Below are positions 1-64,000 of a stretch of 64,000 bases of DNA, in pieces (the stretch's first letter is position 1; each line of letters starts with the position of its first letter). The stretch is taken from contig NC_036464.1 in the NCBI RefSeq assembly GCF_002775205.1, positions 3,349,817 through 3,413,816 of the forward strand, in the 5' to 3' direction. This stretch comes from Xiphophorus maculatus (Eukaryota; Chordata; Actinopteri; Cyprinodontiformes; Poeciliidae). Under the pieces are notes generated by a model, which saw only the letters and a list, made by a program, of their open reading frames with translations, ran no database searches and was not told where the DNA came from. Position numbers and translations under genes: made by a program.

Positions 1-367
1 TGGTGGCTGTTGTGGACGGCTAGCTCTGATCACGTGGTGTTGGTAGTGATTGTAGATCAGCTGCTGATCACCTGGTGACTTTAGTGAGTGGGTGATGAGG
101 CAGGTCTACTTTTTGCTGACCGCTTTAAGCTAGTATGTTTTTGTCTTTGATCTCTGTTTAAACCAGCAGATCCGTTTTTAATGCTGCTTTTTTTTGTTCT
201 GCCTTAGATTTTTGATGATATTGAGGAAAATAAAATCATTTTAACTGCAGCTTGGATTTAAGTTTTGATCAGCTGGCGCATCAACAAATGATTCCCCTAT
301 TCAGCTGAAGTATTACCTCATAAATGAAACTTCAAAACTCATTATGTGGCATTGTCTTCATTCGGTC
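1..367. other. Intergenic sequence beyond the TRP channel gene
   Basis: No open frame or recognisable repeat is seen. The sequence is AT-rich with T runs and lies downstream of the minus-strand channel gene. Confidence 0.5.
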
Positions 368-373
368 TTTATT
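368..373 (-). terminator. Polyadenylation signal of the TRP channel gene
   Basis: Reads AATAAA on the minus strand, about 95 bases past the stop codon at 468-470, giving a short 3' UTR. Position and orientation fit the gene. The cleavage site itself cannot be seen. Confidence 0.6.
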
Positions 374-467
374 TTTCATTTGAAATCAAGAACATTTCAG
401 TCAGTAAGTCCACATGGACCTTCGTGGTTCATCAGGTCATAGACTAGATACCAGGTTCAAGCTGGTC

Positions 468-3400
468 TCAAACAAAGTCATTCCTGATCTGGACCAGCTG
501 CTGGACCAGAGATCGAAGCTCCTTCAGCTCTGCCTGAACGGCCTGGAGTTCCTGTTGCAGGTTCTTGGGATCTTGGACCTGCTGGTTCTGTCTCTCTAGG
601 CTCTCCTGGCTCTGGTTGTGATGTTTTTTTGGTCCCTGAAGCTTCTGTTTCTGAGCTGTCTGAGACTCTTGGATGGAGAGGTTTTGAAGCTCATGGTTCT
701 CCTGGACCTGAAGCTGTTGGTTCTGCTGGTGTTGTTCTATTGGGAACCTGCCAGAGAGACTGGAGGTCAGACTTGCTGTTTAGTTTAGCACTGACCTGTT
801 CTGTGTGTCCTGGTGTTCTTGTCATGAAGTGCGGTGGTGTGAATGGTGAGCCAGACGCAGCAGACCCAGGATGAAATGATTATGGTGATTTAAGGTTGAG
901 AACAAGGTGCAAACAAAAACAGTCCAAAATCCTGGCAGCACAGCAGAGCGGAAGGCAGAGGCTCAGCACTGGTAGCAACAGGACATACGACAACACACAA
1001 CAAGGACCCGACAAAGACACAGAGACACAGGTGACACTAAATACACAGGAGGTAATCAGGGAACAAGACACACCTGGGAACTAATCAAGGGGAGACAGGA
1101 CAACATGGAGACTCAGAAACAGAGGAAACTCAAAATTAATACACAGAAAAACTCAAACCATGACAGTTCTCACCTTGATCTGCTGGCTGCCTCCACTTCC
1201 CTCTGAAGGACCAGGAACTGGTCCAGAGTCTCCTGCAGGACAAGCCATCCCATCATGCCCCGGGAAGGAGGGACATGAAGTAGGAAATGTACGGATACCC
1301 ACCCTCACCTGTCCTGTGACCTGTCCAAACTCATGGTGGTAACAGGAGCTCACTGAGACGTTATCGCAGGCCTCGCCCAGTGGAGAGCAGTGCTTGGAGA
1401 TGTACTGGTTGTCATAGAAATGATGGAGGCGGGGCATGGAGTCTTCCACCTGCAGGATGACGGCGGCCTGCTGCATCACGGCATTAGCCCGGGAGTTATC
1501 ATGCACCCTGAAACCACCAATCAATCAATCAATCAATCAATAGCAAGTCAGTCGATAGCTTTTATGGTGTTGGTTTAAATGTCTTTTCAGGTCATTTAGG
1601 TTACAGTCCGTATGTTGAGACCAGTCGAGGTGTGACCTCTGACCTCTGGAAGGTGTCAGTTAGTAGTGCAATCAGGAGGTTGATACACAAGATGGAGGAC
1701 GCTGCCAGGAATGTTCCACACAGTAGAGGAGCCATGATGTTGTCCACAGTTACCATGGCAGCGTACTCGTACTCGTCCACCAGAGTGATCCGGTAAAGGC
1801 TGTAGAGTAGACCTGAGACAGACTGCATGCTGGGAACGGAGGGCGTTCCTGAGAACACAACACAGTTTCTGTCAGAGCAGAGCTGAACTCAGAACCTTCA
1901 CAAAGTCGGACCCACTGATGTTCTGACCTCCGAATATGATCCAGAAGCTGCAGGCGTAGGGGATGAAGATCTCAGCATACAGGAACAGGAAGCACATCAC
2001 ATCCCCGACGATGTTCCCCAGCATGACGATGAAGGGCCCCATTAACCTGCAGAGCAGCACGGCTCAGCATCAGCTCTGCTACACATTAAACATGCTTCAT
2101 CTGACAGGCTGGACCAAGCAGAACCAATATGGACGCTGTTCTGGGACAGTTTGGGTGTCCTGCATGTGGTCGACACCGGTCTACCTGATTCACATGGCTC
2201 TAAAACATCCTCAGCAAGTTCCTCAGAAACCTTGGAAGGATCCACTCATCTGGATGTTCAGGACACCAGTGGCTAACTGGACTAGCTTGTGCCTCCATCC
2301 CCCAAAGCTCCAACTGGAGCTGCAGATGCTGGTGGCTTGTTGGAAGACTTCAACATGAGGAAGGAGAACTGTAGGACCGACCCCAGACAGAGCGGTTCTG
2401 AAGCCGGTCTTCCAGCTAGAGCTTTGTACCTGAAGGCTCGGACATGCTTCATGAGTCGCAGCCAGAGGAAGATGATGGACATGGAGAAGAGGCGCAGACT
2501 GAGTGTGTGCAGGAGGACGGATGGCTGCAACACGTCGGCCAAGTGAGCGCAGAAGGAAGCCGTCAGCAGAGAGTAGACCAGCCAATCAAAGACATTCCTG
2601 AGAGCAGGTAGGAACACCTGAATGAATCCTACTGAGAGAAACCAGGTGTGTGTGTGTGTGTGTGTTGGTACCAGCGGTCCCGGCTGTAGTTGCCCCTCAT
2701 CCTGTGGATCCTCCTGGTCTGATTCAGAAGATACTGTCTCTCCTGAAACACAGACACCACGGAGCCAGGACCGCTCCACTTAGCACAGCTTCTTCCTGTG
2801 ATCAACCTGCAGAGTCAGAGTGACATCATGTCTCCTACTTGAGGCCACATGGGATGTGAGCAGCGCAGGTCGTCCTGGAAACGCCGCTCCATCCACCTCC
2901 GTCGCAGGTGGAGCTTCCTCCTCGACAACACAATGTCCTGGATCTCCCTGAACACCTCCTCCAGGGTCAGCAGGAGCGCCAGCACCACCAGCAGAACACG
3001 CCACCAGTCCTGGACAGACAGGTGAGACCGGTTAGCGCCACACAGGTGAGACTCAGACAGGTGGGAGGCACAGACAGCTCACCTGGGGAAAGGTGTAGCG
3101 ATCAGGTGAGTCTTGGCAGACAGACATAGAAATGGCCACAGTCGTCCAACAAACATTGAGCAGGAAGTTGAGGACAAGGAGAATCCACGCCCCCAACCTG
3201 CCACAAGCAGAGTCATGATGTCACACCCACCAGCCAATGAGAGACAGCAGCGATCCAGGTAAAGTCTATCGGAAAGAGCTCACCTGCCATACAGTTTCCA
3301 TTTGATCTCAATGAGCTTGAGAAAGACGGGATTCATGATGAGGTCCAGTTTCCCCTCCAGAACCACAACCTGCAGCTGATGACGACATCAGATGTTATTG

Positions 3401-5304
3401 AGACCTAGAACCAGATCTAAAACCAGAACCATCCAGAACCATTCCTTCTGGACGGTGTCCTCTGAGGATGGACTGTGGGGATCCTGACACCTCCCTCCCT
3501 AGTGGCCTTCTCCGGATCCTTGTGATTGTCCTACACCTGTAGGCCGCCATGCACCCTGCTGGGCCCTCTATCACCACCAGCTGGCCAGGAGGGTGAAGAG
3601 TGTTGCCCAAGGACACAATGGCAAAGGCAGACAAAGAGGGAATCGAACCTGAAAACTGAGGGACGAACTCCTACCAAAATCCCAGGTTATCTGTAATCTA
3701 TAATCTCAGAGTCTGGTCTACTTACTGGGGTGGTTGGTTCACTGATTCCTGCACCTGCAACAGAGACAGTCTTTAGTCTGGTGGTCTGAGTCCCACCTGA
3801 CAGAGGGGAGGCTCTGCTACCTGATGGGTCCCCAGGTGTGCCAGCCTCTGGTTCCAGCAGGTTCAGGTAGAAATACTCCTGTCTGGTCACTCTGTCCGTC
3901 ACGTGGAACTGACGGAGCGCCTCCTGAGCCTGAACACAACACAAGTTACCTGAGCAACCCCAGACCAATCAGAGCTCTGTGTAAGGGGGCAGGGCTTAGT
4001 TACCACATGACTCATCCGACCAATCAGAGCAGAGATGCACATCTGTCCGTCAGAGTCCTTCACCCCAGCGCTCGCTCCAAGCTCCAGCAGGACCTGAGCT
4101 GCTTCACTGCGCTCTGGAAGGAGAGGAACTGATGATGTCACTCATGATGTCGTTAGCTATCTATGATGTCATACTGTGATGTAATGATCACCTATGCTGG
4201 CTGCGAGCTGCAGCGGCGTCCGCTGCTTGTAGTCGGTGCAGCCGATGGCGGCGCCGGCGCGCAGCAGCAGCTTGATGGATCGGACTGCGTCGTTCTTGGC
4301 GGCATAGTGAAGAGGGGTCTGCTGGTCCAGAAGAGTCCGGGCGCTCGGATCGGCTGACAACAGAACACACAGAGCTGGTACCGGACCTTCGGCACCAGAA
4401 CCCCCCCCTCTACCTGGACCCACCGACCTTCCCGGTCCAGGAGGAACTGGACCATGTCCTCGTAGTCCAGGGCAGAGGCCACGTGCAGCGGTGTGACTCC
4501 GAACCGATCCGAGCCCAGAGGGTCTGATCCGCGGTCCAAAAAGAACCGCATCACATCTACGCTCCATGCTCTGGACACCTGAGGAAACACACCTGGGTTC
4601 AGCTGCACAGCTCAGTACTGCAGACAGGTAAACCAATCCACCAGCTGTGACCTCATGAAGGATGGTCTGTCCGTATCTGTCTGAGCAGTTTGGGTCGGCG
4701 CCGCCTGAGATCACCTCATCCAGAAACTGGAGGTCCACCTGAGCACAGAGACACAACCTGAACACCTGGTCGGTCTCACCTGGTCGGTCTCAGTTGGTCG
4801 GTCTCAGCTGGTCGGTCTCAGCTGGTCGGTCTCAGTTGGTCGGTCTCAGCTGGTCGGTCTCAGCTGGTCGGTCTGACCTGGTCGGTCTCAGTTGGTCGGT
4901 CTCACCTGGTCGGTCTCAGTTGGTCGGTCTCAGCTGGTCGGTCTCAGCTGGTCGGTCTCACCTGGTCGGTGTCCTGGTTGCTGGCTGCCAGATGTCTGAA
5001 GTGGTCCAGCAGTTTTTTGTCCAGGTGCTTCTGGAGTTTGGTAGTCGTGTCAGTCTCGTCTTCCTCTGCCAGACCTGTGTACCTGGCCTCCAGGTGAACA
5101 CCTGGACATGAGGACAGAAACGTCTACCAGCCGGTCCTCAGGCATGACAAACCCAACTCACCTGAGCTCACCTGTCAACAGGCTGCTTCGCTGCTTCCGG
5201 CGCCTCCGAGAATACGACCTCCACCGAGACTCGGACCGGACCAGTCTAGATGGACCAACCTGCTGATGGACATGGATGGTCCCGGTTCTGCCAGTTGTGT
5301 CCAT
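468..5304 (-). CDS. TRP-family cation channel with ankyrin repeats (797 aa, 18 exons)
   Basis: Exons (minus): 5304-5172, 5101-4962, 4738-4652, 4578-4428, 4353-4192, 4113-4004, 3929-3821, 3754-3726, 3369-3284, 3197-3083, 3009-2839, 2742-2672, 2597-2430, 2046-1928, 1848-1644, 1507-1309, 1232-1174, 747-468. All introns are GT-AG and phases close to 797 codons plus TGA. Residues 1-90 are basic then acidic. About 92-260 hold four ankyrin-like repeats (GQTILHE, GVTPLHVASA, QTPLHYAAK, RTPLQLAAS). S1 lies near 337-357, S2 near 375-395, S3-S4 near 456-510, S5 near 512-545. A pore segment follows FGG near 549. S6 near 585-612 contains INLLIALLTDTFQR. The last exon is a Gln-rich coiled coil. A plasma- or organelle-membrane cation channel is expected from the family. 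Length and layout fit TRPV/TRPA-like channels, but I cannot assign the subfamily. Exon 8 is only 29 nt. The start ATG at 5304 is in frame and no earlier exon is required. Confidence 0.85.
2646..2665. repeat. (GT)n microsatellite in a short TRP-gene intron
   Basis: A GT run lies in the 74-bp intron 12 of the channel gene, only a few bases from the 5' splice site at 2672/2671. Length variation here could change a very short intron. Confidence 0.8.
3395..3670 (-). repeat. Degenerate teleost interspersed repeat in TRP-gene intron 8
   Basis: The segment contains 'gttgcccaaggacac', 'ggaatcgaacctg' and related words. These match the arms of the repeats at 6700-6800 and 8490-8580 (cf. 'cttgcccaaaggcac', 'ggaatcgaactta'). 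It is an old, diverged copy inside the intron between exons 8 and 9. Confidence 0.55.
4762..4975. repeat. 14-bp minisatellite abutting a splice donor
   Basis: About 15 tandem copies of a unit like cagctggtcggtct fill intron 2 of the channel gene and run straight into the end of exon 2 (4962). The minus-strand unit resembles the donor context ACCGACCAG|GTGAG. Several units (for example near 4779 and 4902) carry the same CAGGTGAG word as the real donor. Confidence 0.85.
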
Positions 5305-5980
5305 TCCGCCTGGTTACCAGTCAAGTCTCCTCCTGTCCTGCCGGTCGTTCCTCCGCTCGTCTCTGGGCCGAGGTCCGACGGGTCGGCTGCTGCTTATCAT
5401 CGGCTCAAAGGTTTGGTCTTATCAGAGGGTGGAGGACGGACGGCAGGGCGGGGACAACGTCTCTGAGACGCTCGGGCAGAAACCAGGGGACAGCAGGACC
5501 TGAGCTGCTTCACTGGTCCTGAAGCAGCTCAGGTCAGTTCCTCTCTCTGGAAGGAGAGGAACTGACGATGTCACTCATGATGTCATTAGCCATCTATGAT
5601 GTCATACTGTGATGTAATGATGACCTTTGCTGCTGTCTCCTGCCGCAGGAGCAGCAGGGGATTTATGGATTGGTAGGTGGTTAAACTGAGCCGCAGTGTT
5701 GCTGCGTGTGCAGGATCTTTATCAGCATACGGACATTTTTTAATGAATTTAATTATCAACTTATTTGGAAATGTTTGTGGTTAAAGGGATTAGTTGTAAC
5801 AATCCACTTTATTTGGGAAATATTTATCAGTAATAATGCTGTAGGTTATTTAGTTTTTTAAATGTTAATATTTTCACAGGAATGTCGCCATGTTTTTCAC
5901 ACTGCAATGCATTCTGGGTAAATGACGTGTAATGGTCCAACTGCCTGGCTCCTTAAGTTATTAGGTTATTAAGCCTTTTT
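5305..5980. other. Upstream region of the TRP channel gene with a partial internal duplication
   Basis: The segment 5491-5632 is a near copy of 4087-4195, that is, the start of exon 6, intron 5 and the end of exon 5. The copy also carries a perfect 16-bp inverted repeat (5497-5512 and 5520-5535, 7-nt loop). No TATA box stands out. The remainder is AT-rich and empty. Confidence 0.55.
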
Positions 5981-6195
5981 TATGGAGTTAAATTTGTTTC
6001 ACAATTATTCAATCAAAAAAAATAGAATTGTAATCAAAACTTTGGGATTTGGAAAAAGGAAATTTAAATTAAAAAAATGAATCTGGTCAAAACTTTTTGA
6101 ATTGTAATTTTTTTTAAACAAAAAAAATTGTTTAAAAAGCTTTTTTTTATTCAAATCACTCATTTTTGTTTGAAGAAGTGAAAAAGTTATATGAA

Positions 6196-6605
6196 CCCTA
6201 GACATAAATTCAAACTGGAAGACTCTTTAGCCAAACCCGCATCATCCATCGACCACCTATCAACGCCGGACCACGCCACGTTCAATCACCGACCAAGCCC
6301 CAGTTGATAAAAACCTCCGTCCATGGCATCTTCCGCTTTCCAGCCGCGCTCAACCCACCTCCGCCCGTTCTCCACCTTCACTCTCCAGGCTCTCCAGGCT
6401 CGCATCCTTCACCGACCTCCACCACCAGAGTCGGGTCCCGGGGATGACATTCCTAATCAGCATCAGGAATGCTCATCCGAGCTTTTTGCAGATCACAGCT
6501 CGATGTCCTCAGCTGGAGCTCGAGCGCCAAAGAACTTTAATTCATTAATGTCAATAAACTTTTCTAATCGCTTTCTTTCTCCGTCTGAGTCTCTCCAGAT
6601 TTAAT
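6196..6605. repeat. Insertion in the left arm of the foldback element
   Basis: The sequence is missing from the partner arm and is much more GC-rich than its surroundings. It ends with an AATAAA (6552-6557) followed by 'cttttctaatcgctttct', which resembles the end of a retroelement or LTR. There is no recognisable protein, so its class is unknown. Confidence 0.4.
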
Positions 6606-7828
6606 TACAGAACATAAACTTTAATTTGGCATGTCAGAATTTTTTGGTTGGGACTAAGTTTTTAGTCTAAGTTTTTTTTGATGCTCCTGTTTTGGTTCAA
6701 TGGGGACTGTCTTGCGATCGGAAGGTTGTAGGTTCAGTTCCAGCTTCCTCCTGCCACATGTCGATGTGCCTCTGGGCAAAGCACTTAACCCCAAATTGCG
6801 TATCAGTGTATAAATGTGCGAATGAATGACGAACGATGTAAGACATGTTCCTATTGGGCAGAATATTACAAAAGAGATTACATTTTATTGTAAGTACCAA
6901 CAGGATAACAAAATGAACAGTGAATATTTAATAAACTTCCCAGCAGTTACTCAGATGTCAGACTTGTTTGTCTTTACTGGTGATGAAAACTCGTCACTGT
7001 GGAGGAGAAGAGCAGCGGCTCGGCTCAGTGCAGGATCACTGCAGCGTTAAAGTCTGCAGGTAGATTTTTGCATGTCTGGTCCTCCGGTTTCCAGATCCTA
7101 ATTTACTGTAAATAAAAAGTTAGTCAACGCTGTGACGATCCGGCTGACCGATGGACGGTAGCGGTCAGCAGGTCCAGGTGTTTGGATCCAAGGGAAAGGT
7201 CATTTACCCTCAGGAAGGTCTCAGGGGGTTCAACCTGTCCTGGTTGAACATCATACAGCATCTCAATCATGGCTCAGAAACGCATCAAGAAGTTTTATGA
7301 CGCAAACCTGAAAAACAGAAATAAACAAGTGATCATATTTAGCTACACAACATAATCAAAACCCAATAAGCCCTAAAATCTTTTTAAGAGTTTTAATTGA
7401 AAATAAATTGCCGATATCTCAGGAAATTAAATATAAATCGAAATAAAACTAAATGCAAGACACATACTGTACACACCAATTAACAGTAAAAAAAAACAAC
7501 TCGCAACTCAACAAAGGTGCGCTGGTTAACGAATTTAACATAAAGACAGGCGAATATTACGCCTGAAAATTAAGCCTAGTTTATGCACTTTACCTAGTGC
7601 TAACATTAGCTAGCAGGATATGCTACTGGGGATCACGGCAGACAAAATATGTGACTGTCGTCATAACTTGTGTAAGATTTCTTCTTTGAAAAAAAGGATG
7701 GACACTTTAGTAGCTGCCAAACGGTGTTGTTTTGTGAAGATTACTAACCATTCAGTCACATTCTGTGTCCCGTCACCGAAGCCCTGCAGTTCGGGACAGA
7801 GTTCTGAGATCCAGGGAGTCGGAGTCAT

Positions 7829-8335
7829 TCTCTTTAGTCAGCGCTAACCAATAGGAACACGTCTTACATCGTTCGTCATCCTCTTCAGTCAGCGCTAACC
7901 AATAGCAACACTTCTTACATCGTTCGTCATCCGCATTAGTCAGCGCTAACCAATAGGAACACGTCTTACATCGTTCGTCATCCGCATTAGTCAGCGCTAA
8001 CCAATAGCAACACGTCTAACATCGATCGTCATCCGCATTAGTCAGCGCTAACCAATAGGAACACGTCTTACATCGTTCGTCATCCGCATTAGTCAGTGCT
8101 AACCAATAGGAACACGTCTAACATCGATCGTCATCCTCTTTAGTCAGCGCTAACCAATAGCAACACGTCTAACATCGATCGTCATCCGCATTAGTCAGCG
8201 CTAACCAATAGGAACACGTTTAACATCGATCGTCATCCGCATTAGTCAGCGCTAACCAATAGGAACACGTCTTACATCGTTCGTCATCCGCATTAGTCAG
8301 CGCTAACCAATAGGAACACGTCTTACATCGTCAAA
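7829..8335. repeat. 51-bp tandem array, 10 copies
   Basis: The marker 'tagtcagcg' or its variants recurs at 7835, 7886, 7937 and so on to 8294, exactly 51 bp apart. Each unit contains AACCAATAGGAACACGT and ACATCGTTCGTCATC. One unit in reverse orientation is present at 6826-6858 in the opposite arm of the foldback element. Confidence 0.9.
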
Positions 8336-8945
8336 TAAAGTTGACGCCAAAGAATGGCAAGCAAAACTCGTTGTGCTCAAATGGTAAATGGACTGAACTT
8401 GTCTAGCAGTTTTCCTGTAATTTTGACCACTCAAAGCGCTTTACACTGGAGTCATTCATATTCTCACCCACTCGCACATTTATACACTGATACGCAATTT
8501 GGGGTTAAGTACCTTGCCCAAAGGCACGTCGAAATGTGGCAGTAGGAAGCTGGAATCGAACTTACAACCTTCCGACCGCAAGACAGTCCCCATTGAACCA
8601 AAAGAAGAGCATAAAAAAAACTTAGTCTCAACCAAAAAATTCTGACATGCGCAAATAAAAGTAAATAACTTTTTCACTTCTTCAAACAAAAATGAGTGAT
8701 TTTAATAAAAAAAAATTTTTTTTAAACTTTTTTGTAAAAAAAAAAAAAAAAAAGAAGAAAAAAAGAACTATTACAATTCTAAAAGTTTTGACCAGTTTAA
8801 TTTTTTTTATTGAGATAAGTTTTTTTGTTTGAAAAGAAAATATTTTTTGCAAATCAAAAAGTTTTGATAAGTTCTATTTTTTGTTTGACATGATATTTTT
8901 ATTTATTTGACTGAATAATTGTGAAGCAAATATAACTCCATACTT

Positions 8946-9172
8946 TTTCATTTGAACCGGAGCGCATTGAAATAACAAGAGGTGATGAAGATGAGTAGCA
9001 AACAGAGGAAGCTGCTGCTGCCTTCAGCTTCATAAATGAAGCGATGAATGACGCTCACCTCTGGTCGGACTGCGGCTGCGTGACCCAGTAAGAACTTCTG
9101 TAGCTCTGAGTCCGCTTGTTGCCGAACCAACACTCTGTTTGATGTCGGTAGTGGTTTCACAGTACTGGTGTT
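8946..9172. other. Spacer between foldback element and 27-bp minisatellite
   Basis: A minus-strand open stretch ends at a GTGAGC donor-like site near 9056. It matches no family I recognise and continues into the minisatellite, so I do not call an exon. Confidence 0.3.
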
Positions 9173-10290
9173 CTAGCTCCGTTAGCATCTCCAGTAGTAA
9201 TAGCTCTGTTAGCATCTCCAGCAGTAATAGCTCCGTTAGCATCTCCAGTAGTAATAGCTCTGTTAGCATCTCCAGCAGTAATAGCTCCGTTAGCATCTCC
9301 AGTAGTAATAGCTCCGTTAGCATCTCCAGTAGTAATTGCTCCGTTAGCATCTCCAGTAGTAATAGCTCCGTTAGCATCTCCAGCAGTAATAGCTCCGTTA
9401 GCATCTCCAGCAGTAATAGCTCCGTTAGCATCTCCAGTAGTAATAGCTCCGTTAGCATCTCCAGCAGTAATAGCTCCGTTAGCATCTCCAGTAGTAATAG
9501 CTCCGTTAGCATCTCCAGCAGTAATAGCTCCGTTAGCATCTCCAGTAGTAATAGCTCCGTTAGCATCTCCAGCAGTAATAGCTCCGTTAGCATCTCCAGT
9601 AGTAATAGCTCCGTTAGCATCTCCAGCAGTAATAGCTCCGTTAGCATCTCCAGTAGTAATAGCTCCGTTAGCATCTCCAGCAGTAATAGCTCCGTTAGCA
9701 TCTCCAGTAGTAATAGCTCCGTTAGCATCTCCAGCAGTAATAGCTCCGTTAGCATCTCCAGCAGTAATAGCTCCGTTAGCATTTCCAGCAGTAATAGCTC
9801 CGTTAGCATCTCCAGCAGTAATAGCTCCGTTAGCATTTCCAGCAGTAATAGCTCCGTTAGCATCTCCAGTAGTAATAGCTCCATTAGCATTTCCAGCAGT
9901 AATAGCTCCGTTAGCATCTCCAGCAGTAATAGCTTCGTTAGCATCTCCAGTAGTAATAGCTCCGTTAGCATTTCCAGCAGTAATAGCTCCGTTAGCATCT
10001 CCAGTAGTAATAGCTCCATTAGCATTTCCAGCAGTAATAGCTTCGTTAGCATCTCCAGTAGTAATAGCTTCGTTAGCATCTCCAGTAGTAATAGCTCCAT
10101 TAGCATCTCCAGTAGTAATAGCTCCATTAGCATTTCCAGTAGTAATAGCACCGTTAGCATCTCCAGTAGTAATAGCTTCGTTAGCATCTCCAGTAGTAAT
10201 AGCTCCATTAGCATCTCCAGTAGTAATAGCTCCATTAGCATTTCCAGTAGTAATAGCACCGTTAGCATCTCCAGCAGTAATAGCTCCATT
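9173..10290. repeat. 27-bp minisatellite, about 41 copies
   Basis: The unit contains ccgttagcatctccagtagt, followed by aatagct, and varies mainly as cagt/cagc and tcc/tct/tca. Because 27 is divisible by 3 and the unit lacks stops, both strands stay open for more than 380 codons (SVSISSSNS on plus, a Leu/Glu-rich repeat on minus). I treat neither as protein. Confidence 0.95.
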
Positions 10291-12007
10291 AGTGCTGCTT
10301 GTTTTTGACGTTTCTCCCAGCGTCCGGTTCGGATGGCGCTAACAGCCACACCTGACCTTCATGGGTCCGGTTGGATCGGTGATGTCAGTACCTTAGGCAG
10401 TATAGCTCCTGTTAGCATCTCAAAGACCGTCCGGCTCTGCCTGTCTCAGCACGGCGTTTATTTTTAGCTAGTTAAGGTAACGATCACCTGTTAGAGCCGT
10501 CGTTGGTTCTGCTGGTATAAATGGTTCTAAGTGTGGAGAAATGTCCAGGGTCCAGATCAGGTCCTTCGTTGTGTTCAAAGTTAGCCTTCCTGTGTTTCCT
10601 CTGTAGACTGCAGTACAGAATGGATCTGATGACATCATCAACCCATCGGTGGAAAGATGGCGATCTCCATGGTTGACAAATATAACAAAAGATGTACATT
10701 TTTGAAGTAATTATGAGTTTTGGCGTATCACAAACAGCAATATTTTTAGATAATAGGAAAATGACAACATATTTAGGCAACATGTTCAACTAATGTTGGA
10801 TCCTTTAATGGAAGATTGAACCAGTTATTTGATTTAAGTTTATCCTGTATATATTGTAAAAACTACAATACAAATCACTTTCTGCATTATTTTTCTGTCT
10901 CTGTTAAATAAACTCTGATCCTCCCTGAGTTTTATCTTTAGGTTTTCTGATCAACAGCTCTTTATTTTAAATATTGATCGCCTCATCTTAACATGAGTTC
11001 AGCATCATAAATGCTACCCTACCCTGCAGCTTGATAGGTAAATATGTCAACTAACATTAAGATAAATATTAAGGAATATTCATTTCCCTTGTCATTCACA
11101 TGGTGTTCAAATTTTCCACATGTGATAAAGTGTTTTGTTCATGTGATCATATATGATCAGATTTTTTCCATAAACAATATTGTTTTTCTTGCTATCTGGG
11201 TATTTTTCCGTAAATATCCCGGACTGAGAGGAACGCTGTTGGACGTCCAGCTGAGGACAGCTGACTGTCTCTGTTGTGGATCTCCGGAGGACTGGAGGAG
11301 GTTCCTGCGGCCTTCTCCAACAGGGGGCGTTCAGGAACTTCGTGGTGGGCCTGGTCGGCGGATCCTGCCGGCACACCTGCTGCCACTTACCTTGTTGGGA
11401 GGAGTATTTCAGGAGGACATCGTCAACACTCTTGTGCCAGAGTGTTAGCTCGTAAATGGTAGATCCAGTTTTATTGCTGACCTCAGACCATCTGCTCTAG
11501 TCTAATATTCTGCTCTTGTGGCCTCGCCTCAGGTTTTCGTTGCCGCAGAGCTGCCGGCATCCTGTCCGTCCGGATTCCCTGTGGCCGGAGGAATCATCGA
11601 GACCACAAAACCTGATCCTCCTTGTTTCCCGAAGAGCCTGTCTCACCTGTCCGCCCTCCAACGCCGCCGTCGCCCGTTCTCTCTGCTCCAACCCCTGATC
11701 CACCGTGATGCCTATCCCTCTCAGCTCCGCTTTATCCACCAGCAAGTAAGGCCTCGAACCGCTGAACTTCCGTTTCCCTCCCGGCATTCTGTTCTCACTT
11801 CTGTGTTCCTCTTCAGGAAGACCATTGGTCCGGTTCCGCCCTCCCGAGTGTCCCATCCTGGATGTCTTTCACATTTTACACCGTGTTTATAATAAACCAC
11901 TGATCTTACCTTGGTCTCTCTAGTGTGTTCTGCGCATGTGGGTTAATCAAGTAAACCAAAACATGACAGTCTCAGACACAGGGACAGACGCAGTCGGGTT
12001 CTCACAT
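10291..12007. other. Intergenic region with an LTR-like segment
   Basis: No conserved protein is seen. 11500-11970 is GC-rich, has an AATAAA-like word near 11891 and ends 'accaaaacatgaca', resembling the 3' end of a fish LTR retroelement. A matching 5' TGTCATG end was not found. An 'aacagggggcgttc' word near 11319 resembles a CTCF core. Confidence 0.35.
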
Positions 12008-12013
12008 TTTATT
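12008..12013 (-). terminator. Polyadenylation signal of prkn
   Basis: AATAAA on the minus strand, about 95 bases past the stop codon at 12107-12109. This gives a very short 3' UTR. Confidence 0.6.
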
Positions 12014-12106
12014 CTGTTATTTACACTCAGGGACAAATCCACAGTCTGAACCGATGATGGACGGAGCCACGCCCCCCCGGCGGTGGGCGGAGCCTGGCCG
12101 CAGCAT

Positions 12107-15100
12107 CTATCCAAACCAGTGGTTCCCCATGCACTCCCTGTTCCAGGGGGCGCCGCAGAGCCAGCACCACTCCGCTCGGCATTGGGTACACTGCATGTGC
12201 ATGCAGCCGCCTGCAGGGGGAGACACAGGCAGCCTTCAGTGCTCACCTGGTGGACAAATGGGCGGGCTCTGGGGCGGAGCTTACCGTTCCTCTCCACAGG
12301 TACCAGGCAGCGCGGGCAGCGCCGGGTCGACTCCAGGATGAGCTGCAGAGACGCCCGGTCCCACCTCCCTCTCTGAGACGCCTCGTCCTCCACCACGAAG
12401 CCCTGAGGAGAGGGACCGCCTTCATCACCTCCATCATCATCGTCATCATCATCATCATTATCATCATGTGACTCACCTGGCAGGCGTCCGCTGGGGGCGG
12501 GGCTGCAGGGCCCTCGCACGGCCCCTCATGGAAGCCCTCCCTGCAGTCCCTGCAGAAGACGAAGCCGCAGCCCAGCAGCCGCCGGTCACACTCCACCTTC
12601 CTGCTGCCCTCAGGTGGTAGAAGCCCCGCCCCACAGCCAGGTGAGGGACACAGCACGCCGCCGGCGGTCAGTAGACACTCCTCAGCGCCGTACTGCTGGT
12701 AGCGGCCGTACTGAGGGAGAACCACAGGGGTCAGCACCGGCCCACACAACCGAACCCCCAGCTGGAGATGGTTCATCTGGAAACACCTGGACAGGAAGTG
12801 ATGCAGCTGAACAGAGACCTGATCTCTGCTGGTCATCAGTTCCTGTCCTCACCTGTCTGCAGGTGTTTCAGGTGAACTACAGGCACCTGAAGGTTTGAAC
12901 TGGTTTGAACTGGTTCCATTTCGGGACTGTTCAGCAGACAAAGTCTCTCTGCATCACTTCCTGTTCTGTTGTTAGGGTTCGTCCTTTTCCCTGGTGACTA
13001 AGATCCCTCAGTGTTCATTCCCTCATCTTCCTCATCTTCCTCTGCTCCAGCTGCCCCGCCTCCCTCTGACCGGCCACACCCCCATCAACCTCCCACTGCT
13101 TCCAGTGTATTCGCCTCTGATCCAGGTTCTGCTTCCTCCGTTACTTTATTTCACCTCCATATTTATTCAGCTGAACCTCAATGAGTCACCAATTCTGGGG
13201 TGACCCGAGAACACAGGAAGTACTTCTTGGGGTGACCCAAGAACACAGGAAGTACTTCCTGGGGTGACCCTGACTCTTTCTGTGGTGGAGTCACCTGATT
13301 GTCTCCCAGGATCCTGAAGTGATGTAACTCTCTGATCAGAGAGTTTTCACAGCCAGCTGCAGAGAGACAACAGGAAGTCAGGCACATCACCTGTTGGACC
13401 CGCTCCCTTGAGGCTCCGCCCCTAACCTGCACATGGCAACGAGTATCCAATCACAGCGTCATAAATAAACTGCCGCTCGTTCAGCCGCGTCTGGCAGTAG
13501 CGCTGGAAGCAGTCCAGGCAGATCACATGACGGTCCGAACACTGGAAGACCAGAACCACGTCCCTGGAGACGGAGACTGGGTGAGGAGGGGGGCGGAGAG
13601 GGACGGAGGGAGAAACAGGTGAGGACGTTACCTGATGTCGGTGCAGCCGATGCAGGGAACGCTTCTGGTGTTGGACAGGACGAGGTCCAGCGCCACCGAG
13701 ACGTCGTCCTCTGACGTGGGGTGAGACGCACATTTCATGTAGAACTCCTGCCATCAAGGACCAATCAAAGTTAAGAGATCAAGGACTTCCTGTCTGAAAC
13801 TCTCAGGCCCCGCCCCTTACCGCCTCATTGCCGTGGCAACCTTCAAACTGACAGACGCCATGAATCCGTCCAGGCAGGAGAACATCATCCCAGCAGGAAG
13901 GACCCTGAGAGACAGACACACAGAAGGGTAACAGCACGCCCTGCTGGCTGCCAGCAGGAACTGCAGCAGGACTGGAATTACTACACAGGAAGTAGTACAC
14001 ACACAGGAAGTACTGCAGTTCCGTTCTCACCCTGCAGAGCGTCAGCGTCATCTGTCTGCAGCGCCGACAGCGAACACGGAGTTTCCCTGACTGGATGGAT
14101 GAGCAGCGCTTACAGTACACGAAGAAGGTACTACACACACCTGGAGACAGAGAACACATACCTGGAGACACAACACACACCTGGAGACAGGTGTGTGTTG
14201 ACCTTTAGGAGCTACTGACCTTTAGGAGCTGCAGCCTGTTGCTCTGTCCTCTGATCTTCATCTCCTCCTCCTCCCTCCAGGACGGTGGTCTGCACTGCGG
14301 CGGTGGCGACGGCGGCCAGCCTGGAGGAGCTCAGGTCCAGCCGGGTCAGCCTTGTTACGCTGGCAGCCAGGTGTTCCTGCGGCGGCGGCAGGTGGAGGGA
14401 GCCTGGAGGAGGAAGCACCACGTGGACTGTGCTGTGCTCTGGGAGGTCACAGCCCTGACAGGAGGACAGCAGGTGAGAAGGACAGCAGATGAGGAGGACA
14501 GCAGGTGAGAAGGACAGCAGGTGAGAAGGACAGCAGGTAAGCGCTACCTGCACATGGGAGTGGCAGCTCACCTGGAGGGAGGCGGAGCTCTGCAGCTCCC
14601 TGCCGGCGAACAGAACCCGGAGCTCCTGGGCAGGAACTCCCTGCTGGCTCGCCACGATCTCCTTCAGCTCCGCCACGCGGGCCGCCGCGCTCAGCTCCAT
14701 GGCAACGCCGGGGCCGCGGTTGAACCGCACAAACACTGCAGCACAGGTGAGGCTCTAACTTCACACTCAAGCAGATTTCATGGTTTTACTTCTGACGGCC
14801 TGTTGGGTTCATATGGCTCTAGTCGGTCTCAGGCAGGACCAGGACCAGAACCAGAACCAGGTGAGGGCGTTCAGCCGGATCAGAACCTGGTTCTGTTTCT
14901 GATCCGGATGGCTTCAGTTCATTCTGATGTTTCTTTGTGTTTTTAATGTATTTGTTGTTTGAACTTTGATGAATGATTGGTTCTCTGGTAGCCCCGCCCC
15001 CTGACACACCTGGACCGGCAGGTTCTGCTTTAAGAACTACAACAGGAAGACATTTCAATATTCGCTCAGGTGAGACTTGTCATTAAAAGCACCTGTTGAA

Positions 15101-15760
15101 AATATGAACCATCATAAGGCATTAGTAATGTTTATTTATTATTGGTTTAATAATCTATAATCTTTATTTATTATTGGTTTAATAATCTATAATGTGTTTT
15201 CATCAGCTGTAAGCAAAATCATCAACATTCACAGAAATAAAAGTTTTAAATCACCGTTTTTTAAATTATTCACTGAAACTTCATTCATATTCCAGTTTAT
15301 TTAATTTTTATTCTAGTTTTTGGGTCCGGTTGTTTCTGGTCCCAGCGGTCCAGAACCAAGAGGTCCAGTTTCGGGTCCAACACGTCACTGACTTTCTGTG
15401 CATCAGAACCACCAGAACTGGGCTGACCAGGTCCAGTCCTCCAGAACCTGCCGCACTGGCGGGCCGGTACCGGTCCATTCACTGAGGGATGCAGGATGGT
15501 AGAACTGGACCTGGACTCACCTCCAGAACTTTCTCAATTTTATTACCAATTTAAATAAATCTAGACCGCTCGGTTCTTCTGACTGGTTCGGAACCCTGTG
15601 ACCCGGCCTATTGGACAGGTTCTGGTCGGAGCCCAGTCCACCGCGGTTCTGATCTTTAAGTTGTAGGAATTGCGGGTCGATCAGGTCACGTGTCCCCGAG
15701 TCACCTGATCGATCTTCGATCCGAACCTAACCGAGAACCGGACCAGAACTCACCGATCAT
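12107..15760 (-). CDS. prkn: Parkin, RING-between-RING E3 ubiquitin ligase (456 aa, 11 exons)
   Basis: Exons (minus): 15760-15754, 14735-14572, 14454-14220, 14140-14031, 13904-13821, 13747-13632, 13563-13427, 13356-13295, 12710-12477, 12402-12285, 12210-12107. The start MIVFVRFN matches parkin; the first coding exon is only 7 nt, as in mammals. The Ubl is 1-76, with Ser at 65, the PINK1 phosphosite. RING0 follows ([13 protein letters not shown]), then RING1 from about 232 and IBR about 306-370. The REP helix has Trp397. RING2 has catalytic Cys425, His427 and Glu436. Known role: PINK1-activated ubiquitin ligase that marks damaged mitochondria for mitophagy. Most exon lengths equal what I recall for human (164, 84, 116, 137, 62, 118). 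The human exon 9/10 pair is here a single 234-nt exon. RING2 is about two residues shorter and the C terminus ends WFG. No disabling change is seen. Confidence 0.97.
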
Positions 15761-15807
15761 CCTGCTGCGCGTCCTTCATGGACGTGTTTACAGCCTGCCG
15801 GCCGCGG

Positions 15808-15827
15808 TGCACTCTGGGAGCTGTAGT
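15808..15827 (-). promoter_or_regulatory. ZNF143/Staf-type site at the prkn promoter
   Basis: Minus strand reads ACTACAGCTCCCAGAGTGCA, a close match to the ACTACAATTCCCAGAATGC promoter motif. It lies about 50 bp upstream of the parkin start codon, within a GC-rich stretch, as expected for a TATA-less vertebrate promoter. Confidence 0.65.
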
Positions 15828-16173
15828 CCGGCACTTAGCGGGCAGGATTACAGCCACCTGCCGGACTGGAGGGGAACGGCAGGCTGCGGCCAGAGGAGGA
15901 GGTTAACCTGGAGACCACAAGTATTCATACCCCCCACAGATTCAGCCAACCAGGAGTCCAACTGGTTTCCATGACAACCTAAATGTTTAACATAATTTTG
16001 AAAGGCGTTATTGGCTTCGGTGATCACCCTGCGCTGGCACATTACCTGCAGCTTCATCTTGATGCGGTTCTGGTTATGATCCATCAGAACCCCTGGCTCA
16101 GAATGTGACCCTTCAAATTAAAAGCCTACTTGATGCAATAGGAAGTGGAAGCAGACAGGAAGATGTTTTAATA
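15828..16173. other. Gap between prkn and the zinc-finger gene
   Basis: Holds a minus-strand open stretch (15848-16084) encoding a low-complexity-free peptide I do not recognise. It also has the phrase 'aagtattcatacccccc', reminiscent of a widespread fish repeat. No PACRG sequence is visible. Confidence 0.4.
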
Positions 16174-16179
16174 TTTATT
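16174..16179 (-). terminator. Polyadenylation signal of the zinc-finger gene
   Basis: AATAAA on the minus strand about 745 bases past the stop. A second AATAAA at 16209-16214 is an alternative. The intervening 3' UTR is rich in G runs. Confidence 0.5.
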
Positions 16180-16715
16180 AGAAAATGGCGACAGAACAGG
16201 TGAACAGGTTTATTCTAGTACAATAAGGAACGTTGTTCTTTCTATCTGCAGAACCAAACCCAAACAAACCAACACGATGGGGGTGGGGGGCGTTAAGGGG
16301 AAGGGTATTAAGGGGCGGGGCATCAAGTGCTGCTTATCTTCTACAGGAGGTGGGGGTCGGGGGGCCCACACATTTATAAATAAATCACCATTAAATTAAC
16401 TCCAATTCACACAATAAAACTCAAAGTGTCGAGCAGGAACACAGAGTGAAGGGGGCGGGGCATCCGCAGGAAACGCTTTTATGTTGGTGACAGATTGTCC
16501 GTAGGAATCGATCGCTGATCAATAACCAATTTCACAGGTTTCATTTGAACCATCCAATCAGCAGTCAGTTTACTGAAGAGTCTGCTGGCCTTGACTCCAT
16601 TTCCCATGAGGCTCTGGGACTGTTTGAGGAGGGGGCGGGGCAGGGGGCGGGACCAGAACAGGTGGATTGCCTGTAAGCCCATTCAGAGGAGCAGGAAGCT
16701 AACGGTCCCTTCTGA

Positions 16716-16750
16716 CCATATATGGAAGCGGCCGACACGCCCATATATGG
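16716..16750. promoter_or_regulatory. Pair of perfect CArG boxes (SRF-type)
   Basis: CCATATATGG occurs at 16716-16725 and again at 16741-16750, 25 bp apart. Each is a perfect CC(A/T)6GG palindrome. They lie in the 3' UTR of the zinc-finger gene. Confidence 0.6.
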
Positions 16751-16924
16751 CCGTCCTGCTGCTATCTACACAGAACCAGTTCCAGTTCCTGAAACCTGGA
16801 GAACTAGAATCCCAACGGGTCCAGAACATTTCTCACTCTGACCACAACTGGTCCCAGAACCGGTCCAGAACCGGTCGGCGCCGGTCCAGAACCAACCCAG
16901 AACGGGTCCGGGTCGAAGAGACCC

Positions 16925-18614
16925 TCACTCGGAGTCGGACTCCAGCGGGGCGGTCTCGTCCACCATGGGAGGGCTGCGGCTCAGGGCGGCGGCCTGCAGG
17001 TGGGCGGCCTGCAGGTGCGCCTTCTTGTGGCGGGAGAAGCTGGAGGAGTGCATGAAGGTCTTGTTGCACGCCACGCACACGTAGGTCTTGGACTTGGAGG
17101 CGGCCAGGCCCGGCTTGGCGAGGACGGGCTTTCCCGGGCCAGCACCGTGAGTCTGCTGGTGCCGCGCCAGCCTGGAGGCGTGGCTGAAGCTCTTGCCGCA
17201 GAGGTCGCAGGCGTGGCGGCGGCCGCCCGGCTCCCCGGCGCCGGCCTCCGGGTCGTCGTCGGCCCCGCGGGGGGGCCGCCCCCCGCGGCGGCGGCGGTTC
17301 TTCTTGCACAGGGTGTAGAAGTTGGGCTTGTCGCGGGAGCAGAGCTTGAGGCGGATCTTGAGGTCGGACGAGCTCTCGCCCAGGTTCTCCTTGCCGGGCG
17401 TGTAGCTGTCCAGCAGCTCCTTCACGTGGCTCACCTGGTGCTTGGACAGCTGGGTGGACGTCCGGAAGCTCAGGTCGCACTGCGGGCAGGCGTAGAACCG
17501 GTCCGCCGGGCCCGCTGCCGGGCCTGCCGCCACGCCACCGCCCGCCTTACGGGGCTTCTTGTTCCTGGCGGCGGCCTTGTGGCGCAGGGCGGCGGTGGGC
17601 TCCGCCTCCCTGGCCCCGCCCTTCCCCTTCTTGTGGACGAGGCGATGGCGTGACAGGCTGGAGCTGTGGTTGAACTCCTTCCCACAGATGTTGCAGGGGT
17701 GGATGCGCCGCTTCCCATGGAGCCGCAGGTGGCTGCCCAGCATCCTGGGGAGACAGAGCGGGTCAGAACCAGGATAGAGCTAAAGGAACGGGTCAGTACT
17801 GGGTCAGCACTAACGGAACGGGTCAGAACTAATGGCATGGGTCAAAACTAAAGGAACGGGTCAGAACCGGGTCAGAACTAAAGGTACGGGTCAGGAACGG
17901 GTCAGGAACGGGTCAGAACCGGGTCAGCACTAAAGGAACGGGTCAGAACTAATGGAACGGGTCAGAGCTAAAGGAACGCGAGTCGCCCAGGTACCGGACC
18001 CGGCCCGCTTCCCGCCCCAGCAGAACCTTTCGCCCAGCTCACCTGCTGCCCTTGAAGCTCATGCCGCAGTGCGGGCAGGCGTAGCGGGCGTCGGGGTGCG
18101 ACGGCTCCAGGGTCCTCTTGGCGGCCGGCGGCGGCCCGGTCCGGCCTGTGTGGGTCTGCTGGTGCCGGTACAGACTGGAGGCGTGGCTATAGCGCTTCCC
18201 GCAGTAACTGCAGCGGTACTGCCGGCCCTCCGGCTCGTAGTAGTCCCCGTCCGGGTCCGCCTCGCCGTCAGGCGCGCCGCCACCGGCCTCCAGCAGCAGC
18301 CGCGTCTCCTCGCCGTCCTCGTCCTCCTCGTCCGAGTCCGTCTTGATCTCCACGCTCTGCTCCGTCACCTCGCAGGGGAACACCTCCTCGTATGGCGCGA
18401 AGAAGGCCTCGTCCGCCTCGATCTTCAGCGGCTCCGCCGTCAGCTCCTCCGCCTCGTCCGAGTCCTTCTTCACGCAGGAGATGGTGAACTTGGAGCCGAC
18501 CTCGGCCCACTTCACCACGTACTCGATGGGCTGCGTGTCCAGCTCCACCGTGATGAAGTCCGCGCCCAGGGCGTCCGACTCCGACACCGTCAGCTCCGTC
18601 TCCGAGTCCTCCAT
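16925..18614 (-). CDS. C2H2 zinc-finger protein, six fingers (463 aa)
   Basis: Two coding exons: 18614-18043 and 17744-16925 (minus), joined in phase inside finger 2 (MSFKGSR|MLGSHLRLH). The N terminus (1-115) is acidic, rich in Glu/Asp/Ser, with no KRAB, BTB or SCAN domain that I recognise. Fingers begin at YRCSYCGKRYSHASS, YACPHCGMSFKG, HPCNICGKEFNHSS, YACPQCDLSFRT, HACDLCGKSFSHAS and YVCVACNKTFMHSS; basic or glycine-rich linkers separate them. A nuclear DNA-binding factor is likely from the finger type. No orthologue name is assigned. Coding sequence is very GC-rich compared with its flanks. An acceptor at 18643/18644 just upstream of the ATG implies a noncoding first exon; the strong GTGAGT donor after 19942 fits. 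Confidence 0.88.
17755..17990. repeat. Imperfect minisatellite in the zinc-finger gene intron
   Basis: Irregular copies of ctaaaggaacgggtcagaac fill most of the 298-bp intron between 17744 and 18043. Confidence 0.8.
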
Positions 18615-19679
18615 CCCGCAGGCGGCGAGGAAGAGGAGCCGACCTGAGGAGGAAGAGCAGGGGTCACGGGGTCAGATTAGGGAGAGGAACGCCACTTCCT
18701 AGTGACGAGCGGCCAGAACCGACTGAGCTTGGGGCCCGGTTCTGGTTCCATCCAGCACAGACAGAACCAACAGAGCCACAGCTGGGTCCAATCAGAGCTC
18801 AGCAACCCAACAGAACCTCAGTGTGTTCTGCTGGCTGGGGTCATCCTGAGCTCCTCCTGTAGTCATGATGCTACCGGCTGCTGCAGGACAAACTGGCCAC
18901 TCCTCCTCCCTTTCTTCTTCTACTACTCTCCAGTTTGCACCGTTTGCCGCCATTTTAACCTTTGGTTTCCTGTTCTTTTCTCTCCATGGCAGCTTCACCT
19001 GCTCTGTGTTCTGATTGGCTGGTTCCTTCCTGGAGGCGGCTGGCATGATGCTGCCATCACCTAATCGCTCTCCCTCTCCTGCTGTTTCTACTTTCATGAA
19101 CATCAAAAATAATCCAACATCAGTTCATCTGTTTCTTCTTCGGCTGTGTCTTCGCTAACCTCCAGTCGGTCGGTTCCCATGGTACTGAGCCCGGTTCTGG
19201 TTCTGCTGGAGGTTTCTTCCTGTTAAAGGGGATTTTTTTCCTCTCCACTGTCGCTACATGCATGATCTGTATGAGGAATTGCTGTAAAGTTAATGATTCC
19301 ATGAAAGGGATTGTCGCCCCCTGCTGCCCAGGAGGAGTGAATGCTGTAAGGACCTGCTGGGTTTCCAGTTTAACCAGTTAGGATAATGATTTGGCCCTGA
19401 ATGGATTGATTGCTAACTGGTACTGACCTATAATCTGTTTGGATGATTCGATTAAACCAAGTTTTCTTCCTCAGTATAAAGGCAAGGTTCCAGATCAATT
19501 CTAGATGAACAGATCAGATCTAGATAAATAGATCTGGTCTCGGATCAGTTTATCTCACTCAGTATTTTTATTAAACTCCTCCCAGAGGTTCCTGACTTCC
19601 TGTTGTTCCCCAGGTGGCCGACAGAGGGCGCCAGCCGCCTGACTTCTCTCAGTAAAGCTTAATTTGGCTCTCGCTGCAA

Positions 19680-20040
19680 CATTTTATGACTGCCGTCCGG
19701 AAGCCGAACCGAGCCCTACACAGTCATGGTTCTGGAAACATCCCGACCCGCTGCTAAAACCGCTGCCGTAGTTCGCCCGGCTCGCAGGAGTAAAACCGGC
19801 GTTTTTCTCAGAGAAGTTCCGGGGCCGGGCGGCTGTCAGGAAGCAGGACCAGCTGCTCTCCTTCCCGGCGGGAACTGTCAGAATAAAAACCCGGAGCTCA
19901 TCGCAGAAGTACCAGAACCGGGCCAGAATTTGGTTACTCACCAAGATCCAGCCGTTAATCAGTGAAATCCACCGGAGCGGGCTGTGACAATAACAGGAAG
20001 CCGCCGCCGGGACACGGAGCTCCGAGAGGAAGGATTAAAT
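19680..20040 (-). promoter_or_regulatory. CpG-rich promoter and first noncoding exon of the zinc-finger gene
   Basis: The local GC and CpG rise sharply. The minus strand shows a strong donor (CTTG|GTGAGTAACC) with the exon ending at 19942, and an ETS-like CTTCCTGTT near 19995. The spliced partner would be the acceptor before 18643. The transcription start cannot be placed exactly. Confidence 0.5.
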
Positions 20041-20424
20041 GGTCGAGACGACCGGAAGACGGCCCTTCAAAATAAGAGCAGTAAAGTTACAAACATTACA
20101 GAGGTGGAAAAAATATCATGGCTACGCTTCCGCGTTCAGCAATTAAAAAATGACATTAAAATGTACAAATAAAACATTTATGACCTCACTATCGGTTTCA
20201 TGTATTAAATGTGCTAGACTTAAAATAAAAAACATTTAATAACTAAAGAATATAAAATATGAACACAACCTTCAAATAAATGTTACAAAAAGTAAAACAT
20301 TCAACATGACATCAGAAATCAGTTTAATAATGTAAAACTAAATCTAACAAAATATCAAAAATAACTAGATAAGAAAATTACATTAAAAAATATTACATTT
20401 TGTTGAAAATGAGATCGGTGTGTT
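20041..20424. other. AT-rich spacer
   Basis: Mostly A/T with short poly-A runs. No gene or repeat family recognised. Confidence 0.5.
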
Positions 20425-20560
20425 GCGCGGCCGGTGGCACAGCGTTTAGAGCCCGGAGGCCTCGGCCCGCCACGCAGCCCAAACGGGTTTGAATCCCATG
20501 ATTGAGTCTCGGCCCGTTGACCTTTGCCCCATGTCTTATGCTTCTCCCACAACCTGCCTT
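20425..20560 (+). repeat. tRNA-derived SINE
   Basis: The segment has a box A-like GTGGCACAGCGTTTAGAGC and a box B-like GGGTTTGAATCCC about 40 bp apart. A non-tRNA tail (ggcccgttgacctttgcccc) follows. This is the layout of a Pol III SINE rather than a tRNA gene, which would end soon after box B. Confidence 0.75.
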
Positions 20561-21188
20561 TTTAGCCAACATAAATCATAACAAATATGTTTTAAAACTG
20601 TATAAAAACTACAAATAGAAAATTGGAAAAACGTCATGAAAACTTTAAAGTTGATCTGCCTCCTTTGTTCACTCTGCTGCCCTCTAAAGGTCAAAGATAT
20701 ACATTACATTTTAAAAAATGCTGCGAAAATAAGATAAAAACCATTAAACAAATATTTAAGCAGACAGTAGGAGGAGTAGGTCAAAGGTCACTGGAAAACA
20801 AGATTGCGCTGGTGCAACTGCAAGCATCTGATTGGCCGATATTCACGCAGGAAGCTGATGGTGCAGCCAATCAGAGAGGAGGAAGACTGTTCAGGGTTAA
20901 TTATGTGACACTCCAGCAGCCAATGAGGAGAGGACAGAGACGTCCTGACGTCACGTCTGAGCGGAAGCAGGATAAGTCAGGACAATGACCTGACCCTGAC
21001 CTGACCTTGACCTGCATCTCTGTAGTTCAGGTGAGTCCAGGAGAAAGCAGGTTCTATTGTCTCAGGTCCAACCGGACCAGAACCCGCTCAAGATCCAAAC
21101 ATCAGAACTGAGGAGTTTCCTCCGTTTGTCCACCGAGGGACAGAAGAGGATGTTCTATTTCATTTTAATCTGTTTTTATTCTTAAACC
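20561..21188. other. Intergenic spacer before the 22-bp satellite
   Basis: An open plus-strand stretch at 20623-20988 shows no family resemblance. Short CCTGACC repeats occur near 20985-21010. Confidence 0.4.
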
Positions 21189-24100
21189 AGAGTTAAGAGT
21201 TAAACCTGAATTAATCCAAAGTTAAACCTGAATTAATCCAGAGTTAAGCCTGAATTAATCCAGAGTTAAACCTGAATTAATCCAAAGTTAAACCTGAATT
21301 AATCCAGAGTTAAACCTGAATTAATCCAAAGTTAAACCTGAATTAATCCAGAGTTAAGCCTGAATTAATCCAGAGTTAAACCTGAATTAATCCAGAGTTA
21401 ACCTTGAATTAATCCAGAGTTAAGCCTGAATTAATCCAGACTTAAACCTGAATTAATCCAGAGTTAAACCTGAATTAATACAGAGTTAACCTTGAATTAA
21501 TCCAGAGTTAAGCCTGAATTAATCCAGAGTTAACCTTGAATTAATCCAGAGTTAACCTTGAATTAATCCAGAGTTAACCTTGAATTAATCCAAAGTTAAA
21601 CCTGAATTAATCCAGAGTTAAACCTGAATTAATCCAGAGTTAAGCCTGAATTAATCCAGACTTAAACCTGAATTAATCCAGAGTTAACCTTGAATTAATC
21701 CAGAGTTAAGCCTGAATTAATCCAGAGTTAAGCCTGAATTAATCCAAAGTTAAACCTGAATTAATCCAGACTTAAACCTGAATTAATCCAGAGTTAAGCC
21801 TGAATTAATCCAGACTTAAACCTGAATTAATCCAGAGTTAACCTTGAATTAATCCAAAGTTAAACCTGAATTAATCCAGAGTTAACCTTGAATTAATCCA
21901 GTGTTAACCTTGAATTAATCCAGTGTTAAACCTGAATTAATCCAGAGTTAAACCTGAATTAATCCAGAGTTAACCTTGAATTAATCCAGACTTAAACCTG
22001 AATTAATCCAAAGTTAAACCTGAATTAATCCAGACTTAAACCTGAATTAATCCAAAGTTAAACCTGAATTAATCCAGAGTTAACCTTGAATTAATCCAGA
22101 GTTAACCTTGAATTAATCCAGAGTTAAGCCTGAATTAATCCAAAGTTAAACCTGAATTAATCCAGAGTTAAACCTGAATTAATCCAGAGTTAACCTTGAA
22201 TTAATCCAGAGTTAACCTTGAATTAATCCAGAGTTAAGCCTGAATTAATCCAAAGTTAAACCTGAATTAATCCAGAGTTAAACCTGAATTAATCCAGAGT
22301 TAAGCCTGAATTAATCCAGACTTAAACCTGAATTAATCCAGAGTTAACCTTGAATTAATCCAGAGTTAAGCCTGAATTAATCCAGAGTTAAGCCTGAATT
22401 AATCCAGAGTTAAACCTGAATTAATCCAAAGTTAAACCTGAATTAATCCAGAGTTAAACCTGAATTAATCCAAAGTTAAACCTGAATTAATCCAGAGTTA
22501 AGCCTGAATTAATCCAGAGTTAAACCTGAATTAATCCAGAGTTAACCTTGAATTAATCCAGAGTTAAGCCTGAATTAATCCAGACTTAAACCTGAATTAA
22601 TCCAGAGTTAAACCTGAATTAATACAGAGTTAACCTTGAATTAATCCAGAGTTAAGCCTGAATTAATCCAGAGTTAACCTTGAATTAATCCAGAGTTAAC
22701 CTTGAATTAATCCAGAGTTAACCTTGAATTAATCCAAAGTTAAACCTGAATTAATCCAGAGTTAAACCTGAATTAATCCAGAGTTAAGCCTGAATTAATC
22801 CAGACTTAAACCTGAATTAATCCAGAGTTAACCTTGAATTAATCCAGAGTTAAGCCTGAATTAATCCAGAGTTAAGCCTGAATTAATCCAAAGTTAAACC
22901 TGAATTAATCCAGACTTAAACCTGAATTAATCCAGAGTTAAGCCTGAATTAATCCAGACTTAAACCTGAATTAATCCAGAGTTAACCTTGAATTAATCCA
23001 AAGTTAAACCTGAATTAATCCAGACTTAAACCTGAATTAATCCAGAGTTAAGCCTGAATTAATCCAGACTTAAACCTGAATTAATCCAGTGTTAAACCTG
23101 AATTAATCCAGAGTTAAACCTGAATTAATCCAGAGTTAACCTTGAATTAATCCAGACTTAAACCTGAATTAATCCAAAGTTAAACCTGAATTAATCCAGA
23201 CTTAAACCTGAATTAATCCAAAGTTAAACCTGAATTAATCCAGAGTTAACCTTGAATTAATCCAGAGTTAACCTTGAATTAATCCAGAGTTAAGCCTGAA
23301 TTAATCCAAAGTTAAACCTGAATTAATCCAGAGTTAAACCTGAATTAATCCAGAGTTAACCTTGAATTAATCCAGAGTTAACCTTGAATTAATCCAGAGT
23401 TAAGCCTGAATTAATCCAAAGTTAAACCTGAATTAATCCAGAGTTAAACCTGAATTAATCCAGAGTTAAGCCTGAATTAATCCAGACTTAAACCTGAATT
23501 AATCCAGAGTTAACCTTGAATTAATCCAGAGTTAAGCCTGAATTAATCCAGAGTTAAGCCTGAATTAATCCAGAGTTAAACCTGAATTAATCCAGAGTTA
23601 AACCTGAATTAATCCAGAGTTAAACCTGAATTAATCCAGACTTAAACCTGAATTAATCCAGAGTTAAACCTGAATTAATCCAGAGTTAAGCCTGAATTAA
23701 TCCAGACTTAAACCTGAATTAATCCAGAGTTAACCTTGAATTAATCCAAAGTTAAACCTGAATTAATCCAGAGTTAACCTTGAATTAATCCAGTGTTAAA
23801 CCTGAATTAATCCAGAGTTAACCTTGAATTAATCCAGACTTAAACCTTGAATTAATCCAGAGTTAAACCTGAATTAATCCAGACTTAAACCTGAATTAAT
23901 CCAAAGTTAAACCTGAATTAATCCAGACTTAAACCTGAATTAATCCAAAGTTAAACCTGAATTAATCCAGAGTTAACCTTGAATTAATCCAGAGTTAAAC
24001 CTGAATTAATCCAGAGTTAAACCTGAATTAATCCAGAGTTAAACCTGAATTAATCCAGAGTTAACCTTGAATTAATCCAGAGTTAAACCTGAATTAATCC

Positions 24101-24770
24101 AGAGTTAAACCTGAATTAATCCAGAGTTAACCTTGAATTAATCCAGTGTTAAACCTGAATTAATCCAGAGTTAAACCTGAATTAATCCAGAGTTAACCTT
24201 GAATTAATCCAGACTTAAACCTTAAATTAATCCAGAGTTAAACCTGAATTAATCCAGACTTAAACCTGAATTAATCCAAAGTTAAACCTGAATTAATCCA
24301 GACTTAAACCTGAATTAATCCAAAGTTAAACCTGAATTAATCCAGAGTTAACCTTGAATTAATCCAGAGTTAAACCTGAATTAATCCAGAGTTAACCTTG
24401 AATTAATCCAGAGTTAAGCCTGAATTAATCCAGACTTAAACCTGAATTAATCCAGAGTTAACCTTGAATTAATCCAGAGTTAACCTTGAATTAATCCAGA
24501 GTTAACCTTGAATTAATCCAAAGTTAAACCTGAATTAATCCAGAGTTAAACCTGAATTAATCCAGACTTAAACCTGAATTAATCCAGAGTTAAGCCTGAA
24601 TTAATCCAGACTTAAACCTGAATTAATCCAGAGTTAAGCCTGAATTAATCCAGACTTAAACCTGAATTAATCCAGACTTAAACCTGAATTAATCCAGAGT
24701 TAAGCCTGAATTAATCCAGAGTTAAACCTGAATTAATCCAGACTTAAACCTGAATTAATCCAGAGTTAAA
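21189..24770. repeat. 22-bp satellite array, about 163 copies
   Basis: The unit contains gttaaacctgaattaatcca preceded by ga. Main variants are AAAGTTAAACC, GAGTTAAGCC, GAGTTAACCTTG, GACTTAAACC and GTGTTAA. The order of variants repeats on a larger scale: the rare AATACAG junction occurs at 21477 and 22621, 1,144 bp (52 units) apart, followed by the same 18-unit order. Every unit carries TAATCC, the core motif of K50-type homeodomain proteins (OTX, PITX, GSC). Confidence 0.95.
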
Positions 24771-25640
24771 CTCCCCGCTGCTGCAGGAGGTTTCTGGTTT
24801 GAATCCCGGTGGATTCTCTCCTGGTACTCCAGCTGTGATTGGTAGTTGCTTCTGGGTTCGGCCAATGGATGGAGTGAAGCCGCTACAATTTCACCTGCTG
24901 TGTGACGTCACTTCCTGTCTCCTGGCCTCACCTGGACACCAGCAGGTTCATTTCTGAGGAAGAGGAGGAGGCTGGATGGACATGATGAAGAAAAGGCAGG
25001 ATGGGAGCCTAGAGGGCAGAGAGGAAGAGGAGGAGGAAGAGGAGCAGCACAGTAAATATTTAGGCCTGTGACGCGTTTTCCGCAGCGGCGTCAGCGCGCC
25101 GCGCGGTGCCAGAACCTCTGCCGGTACCGAGACCGAGCTTCAAGCAGCTTCCGGCCGGATGGAGCTGCGGGGAGCCTCGCCTCGCGGAGGTTCCGGCTGG
25201 TTCTCGGTTCCGAACCCCGGCGGCCCGCCGCACCGCGGCTCCTCCCGCACATTTCCTACCGCGCTCCTTGGCGTCAAACCGCCGCGCCGCTTCCGGACCC
25301 AGTTCCTACTTACGATTCGAGCCGGACCGGTTCTGTCCTGCTGGTTCGGTTCCGGGTTCTGTTCGGAGTCGGTGGTTCCTGCCGCACCTCTGTCACATCT
25401 CAGCCGAGGAGCGGCCGCATAGTGGCGGAGCCGACGCTGCCGCGGCGCAGAGGCGGCACGCCTCCAGCTAAAGTCAATGAGACGCTGCGGCGCAGAGGCG
25501 TCGCGCCGTAGAGAGCCGACTCTGATTGGTCAAGCCGCTGCGCAGCCTTCGTCTGATTGGCTGGAGGAGTTTCAGCTGAAAGTTTGCATGTAAAGCTCGC
25601 GAGATATCGCGAGGCTTTACGCTGTGACGCCACAAGCAGG
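24771..25640. promoter_or_regulatory. CpG-island-like region without an assigned gene
   Basis: CpG density is high over 25060-25520. A perfect inverted repeat CTCGCGA-GATA-TCGCGAG lies at 25596-25613, similar to the TCTCGCGAGA motif of TATA-less promoters. A short plus-strand frame at 24976 (ATG, acidic tail of Glu) ends at 25071; I cannot tell if it is real. Which transcript starts here is unknown. Confidence 0.4.
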
Positions 25641-27754
25641 ATTCTGTCTAACTATTTTTATGATTTGATGTAAATATCCGTTTTTTCTGTATCTCTAAAT
25701 GTTTTAAACCGTTTGAACAATATTTCTAATGCTCATGTTTATAATCTCAGCTTCTCCTGCTGCTGATGTTTCAATTCTGCTCTTCAGTTCCTCACATTTC
25801 ACCTCATTTTAAGATTTTATTTCTTCTTTTCTACCGCTGGCCTTATATCTGCTGAGTTTTCTCTGAACTTGTTTGAATCACATCAATAAAGTCAAATCAC
25901 TAATTCAGATGCATATTAAACCAAACATTTTGCTATGAAGAAATGCTTTTAAAACTGTGAGCTGTGGTTTCAGGCTGGTTCTGGTTCTGGTAGGTCTGTG
26001 TTCGGTGGGTTGAGCAGTACTTTGGGATGGACAGGAGGAGGGAAGGCCCAAAAACACCTGCTTTGACTAAAAGCTGGGCAGCTCCTGCTACAAAGTGGAG
26101 CCGTGTTTCCCTCAGCATACTGTTGGTAATATTGTCGCCTCCAGACGCCAGGAGACAGAAATTCTGAACGTCATGGCCTGGAGTGCATCCCAGTTTTCTC
26201 TGGTATATAACCATTCATTTTAGCTTTTAAACTGGTGATATTGGTCCTGTGTCCAGACAGAGGATGGTCAGTAGGACCAGTAGTTCTGAAGATCCTGCAG
26301 CTTCACTTGGTCTTCCTGACATGGCGCCAGGAACCTCTGAGCTCTGTTAAGATAAAACTACATCGTCTGATGCTGGGATATTTTCCTCCAACAGGATCCA
26401 GAGGAATCAGCTCAGATGTTGAACTGGATTTGATTTCAATCTCATTTGTGAATGTTGCTCCTCATTTTCAGCAGTGGAGCTAGAAAGGTTATCATTTTGG
26501 ACAAAGTCTCACCAACATCAATATTTCCACTAAATAAGAGGAAGAATAAACAGCAAGTTTGAAAGAGGAAAATCCTTTCAGACTCTGAGCTCAAAGCGAG
26601 ACACCAGAGAGCAGCAAACTATTTTTTATATTAGAAAATTAATTTATTTTCATATAATTATGGCGGTAGAAGCCATTTGTTTGTTACTTAATGAAATATA
26701 TTTGTCCCATTTGATGTTTGTTGTGAATAACTTCTACTCGTCATCAGTCCAAGTTTGTGGTTTATTGAACGTTCAGAAACTCCAGCGGCTGAAATGAGCG
26801 AAGATAAAATAACCTGAACAGGTGATCAACTCACAACCGCTCTACCTTTTTACTCTCCGTCTCTCTTTGTCGTTTTAGCACACCAGTTGCCGTGGCAACC
26901 GCCTGTGCCAGCAAGCCGAGCAGAGATTACGTTAAAAACAAAACATTCAGTCTGTTACCATATCAGGTTTTCAGGCTTGATCTTTATTTTGCGATTATTA
27001 ATAATCGCTCCCTGAACACAGCGATGGCTGACTGATTTAACTCCTGCTCTGCTAGTAAAAAAGTTGCCTTTTTATTACCGTCATGTTTACAATCAGAAAC
27101 TACAGCTGGTTGTTAATGTTAAATATATTTTATAACATTATTAGAGTGACTGAAGTGGAAGCTTAGCAATTATGGTTAGCTTAGCATCAGAACAATTTCT
27201 ATCCATGACGAAACCACAAGAAGATCACTTCCTTCATCTGAACATCTACCTGTTTAAAATGAAAAGCTGTAGATGTTTGCACTAATCCTAGAATATCCTA
27301 CCTGTTCAAATATTTTAGTTACAGAGGTTTGTAAGAATAAAACAGTATCAGAGGAAACAGGTTTTTATTGGAATTAAATTAAAGACAAATACAGATCAGA
27401 GCATTGATCCGTTTTCTGTCTGTTTCAGCAGCAGCCACAATATGTCACTGGAATGATGGGATATGATTAATGCACACTAATATTACACTTTTATACAGAT
27501 TCAATCCCACATAGCATCGCTACCAAAGTCTATTTAGCAAAGTTTAGTAATAAAGAGTGTAATTAAACTAAAATATTTTAAAGTATAGGGACAAAAAAGC
27601 CACAAAACAACTTATTTTGTTCTGATTAACCGCCAAATAATGACTTGTTTACAGTAACAATATTACAGACGGCAAACTAAAGTCATTTATAAATAAATTT
27701 ATAAGCTGCTTGTCAAGAAAAACATGAAGTAATTCAGCAGCTTAATGAAAGCCA
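25641..27754. other. AT-rich intergenic region
   Basis: No protein family, tandem array or clear element was recognised. Scattered AATAAA words occur. Short open stretches near 25933-26483 look random. Confidence 0.5.
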
Positions 27755-30700
27755 GGAATAAAATAAATTAAAGCTGCAAGCAGCCTCGGGCGGCCCTCGC
27801 AGCAAGCGCCGCTCCGGCCTATTGGCCACCGCGGGGGTTCCGGCCACCGCAGAAGCTCTCGCGCGGTTTCCAGCACCGCCGCCCGCCAGCTGCCGCAGAA
27901 GCTGTCGCGCATTTCCCCCGCCCGTCCACCGGGCGATACGCGTGAATGCGTTCGGCAGCGCTCCCTGACAACTGTCAAAAAATCTGGTGCAGATTGGTCG
28001 ATGCATCGAGGAGATACAGCCGATGTATTAACTTAGGGGGCGCAGTGGAGCCAAATTACATTTCAAACCCGTTGGGCTCTTTAGAGGTGAACAAAGGTCA
28101 TACATATCCAGTTTGGCGCCAATCGGATGATCTATGCGTGAATAAGAGCCAAACGTATGAATATGGCGAGGGACTGATATTTGCCATTTGGCCATGCCCA
28201 CACGGTTCAGCCAGCAGCGAGCATTGACAGAGTTTATCATCCGAATCATCTTGATTAGGTCAAGAGAGCCATAAGCAGAGCTTTCCAAGGAAAAAAAGGC
28301 ACTTCCTGTTCTGAGGGGGCGGGGCTTAGATGACGTCATAATATGATGACGTAGGATCGACGGGCATCCCACCAGGATCACTCAGGCCAAGTTTGATGCA
28401 GCTCGGTCAAAATATGTGGAATGTAGAGGCAAACGTATACGAATGGCGTTGCCGCCATTGAAAACACTTTAAAGCAAGCGAGACCAACTTTCTATCTGCC
28501 ATCCAACACAGAATCACCTTGATTAGGTCAAGAGAGCCATAGATGAAAGTTTCCAAGGAAAAAAATAGCACTTTCTGTTCTGAGGGGGCGGGGCTTAGAT
28601 GACGTCATAATATGATGACGTAGAATCGACGGGCATCCCACCAGGATCACTCAGGCCAAGTTTGGTGCAGAAGCTATCGTCCGTTCACAGTAAAATACGA
28701 GACTTCTTGTTGTCAGGGGGCGTGGCCTAAGTGATGTCATCATTTAACCATTGGATATTATTGGACACAAGTTGATGATCAATAACTGAACGTTTGGTGT
28801 GTCTGTGAGTTTTTGTGTTAGAAATACAAATTTTTCTTGTTTTCCTCTGTATTACAAAATTTCATTTGCAGGGCAATGCTGCCCTCTGGTGTCGAATTAC
28901 TGAAAACGTTTCATTATTTCAGTAATTCGACACCAGAGGGCAGCATTGCCCTTCAAATGACGAACGTGGACTGTTTATTCTGTTTAACACAGAAGATCTC
29001 TCTTAATTCATTCTGAGGGGGCGGGGCTTAGATCACGTCATAATATGATGACATAGCATTGTCAGGCATCACACCAGGATGAGTCAGGCCAAGTTTGGTG
29101 CAGCTCGGTTGAAACGTGGAATCTAGAAGCAAACTTATGGCATCGGCGTTACAGGTCACTTCGCCACGCCGCCACACCCAGCTGCTTCATCGCAGCCGGT
29201 CAGGGCTTGGATCCACAACACACCAACATGTCTTCTGTCTCTGGACACAGTTTCATGTTGATTAGGTCAAAGGGCTAAGATAGCGACCATTCACAGTAAA
29301 ATATGACACTTCCTGTTCTCAGGGGGCGTGGCCTAAGCGATGTCATAATTTCACCACAGGGTCTTTTAGGACACCTAATGATGATCAATAACTGAAGGTT
29401 TGGTGTCTCTGTGAGTTTCTGTGCAGGATATATAAGAGTTTCGTGTTTCATGGCGAGTAGGTGAACTTTGACCCCTGGCAACCCCCCTTCAGCAAGCTCA
29501 TACAGTCACCGTTTTGATAACTTTAAATCAGACATGCCTTATGATCAGACTGACCGAGTTTGAAGCCGATCAATCGAAATCCCTAGGAGGAGTTCGATCA
29601 AATGCAAAGGCTGTAAACGTCAAAATCGCAGTCAAAATCTGAACATCAATCCAATATGGCCGACTTCCTGTTGGGTTTAGAGCATGGCTCTAAGAGACTT
29701 TTTTGTACATCCTGACAAGATACAAATATGTACCAAGTTTCGTAATTCTAGGTTAAAGCATGGCTTGGGGCTGTTCATTTAAAAAACTCTAGGGGGCCCT
29801 ATAGAGAAATTAGGCCACGCCCACCAAATTTTGTTATGAATTCCTGTCGGTGGGTGGATAAGGATCCATCCTAGTGAGTTTGGAGCAGCTGGGCCCAAAA
29901 TTGTGGAATTCAGAGCCAAACGTATGGCATCGGCGTTACAGGTCACTTCGCCACGCCCACCTGCTATGTCAAAGCCGGTCGGGGTTGGAATCCTCAACAC
30001 ACCAACATGTCTTCTGTCTCTGGACACAGTTTCATGTTGATTAGGTGAAAGGACTAAGATAGCGACCGTTCACAGTAAAACATGACACTTCCTGTTCTCA
30101 GGGGGCGTGGCCTAAGTGATGTCATCATTTGACCATAGGGTATTGTAGGACACCCGATGACGATCAATCACTGAAAGTTTGGTCCCTCTATGTGTTTTTA
30201 TATAGGAAATATAAGAGTTTCGTGTTTCATGGCGAGTAGGTGAACTTTGACCCCTGGTAACCCCCCTTCAGCAAGCTCATACAGTCACCGTTTTGATAAC
30301 TTTAAATCAGACATGCCTTATGATCAGACTGACCGAGTTTGAAGTCGATCAATCGAAATCCCTAGGAGGAGTTCGATCAAATACGAAGGCTGTAAACGTC
30401 AAAATCGAGGTCAAAAATGGACCTTCAATACAAAATGGCCGACTTCCTGTAATAGTTGGCTTATAACATTAAATGTAAGTTCTGAGTCTTTTGGTGAGCT
30501 CTACATGTGTACCAAATTTCATGTCTCTACGATGAAGTACATTCATACCATTGTGTCAACAGAAAATTGCTAGTTGCCGCCGTTGAGCAAATGTTTTTAC
30601 GATTTTTGTGACAACCTTAAAATTCAAAATTTTTAAATTTTCTAGTCGCGACCACCAAGTTTGGTGAGTTTTTGAATATGATAAAGCCCCCAAAAAGGCG

Positions 30701-30780
30701 CCTCTTTGGGGGGGCAGAATCGTAATAAGAAACAGTACAGATACAATAGGCCTTCGCAGCGCTTTGCTGCTCGGGCCTAA
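27755..30780. mobile_element. Long teleost interspersed element, copy A
   Basis: Begins with aaagctgcaagcagc and ends with the hairpin gcagcgctttgctgc followed by tcgggcctaa. It contains internally duplicated modules, for example 'cttcctgttctcagggggcg' with 'gtgatgtcat', and a 'gttgattaggt' block repeated several times. There is no credible long protein. The same start and modules recur in copy B, supporting a transposed, non-autonomous unit. Its class is uncertain. Confidence 0.6.
28862..28960. repeat. Near-perfect palindrome carrying two CTCF-like motifs
   Basis: Left arm 28870-28905 and right arm 28917-28952 are exact reverse complements over 36 bp, extending further with a mismatch. Each arm carries CACCAGAGGGCAGCA, close to the CTCF core, in opposite orientations facing away from the centre. 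Confidence 0.8.
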
Positions 30781-31218
30781 TTAAAGCCGCAAGCGGCGTC
30801 GGGCGGCCCTCGCAGCTCAGCGCCGCTCCGGCCTATTGGCCACCGCGGGGGTTCCGGTACCGCCGCCCGCCAGCCGCCGCAGACGCTCTCGTGTAGTTCC
30901 TGCGCCCGTCCGCTAGGCGATACGCAACGATGCGTTCGGCAGCGCTTCCCGACGACGCTGAAAAAATCTTATGCAGATCGACTGATGTAGCAAGGAGATA
31001 TAGCTGATGGAATAACCTAGGGGGCGCAGTGGAGTCAAATTACAAGTCAATGCTGTTGGGCTCTTTAGAGGTGAACAAAGGTCATACATTTCCAGTTTGG
31101 TGCGAATCGGATGATCCATGTGTGATTCAGAAACAATCTGTGCATATCGGACTGCAATTCGCCATTTGGCCACGCCCACACGGTTCATCATCATTTTTTG
31201 TCAGATTAAACCCATGTA
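30781..31218. mobile_element. Teleost element copy B, 5' part
   Basis: Starts immediately after copy A with ttaaagccgcaagcggcgtc and follows the copy A sequence (ccggcctattggccaccgcg, ttagaggtgaacaaaggtca). It is interrupted at a TA dinucleotide (31217-31218) by the Tigger-like element. The rest resumes at 33425. Confidence 0.6.
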
Positions 31219-31431
31219 CAGTGATCCCTCGCTATAACGCGGTTCACCTTTCACAGCTTTTTTTGTGCAGTTTTTTTTCACAGTGCATTGTGTTCTGCGT
31301 CCTGATTGGCTAAACAGTCTCCATGGTTCTTCTCTACCTGTGCACCAATAACGTTACGGTATTTAAATATACATAATACAGCAAATTTTGGTAAATGTTT
31401 TTTCCCAGAAAAAAAATAGCGACAACAACTA

Positions 31432-33058
31432 CACTTAAAAATATAAACGCTACACTTTTGTTTTTGCTCCCATTTTTCATGAGATGGACTCAAAGATCTA
31501 AAATTCATTCCAGATAAACAATATTACAATTTCTTTCAAATGTTGTCCACAAATCTGCCTAAATGTTTGATAGTGAGCACTTCTGCTTTGCTGAGATAAT
31601 CCATCCCACCTCACAGGTGTGCCACATCAAGATGCTGATCTGACATCATGATTAGTGCACAGGTGTACCTTATACTGCCCACAATAAAAGGCCACTCTGA
31701 AATGCACAGTTTTGTCTCTCAGCAAAATGCCACAGATGTCGCAAGCATTGAGGGAGCGTGCAATTGGCATGCTGACAGCAGGAATGTCAACCAGATCTGT
31801 TGCTCATGCATTGAATGTTCATTTCTCCACCATAAGCCGTCTCCAAAGGCGTTTCAGAGAATATGGCAGTACATCCAACCGGCCTCACAACCGCAGACCA
31901 CGTGTAACCACACCAGCCCAGGACCTCCACATCCTGCAGGTTCACCTCCAAGATCGTCTGAGACCAGCCACTCAGACAGCTGCTGAAACAATTGGTTTGC
32001 ATAACCAAAGAATTTCTGCACAAACTGTCAGAAACCGTCTCAGGGAAGCTCAACTGCATGATCGTCGTCCTCATCAGGGTCTTAACCTGACTCCAGATGG
32101 TCACCGTAACAGACTTGAGTGGGCAAATGCTCACATTCGATGGCGTCTAGCACAGTGGAGAGGTGTTCTCTTCACGGATGAATCTCGGTTTACATTGTTC
32201 AGGGCAGATGGCAGACGGCGTGTGTGGCGTCGTGTGGGTGAGCGCTTTGCTGATGCCAATGTTGTGGATGGAGTGGACCATGGTGGTGGTGGGGTTATGG
32301 TATGGGCAGGCATCTGTTATGGACGAAGAACACAGCTGCATTTTATTGATGGCATTTTGAATGCACAGAGATACCATGATGAGATCCTGAGGCCCATTGT
32401 TGTGCCATACATCCATGAACATCACCTCATGTTTCAGCAAGATAATGCACGGCCCCATGTTGCAAGGATCTGTACACAATTCTTGGAAGCTGAAAATGTC
32501 CCAGTTCTTGGATGGCCAGTATACTCACCGGACATGTCACCCATTGAGCATGTTTGGGATGTGCTTGACCGGTGTATACGAAAGCGTGTACCAGTTCCCA
32601 CTAATATCCAGCAATGTTGCACAGCCATTGAAGAGGAGTGGGCCAACATTCCACAGGCCACAATTGACAATCTGATAAACTCTATGGGAAGAAGATGTGT
32701 TGCACTGCATGAGGCAAATGGTGGTCACACCGGCTACTGACTGGTTCTGAGTCCCCAGACCCCCAATAAAGCAAAAAAAGCACATTTCAGAGTGGCCTTT
32801 TATTGTGGGCAGCATAAGGTACACCTGTGCACTAATCATGATGTCAGATCAGCATCTTGATGTGGCACACCTGTGAGGTGGGATGGATTATCTCAGCAAA
32901 GCAGAAGTGCTCACTATCAAACATTTAGGCAGATTTGTGGACAACATTTGAAAGAAATGGTAATATTGTTTATCTGGAATGAATTTTAGATCTTTGAGTC
33001 CATCTCATGAAAAATGGGAGCAAAAACAAAAGTGTAGCGTTTATATTTTTGTTGAGTG
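31432..33058 (+). mobile_element. Intact Tc1-like transposon, 1,627 bp
   Basis: Flanked by TA at 31430-31431 and 33059-33060. Long inverted repeats of about 280 bp (31432-31706 and 32780-33058) match nearly base for base; the left end has a small deletion. The shared block includes ataaacgctacacttttgtt. The element encodes an uninterrupted transposase. Long terminal repeats of this type are usual for fish Tc1-like elements. Confidence 0.93.
31727..32740 (+). CDS. Tc1-like transposase (337 aa, intact frame)
   Basis: The ATG at 31727 (MPQMSQALRERAIGM) is the natural start; the frame is open a little further upstream. An N-terminal helix-turn-helix pair (STRSVAHALNVHFSTISRLQ, then a second at AETIGLHNQRISAQTVRNR) precedes the catalytic domain. 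The DDE triad is visible as FTDESRF, FQQDNARPH and SPIEHVWD, with 34 residues between the second Asp and the Glu, the Tc1 DD34E spacing. A Gly-rich GGGGVMVWAG block is typical. Such enzymes excise and insert the element at TA sites. No stop or frameshift is seen, so the copy may be young or active. Expression is not evident from the sequence. Confidence 0.95.
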   Translation: MPQMSQALRERAIGMLTAGMSTRSVAHALNVHFSTISRLQRRFREYGSTSNRPHNRRPRVTTPAQDLHILQVHLQDRLRPATQTAAETIGLHNQRISAQTVRNRLREAQLHDRRPHQGLNLTPDGHRNRLEWANAHIRWRLAQWRGVLFTDESRFTLFRADGRRRVWRRVGERFADANVVDGVDHGGGGVMVWAGICYGRRTQLHFIDGILNAQRYHDEILRPIVVPYIHEHHLMFQQDNARPHVARICTQFLEAENVPVLGWPVYSPDMSPIEHVWDVLDRCIRKRVPVPTNIQQCCTAIEEEWANIPQATIDNLINSMGRRCVALHEANGGHTGY

Positions 33059-33424
33059 TATGTTCTTCTTCCGAAAAAACACACCTGCACCTCAGGCTTC
33101 AGAAGAAAAAGCCAGTAGAGAGAGAAGTCAGGCCACAGCGTCACAGTCAGAGGAACAGAGAAATACGCCAGTCACAATTCGTCCTACTGTACTTCCTATT
33201 GATGATTAAAATTATTATTTTACTGTAGTTATTTGTAAGAAAATGTTCTATTTGTTTCAAAAATTGCTTAGGCCTGAAAACAGGTTTTGTTCTTTGGTTT
33301 CAATGTAGAGTATTTAATTATGCTGTATAATAATTGTAAAAAAAAAAAGGTAACTACTTCACGGATTTCGAATATCACGGGTTCTTTTTGGAACCCAACC
33401 CCTGCAAAAAATAAGGGTTTACTG

Positions 33425-34085
33425 TAAATAATAGAGTAAAAGTAAGACATACAGCAGAAAAAACAGGTGACTTCCTGTTGGAAGTGGGCGGGGCTAAGGT
33501 GATGTCATCAACTAACAATGAGGACTGGTCTGTAGAAAGACATAGGAAGTCTGATGCAGCTGTGACCTTGCATGTGGAAGTTATTGAACCTTGATGTTTC
33601 ATGGCGAATAGTCAAAGTTTGACACTTAGCCACACCCACATGCTTTGAAGTACGAGAAATCTTTTGATAACTTTTGACCTTCAAAGCCTCAAGACTGTGC
33701 TGAAAGATTCTGAAGTCTGTATCTGAAAAATTGTTGGAGGAGTTCGATCAGATACAAAGTCTTTTAAAAATGTCCCACCAGGATCACTCATGCCAAGTTT
33801 AGTGTAGCTCGGTCCAAACATGTGGAATCTAGAGCCAAACGTATGGCAGCGGTGTTATAGGTCACTTCGCCACGCCGCCACGCCCACCTGCTCCATCGAA
33901 GCCGGTCAGGGTTGGAATCCACAACACGCCAACATGTCTTCTGTCTCTGGACACAGTTTCATGTTGATTAGGTCAGAGGGGTAAGATAGCGACCGTTCAC
34001 AGTAAAACATTACACTTCCTGTTCTCAGGAACAACATATGATGTTGATGATCAATCACTGACACATACTGGACTGGACTGGACTG
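33425..34085. mobile_element. Teleost element copy B, 3' part
   Basis: Resumes the copy A-like modules after the nested insertions (cttcgccacgccgccacgcc, gttcacagtaaaac, cttcctgttctcagg). It breaks off before the terminal hairpin and runs into a short (GGACT)n tract at about 34070-34090, where the large array begins. Confidence 0.55.
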
Positions 34086-34107
34086 GACTGAAAGTTTCTG
34101 TCCTACG

Positions 34108-37100
34108 CTATTGTTGCTCCGTTCCCTTCCTATTCTGGTGTCGCTCCGTTTCCTTCCTACTCTGGTGTCGCTCCGTTTCCTTCCTATTCTGGTGTCGCTC
34201 CGTTTCCTTCCTACTCTGGTGTCGCTCCGTTTCCTTCCTACTCTGGTGTCGCTCCGTTTCCTTTCTTGTCTGATGTCGCTCCGTTTCCTTCCTCCTCTGG
34301 CGTCGCTCCGTTTCCTTCCTATTCTGGTGTCGCTCCGTTTCCTTTCTAGTCTGGCGTCACTCCGTTTCCTTCCTACTCTGGTGTCGCTCCGTTCCCTTCC
34401 TATTGTGGCGTCGCTCCGTTTCCTTTCTAGTCTGGCGTCGCTCCGTTTACTTTCTAGTCTGGTGTCGCTCCGTTTCCTTTCTACTCTGGTGTCGCTCCGT
34501 TCCCTTCCTATTCTGGCGTCGCTCCGTTTCCTTCCTACTCTGATGTCGCTCTGTTTCCTTCCTATTCTGGTGTCGCTCCGTTTCCTTCCTACTCTGATGT
34601 CGCTCTGTTTCCTTCCTATTCTGGTGTCGCTCCGTTTACTTTCTAGTCTGGTGTCGCTCCGTTTCCTTTCTAGTCTGGTGTCGCTCCGTTTCCTTTCTAG
34701 TCTGATGTCGCTCCGTTTCCTTCCTCCTCTGGCGTCGCTCCGTTTCCTTCCTACTCTGGTGTCGCTCCGTTTCCTTCCTACTCTGGTGTCGCTCCGTTTC
34801 CTTCCTATTCTGGTGTCGCTCCGTTTCCTTTCTAGTCTGATGTCGCTCCGTTTCCTTCCTACTCTGATGTCGCTCCGTTTCCTTCCTAGTCTGGTGTCGC
34901 TCCGTTTCCTTCCTATTGTGGCGTCGCTCCGTTTCCTTTCTAGTCTGGTGTCGCTCCGTTTCCTTTCTAGTCTGGTGTCGCTCCGTTTCCTTTCTAGTCT
35001 GATGTCGCTCCGTTTCCTTCCTCCTCTGGCGTCGCTCCGTTTCCTTCCTACTCTGGTGTAGCTCCGTTTCCTTCCTACTCTGGTGTCGCTCCGTTTCCTT
35101 TCTAGTCTGGTGTCGCTCCGTTTCCTTTCTAGTCTGGCGTCGCTCCGTTTCCTTCCTAGTCTGGCGTCGCTCCGTTTCCTTCCTACTCTGGTGTAGCTCC
35201 GTTTCCTTCCTACTCTGGTGTCGCTCTGTTTCCTTCCTATTCTGGTGTCGCTCCGTTTCCTTTCTAGTCTGATGTCGCTCCGTTTCCTTCCTCCTCTGGC
35301 GTCGCTCCGTTTCCTTCCTACTCTGGTGTCGCTCCGTTTCCTTTCTAGTCTGATGTCGCTCCGTTTCCTTCCTCCTCTGGCGTCGCTCCGTTTCCTTCCT
35401 ACTCTGGTGTCGCTCCGTTTCCTTCCTACTCTGGCGTCGCTCTGTTTCCTTCCTATTGTGGCGTCGCTCCGTTTCCTTCCTACTCTGGCGTCGCTCCGTT
35501 TCCTTCCTACTCTGATGTCGCTCCGTTTCCTTCCTACTCTGGTGTCGCTCCGTTTCCTTCCTACTCTGGTGTCGCTCCGTTTCCTTCCTAGTCTGGTGTC
35601 GGTCCGTTTCCTTCCTATTGTGGCGTCGCTCCGTTTCCTTCCTACTCTGATGTCGCTCCGTTTCCTTCCTATTGTGGCGTCGCTCCGTTTCCTTCCTATT
35701 GTGGTGTCGCTCCGTTTCCTTCCTACTCGGATGTCGCTCCGTTTCCTTCCTATTCTGGCGTCGCTCCGTTTCCTTCCTACTCTGATGTCGCTCCGTTTCC
35801 TTTCTAGTCTGGCGTCACTCCGTTTCCTTCCTACTCTGGCGTCGCTCTGTTTCCTTCCTATTGTGGCGTCGCTCCGTTTCCTTTCTAGTCTGGCGTCGCT
35901 CCGTTTCCTTCCTACTCTGGCGTCGCTCTGTTTCCTTCCTATTGTGGTGTCGCTCCGTTTCCTTCCTATTGTGGTGTCGCTCCGTTTCCTTCCTATTCTG
36001 GCGTCGCTCCGTTTCCTTCCTACTCTGATGTCGCTCCGTTCCCTTCCTATTCTGGCGTCGCTCCGTTTCCTTCCTACTCTGATGTCGCTCCGTTTCCTTC
36101 CTAGTCTGGTGTCGCTCCGTTTCCTTCCTCCTCTGGCGTCACTCTGTTTCCTTCCTATTGTGGCGTCGCTCCGTTTTCTTCCTACTCTGGCGTCGCTCTG
36201 TTTCCTTCCTATTGTGGTGTCGCTCCGTTTCCTTCCTATTGTGGTGTCGCTCCGTTTCTTTTCTAGTCTGGCGTCGCTCTGTTTCCTTCCTACTCTGGCG
36301 TCGCTCTGTTTCCTTCCTATTGTGGTGTCGCTCCGTTTCCTTTCTAGTGTGGCGTCGCTCCGTTTCCTTCCTACTCTGGCGTCGCTCCGTTTCCTTCCTA
36401 CTCTGGTGTCGCTCTGTTTCCTTCCTACTCTGGTGTTGCTCCGTTTCCTTCCTACTCTGGTGTTGCTCCGTTTCCTTCCTCCTCTGGCGTCGCTCTGTTT
36501 CCTTCCTACTCTGGTGTCGGTCCGTTTCCTTCCTACTCTGGCGTCGCTCTGTTTCCTTCCTATTGTGGTGTCGCTCCGTTTCCTTTCTAGTCTGATGTCG
36601 CTCTGTTTCCTTCCTATTGTGGCGTCGCTCCGTTTCCTTTCTAGTCTGGCGTCGCTCCGTTTCCTTTCTAGTCTGGCGTCGCTCTGTTTCCTTCCTATTG
36701 TGGCGTCGCTCCGTTTCCTTTCTAGTCTGGCGTCGCTCCGTTTCCTTTCTAGTCTGGCGTCGCTCCGTTTCCTTCCTACTCTGGCGTCGCTCTGTTTCCT
36801 TCCTACTCTGGTGTCTCTCCGTTTCCTTTCTAGACTGATGTCGCTCCGTTTCCTTCCTCTTCTGGCGTCGCTCCGTTTCCTTCCTACTCTGGTGTCACTC
36901 CGTTTCCTTCATACTCTGGTGTCGCTCCGTTTCCTTCCTACTCTGGTGTTGCTCCGTTTCCTTCCTACTCTGGCGTCGCTCCGTTTCCTTCCTACTCTGG
37001 CGTCGCTCCGTTTCCTTCCTACTCGGGCGTCACTCCGTTTCCTTCCTATTCTGGTGTCGCTCCGTTTCCTTTCTAGTCTGGCGTCGCTCCGTTTCCTTCC

Positions 37101-40100
37101 TACTCTGGTGTCGCTCCGTTTCCTTCCTACTCTGGCGTCGCTCCGTTTCCTTCCTACTCTGGTGTCGCTCCGTTTCCTTTCTAGTCTGATGTCGCTCCGT
37201 TTCCTTCCTACTCTGGCGTCGCTCTGTTTCCTTCCTACTCTGGCGTCGCTCTGTTTCCTTCCTAGTCTGGCGTCGCTCCGTTTCCTTCCTAGTCTGGCGT
37301 CGCTCCGTTTCCTTCCTACTCTGGCGTCACTCCGTTTCCTTCCTATTCTGGTGTCGCTCCGTTTCCTTTCTAGTCTGGCGTCGCTCCGTTTCCTTCCTAT
37401 TGTGGCGTCGCTCCGTTTCCTTCCTACTCTGGCGTCGCTCCGTTTCCTTCCTATTGTGGCGTCGCTCCGTTTCCTTCCTATTGTGGTGTCGCTCCGTTTC
37501 CTTCCTACTCGGATGTCGCTCCGTTTCCTTCCTATTCTGGCGTCGCTCCGTTTCCTTCCTACTCTGATGTCGCTCCGTTTCCTTTCTAGTCTGGCGTCAC
37601 TCCGTTTCCTTCCTACTCTGGCGTCGCTCTGTTTCCTTCCTATTGTGGCGTCGCTCCGTTTCCTTTCTAGTCTGGCGTCGCTCCGTTTCCTTCCTACTCT
37701 GGCGTCGCTCCGTTTCCTTCCTATTGTGGTGTCGCTCCGTTTCCTTCCTACTCTGATGTCGCTCCGTTTCCTTCCTAGTCTGGTGTCGCTCCGTTTCCTT
37801 CCTCCTCTGGCGTCACTCTGTTTCCTTCCTATTGTGGCGTCGCTCCGTTTCCTTCCTACTCTGGCGTCGCTCTGTTTCCTTCCTATTATGGTGTCGCTCC
37901 GTTTCCTTCCTATTGTGGTGTCGCTCCGTTTCCTTTCTAGTCTGGCGTCGCTCCGTTTCCTTCCTACTCTGGCGTCGCTCTGTTTCCTTCCTACTCTGGC
38001 GTCGCTCTGTTTCCTTCCTATTGTGGTGTCGCTCCGTTTCCTTTCTAGTGTGGCGTCGCTCCGTTTCCTTCCTACTCTGGCGTCGCTCCGTTTCCTTCCT
38101 ACTCTGGTGTCGCTCTGTTTCCTTCCTACTCTGGTGTTGCTCCGTTTCCTTCCTACTCTGGTGTTGCTCCGTTTCCTTCCTCCTCTGGCGTCGCTCCGTT
38201 TCCTTCCTACTCTGGCGTCGCTCTGTTTCCTTCCTATTGTGGTGTCGCTCCGTTTCCTTTCTAGTCTGATGTCGCTCTGTTTCCTTCCTATTGTGGCGTC
38301 GCTCCGTTTCCTTTCTAGTCTGGCGTCGCTCCGTTTCCTTTCTAGTCTGGCGTCGCTCTGTTTCCTTCCTATTGTGGCGTCGCTCCGTTTCCTTTCTAGT
38401 CTGGCGTCGCTCCGTTTCCTTTCTAGTCTGGCGTCGCTCCGTTTCCTTCCTACTCTGGTGTCGCTCCGTTTCCTTTCTAGACTGATGTCGCTCCGTTTCC
38501 TTCCTCCTCTGGCGTCGCTCCGTTTCCTTCCTACTCTGGTGTCACTCCGTTTCCTTCATACTCTGGTGTCGCTCCGTTTCCTTCCTACTCTGGTGTTGCT
38601 CCGTTTCCTTCCTACTCTGGCGTCGCTCCGTTTCCTTCCTACTCTGGCGTCGCTCCGTTTCCTTCCTACTCTGGCGTCACTCCGTTTCCTTCCTATTCTG
38701 GCGTCGCTCCGTTTCCTTTCTAGTCTGGCGTCGCTCCGTTTCCTTCCTAGTCTGGCGTCGCTCCGTTTCCTTCCTCCTCTGGCGTCGCTCCGTTTCCTTC
38801 CTATTCTGGTGTCGCTCCGTTTCCTTCCTAGTCTGGTGTCGCTCCGTTTCCTTCCTACTCTGATGTCGCTCCGTTTCCTTCCTAGTCTGGCGTCGCTCCG
38901 TTTCCTTCCTATTCTGACGTCGCTCCGTTTCCTTTCTAGTCTGATGTCGCTCCGTTTCCTTCCTCCTCTGGCGTCGCTCCGTTTCCTTCCTACTCTGGTG
39001 TCGCTCCGTTTCCTTCCTAGTCTGGTGTCGCTCCGTTTCCTTCCTACTCTGGTGTTGCTCCGTTTCCTTCCTATTCTGGTGTCGCTCTGTTTCCTTCCTA
39101 TTCTGATGTCGCTCCGTTTCCTTCCTAGTCTGGTGTCGCTCCGTTTCCTTCCTACTCTGGTGTCGCTCCGTTTCCTTCCTATTCTGATGTCGCTCCGTTT
39201 CCTTCCTAGTCTGGTGTCGCTCCGTTTCCTTCCTACTCTGGTGTCGCTCCGTTTCCTTCCTACTCTGATGTCGTTCCGTTTCCTTCCTAGTCTGGTGTCG
39301 CTCCGTTTCCTTCCTCCTCTGGCGTCACTCTGTTTCCTTCCTATTGTGGCGTCGCTCCGTTTCCTTCCTACTCTGGCGTCGCTCTGTTTCCTTCCTATTG
39401 TGGTGTCGCTCCGTTTCCTTCCTATTGTGGTGTCGCTCCGTTTCCTTTCTAGTCTGGCGTCGCTCCGTTTCCTTCCTACTCTGGCGTCGCTCTGTTTCCT
39501 TCCTACTCTGGCGTCGCTCTGTTTCCTTCCTATTGTGGTGTCGCTCCGTTTCCTTTCTAGTGTGGCGTCGCTCCGTTTCCTTCCTACTCTGGCGTCGCTC
39601 CGTTTCCTTCCTACTCTGGTGTCGCTCTGTTTCCTTCCTACTCTGGTGTTGCTCCGTTTCCTTCCTACTCTGGTGTTGCTCCGTTTCCTTCCTCCTCTGG
39701 CGTCGCTCTGTTTCCTTCCTACTCTGGTGTCGGTCCGTTTCCTTCCTACTCTGGCGTCGCTCTGTTTCCTTCCTATTGTGGTGTCGCTCCGTTTCCTTTC
39801 TAGTCTGATGTCGCTCTGTTTCCTTCCTATTGTGGCGTCGCTCCGTTTCCTTTCTAGTCTGGCGTCGCTCCGTTTCCTTTCTAGTCTGGCGTCGCTCTGT
39901 TTCCTTCCTATTGTGGCGTCGCTCCGTTTCCTTTCTAGTCTGGCGTCGCTCCGTTTCCTTTCTAGTCTGGCGTCGCTCCGTTTCCTTCCTACTCTGGCGT
40001 CGCTCTGTTTCCTTCCTACTCTGGTGTCGCTCCGTTTCCTTTCTAGACTGATGTCGCTCCGTTTCCTTCCTCCTCTGGCGTCGCTCCGTTTCCTTCCTAC

Positions 40101-43100
40101 TCTGGTGTCACTCCGTTTCCTTCATACTCTGGTGTCGCTCCGTTTCCTTCCTACTCTGGTGTTGCTCCGTTTCCTTCCTACTCTGGCGTCGCTCCGTTTC
40201 CTTCCTACTCTGGCGTCGCTCCGTTTCCTTCCTACTCTGGCGTCACTCCGTTTCCTTCCTATTCTGGCGTCGCTCCGTTTCCTTTCTAGTCTGGCGTCGC
40301 TCCGTTTCCTTCCTACTCTGGTGTCGCTCCGTTTCCTTCCTACTCTGGCGTCGCTCCGTTTCCTTCCTACTCTGGTGTCGCTCCGTTTCCTTCCTACTCT
40401 GGCGTCGCTCCGTTTCCTTCCTACTCTGGTGTCGCTCCGTTTCCTTTCTAGTCTGATGTCGCTCCGTTTCCTTCCTACTCTGGCGTCGCTCCGTTTCCTT
40501 CCTAGTCTGATGTCGCTCCGTTTCCTTCCTACTCTGGCGTCGCTCCGTTTCCTTCCTACTCTGGCGTCACTCCGTTTCCTTCCTATTCTGGTGTCGCTCC
40601 GTTTCCTTTCTAGTCTGGCGTCGCTCCGTTTCCTTCCTACTCTGGTGTCGCTCCGTTTCCTTCCTACTCTGGCGTCGCTCCGTTTCCTTCCTACTCTGGT
40701 GTCGCTCCGTTTCCTTTCTAGTCTGATGTCGCTCCGTTTCCTTCCTACTCTGGCGTCGCTCTGTTTCCTTCCTACTCTGGCGTCGCTCTGTTTCCTTCCT
40801 AGTCTGGCGTCGCTCCGTTTCCTTTCTAGTCTGGCGTCGCTCTGTTTCCTTCCTACTCTGGCGTCGCTCTGTTTCCTTCCTATTGTGGAGTTGCTCCGTT
40901 TCCTTCCTACTCTGGCGTCGCTCTGTTTCCTTCCTATTGTGGAGTTGCTCCGTTTCCTTCCTACTCTGATGTCGCTCCGTTTCCTTTCTAGTCTGGCGTC
41001 GCTCCGTTTCCTTCCTAGTCTGGCGTCGCTCCGTTCCCTTCCTATTCTGGTGTCGCTCCGTTTCCTTCCTACTCTGGTGTCGCTCCGTTTCCTTCCTAGT
41101 CTGGCGTCGCTCCGTTTCCTTTCTAGTCTGATGTCGCTCCGTTTCCTTCCTCCTCTGGCGTCGCTCCGTTTCCTTCCTATTCTGGTGTCGCTCCGTTTCC
41201 TTCCTAGTCTGGTGTCGCTCCGTTTCCTTCCTACTCTGATGTCGCTCCGTTTCCTTCCTAGTCTGGCGTCGCTCCGTTTCCTTCCTATTCTGACGTCGCT
41301 CCGTTTCCTTTCTAGTCTGATGTCGCTCCGTTTCCTTCCTCCTCTGGCGTCGCTCCGTTTCCTTCCTACTCTGGTGTCGCTCCGTTTCCTTCCTAGTCTG
41401 GTGTCGCTCCGTTTCCTTCCTACTCTGGTGTTGCTCCGTTTCCTTCCTATTCTGGTGTCGCTCTGTTTCCTTCCTATTCTGATGTCGCTCCGTTTCCTTC
41501 CTAGTCTGGTGTCGCTCCGTTTCCTTCCTACTCTGGTGTCGCTCCGTTTCCTTCCTATTCTGATGTCGCTCCGTTTCCTTCCTAGTCTGGTGTCGCTCCG
41601 TTTCCTTCCTACTCTGGTGTCGCTCCGTTTCCTTCCTACTCTGATGTCGTTCCGTTTCCTTCCTAGTCTGGTGTCGCTCCGTTTCCTTCCTCCTCTGGCG
41701 TCACTCTGTTTCCTTCCTATTGTGGCGTCGCTCCGTTTCCTTCCTACTCTGGCGTCGCTCTGTTTCCTTCCTATTGTGGTGTCGCTCCGTTTCCTTCCTA
41801 TTGTGGTGTCGCTCCGTTTCCTTTCTAGTCTGGCGTCGCTCCGTTTCCTTCCTACTCTGGCGTCGCTCTGTTTCCTTCCTACTCTGGCGTCGCTCTGTTT
41901 CCTTCCTATTGTGGTGTCGCTCCGTTTCCTTTCTAGTGTGGCGTCGCTCCGTTTCCTTCCTACTCTGGCGTCGCTCCGTTTCCTTCCTACTCTGGTGTCG
42001 CTCTGTTTCCTTCCTACTCTGGTGTTGCTCCGTTTCCTTCCTACTCTGGTGTTGCTCCGTTTCCTTCCTCCTCTGGCGTCGCTCTGTTTCCTTCCTACTC
42101 TGGTGTCGGTCCGTTTCCTTCCTACTCTGGCGTCGCTCTGTTTCCTTCCTATTGTGGTGTCGCTCCGTTTCCTTTCTAGTCTGATGTCGCTCTGTTTCCT
42201 TCCTATTGTGGCGTCGCTCCGTTTCCTTTCTAGTCTGGCGTCGCTCCGTTTCCTTTCTAGTCTGGCGTCGCTCTGTTTCCTTCCTATTGTGGCGTCGCTC
42301 CGTTTCCTTTCTAGTCTGGCGTCGCTCCGTTTCCTTTCTAGTCTGGCGTCGCTCCGTTTCCTTCCTACTCTGGCGTCGCTCTGTTTCCTTCCTACTCTGG
42401 TGTCGCTCCGTTTCCTTTCTAGACTGATGTCGCTCCGTTTCCTTCCTCCTCTGGCGTCGCTCCGTTTCCTTCCTACTCTGGTGTCACTCCGTTTCCTTCA
42501 TACTCTGGTGTCGCTCCGTTTCCTTCCTACTCTGGTGTTGCTCCGTTTCCTTCCTACTCTGGCGTCGCTCCGTTTCCTTCCTACTCTGGCGTCGCTCCGT
42601 TTCCTTCCTACTCTGGCGTCACTCCGTTTCCTTCCTATTCTGGCGTCGCTCCGTTTCCTTTCTAGTCTGGCGTCGCTCCGTTTCCTTCCTACTCTGGTGT
42701 CGCTCCGTTTCCTTCCTACTCTGGCGTCGCTCCGTTTCCTTCCTACTCTGGTGTCGCTCCGTTTCCTTCCTACTCTGGCGTCGCTCCGTTTCCTTCCTAC
42801 TCTGGTGTCGCTCCGTTTCCTTTCTAGTCTGATGTCGCTCCGTTTCCTTCCTACTCTGGCGTCGCTCCGTTTCCTTCCTAGTCTGATGTCGCTCCGTTTC
42901 CTTCCTACTCTGGCGTCGCTCCGTTTCCTTCCTACTCTGGCGTCACTCCGTTTCCTTCCTATTCTGGTGTCGCTCCGTTTCCTTTCTAGTCTGGCGTCGC
43001 TCCGTTTCCTTCCTACTCTGGTGTCGCTCCGTTTCCTTCCTACTCTGGCGTCGCTCCGTTTCCTTCCTACTCTGGTGTCGCTCCGTTTCCTTTCTAGTCT

Positions 43101-46100
43101 GATGTCGCTCCGTTTCCTTCCTACTCTGGCGTCGCTCTGTTTCCTTCCTACTCTGGCGTCGCTCTGTTTCCTTCCTAGTCTGGCGTCGCTCCGTTTCCTT
43201 TCTAGTCTGGCGTCGCTCTGTTTCCTTCCTACTCTGGCGTCGCTCTGTTTCCTTCCTATTGTGGAGTTGCTCCGTTTCCTTCCTACTCTGGCGTCGCTCT
43301 GTTTCCTTCCTATTGTGGAGTTGCTCCGTTTCCTTCCTACTCTGATGTCGCTCCGTTTCCTTTCTAGTCTGGCGTCGCTCCGTTTCCTTCCTAGTCTGGC
43401 GTCGCTCCGTTCCCTTCCTATTCTGGTGTCGCTCCGTTTCCTTCCTACTCTGGTGTCGCTCCGTTTCCTTCCTAGTCTGGCGTCGCTCCGTTTCCTTTCT
43501 AGTCTGATGTCGCTCCGTTTCCTTCCTCCTCTGGCGTCGCTCCGTTTCCTTCCTATTCTGGTGTCGCTCCGTTTCCTTCCTAGTCTGGTGTCGCTCCGTT
43601 TCCTTCCTACTCTGATGTCGCTCCGTTTCCTTCCTAGTCTGGCGTCGCTCCGTTTCCTTCCTATTCTGACGTCGCTCCGTTTCCTTTCTAGTCTGATGTC
43701 GCTCCGTTTCCTTCCTCCTCTGGCGTCGCTCCGTTTCCTTCCTACTCTGGTGTCGCTCCGTTTCCTTCCTAGTCTGGTGTCGCTCCGTTTCCTTCCTACT
43801 CTGGTGTTGCTCCGTTTCCTTCCTATTCTGGTGTCGCTCTGTTTCCTTCCTATTCTGATGTCGCTCCGTTTCCTTCCTAGTCTGGTGTCGCTCCGTTTCC
43901 TTCCTACTCTGGTGTCGCTCCGTTTCCTTCCTATTCTGATGTCGCTCCGTTTCCTTCCTAGTCTGGTGTCGCTCCGTTTCCTTCCTACTCTGGTGTCGCT
44001 CCGTTTCCTTCCTACTCTGATGTCGTTCCGTTTCCTTCCTAGTCTGGTGTCGCTCCGTTTCCTTCCTCCTCTGGCGTCACTCTGTTTCCTTCCTATTGTG
44101 GCGTCGCTCCGTTTCCTTCCTACTCTGGCGTCGCTCTGTTTCCTTCCTATTGTGGTGTCGCTCCGTTTCCTTCCTATTGTGGTGTCGCTCCGTTTCCTTT
44201 CTAGTCTGGCGTCGCTCCGTTTCCTTCCTACTCTGGCGTCGCTCTGTTTCCTTCCTACTCTGGCGTCGCTCTGTTTCCTTCCTATTGTGGTGTCGCTCCG
44301 TTTCCTTTCTAGTGTGGCGTCGCTCCGTTTCCTTCCTACTCTGGCGTCGCTCCGTTTCCTTCCTACTCTGGTGTCGCTCTGTTTCCTTCCTACTCTGGTG
44401 TTGCTCCGTTTCCTTCCTACTCTGGTGTTGCTCCGTTTCCTTCCTCCTCTGGCGTCGCTCTGTTTCCTTCCTACTCTGGTGTCGGTCCGTTTCCTTCCTA
44501 CTCTGGCGTCGCTCTGTTTCCTTCCTATTGTGGTGTCGCTCCGTTTCCTTTCTAGTCTGATGTCGCTCTGTTTCCTTCCTATTGTGGCGTCGCTCCGTTT
44601 CCTTTCTAGTCTGGCGTCGCTCCGTTTCCTTTCTAGTCTGGCGTCGCTCTGTTTCCTTCCTATTGTGGCGTCGCTCCGTTTCCTTTCTAGTCTGGCGTCG
44701 CTCCGTTTCCTTTCTAGTCTGGCGTCGCTCCGTTTCCTTCCTACTCTGGCGTCGCTCTGTTTCCTTCCTACTCTGGTGTCGCTCCGTTTCCTTTCTAGAC
44801 TGATGTCGCTCCGTTTCCTTCCTCCTCTGGCGTCGCTCCGTTTCCTTCCTACTCTGGTGTCACTCCGTTTCCTTCATACTCTGGTGTCGCTCCGTTTCCT
44901 TCCTACTCTGGTGTTGCTCCGTTTCCTTCCTACTCTGGCGTCGCTCCGTTTCCTTCCTACTCTGGCGTCGCTCCGTTTCCTTCCTACTCTGGCGTCACTC
45001 CGTTTCCTTCCTATTCTGGCGTCGCTCCGTTTCCTTTCTAGTCTGGCGTCGCTCCGTTTCCTTCCTACTCTGGTGTCGCTCCGTTTCCTTCCTACTCTGG
45101 CGTCGCTCCGTTTCCTTCCTACTCTGGTGTCGCTCCGTTTCCTTCCTACTCTGGCGTCGCTCCGTTTCCTTCCTACTCTGGTGTCGCTCCGTTTCCTTTC
45201 TAGTCTGATGTCGCTCCGTTTCCTTCCTACTCTGGCGTCGCTCCGTTTCCTTCCTAGTCTGATGTCGCTCCGTTTCCTTCCTACTCTGGCGTCGCTCCGT
45301 TTCCTTCCTACTCTGGCGTCACTCCGTTTCCTTCCTATTCTGGTGTCGCTCCGTTTCCTTTCTAGTCTGGCGTCGCTCCGTTTCCTTCCTACTCTGGTGT
45401 CGCTCCGTTTCCTTCCTACTCTGGCGTCGCTCCGTTTCCTTCCTACTCTGGTGTCGCTCCGTTTCCTTTCTAGTCTGATGTCGCTCCGTTTCCTTCCTAC
45501 TCTGGCGTCGCTCTGTTTCCTTCCTACTCTGGCGTCGCTCTGTTTCCTTCCTAGTCTGGCGTCGCTCCGTTTCCTTTCTAGTCTGGCGTCGCTCTGTTTC
45601 CTTCCTACTCTGGCGTCGCTCTGTTTCCTTCCTATTGTGGAGTTGCTCCGTTTCCTTCCTACTCTGGCGTCGCTCTGTTTCCTTCCTATTGTGGAGTTGC
45701 TCCGTTTCCTTCCTACTCTGATGTCGCTCCGTTTCCTTTCTAGTCTGGCGTCGCTCCGTTTCCTTCCTAGTCTGGCGTCGCTCCGTTCCCTTCCTATTCT
45801 GGTGTCGCTCCGTTTCCTTCCTACTCTGGTGTCGCTCCGTTTCCTTCCTAGTCTGGCGTCGCTCCGTTTCCTTTCTAGTCTGATGTCGCTCCGTTTCCTT
45901 CCTCCTCTGGCGTCGCTCCGTTTCCTTCCTATTCTGGTGTCGCTCCGTTTCCTTCCTAGTCTGGTGTCGCTCCGTTTCCTTCCTACTCTGATGTCGCTCC
46001 GTTTCCTTCCTAGTCTGGCGTCGCTCCGTTTCCTTCCTATTCTGACGTCGCTCCGTTTCCTTTCTAGTCTGATGTCGCTCCGTTTCCTTCCTCCTCTGGC

Positions 46101-49100
46101 GTCGCTCCGTTTCCTTCCTACTCTGGTGTCGCTCCGTTTCCTTCCTAGTCTGGTGTCGCTCCGTTTCCTTCCTACTCTGGTGTTGCTCCGTTTCCTTCCT
46201 ATTCTGGTGTCGCTCTGTTTCCTTCCTATTCTGATGTCGCTCCGTTTCCTTCCTAGTCTGGTGTCGCTCCGTTTCCTTCCTACTCTGGTGTCGCTCCGTT
46301 TCCTTCCTATTCTGATGTCGCTCCGTTTCCTTCCTAGTCTGGTGTCGCTCCGTTTCCTTCCTACTCTGGTGTCGCTCCGTTTCCTTCCTACTCTGATGTC
46401 GTTCCGTTTCCTTCCTAGTCTGGTGTCGCTCCGTTTCCTTCCTCCTCTGGCGTCACTCTGTTTCCTTCCTATTGTGGCGTCGCTCCGTTTCCTTCCTACT
46501 CTGGCGTCGCTCTGTTTCCTTCCTATTGTGGTGTCGCTCCGTTTCCTTCCTATTGTGGTGTCGCTCCGTTTCCTTTCTAGTCTGGCGTCGCTCCGTTTCC
46601 TTCCTACTCTGGCGTCGCTCTGTTTCCTTCCTACTCTGGCGTCGCTCTGTTTCCTTCCTATTGTGGTGTCGCTCCGTTTCCTTTCTAGTGTGGCGTCGCT
46701 CCGTTTCCTTCCTACTCTGGCGTCGCTCCGTTTCCTTCCTACTCTGGTGTCGCTCTGTTTCCTTCCTACTCTGGTGTTGCTCCGTTTCCTTCCTACTCTG
46801 GTGTTGCTCCGTTTCCTTCCTCCTCTGGCGTCGCTCTGTTTCCTTCCTACTCTGGTGTCGGTCCGTTTCCTTCCTACTCTGGCGTCGCTCTGTTTCCTTC
46901 CTATTGTGGTGTCGCTCCGTTTCCTTTCTAGTCTGATGTCGCTCTGTTTCCTTCCTATTGTGGCGTCGCTCCGTTTCCTTTCTAGTCTGGCGTCGCTCCG
47001 TTTCCTTTCTAGTCTGGCGTCGCTCTGTTTCCTTCCTATTGTGGCGTCGCTCCGTTTCCTTTCTAGTCTGGCGTCGCTCCGTTTCCTTTCTAGTCTGGCG
47101 TCGCTCCGTTTCCTTCCTACTCTGGCGTCGCTCTGTTTCCTTCCTACTCTGGTGTCGCTCCGTTTCCTTTCTAGACTGATGTCGCTCCGTTTCCTTCCTC
47201 CTCTGGCGTCGCTCCGTTTCCTTCCTACTCTGGTGTCACTCCGTTTCCTTCATACTCTGGTGTCGCTCCGTTTCCTTCCTACTCTGGTGTTGCTCCGTTT
47301 CCTTCCTACTCTGGCGTCGCTCCGTTTCCTTCCTACTCTGGCGTCGCTCCGTTTCCTTCCTACTCTGGCGTCACTCCGTTTCCTTCCTATTCTGGCGTCG
47401 CTCCGTTTCCTTTCTAGTCTGGCGTCGCTCCGTTTCCTTCCTACTCTGGTGTCGCTCCGTTTCCTTCCTACTCTGGCGTCGCTCCGTTTCCTTCCTACTC
47501 TGGTGTCGCTCCGTTTCCTTCCTACTCTGGCGTCGCTCCGTTTCCTTCCTACTCTGGTGTCGCTCCGTTTCCTTTCTAGTCTGATGTCGCTCCGTTTCCT
47601 TCCTACTCTGGCGTCGCTCCGTTTCCTTCCTAGTCTGATGTCGCTCCGTTTCCTTCCTACTCTGGCGTCGCTCCGTTTCCTTCCTACTCTGGCGTCACTC
47701 CGTTTCCTTCCTATTCTGGTGTCGCTCCGTTTCCTTTCTAGTCTGGCGTCGCTCCGTTTCCTTCCTACTCTGGTGTCGCTCCGTTTCCTTCCTACTCTGG
47801 CGTCGCTCCGTTTCCTTCCTACTCTGGTGTCGCTCCGTTTCCTTTCTAGTCTGATGTCGCTCCGTTTCCTTCCTACTCTGGCGTCGCTCTGTTTCCTTCC
47901 TACTCTGGCGTCGCTCTGTTTCCTTCCTAGTCTGGCGTCGCTCCGTTTCCTTTCTAGTCTGGCGTCGCTCTGTTTCCTTCCTACTCTGGCGTCGCTCTGT
48001 TTCCTTCCTATTGTGGAGTTGCTCCGTTTCCTTCCTACTCTGGCGTCGCTCTGTTTCCTTCCTATTGTGGAGTTGCTCCGTTTCCTTCCTACTCTGATGT
48101 CGCTCCGTTTCCTTTCTAGTCTGGCGTCGCTCCGTTTCCTTCCTAGTCTGGCGTCGCTCCGTTCCCTTCCTATTCTGGTGTCGCTCCGTTTCCTTCCTAC
48201 TCTGGTGTCGCTCCGTTTCCTTCCTAGTCTGGCGTCGCTCCGTTTCCTTTCTAGTCTGATGTCGCTCCGTTTCCTTCCTCCTCTGGCGTCGCTCCGTTTC
48301 CTTCCTATTCTGGTGTCGCTCCGTTTCCTTCCTAGTCTGGTGTCGCTCCGTTTCCTTCCTACTCTGATGTCGCTCCGTTTCCTTCCTAGTCTGGCGTCGC
48401 TCCGTTTCCTTCCTATTCTGACGTCGCTCCGTTTCCTTTCTAGTCTGATGTCGCTCCGTTTCCTTCCTCCTCTGGCGTCGCTCCGTTTCCTTCCTACTCT
48501 GGTGTCGCTCCGTTTCCTTCCTAGTCTGGTGTCGCTCCGTTTCCTTCCTACTCTGGTGTTGCTCCGTTTCCTTCCTATTCTGGTGTCGCTCTGTTTCCTT
48601 CCTATTCTGATGTCGCTCCGTTTCCTTCCTAGTCTGGTGTCGCTCCGTTTCCTTCCTACTCTGGTGTCGCTCCGTTTCCTTCCTATTCTGATGTCGCTCC
48701 GTTTCCTTCCTAGTCTGGTGTCGCTCCGTTTCCTTCCTACTCTGGTGTCGCTCCGTTTCCTTCCTACTCTGATGTCGTTCCGTTTCCTTCCTAGTCTGGT
48801 GTCGCTCCGTTTCCTTCCTCCTCTGGCGTCACTCTGTTTCCTTCCTATTGTGGCGTCGCTCCGTTTCCTTCCTACTCTGGCGTCGCTCTGTTTCCTTCCT
48901 ATTGTGGTGTCGCTCCGTTTCCTTCCTATTGTGGTGTCGCTCCGTTTCCTTTCTAGTCTGGCGTCGCTCCGTTTCCTTCCTACTCTGGCGTCGCTCTGTT
49001 TCCTTCCTACTCTGGCGTCGCTCTGTTTCCTTCCTATTGTGGTGTCGCTCCGTTTCCTTTCTAGTGTGGCGTCGCTCCGTTTCCTTCCTACTCTGGCGTC

Positions 49101-51304
49101 GCTCCGTTTCCTTCCTACTCTGGTGTCGCTCTGTTTCCTTCCTACTCTGGTGTTGCTCCGTTTCCTTCCTACTCTGGTGTTGCTCCGTTTCCTTCCTCCT
49201 CTGGCGTCGCTCTGTTTCCTTCCTACTCTGGTGTCGGTCCGTTTCCTTCCTACTCTGGCGTCGCTCTGTTTCCTTCCTATTGTGGTGTCGCTCCGTTTCC
49301 TTTCTAGTCTGATGTCGCTCTGTTTCCTTCCTATTGTGGCGTCGCTCCGTTTCCTTTCTAGTCTGGCGTCGCTCCGTTTCCTTTCTAGTCTGGCGTCGCT
49401 CTGTTTCCTTCCTATTGTGGCGTCGCTCCGTTTCCTTTCTAGTCTGGCGTCGCTCCGTTTCCTTTCTAGTCTGGCGTCGCTCCGTTTCCTTCCTACTCTG
49501 GCGTCGCTCTGTTTCCTTCCTACTCTGGTGTCGCTCCGTTTCCTTTCTAGACTGATGTCGCTCCGTTTCCTTCCTCCTCTGGCGTCGCTCCGTCTCCTTC
49601 CTACTCTGGTGTCACTCCGTTTCCTTCATACTCTGGTGTCGCTCCGTTTCCTTCCTACTCTGGTGTTGCTCCGTTTCCTTCCTACTCTGGCGTCGCTCCG
49701 TTTCCTTCCTACTCTGGCGTCGCTCCGTTTCCTTCCTACTCTGGCGTCACTCCGTTTCCTTCCTATTCTGGCGTCGCTCCGTTTCCTTTCTAGTCTGGCG
49801 TCGCTCCGTTTCCTTCCTACTCTGGTGTCGCTCCGTTTCCTTCCTACTCTGGCGTCGCTCCGTTTCCTTCCTACTCTGGTGTCGCTCCGTTTCCTTCCTA
49901 CTCTGGCGTCGCTCCGTTTCCTTCCTACTCTGGTGTCGCTCCGTTTCCTTTCTAGTCTGATGTCGCTCCGTTTCCTTCCTACTCTGGCGTCGCTCCGTTT
50001 CCTTCCTAGTCTGATGTCGCTCCGTTTCCTTCCTACTCTGGCGTCGCTCCGTTTCCTTCCTACTCTGGCGTCACTCCGTTTCCTTCCTATTCTGGTGTCG
50101 CTCCGTTTCCTTTCTAGTCTGGCGTCGCTCCGTTTCCTTCCTACTCTGGTGTCGCTCCGTTTCCTTCCTACTCTGGCGTCGCTCCGTTTCCTTCCTACTC
50201 TGGTGTCGCTCCGTTTCCTTTCTAGTCTGATGTCGCTCCGTTTCCTTCCTACTCTGGCGTCGCTCTGTTTCCTTCCTACTCTGGCGTCGCTCTGTTTCCT
50301 TCCTAGTCTGGCGTCGCTCCGTTTCCTTTCTAGTCTGGCGTCGCTCTGTTTCCTTCCTACTCTGGCGTCGCTCTGTTTCCTTCCTATTGTGGAGTTGCTC
50401 CGTTTCCTTCCTACTCTGGCGTCGCTCTGTTTCCTTCCTATTGTGGAGTTGCTCCGTTTCCTTCCTACTCTGATGTCGCTCCGTTTCCTTTCTAGTCTGG
50501 CGTCGCTCCGTTTCCTTCCTAGTCTGGCGTCGCTCCGTTCCCTTCCTATTCTGGTGTCGCTCCGTTTCCTTCCTACTCTGGTGTCGCTCCGTTTCCTTCC
50601 TAGTCTGGCGTCGCTCCGTTTCCTTTCTAGTCTGATGTCGCTCCGTTTCCTTCCTCCTCTGGCGTCGCTCCGTTTCCTTCCTATTCTGGTGTCGCTCCGT
50701 TTCCTTCCTAGTCTGGTGTCGCTCCGTTTCCTTCCTACTCTGATGTCGCTCCGTTTCCTTCCTAGTCTGGCGTCGCTCCGTTTCCTTCCTATTCTGACGT
50801 CGCTCCGTTTCCTTTCTAGTCTGATGTCGCTCCGTTTCCTTCCTCCTCTGGCGTCGCTCCGTTTCCTTCCTACTCTGGTGTCGCTCCGTTTCCTTCCTAG
50901 TCTGGTGTCGCTCCGTTTCCTTCCTACTCTGGTGTTGCTCTGTTTCCTTCCTACTCTGGTGTTGCTCTGTTTCCTTCCTATTCTGGTGTCGCTCTGTTTC
51001 CTTCCTATTCTGATGTCGCTCCGTTTCCTTCCTAGTCTGGTGTCGCTCCGTTTCCTTCCTACTCTGGTGTCGCTCCGTTTCCTTCCTATTCTGATGTCGC
51101 TCCGTTTCCTTCCTAGTCTGGCGTCGCTCCGTTTCCTTCCTATTCTGATGTCGCTCCGTTTCCTTCCTATTCTGGTGTCGCTCCGTTTCCTTCCTATTCT
51201 GATGTCGCTCCGTTTCCTTCCTATTCTGGTGTCGCTCCGTTTCCTTCCTATTCTGGTGTCGCTCCGTTTCCTTCCTATTCTGGTGTCGCTCCGTTTCCTT
51301 TATT
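34108..51304. repeat. 17.2-kb satellite of a 27-bp unit with 2,376-bp higher-order repeats
   Basis: About 637 tandem copies of a unit containing gtcgctccgtttccttccta followed by ctctggt. The unit lacks a stop in one frame, producing a spurious frame of more than 5,000 codons (SLRFLPTLV repeats). From about 39300 the array repeats every 2,376 bp (88 units): identical segments start at 39344, 41720, 44096, 46472 and 48848. Less regular older blocks start at 36158 and 37832 (1,674 bp, 62 units, apart). Copies are nearly identical; one visible change is cgtctcc at 49591. The plus strand is pyrimidine-rich with about two CpG per unit. Confidence 0.97.
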
Positions 51305-51346
51305 CTCTTTTCTACTTCAGAAAGTTTCCAAAGTGTTTTCGGATAT

Positions 51347-51515
51347 TTATTTCACAGCTTTCATGTCAGATTTCAACGTTTCAATTTCTATAAATATGAA
51401 GTCAACTGACTTCTTCAGAGCATCGATGCTAACGGTGTTACGTTTGACCATATTTTCTAACTTATCAGAGCGATCATTGATTATCTTAGCAATATTATCT
51501 TGCAACTGACAGCAG
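51347..51515 (-). pseudogene. L1 LINE ORF1 fragment
   Basis: The minus strand encodes a heptad-rich segment (LQDNIAKIINDRSDKLENMV, then KKSVDFIFIEIETLKSDMKA), the coiled-coil style of L1 ORF1 proteins. It has no intact start or RNA-binding domain and ends at a stop beside the satellite, so it is a remnant. Confidence 0.6.
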
Positions 51516-54055
51516 GGCCGGCCCCAGCCTCCATGGGTCCCTGAGACAAATGTGGTTTTGGGGCCCTCTGGTTCTGCTAACAATGTGGACCGGCTGCAAT
51601 CAGCAGTCTGATCATTAGGTCATTCACACACCTGCCATAAACTTATTGCATCTCTAGCAGTGGTTTACATTATAAACATGTATAATAGATACATTTATTG
51701 GCCAACTGATTTATCAACCAGTTGATTTCTGGGAGCCGATTTCCTTCATTTTGGGGCGTCGTTATCGGCTGATTCTTACATGTGAAGCTGATCTGATCTT
51801 CATCAGCAAAGGTTTATAAATCATCTCTGTCCTCTTCTGCTCTGCAGTGAGACGTTTGACTGACAGACCGGCCCACCAGGTCTGAACGTTTACAGCTAAC
51901 AATATTCACCCCATTGTTACCAACTCAGTGACTTTCTTGCTACATTTAGCGACATTTAAAAATTCATTTCAGCCAAAATCTAAATCAGCAGGTCAGGCTT
52001 TTAAAGATCGGTAACCAGGGATCGTCCAGAAAACTGCAATCGGTGCAGCTCTACACATATTCATGACATTCTTTGATTAAATTAATTTCTCTTAAGCGTT
52101 ACTCCAAGAGCTAAAATGTAATTTACACCAGGTGAGACTTTCTCCCCTGAGAATGTGGACCGGTACCGGTACCGGACTGATTCTGAGCCTTCAAATGATT
52201 TTAACAGAAGTTTCTCATAACTTAGAAGTTGATGTAAAAATAATGTTTTAGCCACTAAATGATTTTGCTCAGCAGCAAACAACATAGAGCAGCTCATCAT
52301 GTAGCAGCTTGTAGCCTGACGGAAAAACATTTAGCTAACAATGTCAAACATTGACAAGTTTTAATTATTCTTATTAAAGACGGTTTGAAGCCAAAATAGC
52401 TCAGAAATATCCAGAGCCACCATGAGAATCAACTCATTTAAAGTTTAAACTCTAGCATAAATGTTTACTGCTGAACTGGACCGGTCCAGGTCGCTATCAA
52501 GCTAATGTTCTGTTAGCAGCTTTACTAATCTTTACATTACATTACATTAGCAAGGCTCATTAAAACCTTTATCTTGGCTTTTTCTATTCTTCCTCTTTCT
52601 TTTCTCCCTCCCTGAAGGATCAGTCCTTTTCTGAGACATACTGTAGTTTAACCAACTTAACTTCTGACCGGAGCTTTGGACCTTTGGATGTTCTGCTCGG
52701 CAGCTCGGTACCGGCGAAGCGTGCGGTACCTGCCGCGGCCACCAGGGGGCCCCAAGAGCAATTTATGTTTTTTCTTTTATCCATAAAATGATTTCTACAT
52801 TCATTATCAAATATATATTATTGTATAAACAAATAAATTCATAGTGAAATGGTGTGTTTTTTATATTATAATGACAGAAATTATTACAATAAATAAATAA
52901 ATAATCAGCTCCACTGAGGGGACCTAACATTTATTGTGTGTTTTGTCCTCCGTCTGACTTTGGGTCACTTCCTGAATACTCACATTTCATGTGGCTGTTA
53001 ATCTAAAGTATCTGAGAGCCGATCCTGTTTGATGTGATCATTCTGCAGTGAATCCAGTGAATCTTCAGTCTGCAGTGGTTTATGCGGGTTTGTCCGCCTG
53101 AAGTGGTTTTTAAATTCGGGTTGAACATTAACGGATTGACAACGAATGGATAAAGTTAACGAGAAACTCTCTAACAATAAATATAAATTAACTTTATTCT
53201 GGTTGTTTATTACTCTTCGGCTTGACGGAGTCATAACACCAAGAACACAAGAACCTTCTCGGGTAATTGAGTATTGAGAAACGGCCCTGTTGTACTGGAC
53301 CTGTGGTGTCACCATGGTAACCGCTTCTGGGTCAGGCCGCTGCAATGGCTCTCAGCGGCCAGCAGGGGGAGCCGTCTGTCCCGCTGAGAAATGAACCAAC
53401 TTCGCAAACAGGAAGCAGCTGCAGAAAGGGGAAATTCCACAATAAAAGCAAAGCGCATCCCAGGCTCCTCCTCTTCCCCAGGTGTACTTGGGTGAGAGGG
53501 GCAACAGCTGAGCCGCCTGCTGACAGGAAGCTCCGAGTCAGACGGAAGGCCCTGCTGCTGTGGCTGGGAGACCCCAGTGATCCTCTGATGATATCATCAC
53601 ATGGTTTATCAGCAGCGTCCTGCTGGTGGGCGTGGCCAGAGCAGCCGCTAAACAGGAAGTTTATCAGTAGCAGGGTGGAGCCGGGCCAGAACCTGAACCG
53701 GGCCTCCAGAACCTCCAGAGCTCATCATGGTTGGTGCTCATGAGGACCTTCAAGAGTTCTGGTTTCATTCTGATCATCCAGAACCGGGTCACACAGCAGA
53801 ACCATCTGGATACATTACAGGTCCAATTCATGTCCAGAACTCTGAAACAGAAACAGGTCCAGTTGATCTGCTGGCTGGTTTTATGTGGAAGGAAACCCAG
53901 ATGGTTCTGTCTGACCCACAGCACCAGGAAGGGTTAGGAACCAACCAATCAGAAGTCTTATGGCCTTCCTCTCATCCAATCAGATTTGACATGCAGGATG
54001 CTAATTGGCTGCCCTTCATAATGACGTCACACACACAGTGATGATGTCAGCATTT
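51516..54055. other. Intergenic region between the satellite and ncoa4
   Basis: No gene is seen. Two plus-strand CTCF-like motifs lie at 52737-52753 (GGCCACCAGGGGGCCCC) and 53356-53374 (CGGCCAGCAGGGGGAGCCG). Short open stretches at 53345-54041 are shadows in sequence rich in CCAGAACC words. Confidence 0.5.
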
Positions 54056-54061
54056 TTTATT
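54056..54061 (-). terminator. Polyadenylation signal of ncoa4
   Basis: AATAAA on the minus strand about 400 bases past the stop codon; orientation and distance fit a normal 3' UTR. Confidence 0.55.
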
Positions 54062-54459
54062 ACTGCAGAAAATAAATGACATCAAACAGTAAAAAGCACC
54101 AATCAGTGCTGCGTGACTCACTGAGCATGCTGGGAAACTGAGTTCCTCCCAGCAGCTGTGAGGTCAGCAGAGAAAACGATAAAAGATTCAAATTAAACCT
54201 AAAAGTAAAGTCCGCCCCCTGCACTGGCTACAAGCTCAAACATTCAGCGATTGGCTACAGTGACTGATGACATCACTGATCAATATCAAGTAAAGTGGCA
54301 AGTTTCAGCTCCGGTTCAGTCTGCTGATTGGACGAGGGCGGTGATGTCACAGGAAGAAGGCGGTCATGTGATCGATGGCGTTGTGCGCTCATCATCAGCG
54401 ATAAAGTGACTTCCAGAAGAGAAAGAAGAAGAAGAAATATCCTCTTCATTACCATGAGG

Positions 54460-56337
54460 TCACATCTGGAGGCAAACAGGAAGTGGCTGTTAGAGACGAG
54501 CCAATCAGGCGCTCCGATCAGCAGCAGGTAACTCACCTGGACAGCAGCGCTGTGCAGCCAGTTTTCTTTGTCTCCACCCATCTTCATGCAGGAGAAAAGC
54601 TCACAGACGGCAGGAAGAGCCAGACGCTCCTGGACAGGAAACAGGAAGTACAATTCACCAGGCTGGACGAAACTGGTTTCAAACCAGTCTAAACCAGTGT
54701 GAGCTGGTCTATCCTACCTGAGCCTGGCTCCTCTTCTTCAGCAGCCACTTGTCCTCCTCCTCCTGCTCCTCGGCCGCGCCTCCTGCTGCTCCTCTGGAGG
54801 CCGATCCTGGCAGCACCCACAGGTCGGCCTGGAGGGGGCGCTGGAACGGGGAGCAGGTCTGGTTCTGGGAGGCGTGGCTCCTCCTCAGGTTCTCCTTACC
54901 CTCGGCTGCTCCTGGGTGGAGCCAGGCCTCCAGGATGGCCTGAACCTGCAGCAGAGAAGCGTTAACGCCTCCATCCACGGCCGACAGCAGCTCTCACCTG
55001 ATTGGCTGATACCTTCTGCTCCTGCTGCCTGTGGAAGCCCGTAGGCGGGGCGTTCTTGACAGCAGGTGTGGCGATGGGCGGGGCGTTTTTGTCCACAGGT
55101 ACGCCGTTCTTGTCCCGGCCCTCCTGCTGTAGCAGCCAGCGGCTCAGCGCCTCCTTCCCACAGTTCTCCTCGCAGACGCAGTCGCCGTAGGAGGAGCACG
55201 TCTCGTTGGCCCTGCAGGTCTGCCTCAGTGGCGCCACCTGCTGCAGCCAGAGCTCCAGGTTGGGGGCGGGGCCAGAGCCGGGGCTGGGCGGAGCCTTCAG
55301 GCACCGCAGCTGGCCCAGGTTCTCGATCTCCATAGTGTGGCCAGTCTGGCGGCAGGAGGAGCAGTCGGCGGCGCCGCGGCCGGCCAGCCAGTCGCCGGAG
55401 GCCCAGTCCTCCTGGAAGGGCCTCAGCACGCGCCGCCATTGCTCGCCGTCACTCTTTGCCATGGCAACGGTGGGCGGGGTCACCAGCCAGTCGCTCAGCT
55501 CCTCCTCGCTCAACTCCGACTCATCGATCTTCTCAATAGAGAAGGAGGAGCTGCAGCTGCTGCTGGCCCGCTCCCTACCCCCTTGGTCCTGGTCCTGGTT
55601 CTGGTCATTCAGGAGCCATGCCTCCAGGTCCCTTAGCTGGCCCCAGGCCTTCAGGAAGTCCATGGAGGCCGGGATGGGACAAGAAGTCTGCCAAACAAGA
55701 ACCAGACTGGGTCAGGCTCCACCCAACAGAACCAACAGAAACCAAAGTACAGGTTTTTATAGACCAGGAGTCTGCTGATTGGTGGTCCACTAGAACCACC
55801 AGGTTCTGCTCACCTTGGTTTCCTTCTGCTTCAGCAGCCAATCCTGAGGGTTCTTACTGGCCTGGTAACCAATCAGAGAGCTGCTGCTAACTGGACGTTT
55901 CCCCAGTAGCCAATCACCCAGAGCCGCCGCCTCCAGCTGCTGCAAACAGAACCAGAACCAGTCAGACCAGAACCAGGACCAGAACCAGTCAGTTATGACC
56001 CAAACTCACCTGCTGTCTGGCTCCAAGTGAGCAGCTCTGTACCTGGGTTCTCTGAGGGGCGGGGCTCCGAGAGGCCACGCCCTCCTCCGCCTGCGCACCA
56101 GAACAAGCCGGATCAGAACCAGAACTCGTCCACAGATCACATGACAGACCGTCGTGTTACCTGGGCGGCGATGCTGCCGAACGAGGTGATGGCCTGTCTC
56201 AGGGAGCGGGAGTCGGCATGGAAACGCATTTCAGGGGTTTCCTCAGGGGCCAAGCTCAGAGAGGCCAACCTGCACAGCCAGGAGGAGAAAACAAGCGCAC
56301 CTCCGTTCATCAGAGGAACAGAGGACAATCAGGCGGC

Positions 56338-56369
<32 letters not shown>

Positions 56370-56505
56370 TGTTCCTACTTCTCCATGCAGCTGGTCAGCT
56401 GGTTGCTCAGGTCGTTGTTGTTGTTGGAGTTCTGCAGCTGATGGGCGATGACCTCAAACTGACCTCTGAGCTGCAGGACCAGAGCCACAGGGTAAGAACC
56501 AGGTC

Positions 56506-56546
<41 letters not shown>

Positions 56547-58270
56547 CCGGTGCAGCTGGTGCAGCTGGTGTTGCAGCGTCTCTGTCTTGAGGCTCTCCAG
56601 CAGCTCTATCTGTCCCAGCAGCCAGACCTCCCTGCAGCGCAGCGCCTCCTGCTGGCGGCTCATGCAGCTCTGCAGCTCCGACCGCACCTGGGTGGAGAGC
56701 AGGTGAAGCAGACGCAGGTGAAGCTCCAGCTATCGATTGGCTGACCTCACTGTAACCGGGGCGACTGCTCTGCCAGGTGCTAGCAAAACCGTTACCGTGG
56801 AAACAGTAGCAGAGCGCCAGGAGAGAACTGAGAGCATAAAGAACCGGGTCGGTCCACAGAACAGAACCTGGCTCCTCCGATCAGAACCCAGAACCAGCCA
56901 GCAGAACCTCTGACGGGTCAGACGGGTCCAACAGCTGGAGCTGAGCTTCTGTGAGGAGACGGTTATAGTCAGGCTGACCCCGCCCTGACCCCGCCCTCTC
57001 TCCACTTTTAGCAGTTGACTCAGCCAGAGGATCATGGAGGTTCTGGTTCTGGTTGGACCACAAACCCGACCATACTGAGTCAGCGCTGAGGAAGATGAAG
57101 AAGAGTGAGTGTGGCTGGAGAACAGAACCAGAAGCAGGAGCTGACCCGGTCCAGAACCAATTGTGTTCCCTTCTCCAGCCACCAGCCAGCCGGGTGGTTC
57201 TAGTGCCGGAAGAAAAACAGCGAGTGACTGAGGGTCACTGAGCGTAACACAAACCCTGTAAATTCTAGACACTAACAGGAACCATAGAATCGCACAAAAA
57301 TCCGTGAGGGCCGGCGGCGTCCCAGGGCCAGATTCAGTGAAAGAGGTGGGGAGTCTGGTGCCAGAAGCCCATTAAAATGCTGTTTACATCGTTTTAAACT
57401 GTGTGACTGTTTAAAACGTCACACAGTGGGAATAAAAATAGCAACAGGTATTTTGTTCCATATAACACAGTAGGAGTGTAACAGGTAAACCTTTTATGGA
57501 TGCAAACTCCACTAAAAACCCACCTGTTTAGGATTGTATTTGAAACGTAATCAATTACAAATTTATTGATGGAACCTGACTTAATGTGGTGTTTTGATTA
57601 TTGATTCTATATTGCTTTGTGTTTCTGTGTTTGATGTACGGTGGCCGACAGGTGCAAATGCGCAGCAAAAGAGAAAACATGCAAACAAAAAAAAAAACAC
57701 GCGCACAAATTAAATGCGGCAAGCATTCTTTGACTCCCCCTAGTGGTCTGGAGCACTTCCGTTTTCAACACTTTTTGTTTGCTGCATTTAATTTGCTTTT
57801 TGCTTGCCGCATTTAATTTGTGCGCGTGTTTTTTTTTTGTTTGCATGTTTCTCTTTTGCTGCGCATTTGCACCTGTCGGCCACCGTATTGATGTGATGTA
57901 AAGCACTTTGAAATGCCTTGCTGCTGAAATGTGCTATACAAATAAAATTTGATTGATTGATTGATTCTTGCCGGTTCTCAGAACCGGTTCTGGCAGCTGA
58001 TTGGACCAGAGCTGGGTGGGGGGCTGAAAGTTTTCTCATGATATTGAGATCAAAGTCATGATTAGAACCTTTATCAGGACCCTGCAGCAATGAGTCAGGT
58101 TCTGAGAGGTTCTGCTGGGCTCAGAACCAGGTCAGGTGGACACTGACCTCTCTGGTGTTGTCCCTCAGCTGCTGCTCGGCCTTCAGAACCGACCCGATGG
58201 CGTCCTCCAGCTGGTCCTGGGCCTCCTGGCACAGCTTCATGCTGCTCACTGCTGCCCCCGCTGGAGACAT
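54460..58270 (-). CDS. ncoa4: Nuclear receptor coactivator 4, ferritinophagy receptor (562 aa)
   Basis: Coding exons (minus): 58270-58148, 56687-56547, 56470-56379, 56269-56161, 56090-56010, 55939-55814, 55687-54998, 54945-54718, 54629-54537, 54465-54460. The last holds only ATG TGA. The N-terminal helical region (about 1-145; [33 protein letters not shown]) is the NCOA4 coiled coil. The middle carries repeated WL motifs ([25 protein letters not shown]). The Cys cluster [19 protein letters not shown] has Cys at about 382, 388, 394, 396 and 400, matching the region reported to bind iron. The C terminus ([25 protein letters not shown]) ends like human NCOA4. Known role: delivers ferritin to autophagosomes and lysosomes to release iron. 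The ATG is preceded by an acceptor, so a noncoding first exon is expected; a GTGAGT donor after 61892 is a candidate. Human NCOA4 is about 614 aa. Confidence 0.95.
56340..56368. repeat. (GT)n microsatellite in an ncoa4 intron
   Basis: A run of about 14 GT units ends roughly 10 bases before the 5' splice site at 56379 (minus). Confidence 0.9.
56509..56543. repeat. (GT)n microsatellite beside an ncoa4 splice donor
   Basis: A run of about 17 GT units ends only a few bases from the donor of the second coding exon (56547/56546, minus). The intron is just 76 bp. Confidence 0.9.
57637..57887. mobile_element. Palindromic MITE in ncoa4 intron 1
   Basis: Terminal inverted repeats of about 88 bp start with TACGGTGGCCGACAGGTGCA. 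The flanking TTGATG at 57631-57636 and 57888-57893 looks like a target duplication. The host sequence is a LINE tail. Only a short unique centre separates the arms; it encodes nothing. Confidence 0.8.
57888..57967 (+). repeat. LINE 3' tail with (GATT)n
   Basis: The phrase gctgaaatgtgctatacaaa followed by taaaatttgattgattgatt is the 3' end found on many fish LINE copies. The tail is split from its upstream part (about 57590-57636) by the MITE. Confidence 0.6.
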
Positions 58271-59149
58271 CCTGAACAGCAGCAGAGGACAGTCATGATG
58301 CGGCTCTGGTAAATATGACTGGCTTTGTTATATTAGTATTAAACATGGTGAACTTTATTTCACATGGAAACACTGGATCAGGTCAGGCGGCTCAGTGAGC
58401 TGCAGGTTCCTGTCGGGTCTACAGAAAATCTCTTTATGTGCAACATGTTGGGTAAATCTACCTTTATTACGGTAAAAGGTAGGGGTTGAGCAACTTCGTA
58501 TTTTTTAAGGTTGACTAGAATATGATAAAAGTCGAGTCAAAGTTGAGGTGACGTAATAGTGACGTAAGGGCAAAACGCTTCACAGGAACTTGGAGGCTTT
58601 ATCAGTTAATTCATGGCAAATACTGATAAAAACCTGCTTTCACTGAGTCTATTACGCAGAATTAGAAGAACCAGAAACAGATCATTCTTCCTGAGCGGCG
58701 GAGAAAAGTCCGACAAGTTGCACAATGTCGGGTCTGACTTTTTCTTTCAAACACCGGCTGATGCTGATGATCTCTGGATAGCTGCACATTTAGAAGTTAA
58801 ATTATCTCACTGACCACAGCAGAACATCACAACCCAACTAATGATGACCGGATCCCGTTTGGTTACAGTTGAATCCAGCAGGACGCTCCGCTGATCAGCA
58901 GCGCATCTCGGAACCGACATGCAGGCGGCGGCAGAGATCGCCTCCATCAGGCCCTCAGAGTGAAGCTTGGACTTGGTGTCCAGATGTTGGGCAGTATTTT
59001 TATAAGAGCGTAAAGCTGCCAGGTTAGAAGCTTCAATAGCAGAGAGACGCTGATCAGCTGGAAGGATAAAAAAGCCCGGCATCATGACGCCTTGTCCCAC
59101 ATTACTCCTGTAGTCTTTTATTACATTTTTTCGACACTAGTTTATTTGA

Positions 59150-59290
59150 CAGCAATTCCACAGGAAGGGGACAGAGAGGAGAGAAGCCTGGACCCAGCGA
59201 ACCGAGGACAGGAGTCAGACTCCAGATACCTGGTCTACAGTCTCTATATGCGGGGCGCCGCCGCGCTAACCACTGCGCCGCCGCGCAATA
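59150..59290 (-). repeat. tRNA-derived SINE remnant
   Basis: The minus strand reads a box A-like GCGCAGTGGTTAGCGCGGCG and farther on TGGAGTCTGACTCC in the box B position. These match a common fish SINE arrangement; box B is mutated. Confidence 0.6.
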
Positions 59291-60429
59291 CCTCTATTCC
59301 GGTAGCTTTTGGTGGAAATTTTCAGTTTCTCTTTGGTAAATTATTTACATTTTTATACAGTTGGAGCTTTCTGACAAACTCATTAGTTCACTTTCTTTCA
59401 TTTTCTTGGAAAACTCAGTTTCGTCACTGATTGCGACTCGTTGACTGGACCAGTAAAACGTCATTGCAGAGTAAAGAATCGACTAGTGGACTAGTTGGTG
59501 CAGCCCCTAGAAAAGGTGTATTTATCACAGTAGTCACTGTCGTTACCTGGAACTGGTTCCCGATTGGAAGGTCAGCCTGTCGTCATGGTTACCAGTCAGC
59601 CATGATGTTTCAGGTTCATGTTTAAGTTTTATAACATTTCTGTTTCTGTGTTTTATTGTTATTAAATTGTGTAATGTTGATAAAGACATCTGGGGCCGTC
59701 CAAAAGGACCGATCCGGACCAGAACAGAACCAGAACTGGACCTGAAAGCACCAAGACCTGAATCTAACCTCTCTCTGAGATGCTGTCTTCCACCCTGGCC
59801 CGGTTCTGATCTGCTCTCCCACCTGGCCGGGTTTGGGTCATGCTGTGGTTGTGGGAGGAAGCGGGTCAGCGCTGTGGCCCGGTTCTGGAACAAAGCCCCC
59901 CCTCTGACTCAGCTGTTTGTGAGCATGGCTCCATTATGCTGCGGGTCACAACGGGTCAGAACCACAACCCAAAGGGGATTACATCAGTCATCCCACTGAA
60001 CCACCAGAACCACGTCTGGACTGGACCCTGTGGTACCAGAGTGGGCGGGGCCTATCAGCAGCCAGCCTGGATCAGCTGGAGGCTGTTTCTGATAAACACT
60101 CTGCAGCTGGCTGACCTCTGACCCCAGGGCTGCTCTTTTGCTATGGAGACCAGGGTTTAAATGGAGTAGGTGGTCTGGTTTCAGCCAATCAGAGGCAGGA
60201 CACTGAAGGAGGTCACAGAAGTTCTGCTGACCGATAGAATCAGAAAAAACGGGTTCAGAACCGATCACTGATCAATAACCAATGCTGCTGCAGCTGCCAC
60301 CTCACCTGACCTCTGACCTCTCTGAGGAACTTCAACCTGGAACCAAGAATCACAGACGTGTCAGCAGGAAGAAAAGCTGAACCGGCAGAACTCCTGGTTC
60401 TGGAGGAAACGTCCAGATACCAGAGAGAG

Positions 60430-60431
60430 AG

Positions 60432-60466
<35 letters not shown>
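60430..60466. repeat. (CA)n microsatellite
   Basis: About 18 CA units in the upstream region of ncoa4. Confidence 0.95.
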
Positions 60467-60468
<2 letters not shown>

Positions 60469-61423
60469 GAGGACACCAGGCAGCTTCAGAACAGAACAGG
60501 AACTTCCTTTACTTTGGGGAAGATCAGCCCGTCAGCAGCGGGTCAAAGGTCAGCAGCAGCCTGAATATTCAGGTAAACATAAAAACAACAAGATGGCCCA
60601 TCACCTGACGGTGTCATCTTGCTCCTCTGGGTCCAAAACACCTTCAGCCCTCATTAGCCTCCAGAACCACACAGAACCATTTGAAACAGTACCAGCTGGT
60701 CTCTAGATCCACCAGAAACTAGCAGACGTGACCAAACTTAACATGTTCGCACTGATCCTGGTTCTGAACTGTTCTTCATGGTAACAATCTGAAGCTCGAA
60801 ATTGAAAACGGAAGGAAGAAAACAACCGTTCGGCCAAACTGTTCTAAATTCATCCGGTTCGGCCTGAATTCTTCCTCCGACCGGAACCGGGTCACTCTGC
60901 TTTCACCGCAGATCTTTAATCTGAGCAGAAATGTTCTGGAAACAACCAGGATTAAACTCTTACCTATTTTTCCTTCTCAGACAAAAACAGCTCCGCTTCG
61001 CACGGAACGCTTCTGTTCTCGCGATATCCTGCGCTAAACGCTCTCACACACCGAGAGCTCAAAGGAACGCCATTACTGTCTGTACAGCAGCACGTAGGCT
61101 CCACAAACAGTGAGAGGGAGGGCGGAACCAGCTGGGAACAGCCACACAGAAAACAGGTGAGCAAACCAGCAGGTTGCGCTGCGGTCGAGGAGCAGCCAAT
61201 GAGCGGCGGCGGGAGGTAGTATCACCCGGTGAGCTGTAGGCTGGGGGACGCGCTGTAACTCTGGAACAGCCGGTGTTCAGGCAGTGAACAGCAGCGGGGG
61301 GAGGACTCAAAGCCCCTAGAACAGCCGGAGATTGACGGCTCGTGACAGACCGAGAGTTCCCTGGAAGAAGGCGGTGAAAGCAGGTCAGTGAGAGGCCGGA
61401 ACATTAAGTGGTTCCCTCTACTG

Positions 61424-61434
61424 ACCGCCATGTT
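61424..61434. promoter_or_regulatory. YY1-type motif
   Basis: ACCGCCATGTT fits the YY1 consensus GCCGCCATNTT except for its first base. It lies at the edge of a GC-rich stretch upstream of ncoa4. Confidence 0.4.
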
Positions 61435-62091
61435 GTCTCCTGCCCTCTGTCACACCAAGATAAAACCTGCTAGCCTGTCATGAACAACCACTCTGATGAT
61501 ATACTGTGTTCATGTTGATGTTAACAGCTCTTAGGAGCCTGGAGAAGCTCATCTGCCAGCATTTGGCTACTGTCTACACTACAATCAGTGCCGAATATTC
61601 AATTAAACTTTATTCACATTAAATATGATTAAAATGCGACAGACCGGAGGGGAAAAACCTGATTAGTGAACCTGTTAAAAGAAAAACTGCATATTTTCAA
61701 AGCAGATCTTGTTCAGGCCGGGCCACGCGTCTCCACCGCGAAACTAACATAAACACTGAGCTGAAGTTCCGCCCGAAAAGCTCTAATCAGTCAGAAAACA
61801 TTTATGAAACACCATAAACTCCCACGGTTTCGTGACGCGGCTAGTAGCTGCCCTCCGGGGCTAAACATAGCCGCTCTGGAGATTCACTCACCGCGTGGCT
61901 TTGCTCTGCAGTCTGGACTTGGAGGTCATAAATGATCCGAACCGGTTCGGTGTCACTGCAGCCCAAAAAACGGTCGGTGAGCGCCTCTACAGAACCCCGG
62001 CTGCTGACCCAAAGTCACTGCGTCACGGAAAGACAGCAACCAAATGTCGCGATAACTGGACTGAAACTCTCGTTAGTGGGAGACGGAGTGA

Positions 62092-62110
62092 AGCTGCCCC
62101 CTGCTGGTAC
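62092..62110 (-). promoter_or_regulatory. Strong CTCF-like motif
   Basis: Minus strand reads GTACCAGCAGGGGGCAGCT, an excellent match to the CTCF core CCASYAGRKGGC. It points toward ncoa4, opposite to the motifs at 52737 and 53356. Confidence 0.55.
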
Positions 62111-62624
62111 AAAAGGAGAACCAGAACTATCACTTTCTGTAAGCTTCACTCTGGACTTTCTGTTCCTCCAGTCCTTGATTTTCATCTGAAACCAGAACTC
62201 TGGTCCACTGAGCCTCAGTCCAGTTCTGGTTCTGATCTGATTCTGACTGTGGAGATGATGATGACGATAAGATGGATTCTTTATTAAATCAAAAAGCCCT
62301 GACCAGCTCTGACCACCGTCTTCATCAGAATGTCTTGAGAACATAGAGAGTCTTCAGATTCGCTGTAACACAGACTGCTACAGCAGATCCTTCATTTCCC
62401 TTTGGGATCAATAACGTATTTTTAAATGTAATTTTCTGGTTTTGATTCTAATTTATTTAACTAAAGACAACAAACTGTTATTTCAAACATGTCAGAAGGA
62501 AGACGGAAATATTTTATTGTAAATTAGGACTTTTTGAAACTGTTGAGACAGAAAAATGTTTTTTTATTTTTATTTAAACATTTTTTTTTTTTACCCCTCC
62601 AGGGGGTATTTTTGTGGGCTCTAG

Positions 62625-62765
62625 TGTCCCTTATGTGATAGTAGGCTGACAGGAAACGGGGAAGGAGAGGGGGGAAGACATGCGGCAAATGTCGTCGGGT
62701 CCGGGAGTCGAACCCGCGACGGCCGCGTCGAGGACTGAAGGCCTCCAAATACGGGTCGCACTATT
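62625..62765 (-). repeat. SINE-like repeat with a mutated tRNA core
   Basis: The segment gacatgcggcaaatgtcgtc and gggagtcgaacccgcgac (box B-like on the minus strand: GTCGCGGGTTCGACTCCC) is a widespread teleost tRNA-derived repeat. It is followed by ggcctccaaatacgggtcgc. Confidence 0.7.
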
Positions 62766-62892
62766 TCACTTTATTGTGAATATGAAGCTAATGGCTTCTA
62801 AATGCAGCTTCTGATTCAGTAAATGGCTAAAGGGTGGACATTAGAGATAATAAATGCAATAACAGGTTTTTGAATCAGTATCTATAAATATT

Positions 62893-63700
62893 ATGCACCC
62901 AAGAAGAACAAAAAGCACAGTTCTCTTACAAAATGTTAAGAAATCTATGATAGTCAAAATTAGGACAAATTATTTGAAATTCCTAATTCCTCCTAAATAT
63001 AAAGAATTACATTTTAAAATAATAAATAACGTTTATCCTTCAAATGAGTTCTTAAGAGAGAGATTTAAGTTTAATGTTGAGAATTGTGGTTTTTGTAAAA
63101 CTCAATTGGAAACAACTAAACATTTGTTTTACGAATGTAAAGAAATATTAAACTTATGGGATCAACTTTGAAACTTTCTGTCTTCTAAAACAATAAATGT
63201 GGATTTTATTTCCTTACAAACCATTAAATTTGGTTTATCTATCAAAGAAAAAATATTTTAATTTTTAGTCAATGTTCTAATGATTATAACCAAATATTAT
63301 ATCCATAAATGTCGCTACGCAAAATGCTGCCTCTCATTCTCTGCTCTAAAAAATGATCTTTTTTTTAAAAATGTCTGAGAAAGATGCAGAATTTAAACGC
63401 AATTAAATAGTTTGAGTTAATGGAGGATTTTCAGTTAGTAGTCCCCTCTGATTAATTTTATCAGATATTTTATTATTATTTTATTTTATTTATTCATTAT
63501 TTTAATACTTTGTTTTAACTTTGCATCTAATTGTTTTAGTCAAAAACAGGAGTTGTGATATTATTTTGTTTTTGTAATGTCTGTTATTGACGTGTTGTTT
63601 GAGATTGTTATTGTTATTCTTCTATATTCCATTTTTAAAAATGGCTACAGGGCTAGTTCACCCAATTGTTCACAACCTTCAATCTGCTCTGGTTTAACAC
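62893..63700 (+). pseudogene. L1 LINE ORF2 C-terminal remnant
   Basis: The frame from 62893 encodes PPKYKELHFKIINNVYPSNE and CGFCKTQLETTKHLFYECK. This is the zinc-binding tail region after the reverse transcriptase of fish L1 elements. The frame stops at 63171; further homologous-looking words (KEKIF, KYYIHKCRYAK) continue with stops in between. It is a dead 5'-truncated copy; the sequence to about 63700 looks like its 3' UTR. Confidence 0.8.
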
Positions 63701-63884
63701 ATCTTATCAAATGTGCTTTTTTCATCTTGCTACAGAAAATGAACTCACTAAACGTATCTTTCTCTCTCTGTCTGTCTTTTTCTGTCTCACACACACAGAC
63801 ACACACAAGTTTGTTTTTCTAGACCTATTATTACTTTATTAAATCAATCCTCCAGCTGCTGCTGGCATTTTCACTAAAGATGAA

Positions 63885-64000
63885 AGGAAGGAAGATGGAG
63901 CACATCAGCCCAGTTCTAAAGTCCCTCCACTGGCTCCATGTAGCTCAGAGAATAGACTTTAAGATACTGCGGTTGGTTTATAGATCACTGAATGGCTTAG
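63885..64000 (+). pseudogene. L2-type LINE reverse transcriptase C-terminal fragment (runs off the window)
   Basis: The plus strand encodes HISPVLKSLHWLHVAQRIDF followed by KILRLVYRSLNGL, the conserved C-terminal block of L2/Rex-type reverse transcriptases. It is cut by the window end, so intactness cannot be judged. Confidence 0.8.

What the first reader, a model, noticed from the sequence alone, without database searches (positions are those of the whole stretch)
34108..51304. 17-kb satellite with near-identical 2,376-bp higher-order repeats
About 637 copies of a 27-bp unit. Five or more consecutive blocks of exactly 88 units start at 39344, 41720, 44096, 46472 and 48848, with almost no differences. 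Older 62- and 56-unit spacings lie upstream. This is centromere-like, recently homogenised organisation in a gene-bearing region.
Basis: seen in the sequence. Interest (0 to 1): 0.75.

Follow-up and report, generated by a model that had tools for sequence, protein, structure and literature searches.

The report
Fish-like minisatellite with nested block repeats
A 17-kilobase run of 637 copies of a 27-letter DNA word, recently enlarged by copying the same 88-word paragraph about five times, lies between ordinary genes and looks like a very large unstable minisatellite rather than a centromere.

Summary
The window holds 637 in-register 27-bp units (34095-51293). An exact 2,376-bp (88-unit) period runs from 38757 to 50940: 5.13 copies, one mismatch in 9,808 compared bases; random unit pairs are 90% identical. 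Upstream lies an older, eroded 56-66-unit period (110 aligned units, 98.05% identity, 14 unit-sized gaps), so the '62- and 56-unit spacings' are confirmed. An unrelated 22-bp array in the window also carries a 52-53-unit duplication.

The centromere analogy is not supported: the array is 17 kb, lies between recognised genes, and has no strict CENP-B box. A 5,398-codon open frame is explained by composition. Best reading: a large non-coding minisatellite (VNTR type) of a vertebrate, probably a teleost, that grows by homology-directed unequal exchange, each large duplication supplying homology for the next. A simple simulation reached such block numbers mainly when exchange required homology (53 against 5 of 480 snapshots). 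Four blocks are letter-identical and no reads were available, so the copy number could still be an assembly error. New member of a known kind.

The parts
34095..51293 (.). 27-bp minisatellite array, 637 in-register units, commonest unit (+) TTTCCTTCCTACTCTGGTGTCGCTCCG
   Evidence: TRF; register and unit counts
38757..50940 (.). exact 2,376-bp (88-unit) higher-order period, 5.13 copies, one mismatch
38766..41141 (.). 88-unit block 1 (phase taken at the first matching whole unit)
41142..43517 (.). 88-unit block 2, identical to block 1
43518..45893 (.). 88-unit block 3, identical to block 1
45894..48269 (.). 88-unit block 4, identical to block 1
48270..50645 (.). 88-unit block 5; single T to C difference at 49594
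50646..51293 (.). partial sixth copy: 10 exact units, then one unit replaced by two, five more matching units, then terminal units
35607..40439 (.). older, eroded higher-order period of 56-66 units (units 56-176 against 122-234: 110 aligned units, 98.05% identity, 14 unit gaps); overlaps block 1
34095..35606. left edge of the array (units 0-55), outside the four alignments reported; first unit degenerate
21196..24771 (.). unrelated 22-bp minisatellite with its own long duplication (654 bp exact at lag 52 units, 518 bp exact at lag 53)
54965..56729 (-). NCOA4-like gene: extent of the two ARA70-matching frames only; full gene limits not determined. The array lies on its 3' side
   Evidence: Pfam PF12489 in frames 54965-55711 and 56457-56729
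16928..18671 (-). C2H2 zinc-finger gene, nearest recognised host gene on the other side
   Evidence: Pfam PF00096 in two frames
31688..32737 (+). open Tc1-like transposase frame between the two long arrays
   Evidence: Pfam DDE_3 and HTH_Tnp_Tc3_2

Best explanation
A large non-coding minisatellite in a gene region that grows by homology-directed unequal exchange within the array (unequal sister-chromatid or inter-allelic recombination, or an equivalent template-switch repair). Rare exchanges duplicate long segments in register. A first round made a period of about 60 units that has since eroded through point changes and single-unit gains and losses. A later exchange between two places 88 units apart that shared about 300 bp of perfect homology made the 88-unit duplication. 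Once two nearly identical 88-unit copies existed, misalignment by 88 units was the best-matched register, so the block multiplied to about five copies. Shown: the two layers, the unbroken 27-bp register, the 304-bp overhang beyond five copies, and that 91-94% of sites with at least 250-300 bp of perfect off-register homology now lie at multiples of 88 units. Inferred: the exchange mechanism, its timing, and that copy number still varies in the population in 2,376-bp steps. No function for the organism is indicated.
For: Every unit column keeps one register through 638 units including a partial last one. Exact 88-unit period with one mismatch in 9,808 bp. Overhang of 304 bp beyond five copies, against at most 130 bp of exact match in 20 unit shuffles. 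Older period at 98.05% identity with unit-sized gaps. Similar behaviour in an unrelated 22-bp array: exact runs of 654 and 518 bp, at most 126 bp in 20 shuffles. Share of off-register perfect homology at multiples of 88 units: 0.717 at a 100-bp threshold, 0.868 at 200, 0.912 at 250, 0.944 at 300. Simulation over six settings: at least 4.5 copies of a period of 40 units or more in 53 of 480 snapshots with homology-gated exchange, 5 of 480 with event-matched ungated exchange.
Against: No reads, no second individual and no related species were available, so neither copy number nor ongoing exchange is shown. The overhang could also be what a later deletion left of a sixth block. A first simulation with gated exchange never reached 4.5 copies (0 of 84 snapshots, maximum 4.0), and one ungated setting did (5 of 80), so the result depends on parameters; snapshots of one run (8 per run, 10 runs per setting) are not independent. 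A rolling-circle or break-induced amplification would leave a similar product.
Confidence: 0.7

Rival explanations
1. Assembly artefact: the true array has fewer (or more) 88-unit blocks and the assembler unrolled or collapsed a cycle in its graph.
For: Blocks 1-4 are letter-identical over whole 2,376-bp lengths, which is what an unrolled graph cycle would give; no reads could be inspected, and the own-genome search did not complete.
Against: Block 5 carries its own difference at 49594. No stray indel breaks the register of the units, which suggests accurate reads (inference). The older upstream period and the 22-bp array show that this region makes such duplications anyway, unless those were misassembled too.
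Confidence: 0.15
2. A segment was amplified in one step by rolling-circle or break-induced replication, rather than by repeated unequal exchange.
For: Four identical blocks and one difference fit a single burst.
Against: The same data fit successive in-register exchanges; nothing computed here separates the two. This rival shares the homology requirement and differs from the best explanation only in the number of steps.
Confidence: 0.2
3. A centromeric or pericentromeric satellite, or a remnant of one.
For: Near-identical blocks of more divergent monomers, as in alpha-satellite HORs (about 70% between monomers, up to 97-100% between blocks; passage of PMC8122249 seen).
Against: 17 kb in all, recognised genes on both sides, no strict CENP-B box match (motif recalled), monomers 90% alike, and a long duplication also in a small 22-bp array. 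Other copies elsewhere in the genome could not be sought.
Confidence: 0.03
4. A giant repetitive coding exon: one + frame is open for 5,398 codons (35197-51393), repeating FLPTLVSLR.
For: Open frame, unit length a multiple of three, no frameshifts.
Against: Two stops in 5,733 codons of that frame over the array match the 0.3% per unit expected from column composition. Of the variants present in six or more units, 2 of 26 possible synonymous and 13 of 54 possible amino-acid-changing changes are seen in this frame, the reverse of coding constraint. Splice context was not examined.
Confidence: 0.02

Closest known systems
Large vertebrate minisatellites / VNTRs, for example the 30-bp repeat in human CACNA1C (TRACT)
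   Same: Unit of about 30 bp and an array of kilobases to tens of kilobases in a gene region; 3-30+ kb for TRACT (start of the abstract of PMC13131567, listing). [quoted passage not shown] 2025, PMC12452837, which is not held).
   Different: TRACT is intronic and its length polymorphism is reported; here the array appears intergenic and polymorphism is untested. Multi-copy identical blocks are not mentioned in the passages that I saw; the word 'higher-order' does not occur in that paper's main text.
Alpha-satellite higher-order repeats of primate centromeres
   Same: Blocks of many diverged monomers repeated with near identity (passage of PMC8122249).
   Different: Monomer 27 bp rather than 171 bp (171 recalled and in a passage of PMC4053949), monomers 90% rather than about 70% alike, 17 kb rather than megabases, no strict CENP-B box, not at a shown centromere.
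Higher-order 5S rDNA arrays of pikes (Esox)
   Same: Higher-order organisation of a tandem repeat in a teleost (title and start of abstract of PMC5437419, listing).
   Different: Gene-derived rDNA unit, not a short non-coding minisatellite; paper not read beyond the listing.
Smith's unequal-crossover model of tandem repeats
   Same: Explains tandem-repeat periodicities without selection (recalled; named in passages of PMC8122249).
   Different: A model, not a locus; in the simulation here, a homology requirement made blocks of 4.5 copies or more far commoner.

Membership tests
minisatellite / VNTR | short tandem units (about 7-100 bp; range recalled, 7 bp as lower limit also in the abstract of PMC8096271) in a euchromatic array of about 0.5-30 kb | tested here: met
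   27-bp units, 17.2 kb, recognised genes on both sides; length range from a PMC8122249 passage. Euchromatic state itself is inferred from the genes, not measured
minisatellite / VNTR | length polymorphism between individuals | not testable with these tools
   single sequence only
higher-order repeat array | multi-monomer blocks more alike than the monomers within them | tested here: met
   one mismatch in 9,808 bp between blocks against 90.0% between unit pairs
centromeric satellite | very long array (megabase scale in PMC4053949 passage) at the centromere | tested here: not met
   17.2 kb, both ends inside the window, genes on both sides; chromosomal position and other copies could not be searched
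centromeric satellite | CENP-B box | tested here: not met
   0 matches to a strict recalled motif on either strand of the window; many centromeres lack it (recalled), so this weighs little
centromeric satellite | CENP-A chromatin | not testable with these tools
   no chromatin data
repetitive coding exon | purifying selection on the reading frame | tested here: not met
   excess of amino-acid-changing over synonymous common variants, and stops at the level expected from composition

The most novel reading that the evidence does not exclude
The array is a self-feeding recombination hotspot: CpG observed/expected is 1.20 over 17 kb against 0.61 in the rest of the window, so in a teleost without PRDM9-directed recombination it would look like a giant CpG island, draw meiotic breaks, and use its own homology to ratchet up ever larger blocks (about 60, then 88 units).
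Probability: 0.1. Interest if true: 0.6.

Novelty: new member of a known kind. Interest (0 to 1): 0.3.

Why it matters
It is a compact natural record of how higher-order repeats can arise away from a centromere: two layers of different age in one array, plus similar behaviour in an unrelated neighbouring array. It offers a small, sequenceable model for early steps that are hard to see in megabase centromeres, and it is a probable hypervariable marker locus. If the copy number is an assembly error, it is a useful warning instead.

Tried and rejected
Coding repeat: tested and rejected. Secondary structure of the unit as a cause of fork stalling: one three-unit stretch, both strands as single-stranded DNA, folds no better than shuffles, z -0.71 and -0.44. 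G-quadruplex motif (four runs of three or more G, loops 1-7): none in the array, 29 overlapping motif starts elsewhere in the window; three tandem telomere repeats: none in the window; human PRDM9 13-mer: three in the window, none in the array (motifs recalled). Rfam at gathering threshold and ARAGORN on the window: nothing. A 24-letter unit pattern in bacterial/archaeal and viral contig collections: 0 matches each, as expected for an animal repeat. Published sequence of the unit: 0 papers for six words of 14-17 letters. Literature on minisatellite or fish higher-order repeats: searches (5 papers; 2; 1, pike 5S rDNA; 6 found, 5 listed; 12; 77 found, 6 listed; 1; 66 found, 15 listed) gave no description of this array in the listings, but I opened passages of only five papers. 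PMC10502081 (passages) had nothing on higher-order blocks. Flanking direct or inverted repeats that might mark a transposon around the array were sought within each flank; none stands out, but the two flanks were not compared with each other by tool. The first simulation was not event-matched and gave at most 4.0 copies gated and 2.02 ungated; the second was matched; both are reported.
Full report
What is there. The window contains one array of 27-bp units from 34094 to 51300 (TRF). Cut in one register it gives 637 full units of 52 distinct types, and every unit column is dominated by one to three bases throughout, so no insertion or deletion breaks the register. Mean identity of two units taken at random is 90.0%. 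The exact period runs from 38757 to 50940, 12,184 bp or 5.13 copies, with a single mismatch, T to C at 49594 in the fifth block, in 9,808 compared bases. Written as a string of unit types, blocks 1-4 are letter-identical and block 5 differs in one unit. A partial sixth copy follows: 10 further units exact, one unit replaced by two, five more matching units, then terminal units.

Older layers. With the repeated blocks left out, self-alignment at unit level finds units 56-176 against 122-234 (110 aligned units, 58 base differences, 98.05% identity, 14 unit-sized gaps), units 73-123 against 191-243 (51 units, 98.5%, 2 gaps), units 107-117 against 238-248 (11 units, 99.7%), and the overhang of the recent period (17 units, 99.6%, 1 gap). 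The longest exact runs are 549, 309, 308, 304, 277 and 264 bp at lags 119, 58, 56, 88, 66 and 62 (also 57) units; unit shuffles gave at most 130 bp in 20 trials. If neutral rates of 2e-9 to 1e-8 per base and generation are assumed (recalled), one difference in 12,184 bp corresponds to about 8,000-41,000 generations, with 95% limits that over these rates span about 200 to 230,000, and the older layer to about 1-5 million. These figures assume that all blocks separated at once and ignore gene conversion and CpG effects; at any one rate the older layer is more than tenfold older even at the upper limit for the recent one.

Controls in the same window. One search lists 27 TRF rows; I examined the main array and four of the larger others. 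An unrelated 22-bp array (21196-24771) carries 654 bp exact at lag 52 units and 518 bp exact at lag 53, against 126 bp at most in 20 unit shuffles. A 41-unit array of a different 27-bp unit (9174-10292) shows runs of 5-11 units at lags 2, 4, 6 and 8 only. The two smallest arrays (9 units of 51 bp, 14 units of 14 bp) showed no run of five units, but are too short to show long duplications. So long in-register duplication is seen in two of these five arrays.

Surroundings. I chose 10 frames by eye for a Pfam scan, out of 152 frames of at least 80 aa outside the five masked arrays; the others were not scanned. The matches suggest, all on the minus strand, an ion-channel/ankyrin gene (frames 1604-1888 and 4172-4765; the ion-channel matches are below their curated cut-offs), a parkin-like gene (ubiquitin in 14215-14754, zf-RING_14 in 13425-13778, IBR in 12246-12848), a C2H2 zinc-finger gene (16928-18671) and an NCOA4-like gene (ARA70 in 54965-55711 and 56457-56729); a Tc1-like transposase frame lies at 31688-32737 on the plus strand. 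The names parkin and NCOA4 are my reading of the domains with recalled protein sequences. Gene set and repeat style point to a vertebrate, most likely a teleost (inference); the species was not identified. The nearer ARA70 frame ends 3.7 kb from the array. Of seven minus-strand poly(A)-signal words between the array and 54800, the first in the direction of transcription is at 54056, 2.8 kb from the array; the other six are nearer the array, so where the transcript ends is not known. The zinc-finger gene is 15.4 kb away on the other side.

Is it coding, structural or centromeric? One plus frame is open for 5,398 codons, but two stops in 5,733 codons are what column composition predicts (0.3% per unit), and variants present in at least six units favour amino-acid-changing (13 of 54 possible) over synonymous changes (2 of 26). 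Single strands of one three-unit stretch fold no better than shuffles. No G4 motif lies in the array, and there is no strict CENP-B box and no run of three telomere repeats in the window. Array size and neighbours fit the description of minisatellites as 0.5-30 kb euchromatic arrays of vertebrates and others in PMC8122249 (passages seen), not that of megabase-sized centromere arrays in PMC4053949 (passages seen). The latter also reports higher-order repeats as widespread in animals and plants, so block structure alone says little about novelty.

Mechanism. A tandem duplication without homology would give a period over a whole number of blocks plus a chance extension. Here the exact period exceeds five blocks by 304 bp, more than the at most 130 bp of exact match in shuffles, as expected if the founding exchange lay within a tract of about that much perfect homology; a later deletion that left part of a sixth block would look alike. 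After the first doubling, register 88 is self-reinforcing: the share of off-register perfect homology at multiples of 88 units is 71.7% at a threshold of 100 bp, 82.5% at 150, 86.8% at 200, 91.2% at 250 and 94.4% at 300. In a simple simulation with six parameter settings, periods of at least 40 units reached 4.5 copies in 53 of 480 snapshots when exchange required eight identical units, and in 5 of 480 when the same number of exchanges ignored homology, all five in one setting. An earlier run gave 0 of 84 for both, with 4 of 84 gated and 0 of 84 ungated snapshots at three copies or more. Snapshots within a run are not independent and rates were chosen by me, so the simulation supports the idea without proving it. 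Unequal sister-chromatid exchange, inter-allelic exchange and one-step amplification are not separated by these data.

CpG content. The array has CpG observed/expected 1.20 against 0.61 elsewhere in the window. Vertebrates without PRDM9-directed recombination, swordtail fish among them, show raised recombination at CpG islands (PMC5519329, passages seen). Against a general rule for fish, a paper in the same listing reports that PRDM9 drives hotspots in salmonids (PMC11703093, title and start of abstract only). Which kind of fish this is, and whether the array is methylated or a hotspot, is untested; I keep it as the novel case only.

Limits. No reads, relatives or other parts of the genome could be examined: the own-genome search was unanswered in five attempts. 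Because four blocks are identical, the exact copy number rests on the assembly. Searches for six words of the unit in print found 0 papers; no claim is made that such arrays are unreported in fish.

Verdict. Observation confirmed; interpretation partly supported. An unusually clear example of an ordinary kind of object: a large minisatellite with nested higher-order repeats. Interest 0.3.

Noticed in passing
21196-24771: 22-bp minisatellite of about 162 units with its own long duplication (52-53 units; exact runs of 654 and 518 bp).
   Followed up: yes
35197-51393 (+): A 5,398-codon open frame across the array; explained by composition, but a likely source of a false giant-protein annotation.
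   Followed up: yes
34094-51300: CpG observed/expected 1.20 over 17 kb against 0.61 in the rest of the window; the array would be called a giant CpG island.
   Followed up: partly
31688-32737 (+): Open Tc1-like transposase frame of 350 codons, with long inverted terminal sequences visible by eye around it (about 31430-33060).
   Followed up: partly
4766-4970, 7834-8331, 9174-10292: Three more minisatellites (14-, 51- and 27-bp units), besides smaller TRF rows; an ankyrin-coding frame (4169-4789 minus) runs into the 14-bp array.
   Followed up: partly
12246-14754 (-): Parkin-like gene whose ubiquitin, RING0 and IBR coding frames lie within about 2.5 kb, very compact compared with the human gene (size recalled).
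   Followed up: no
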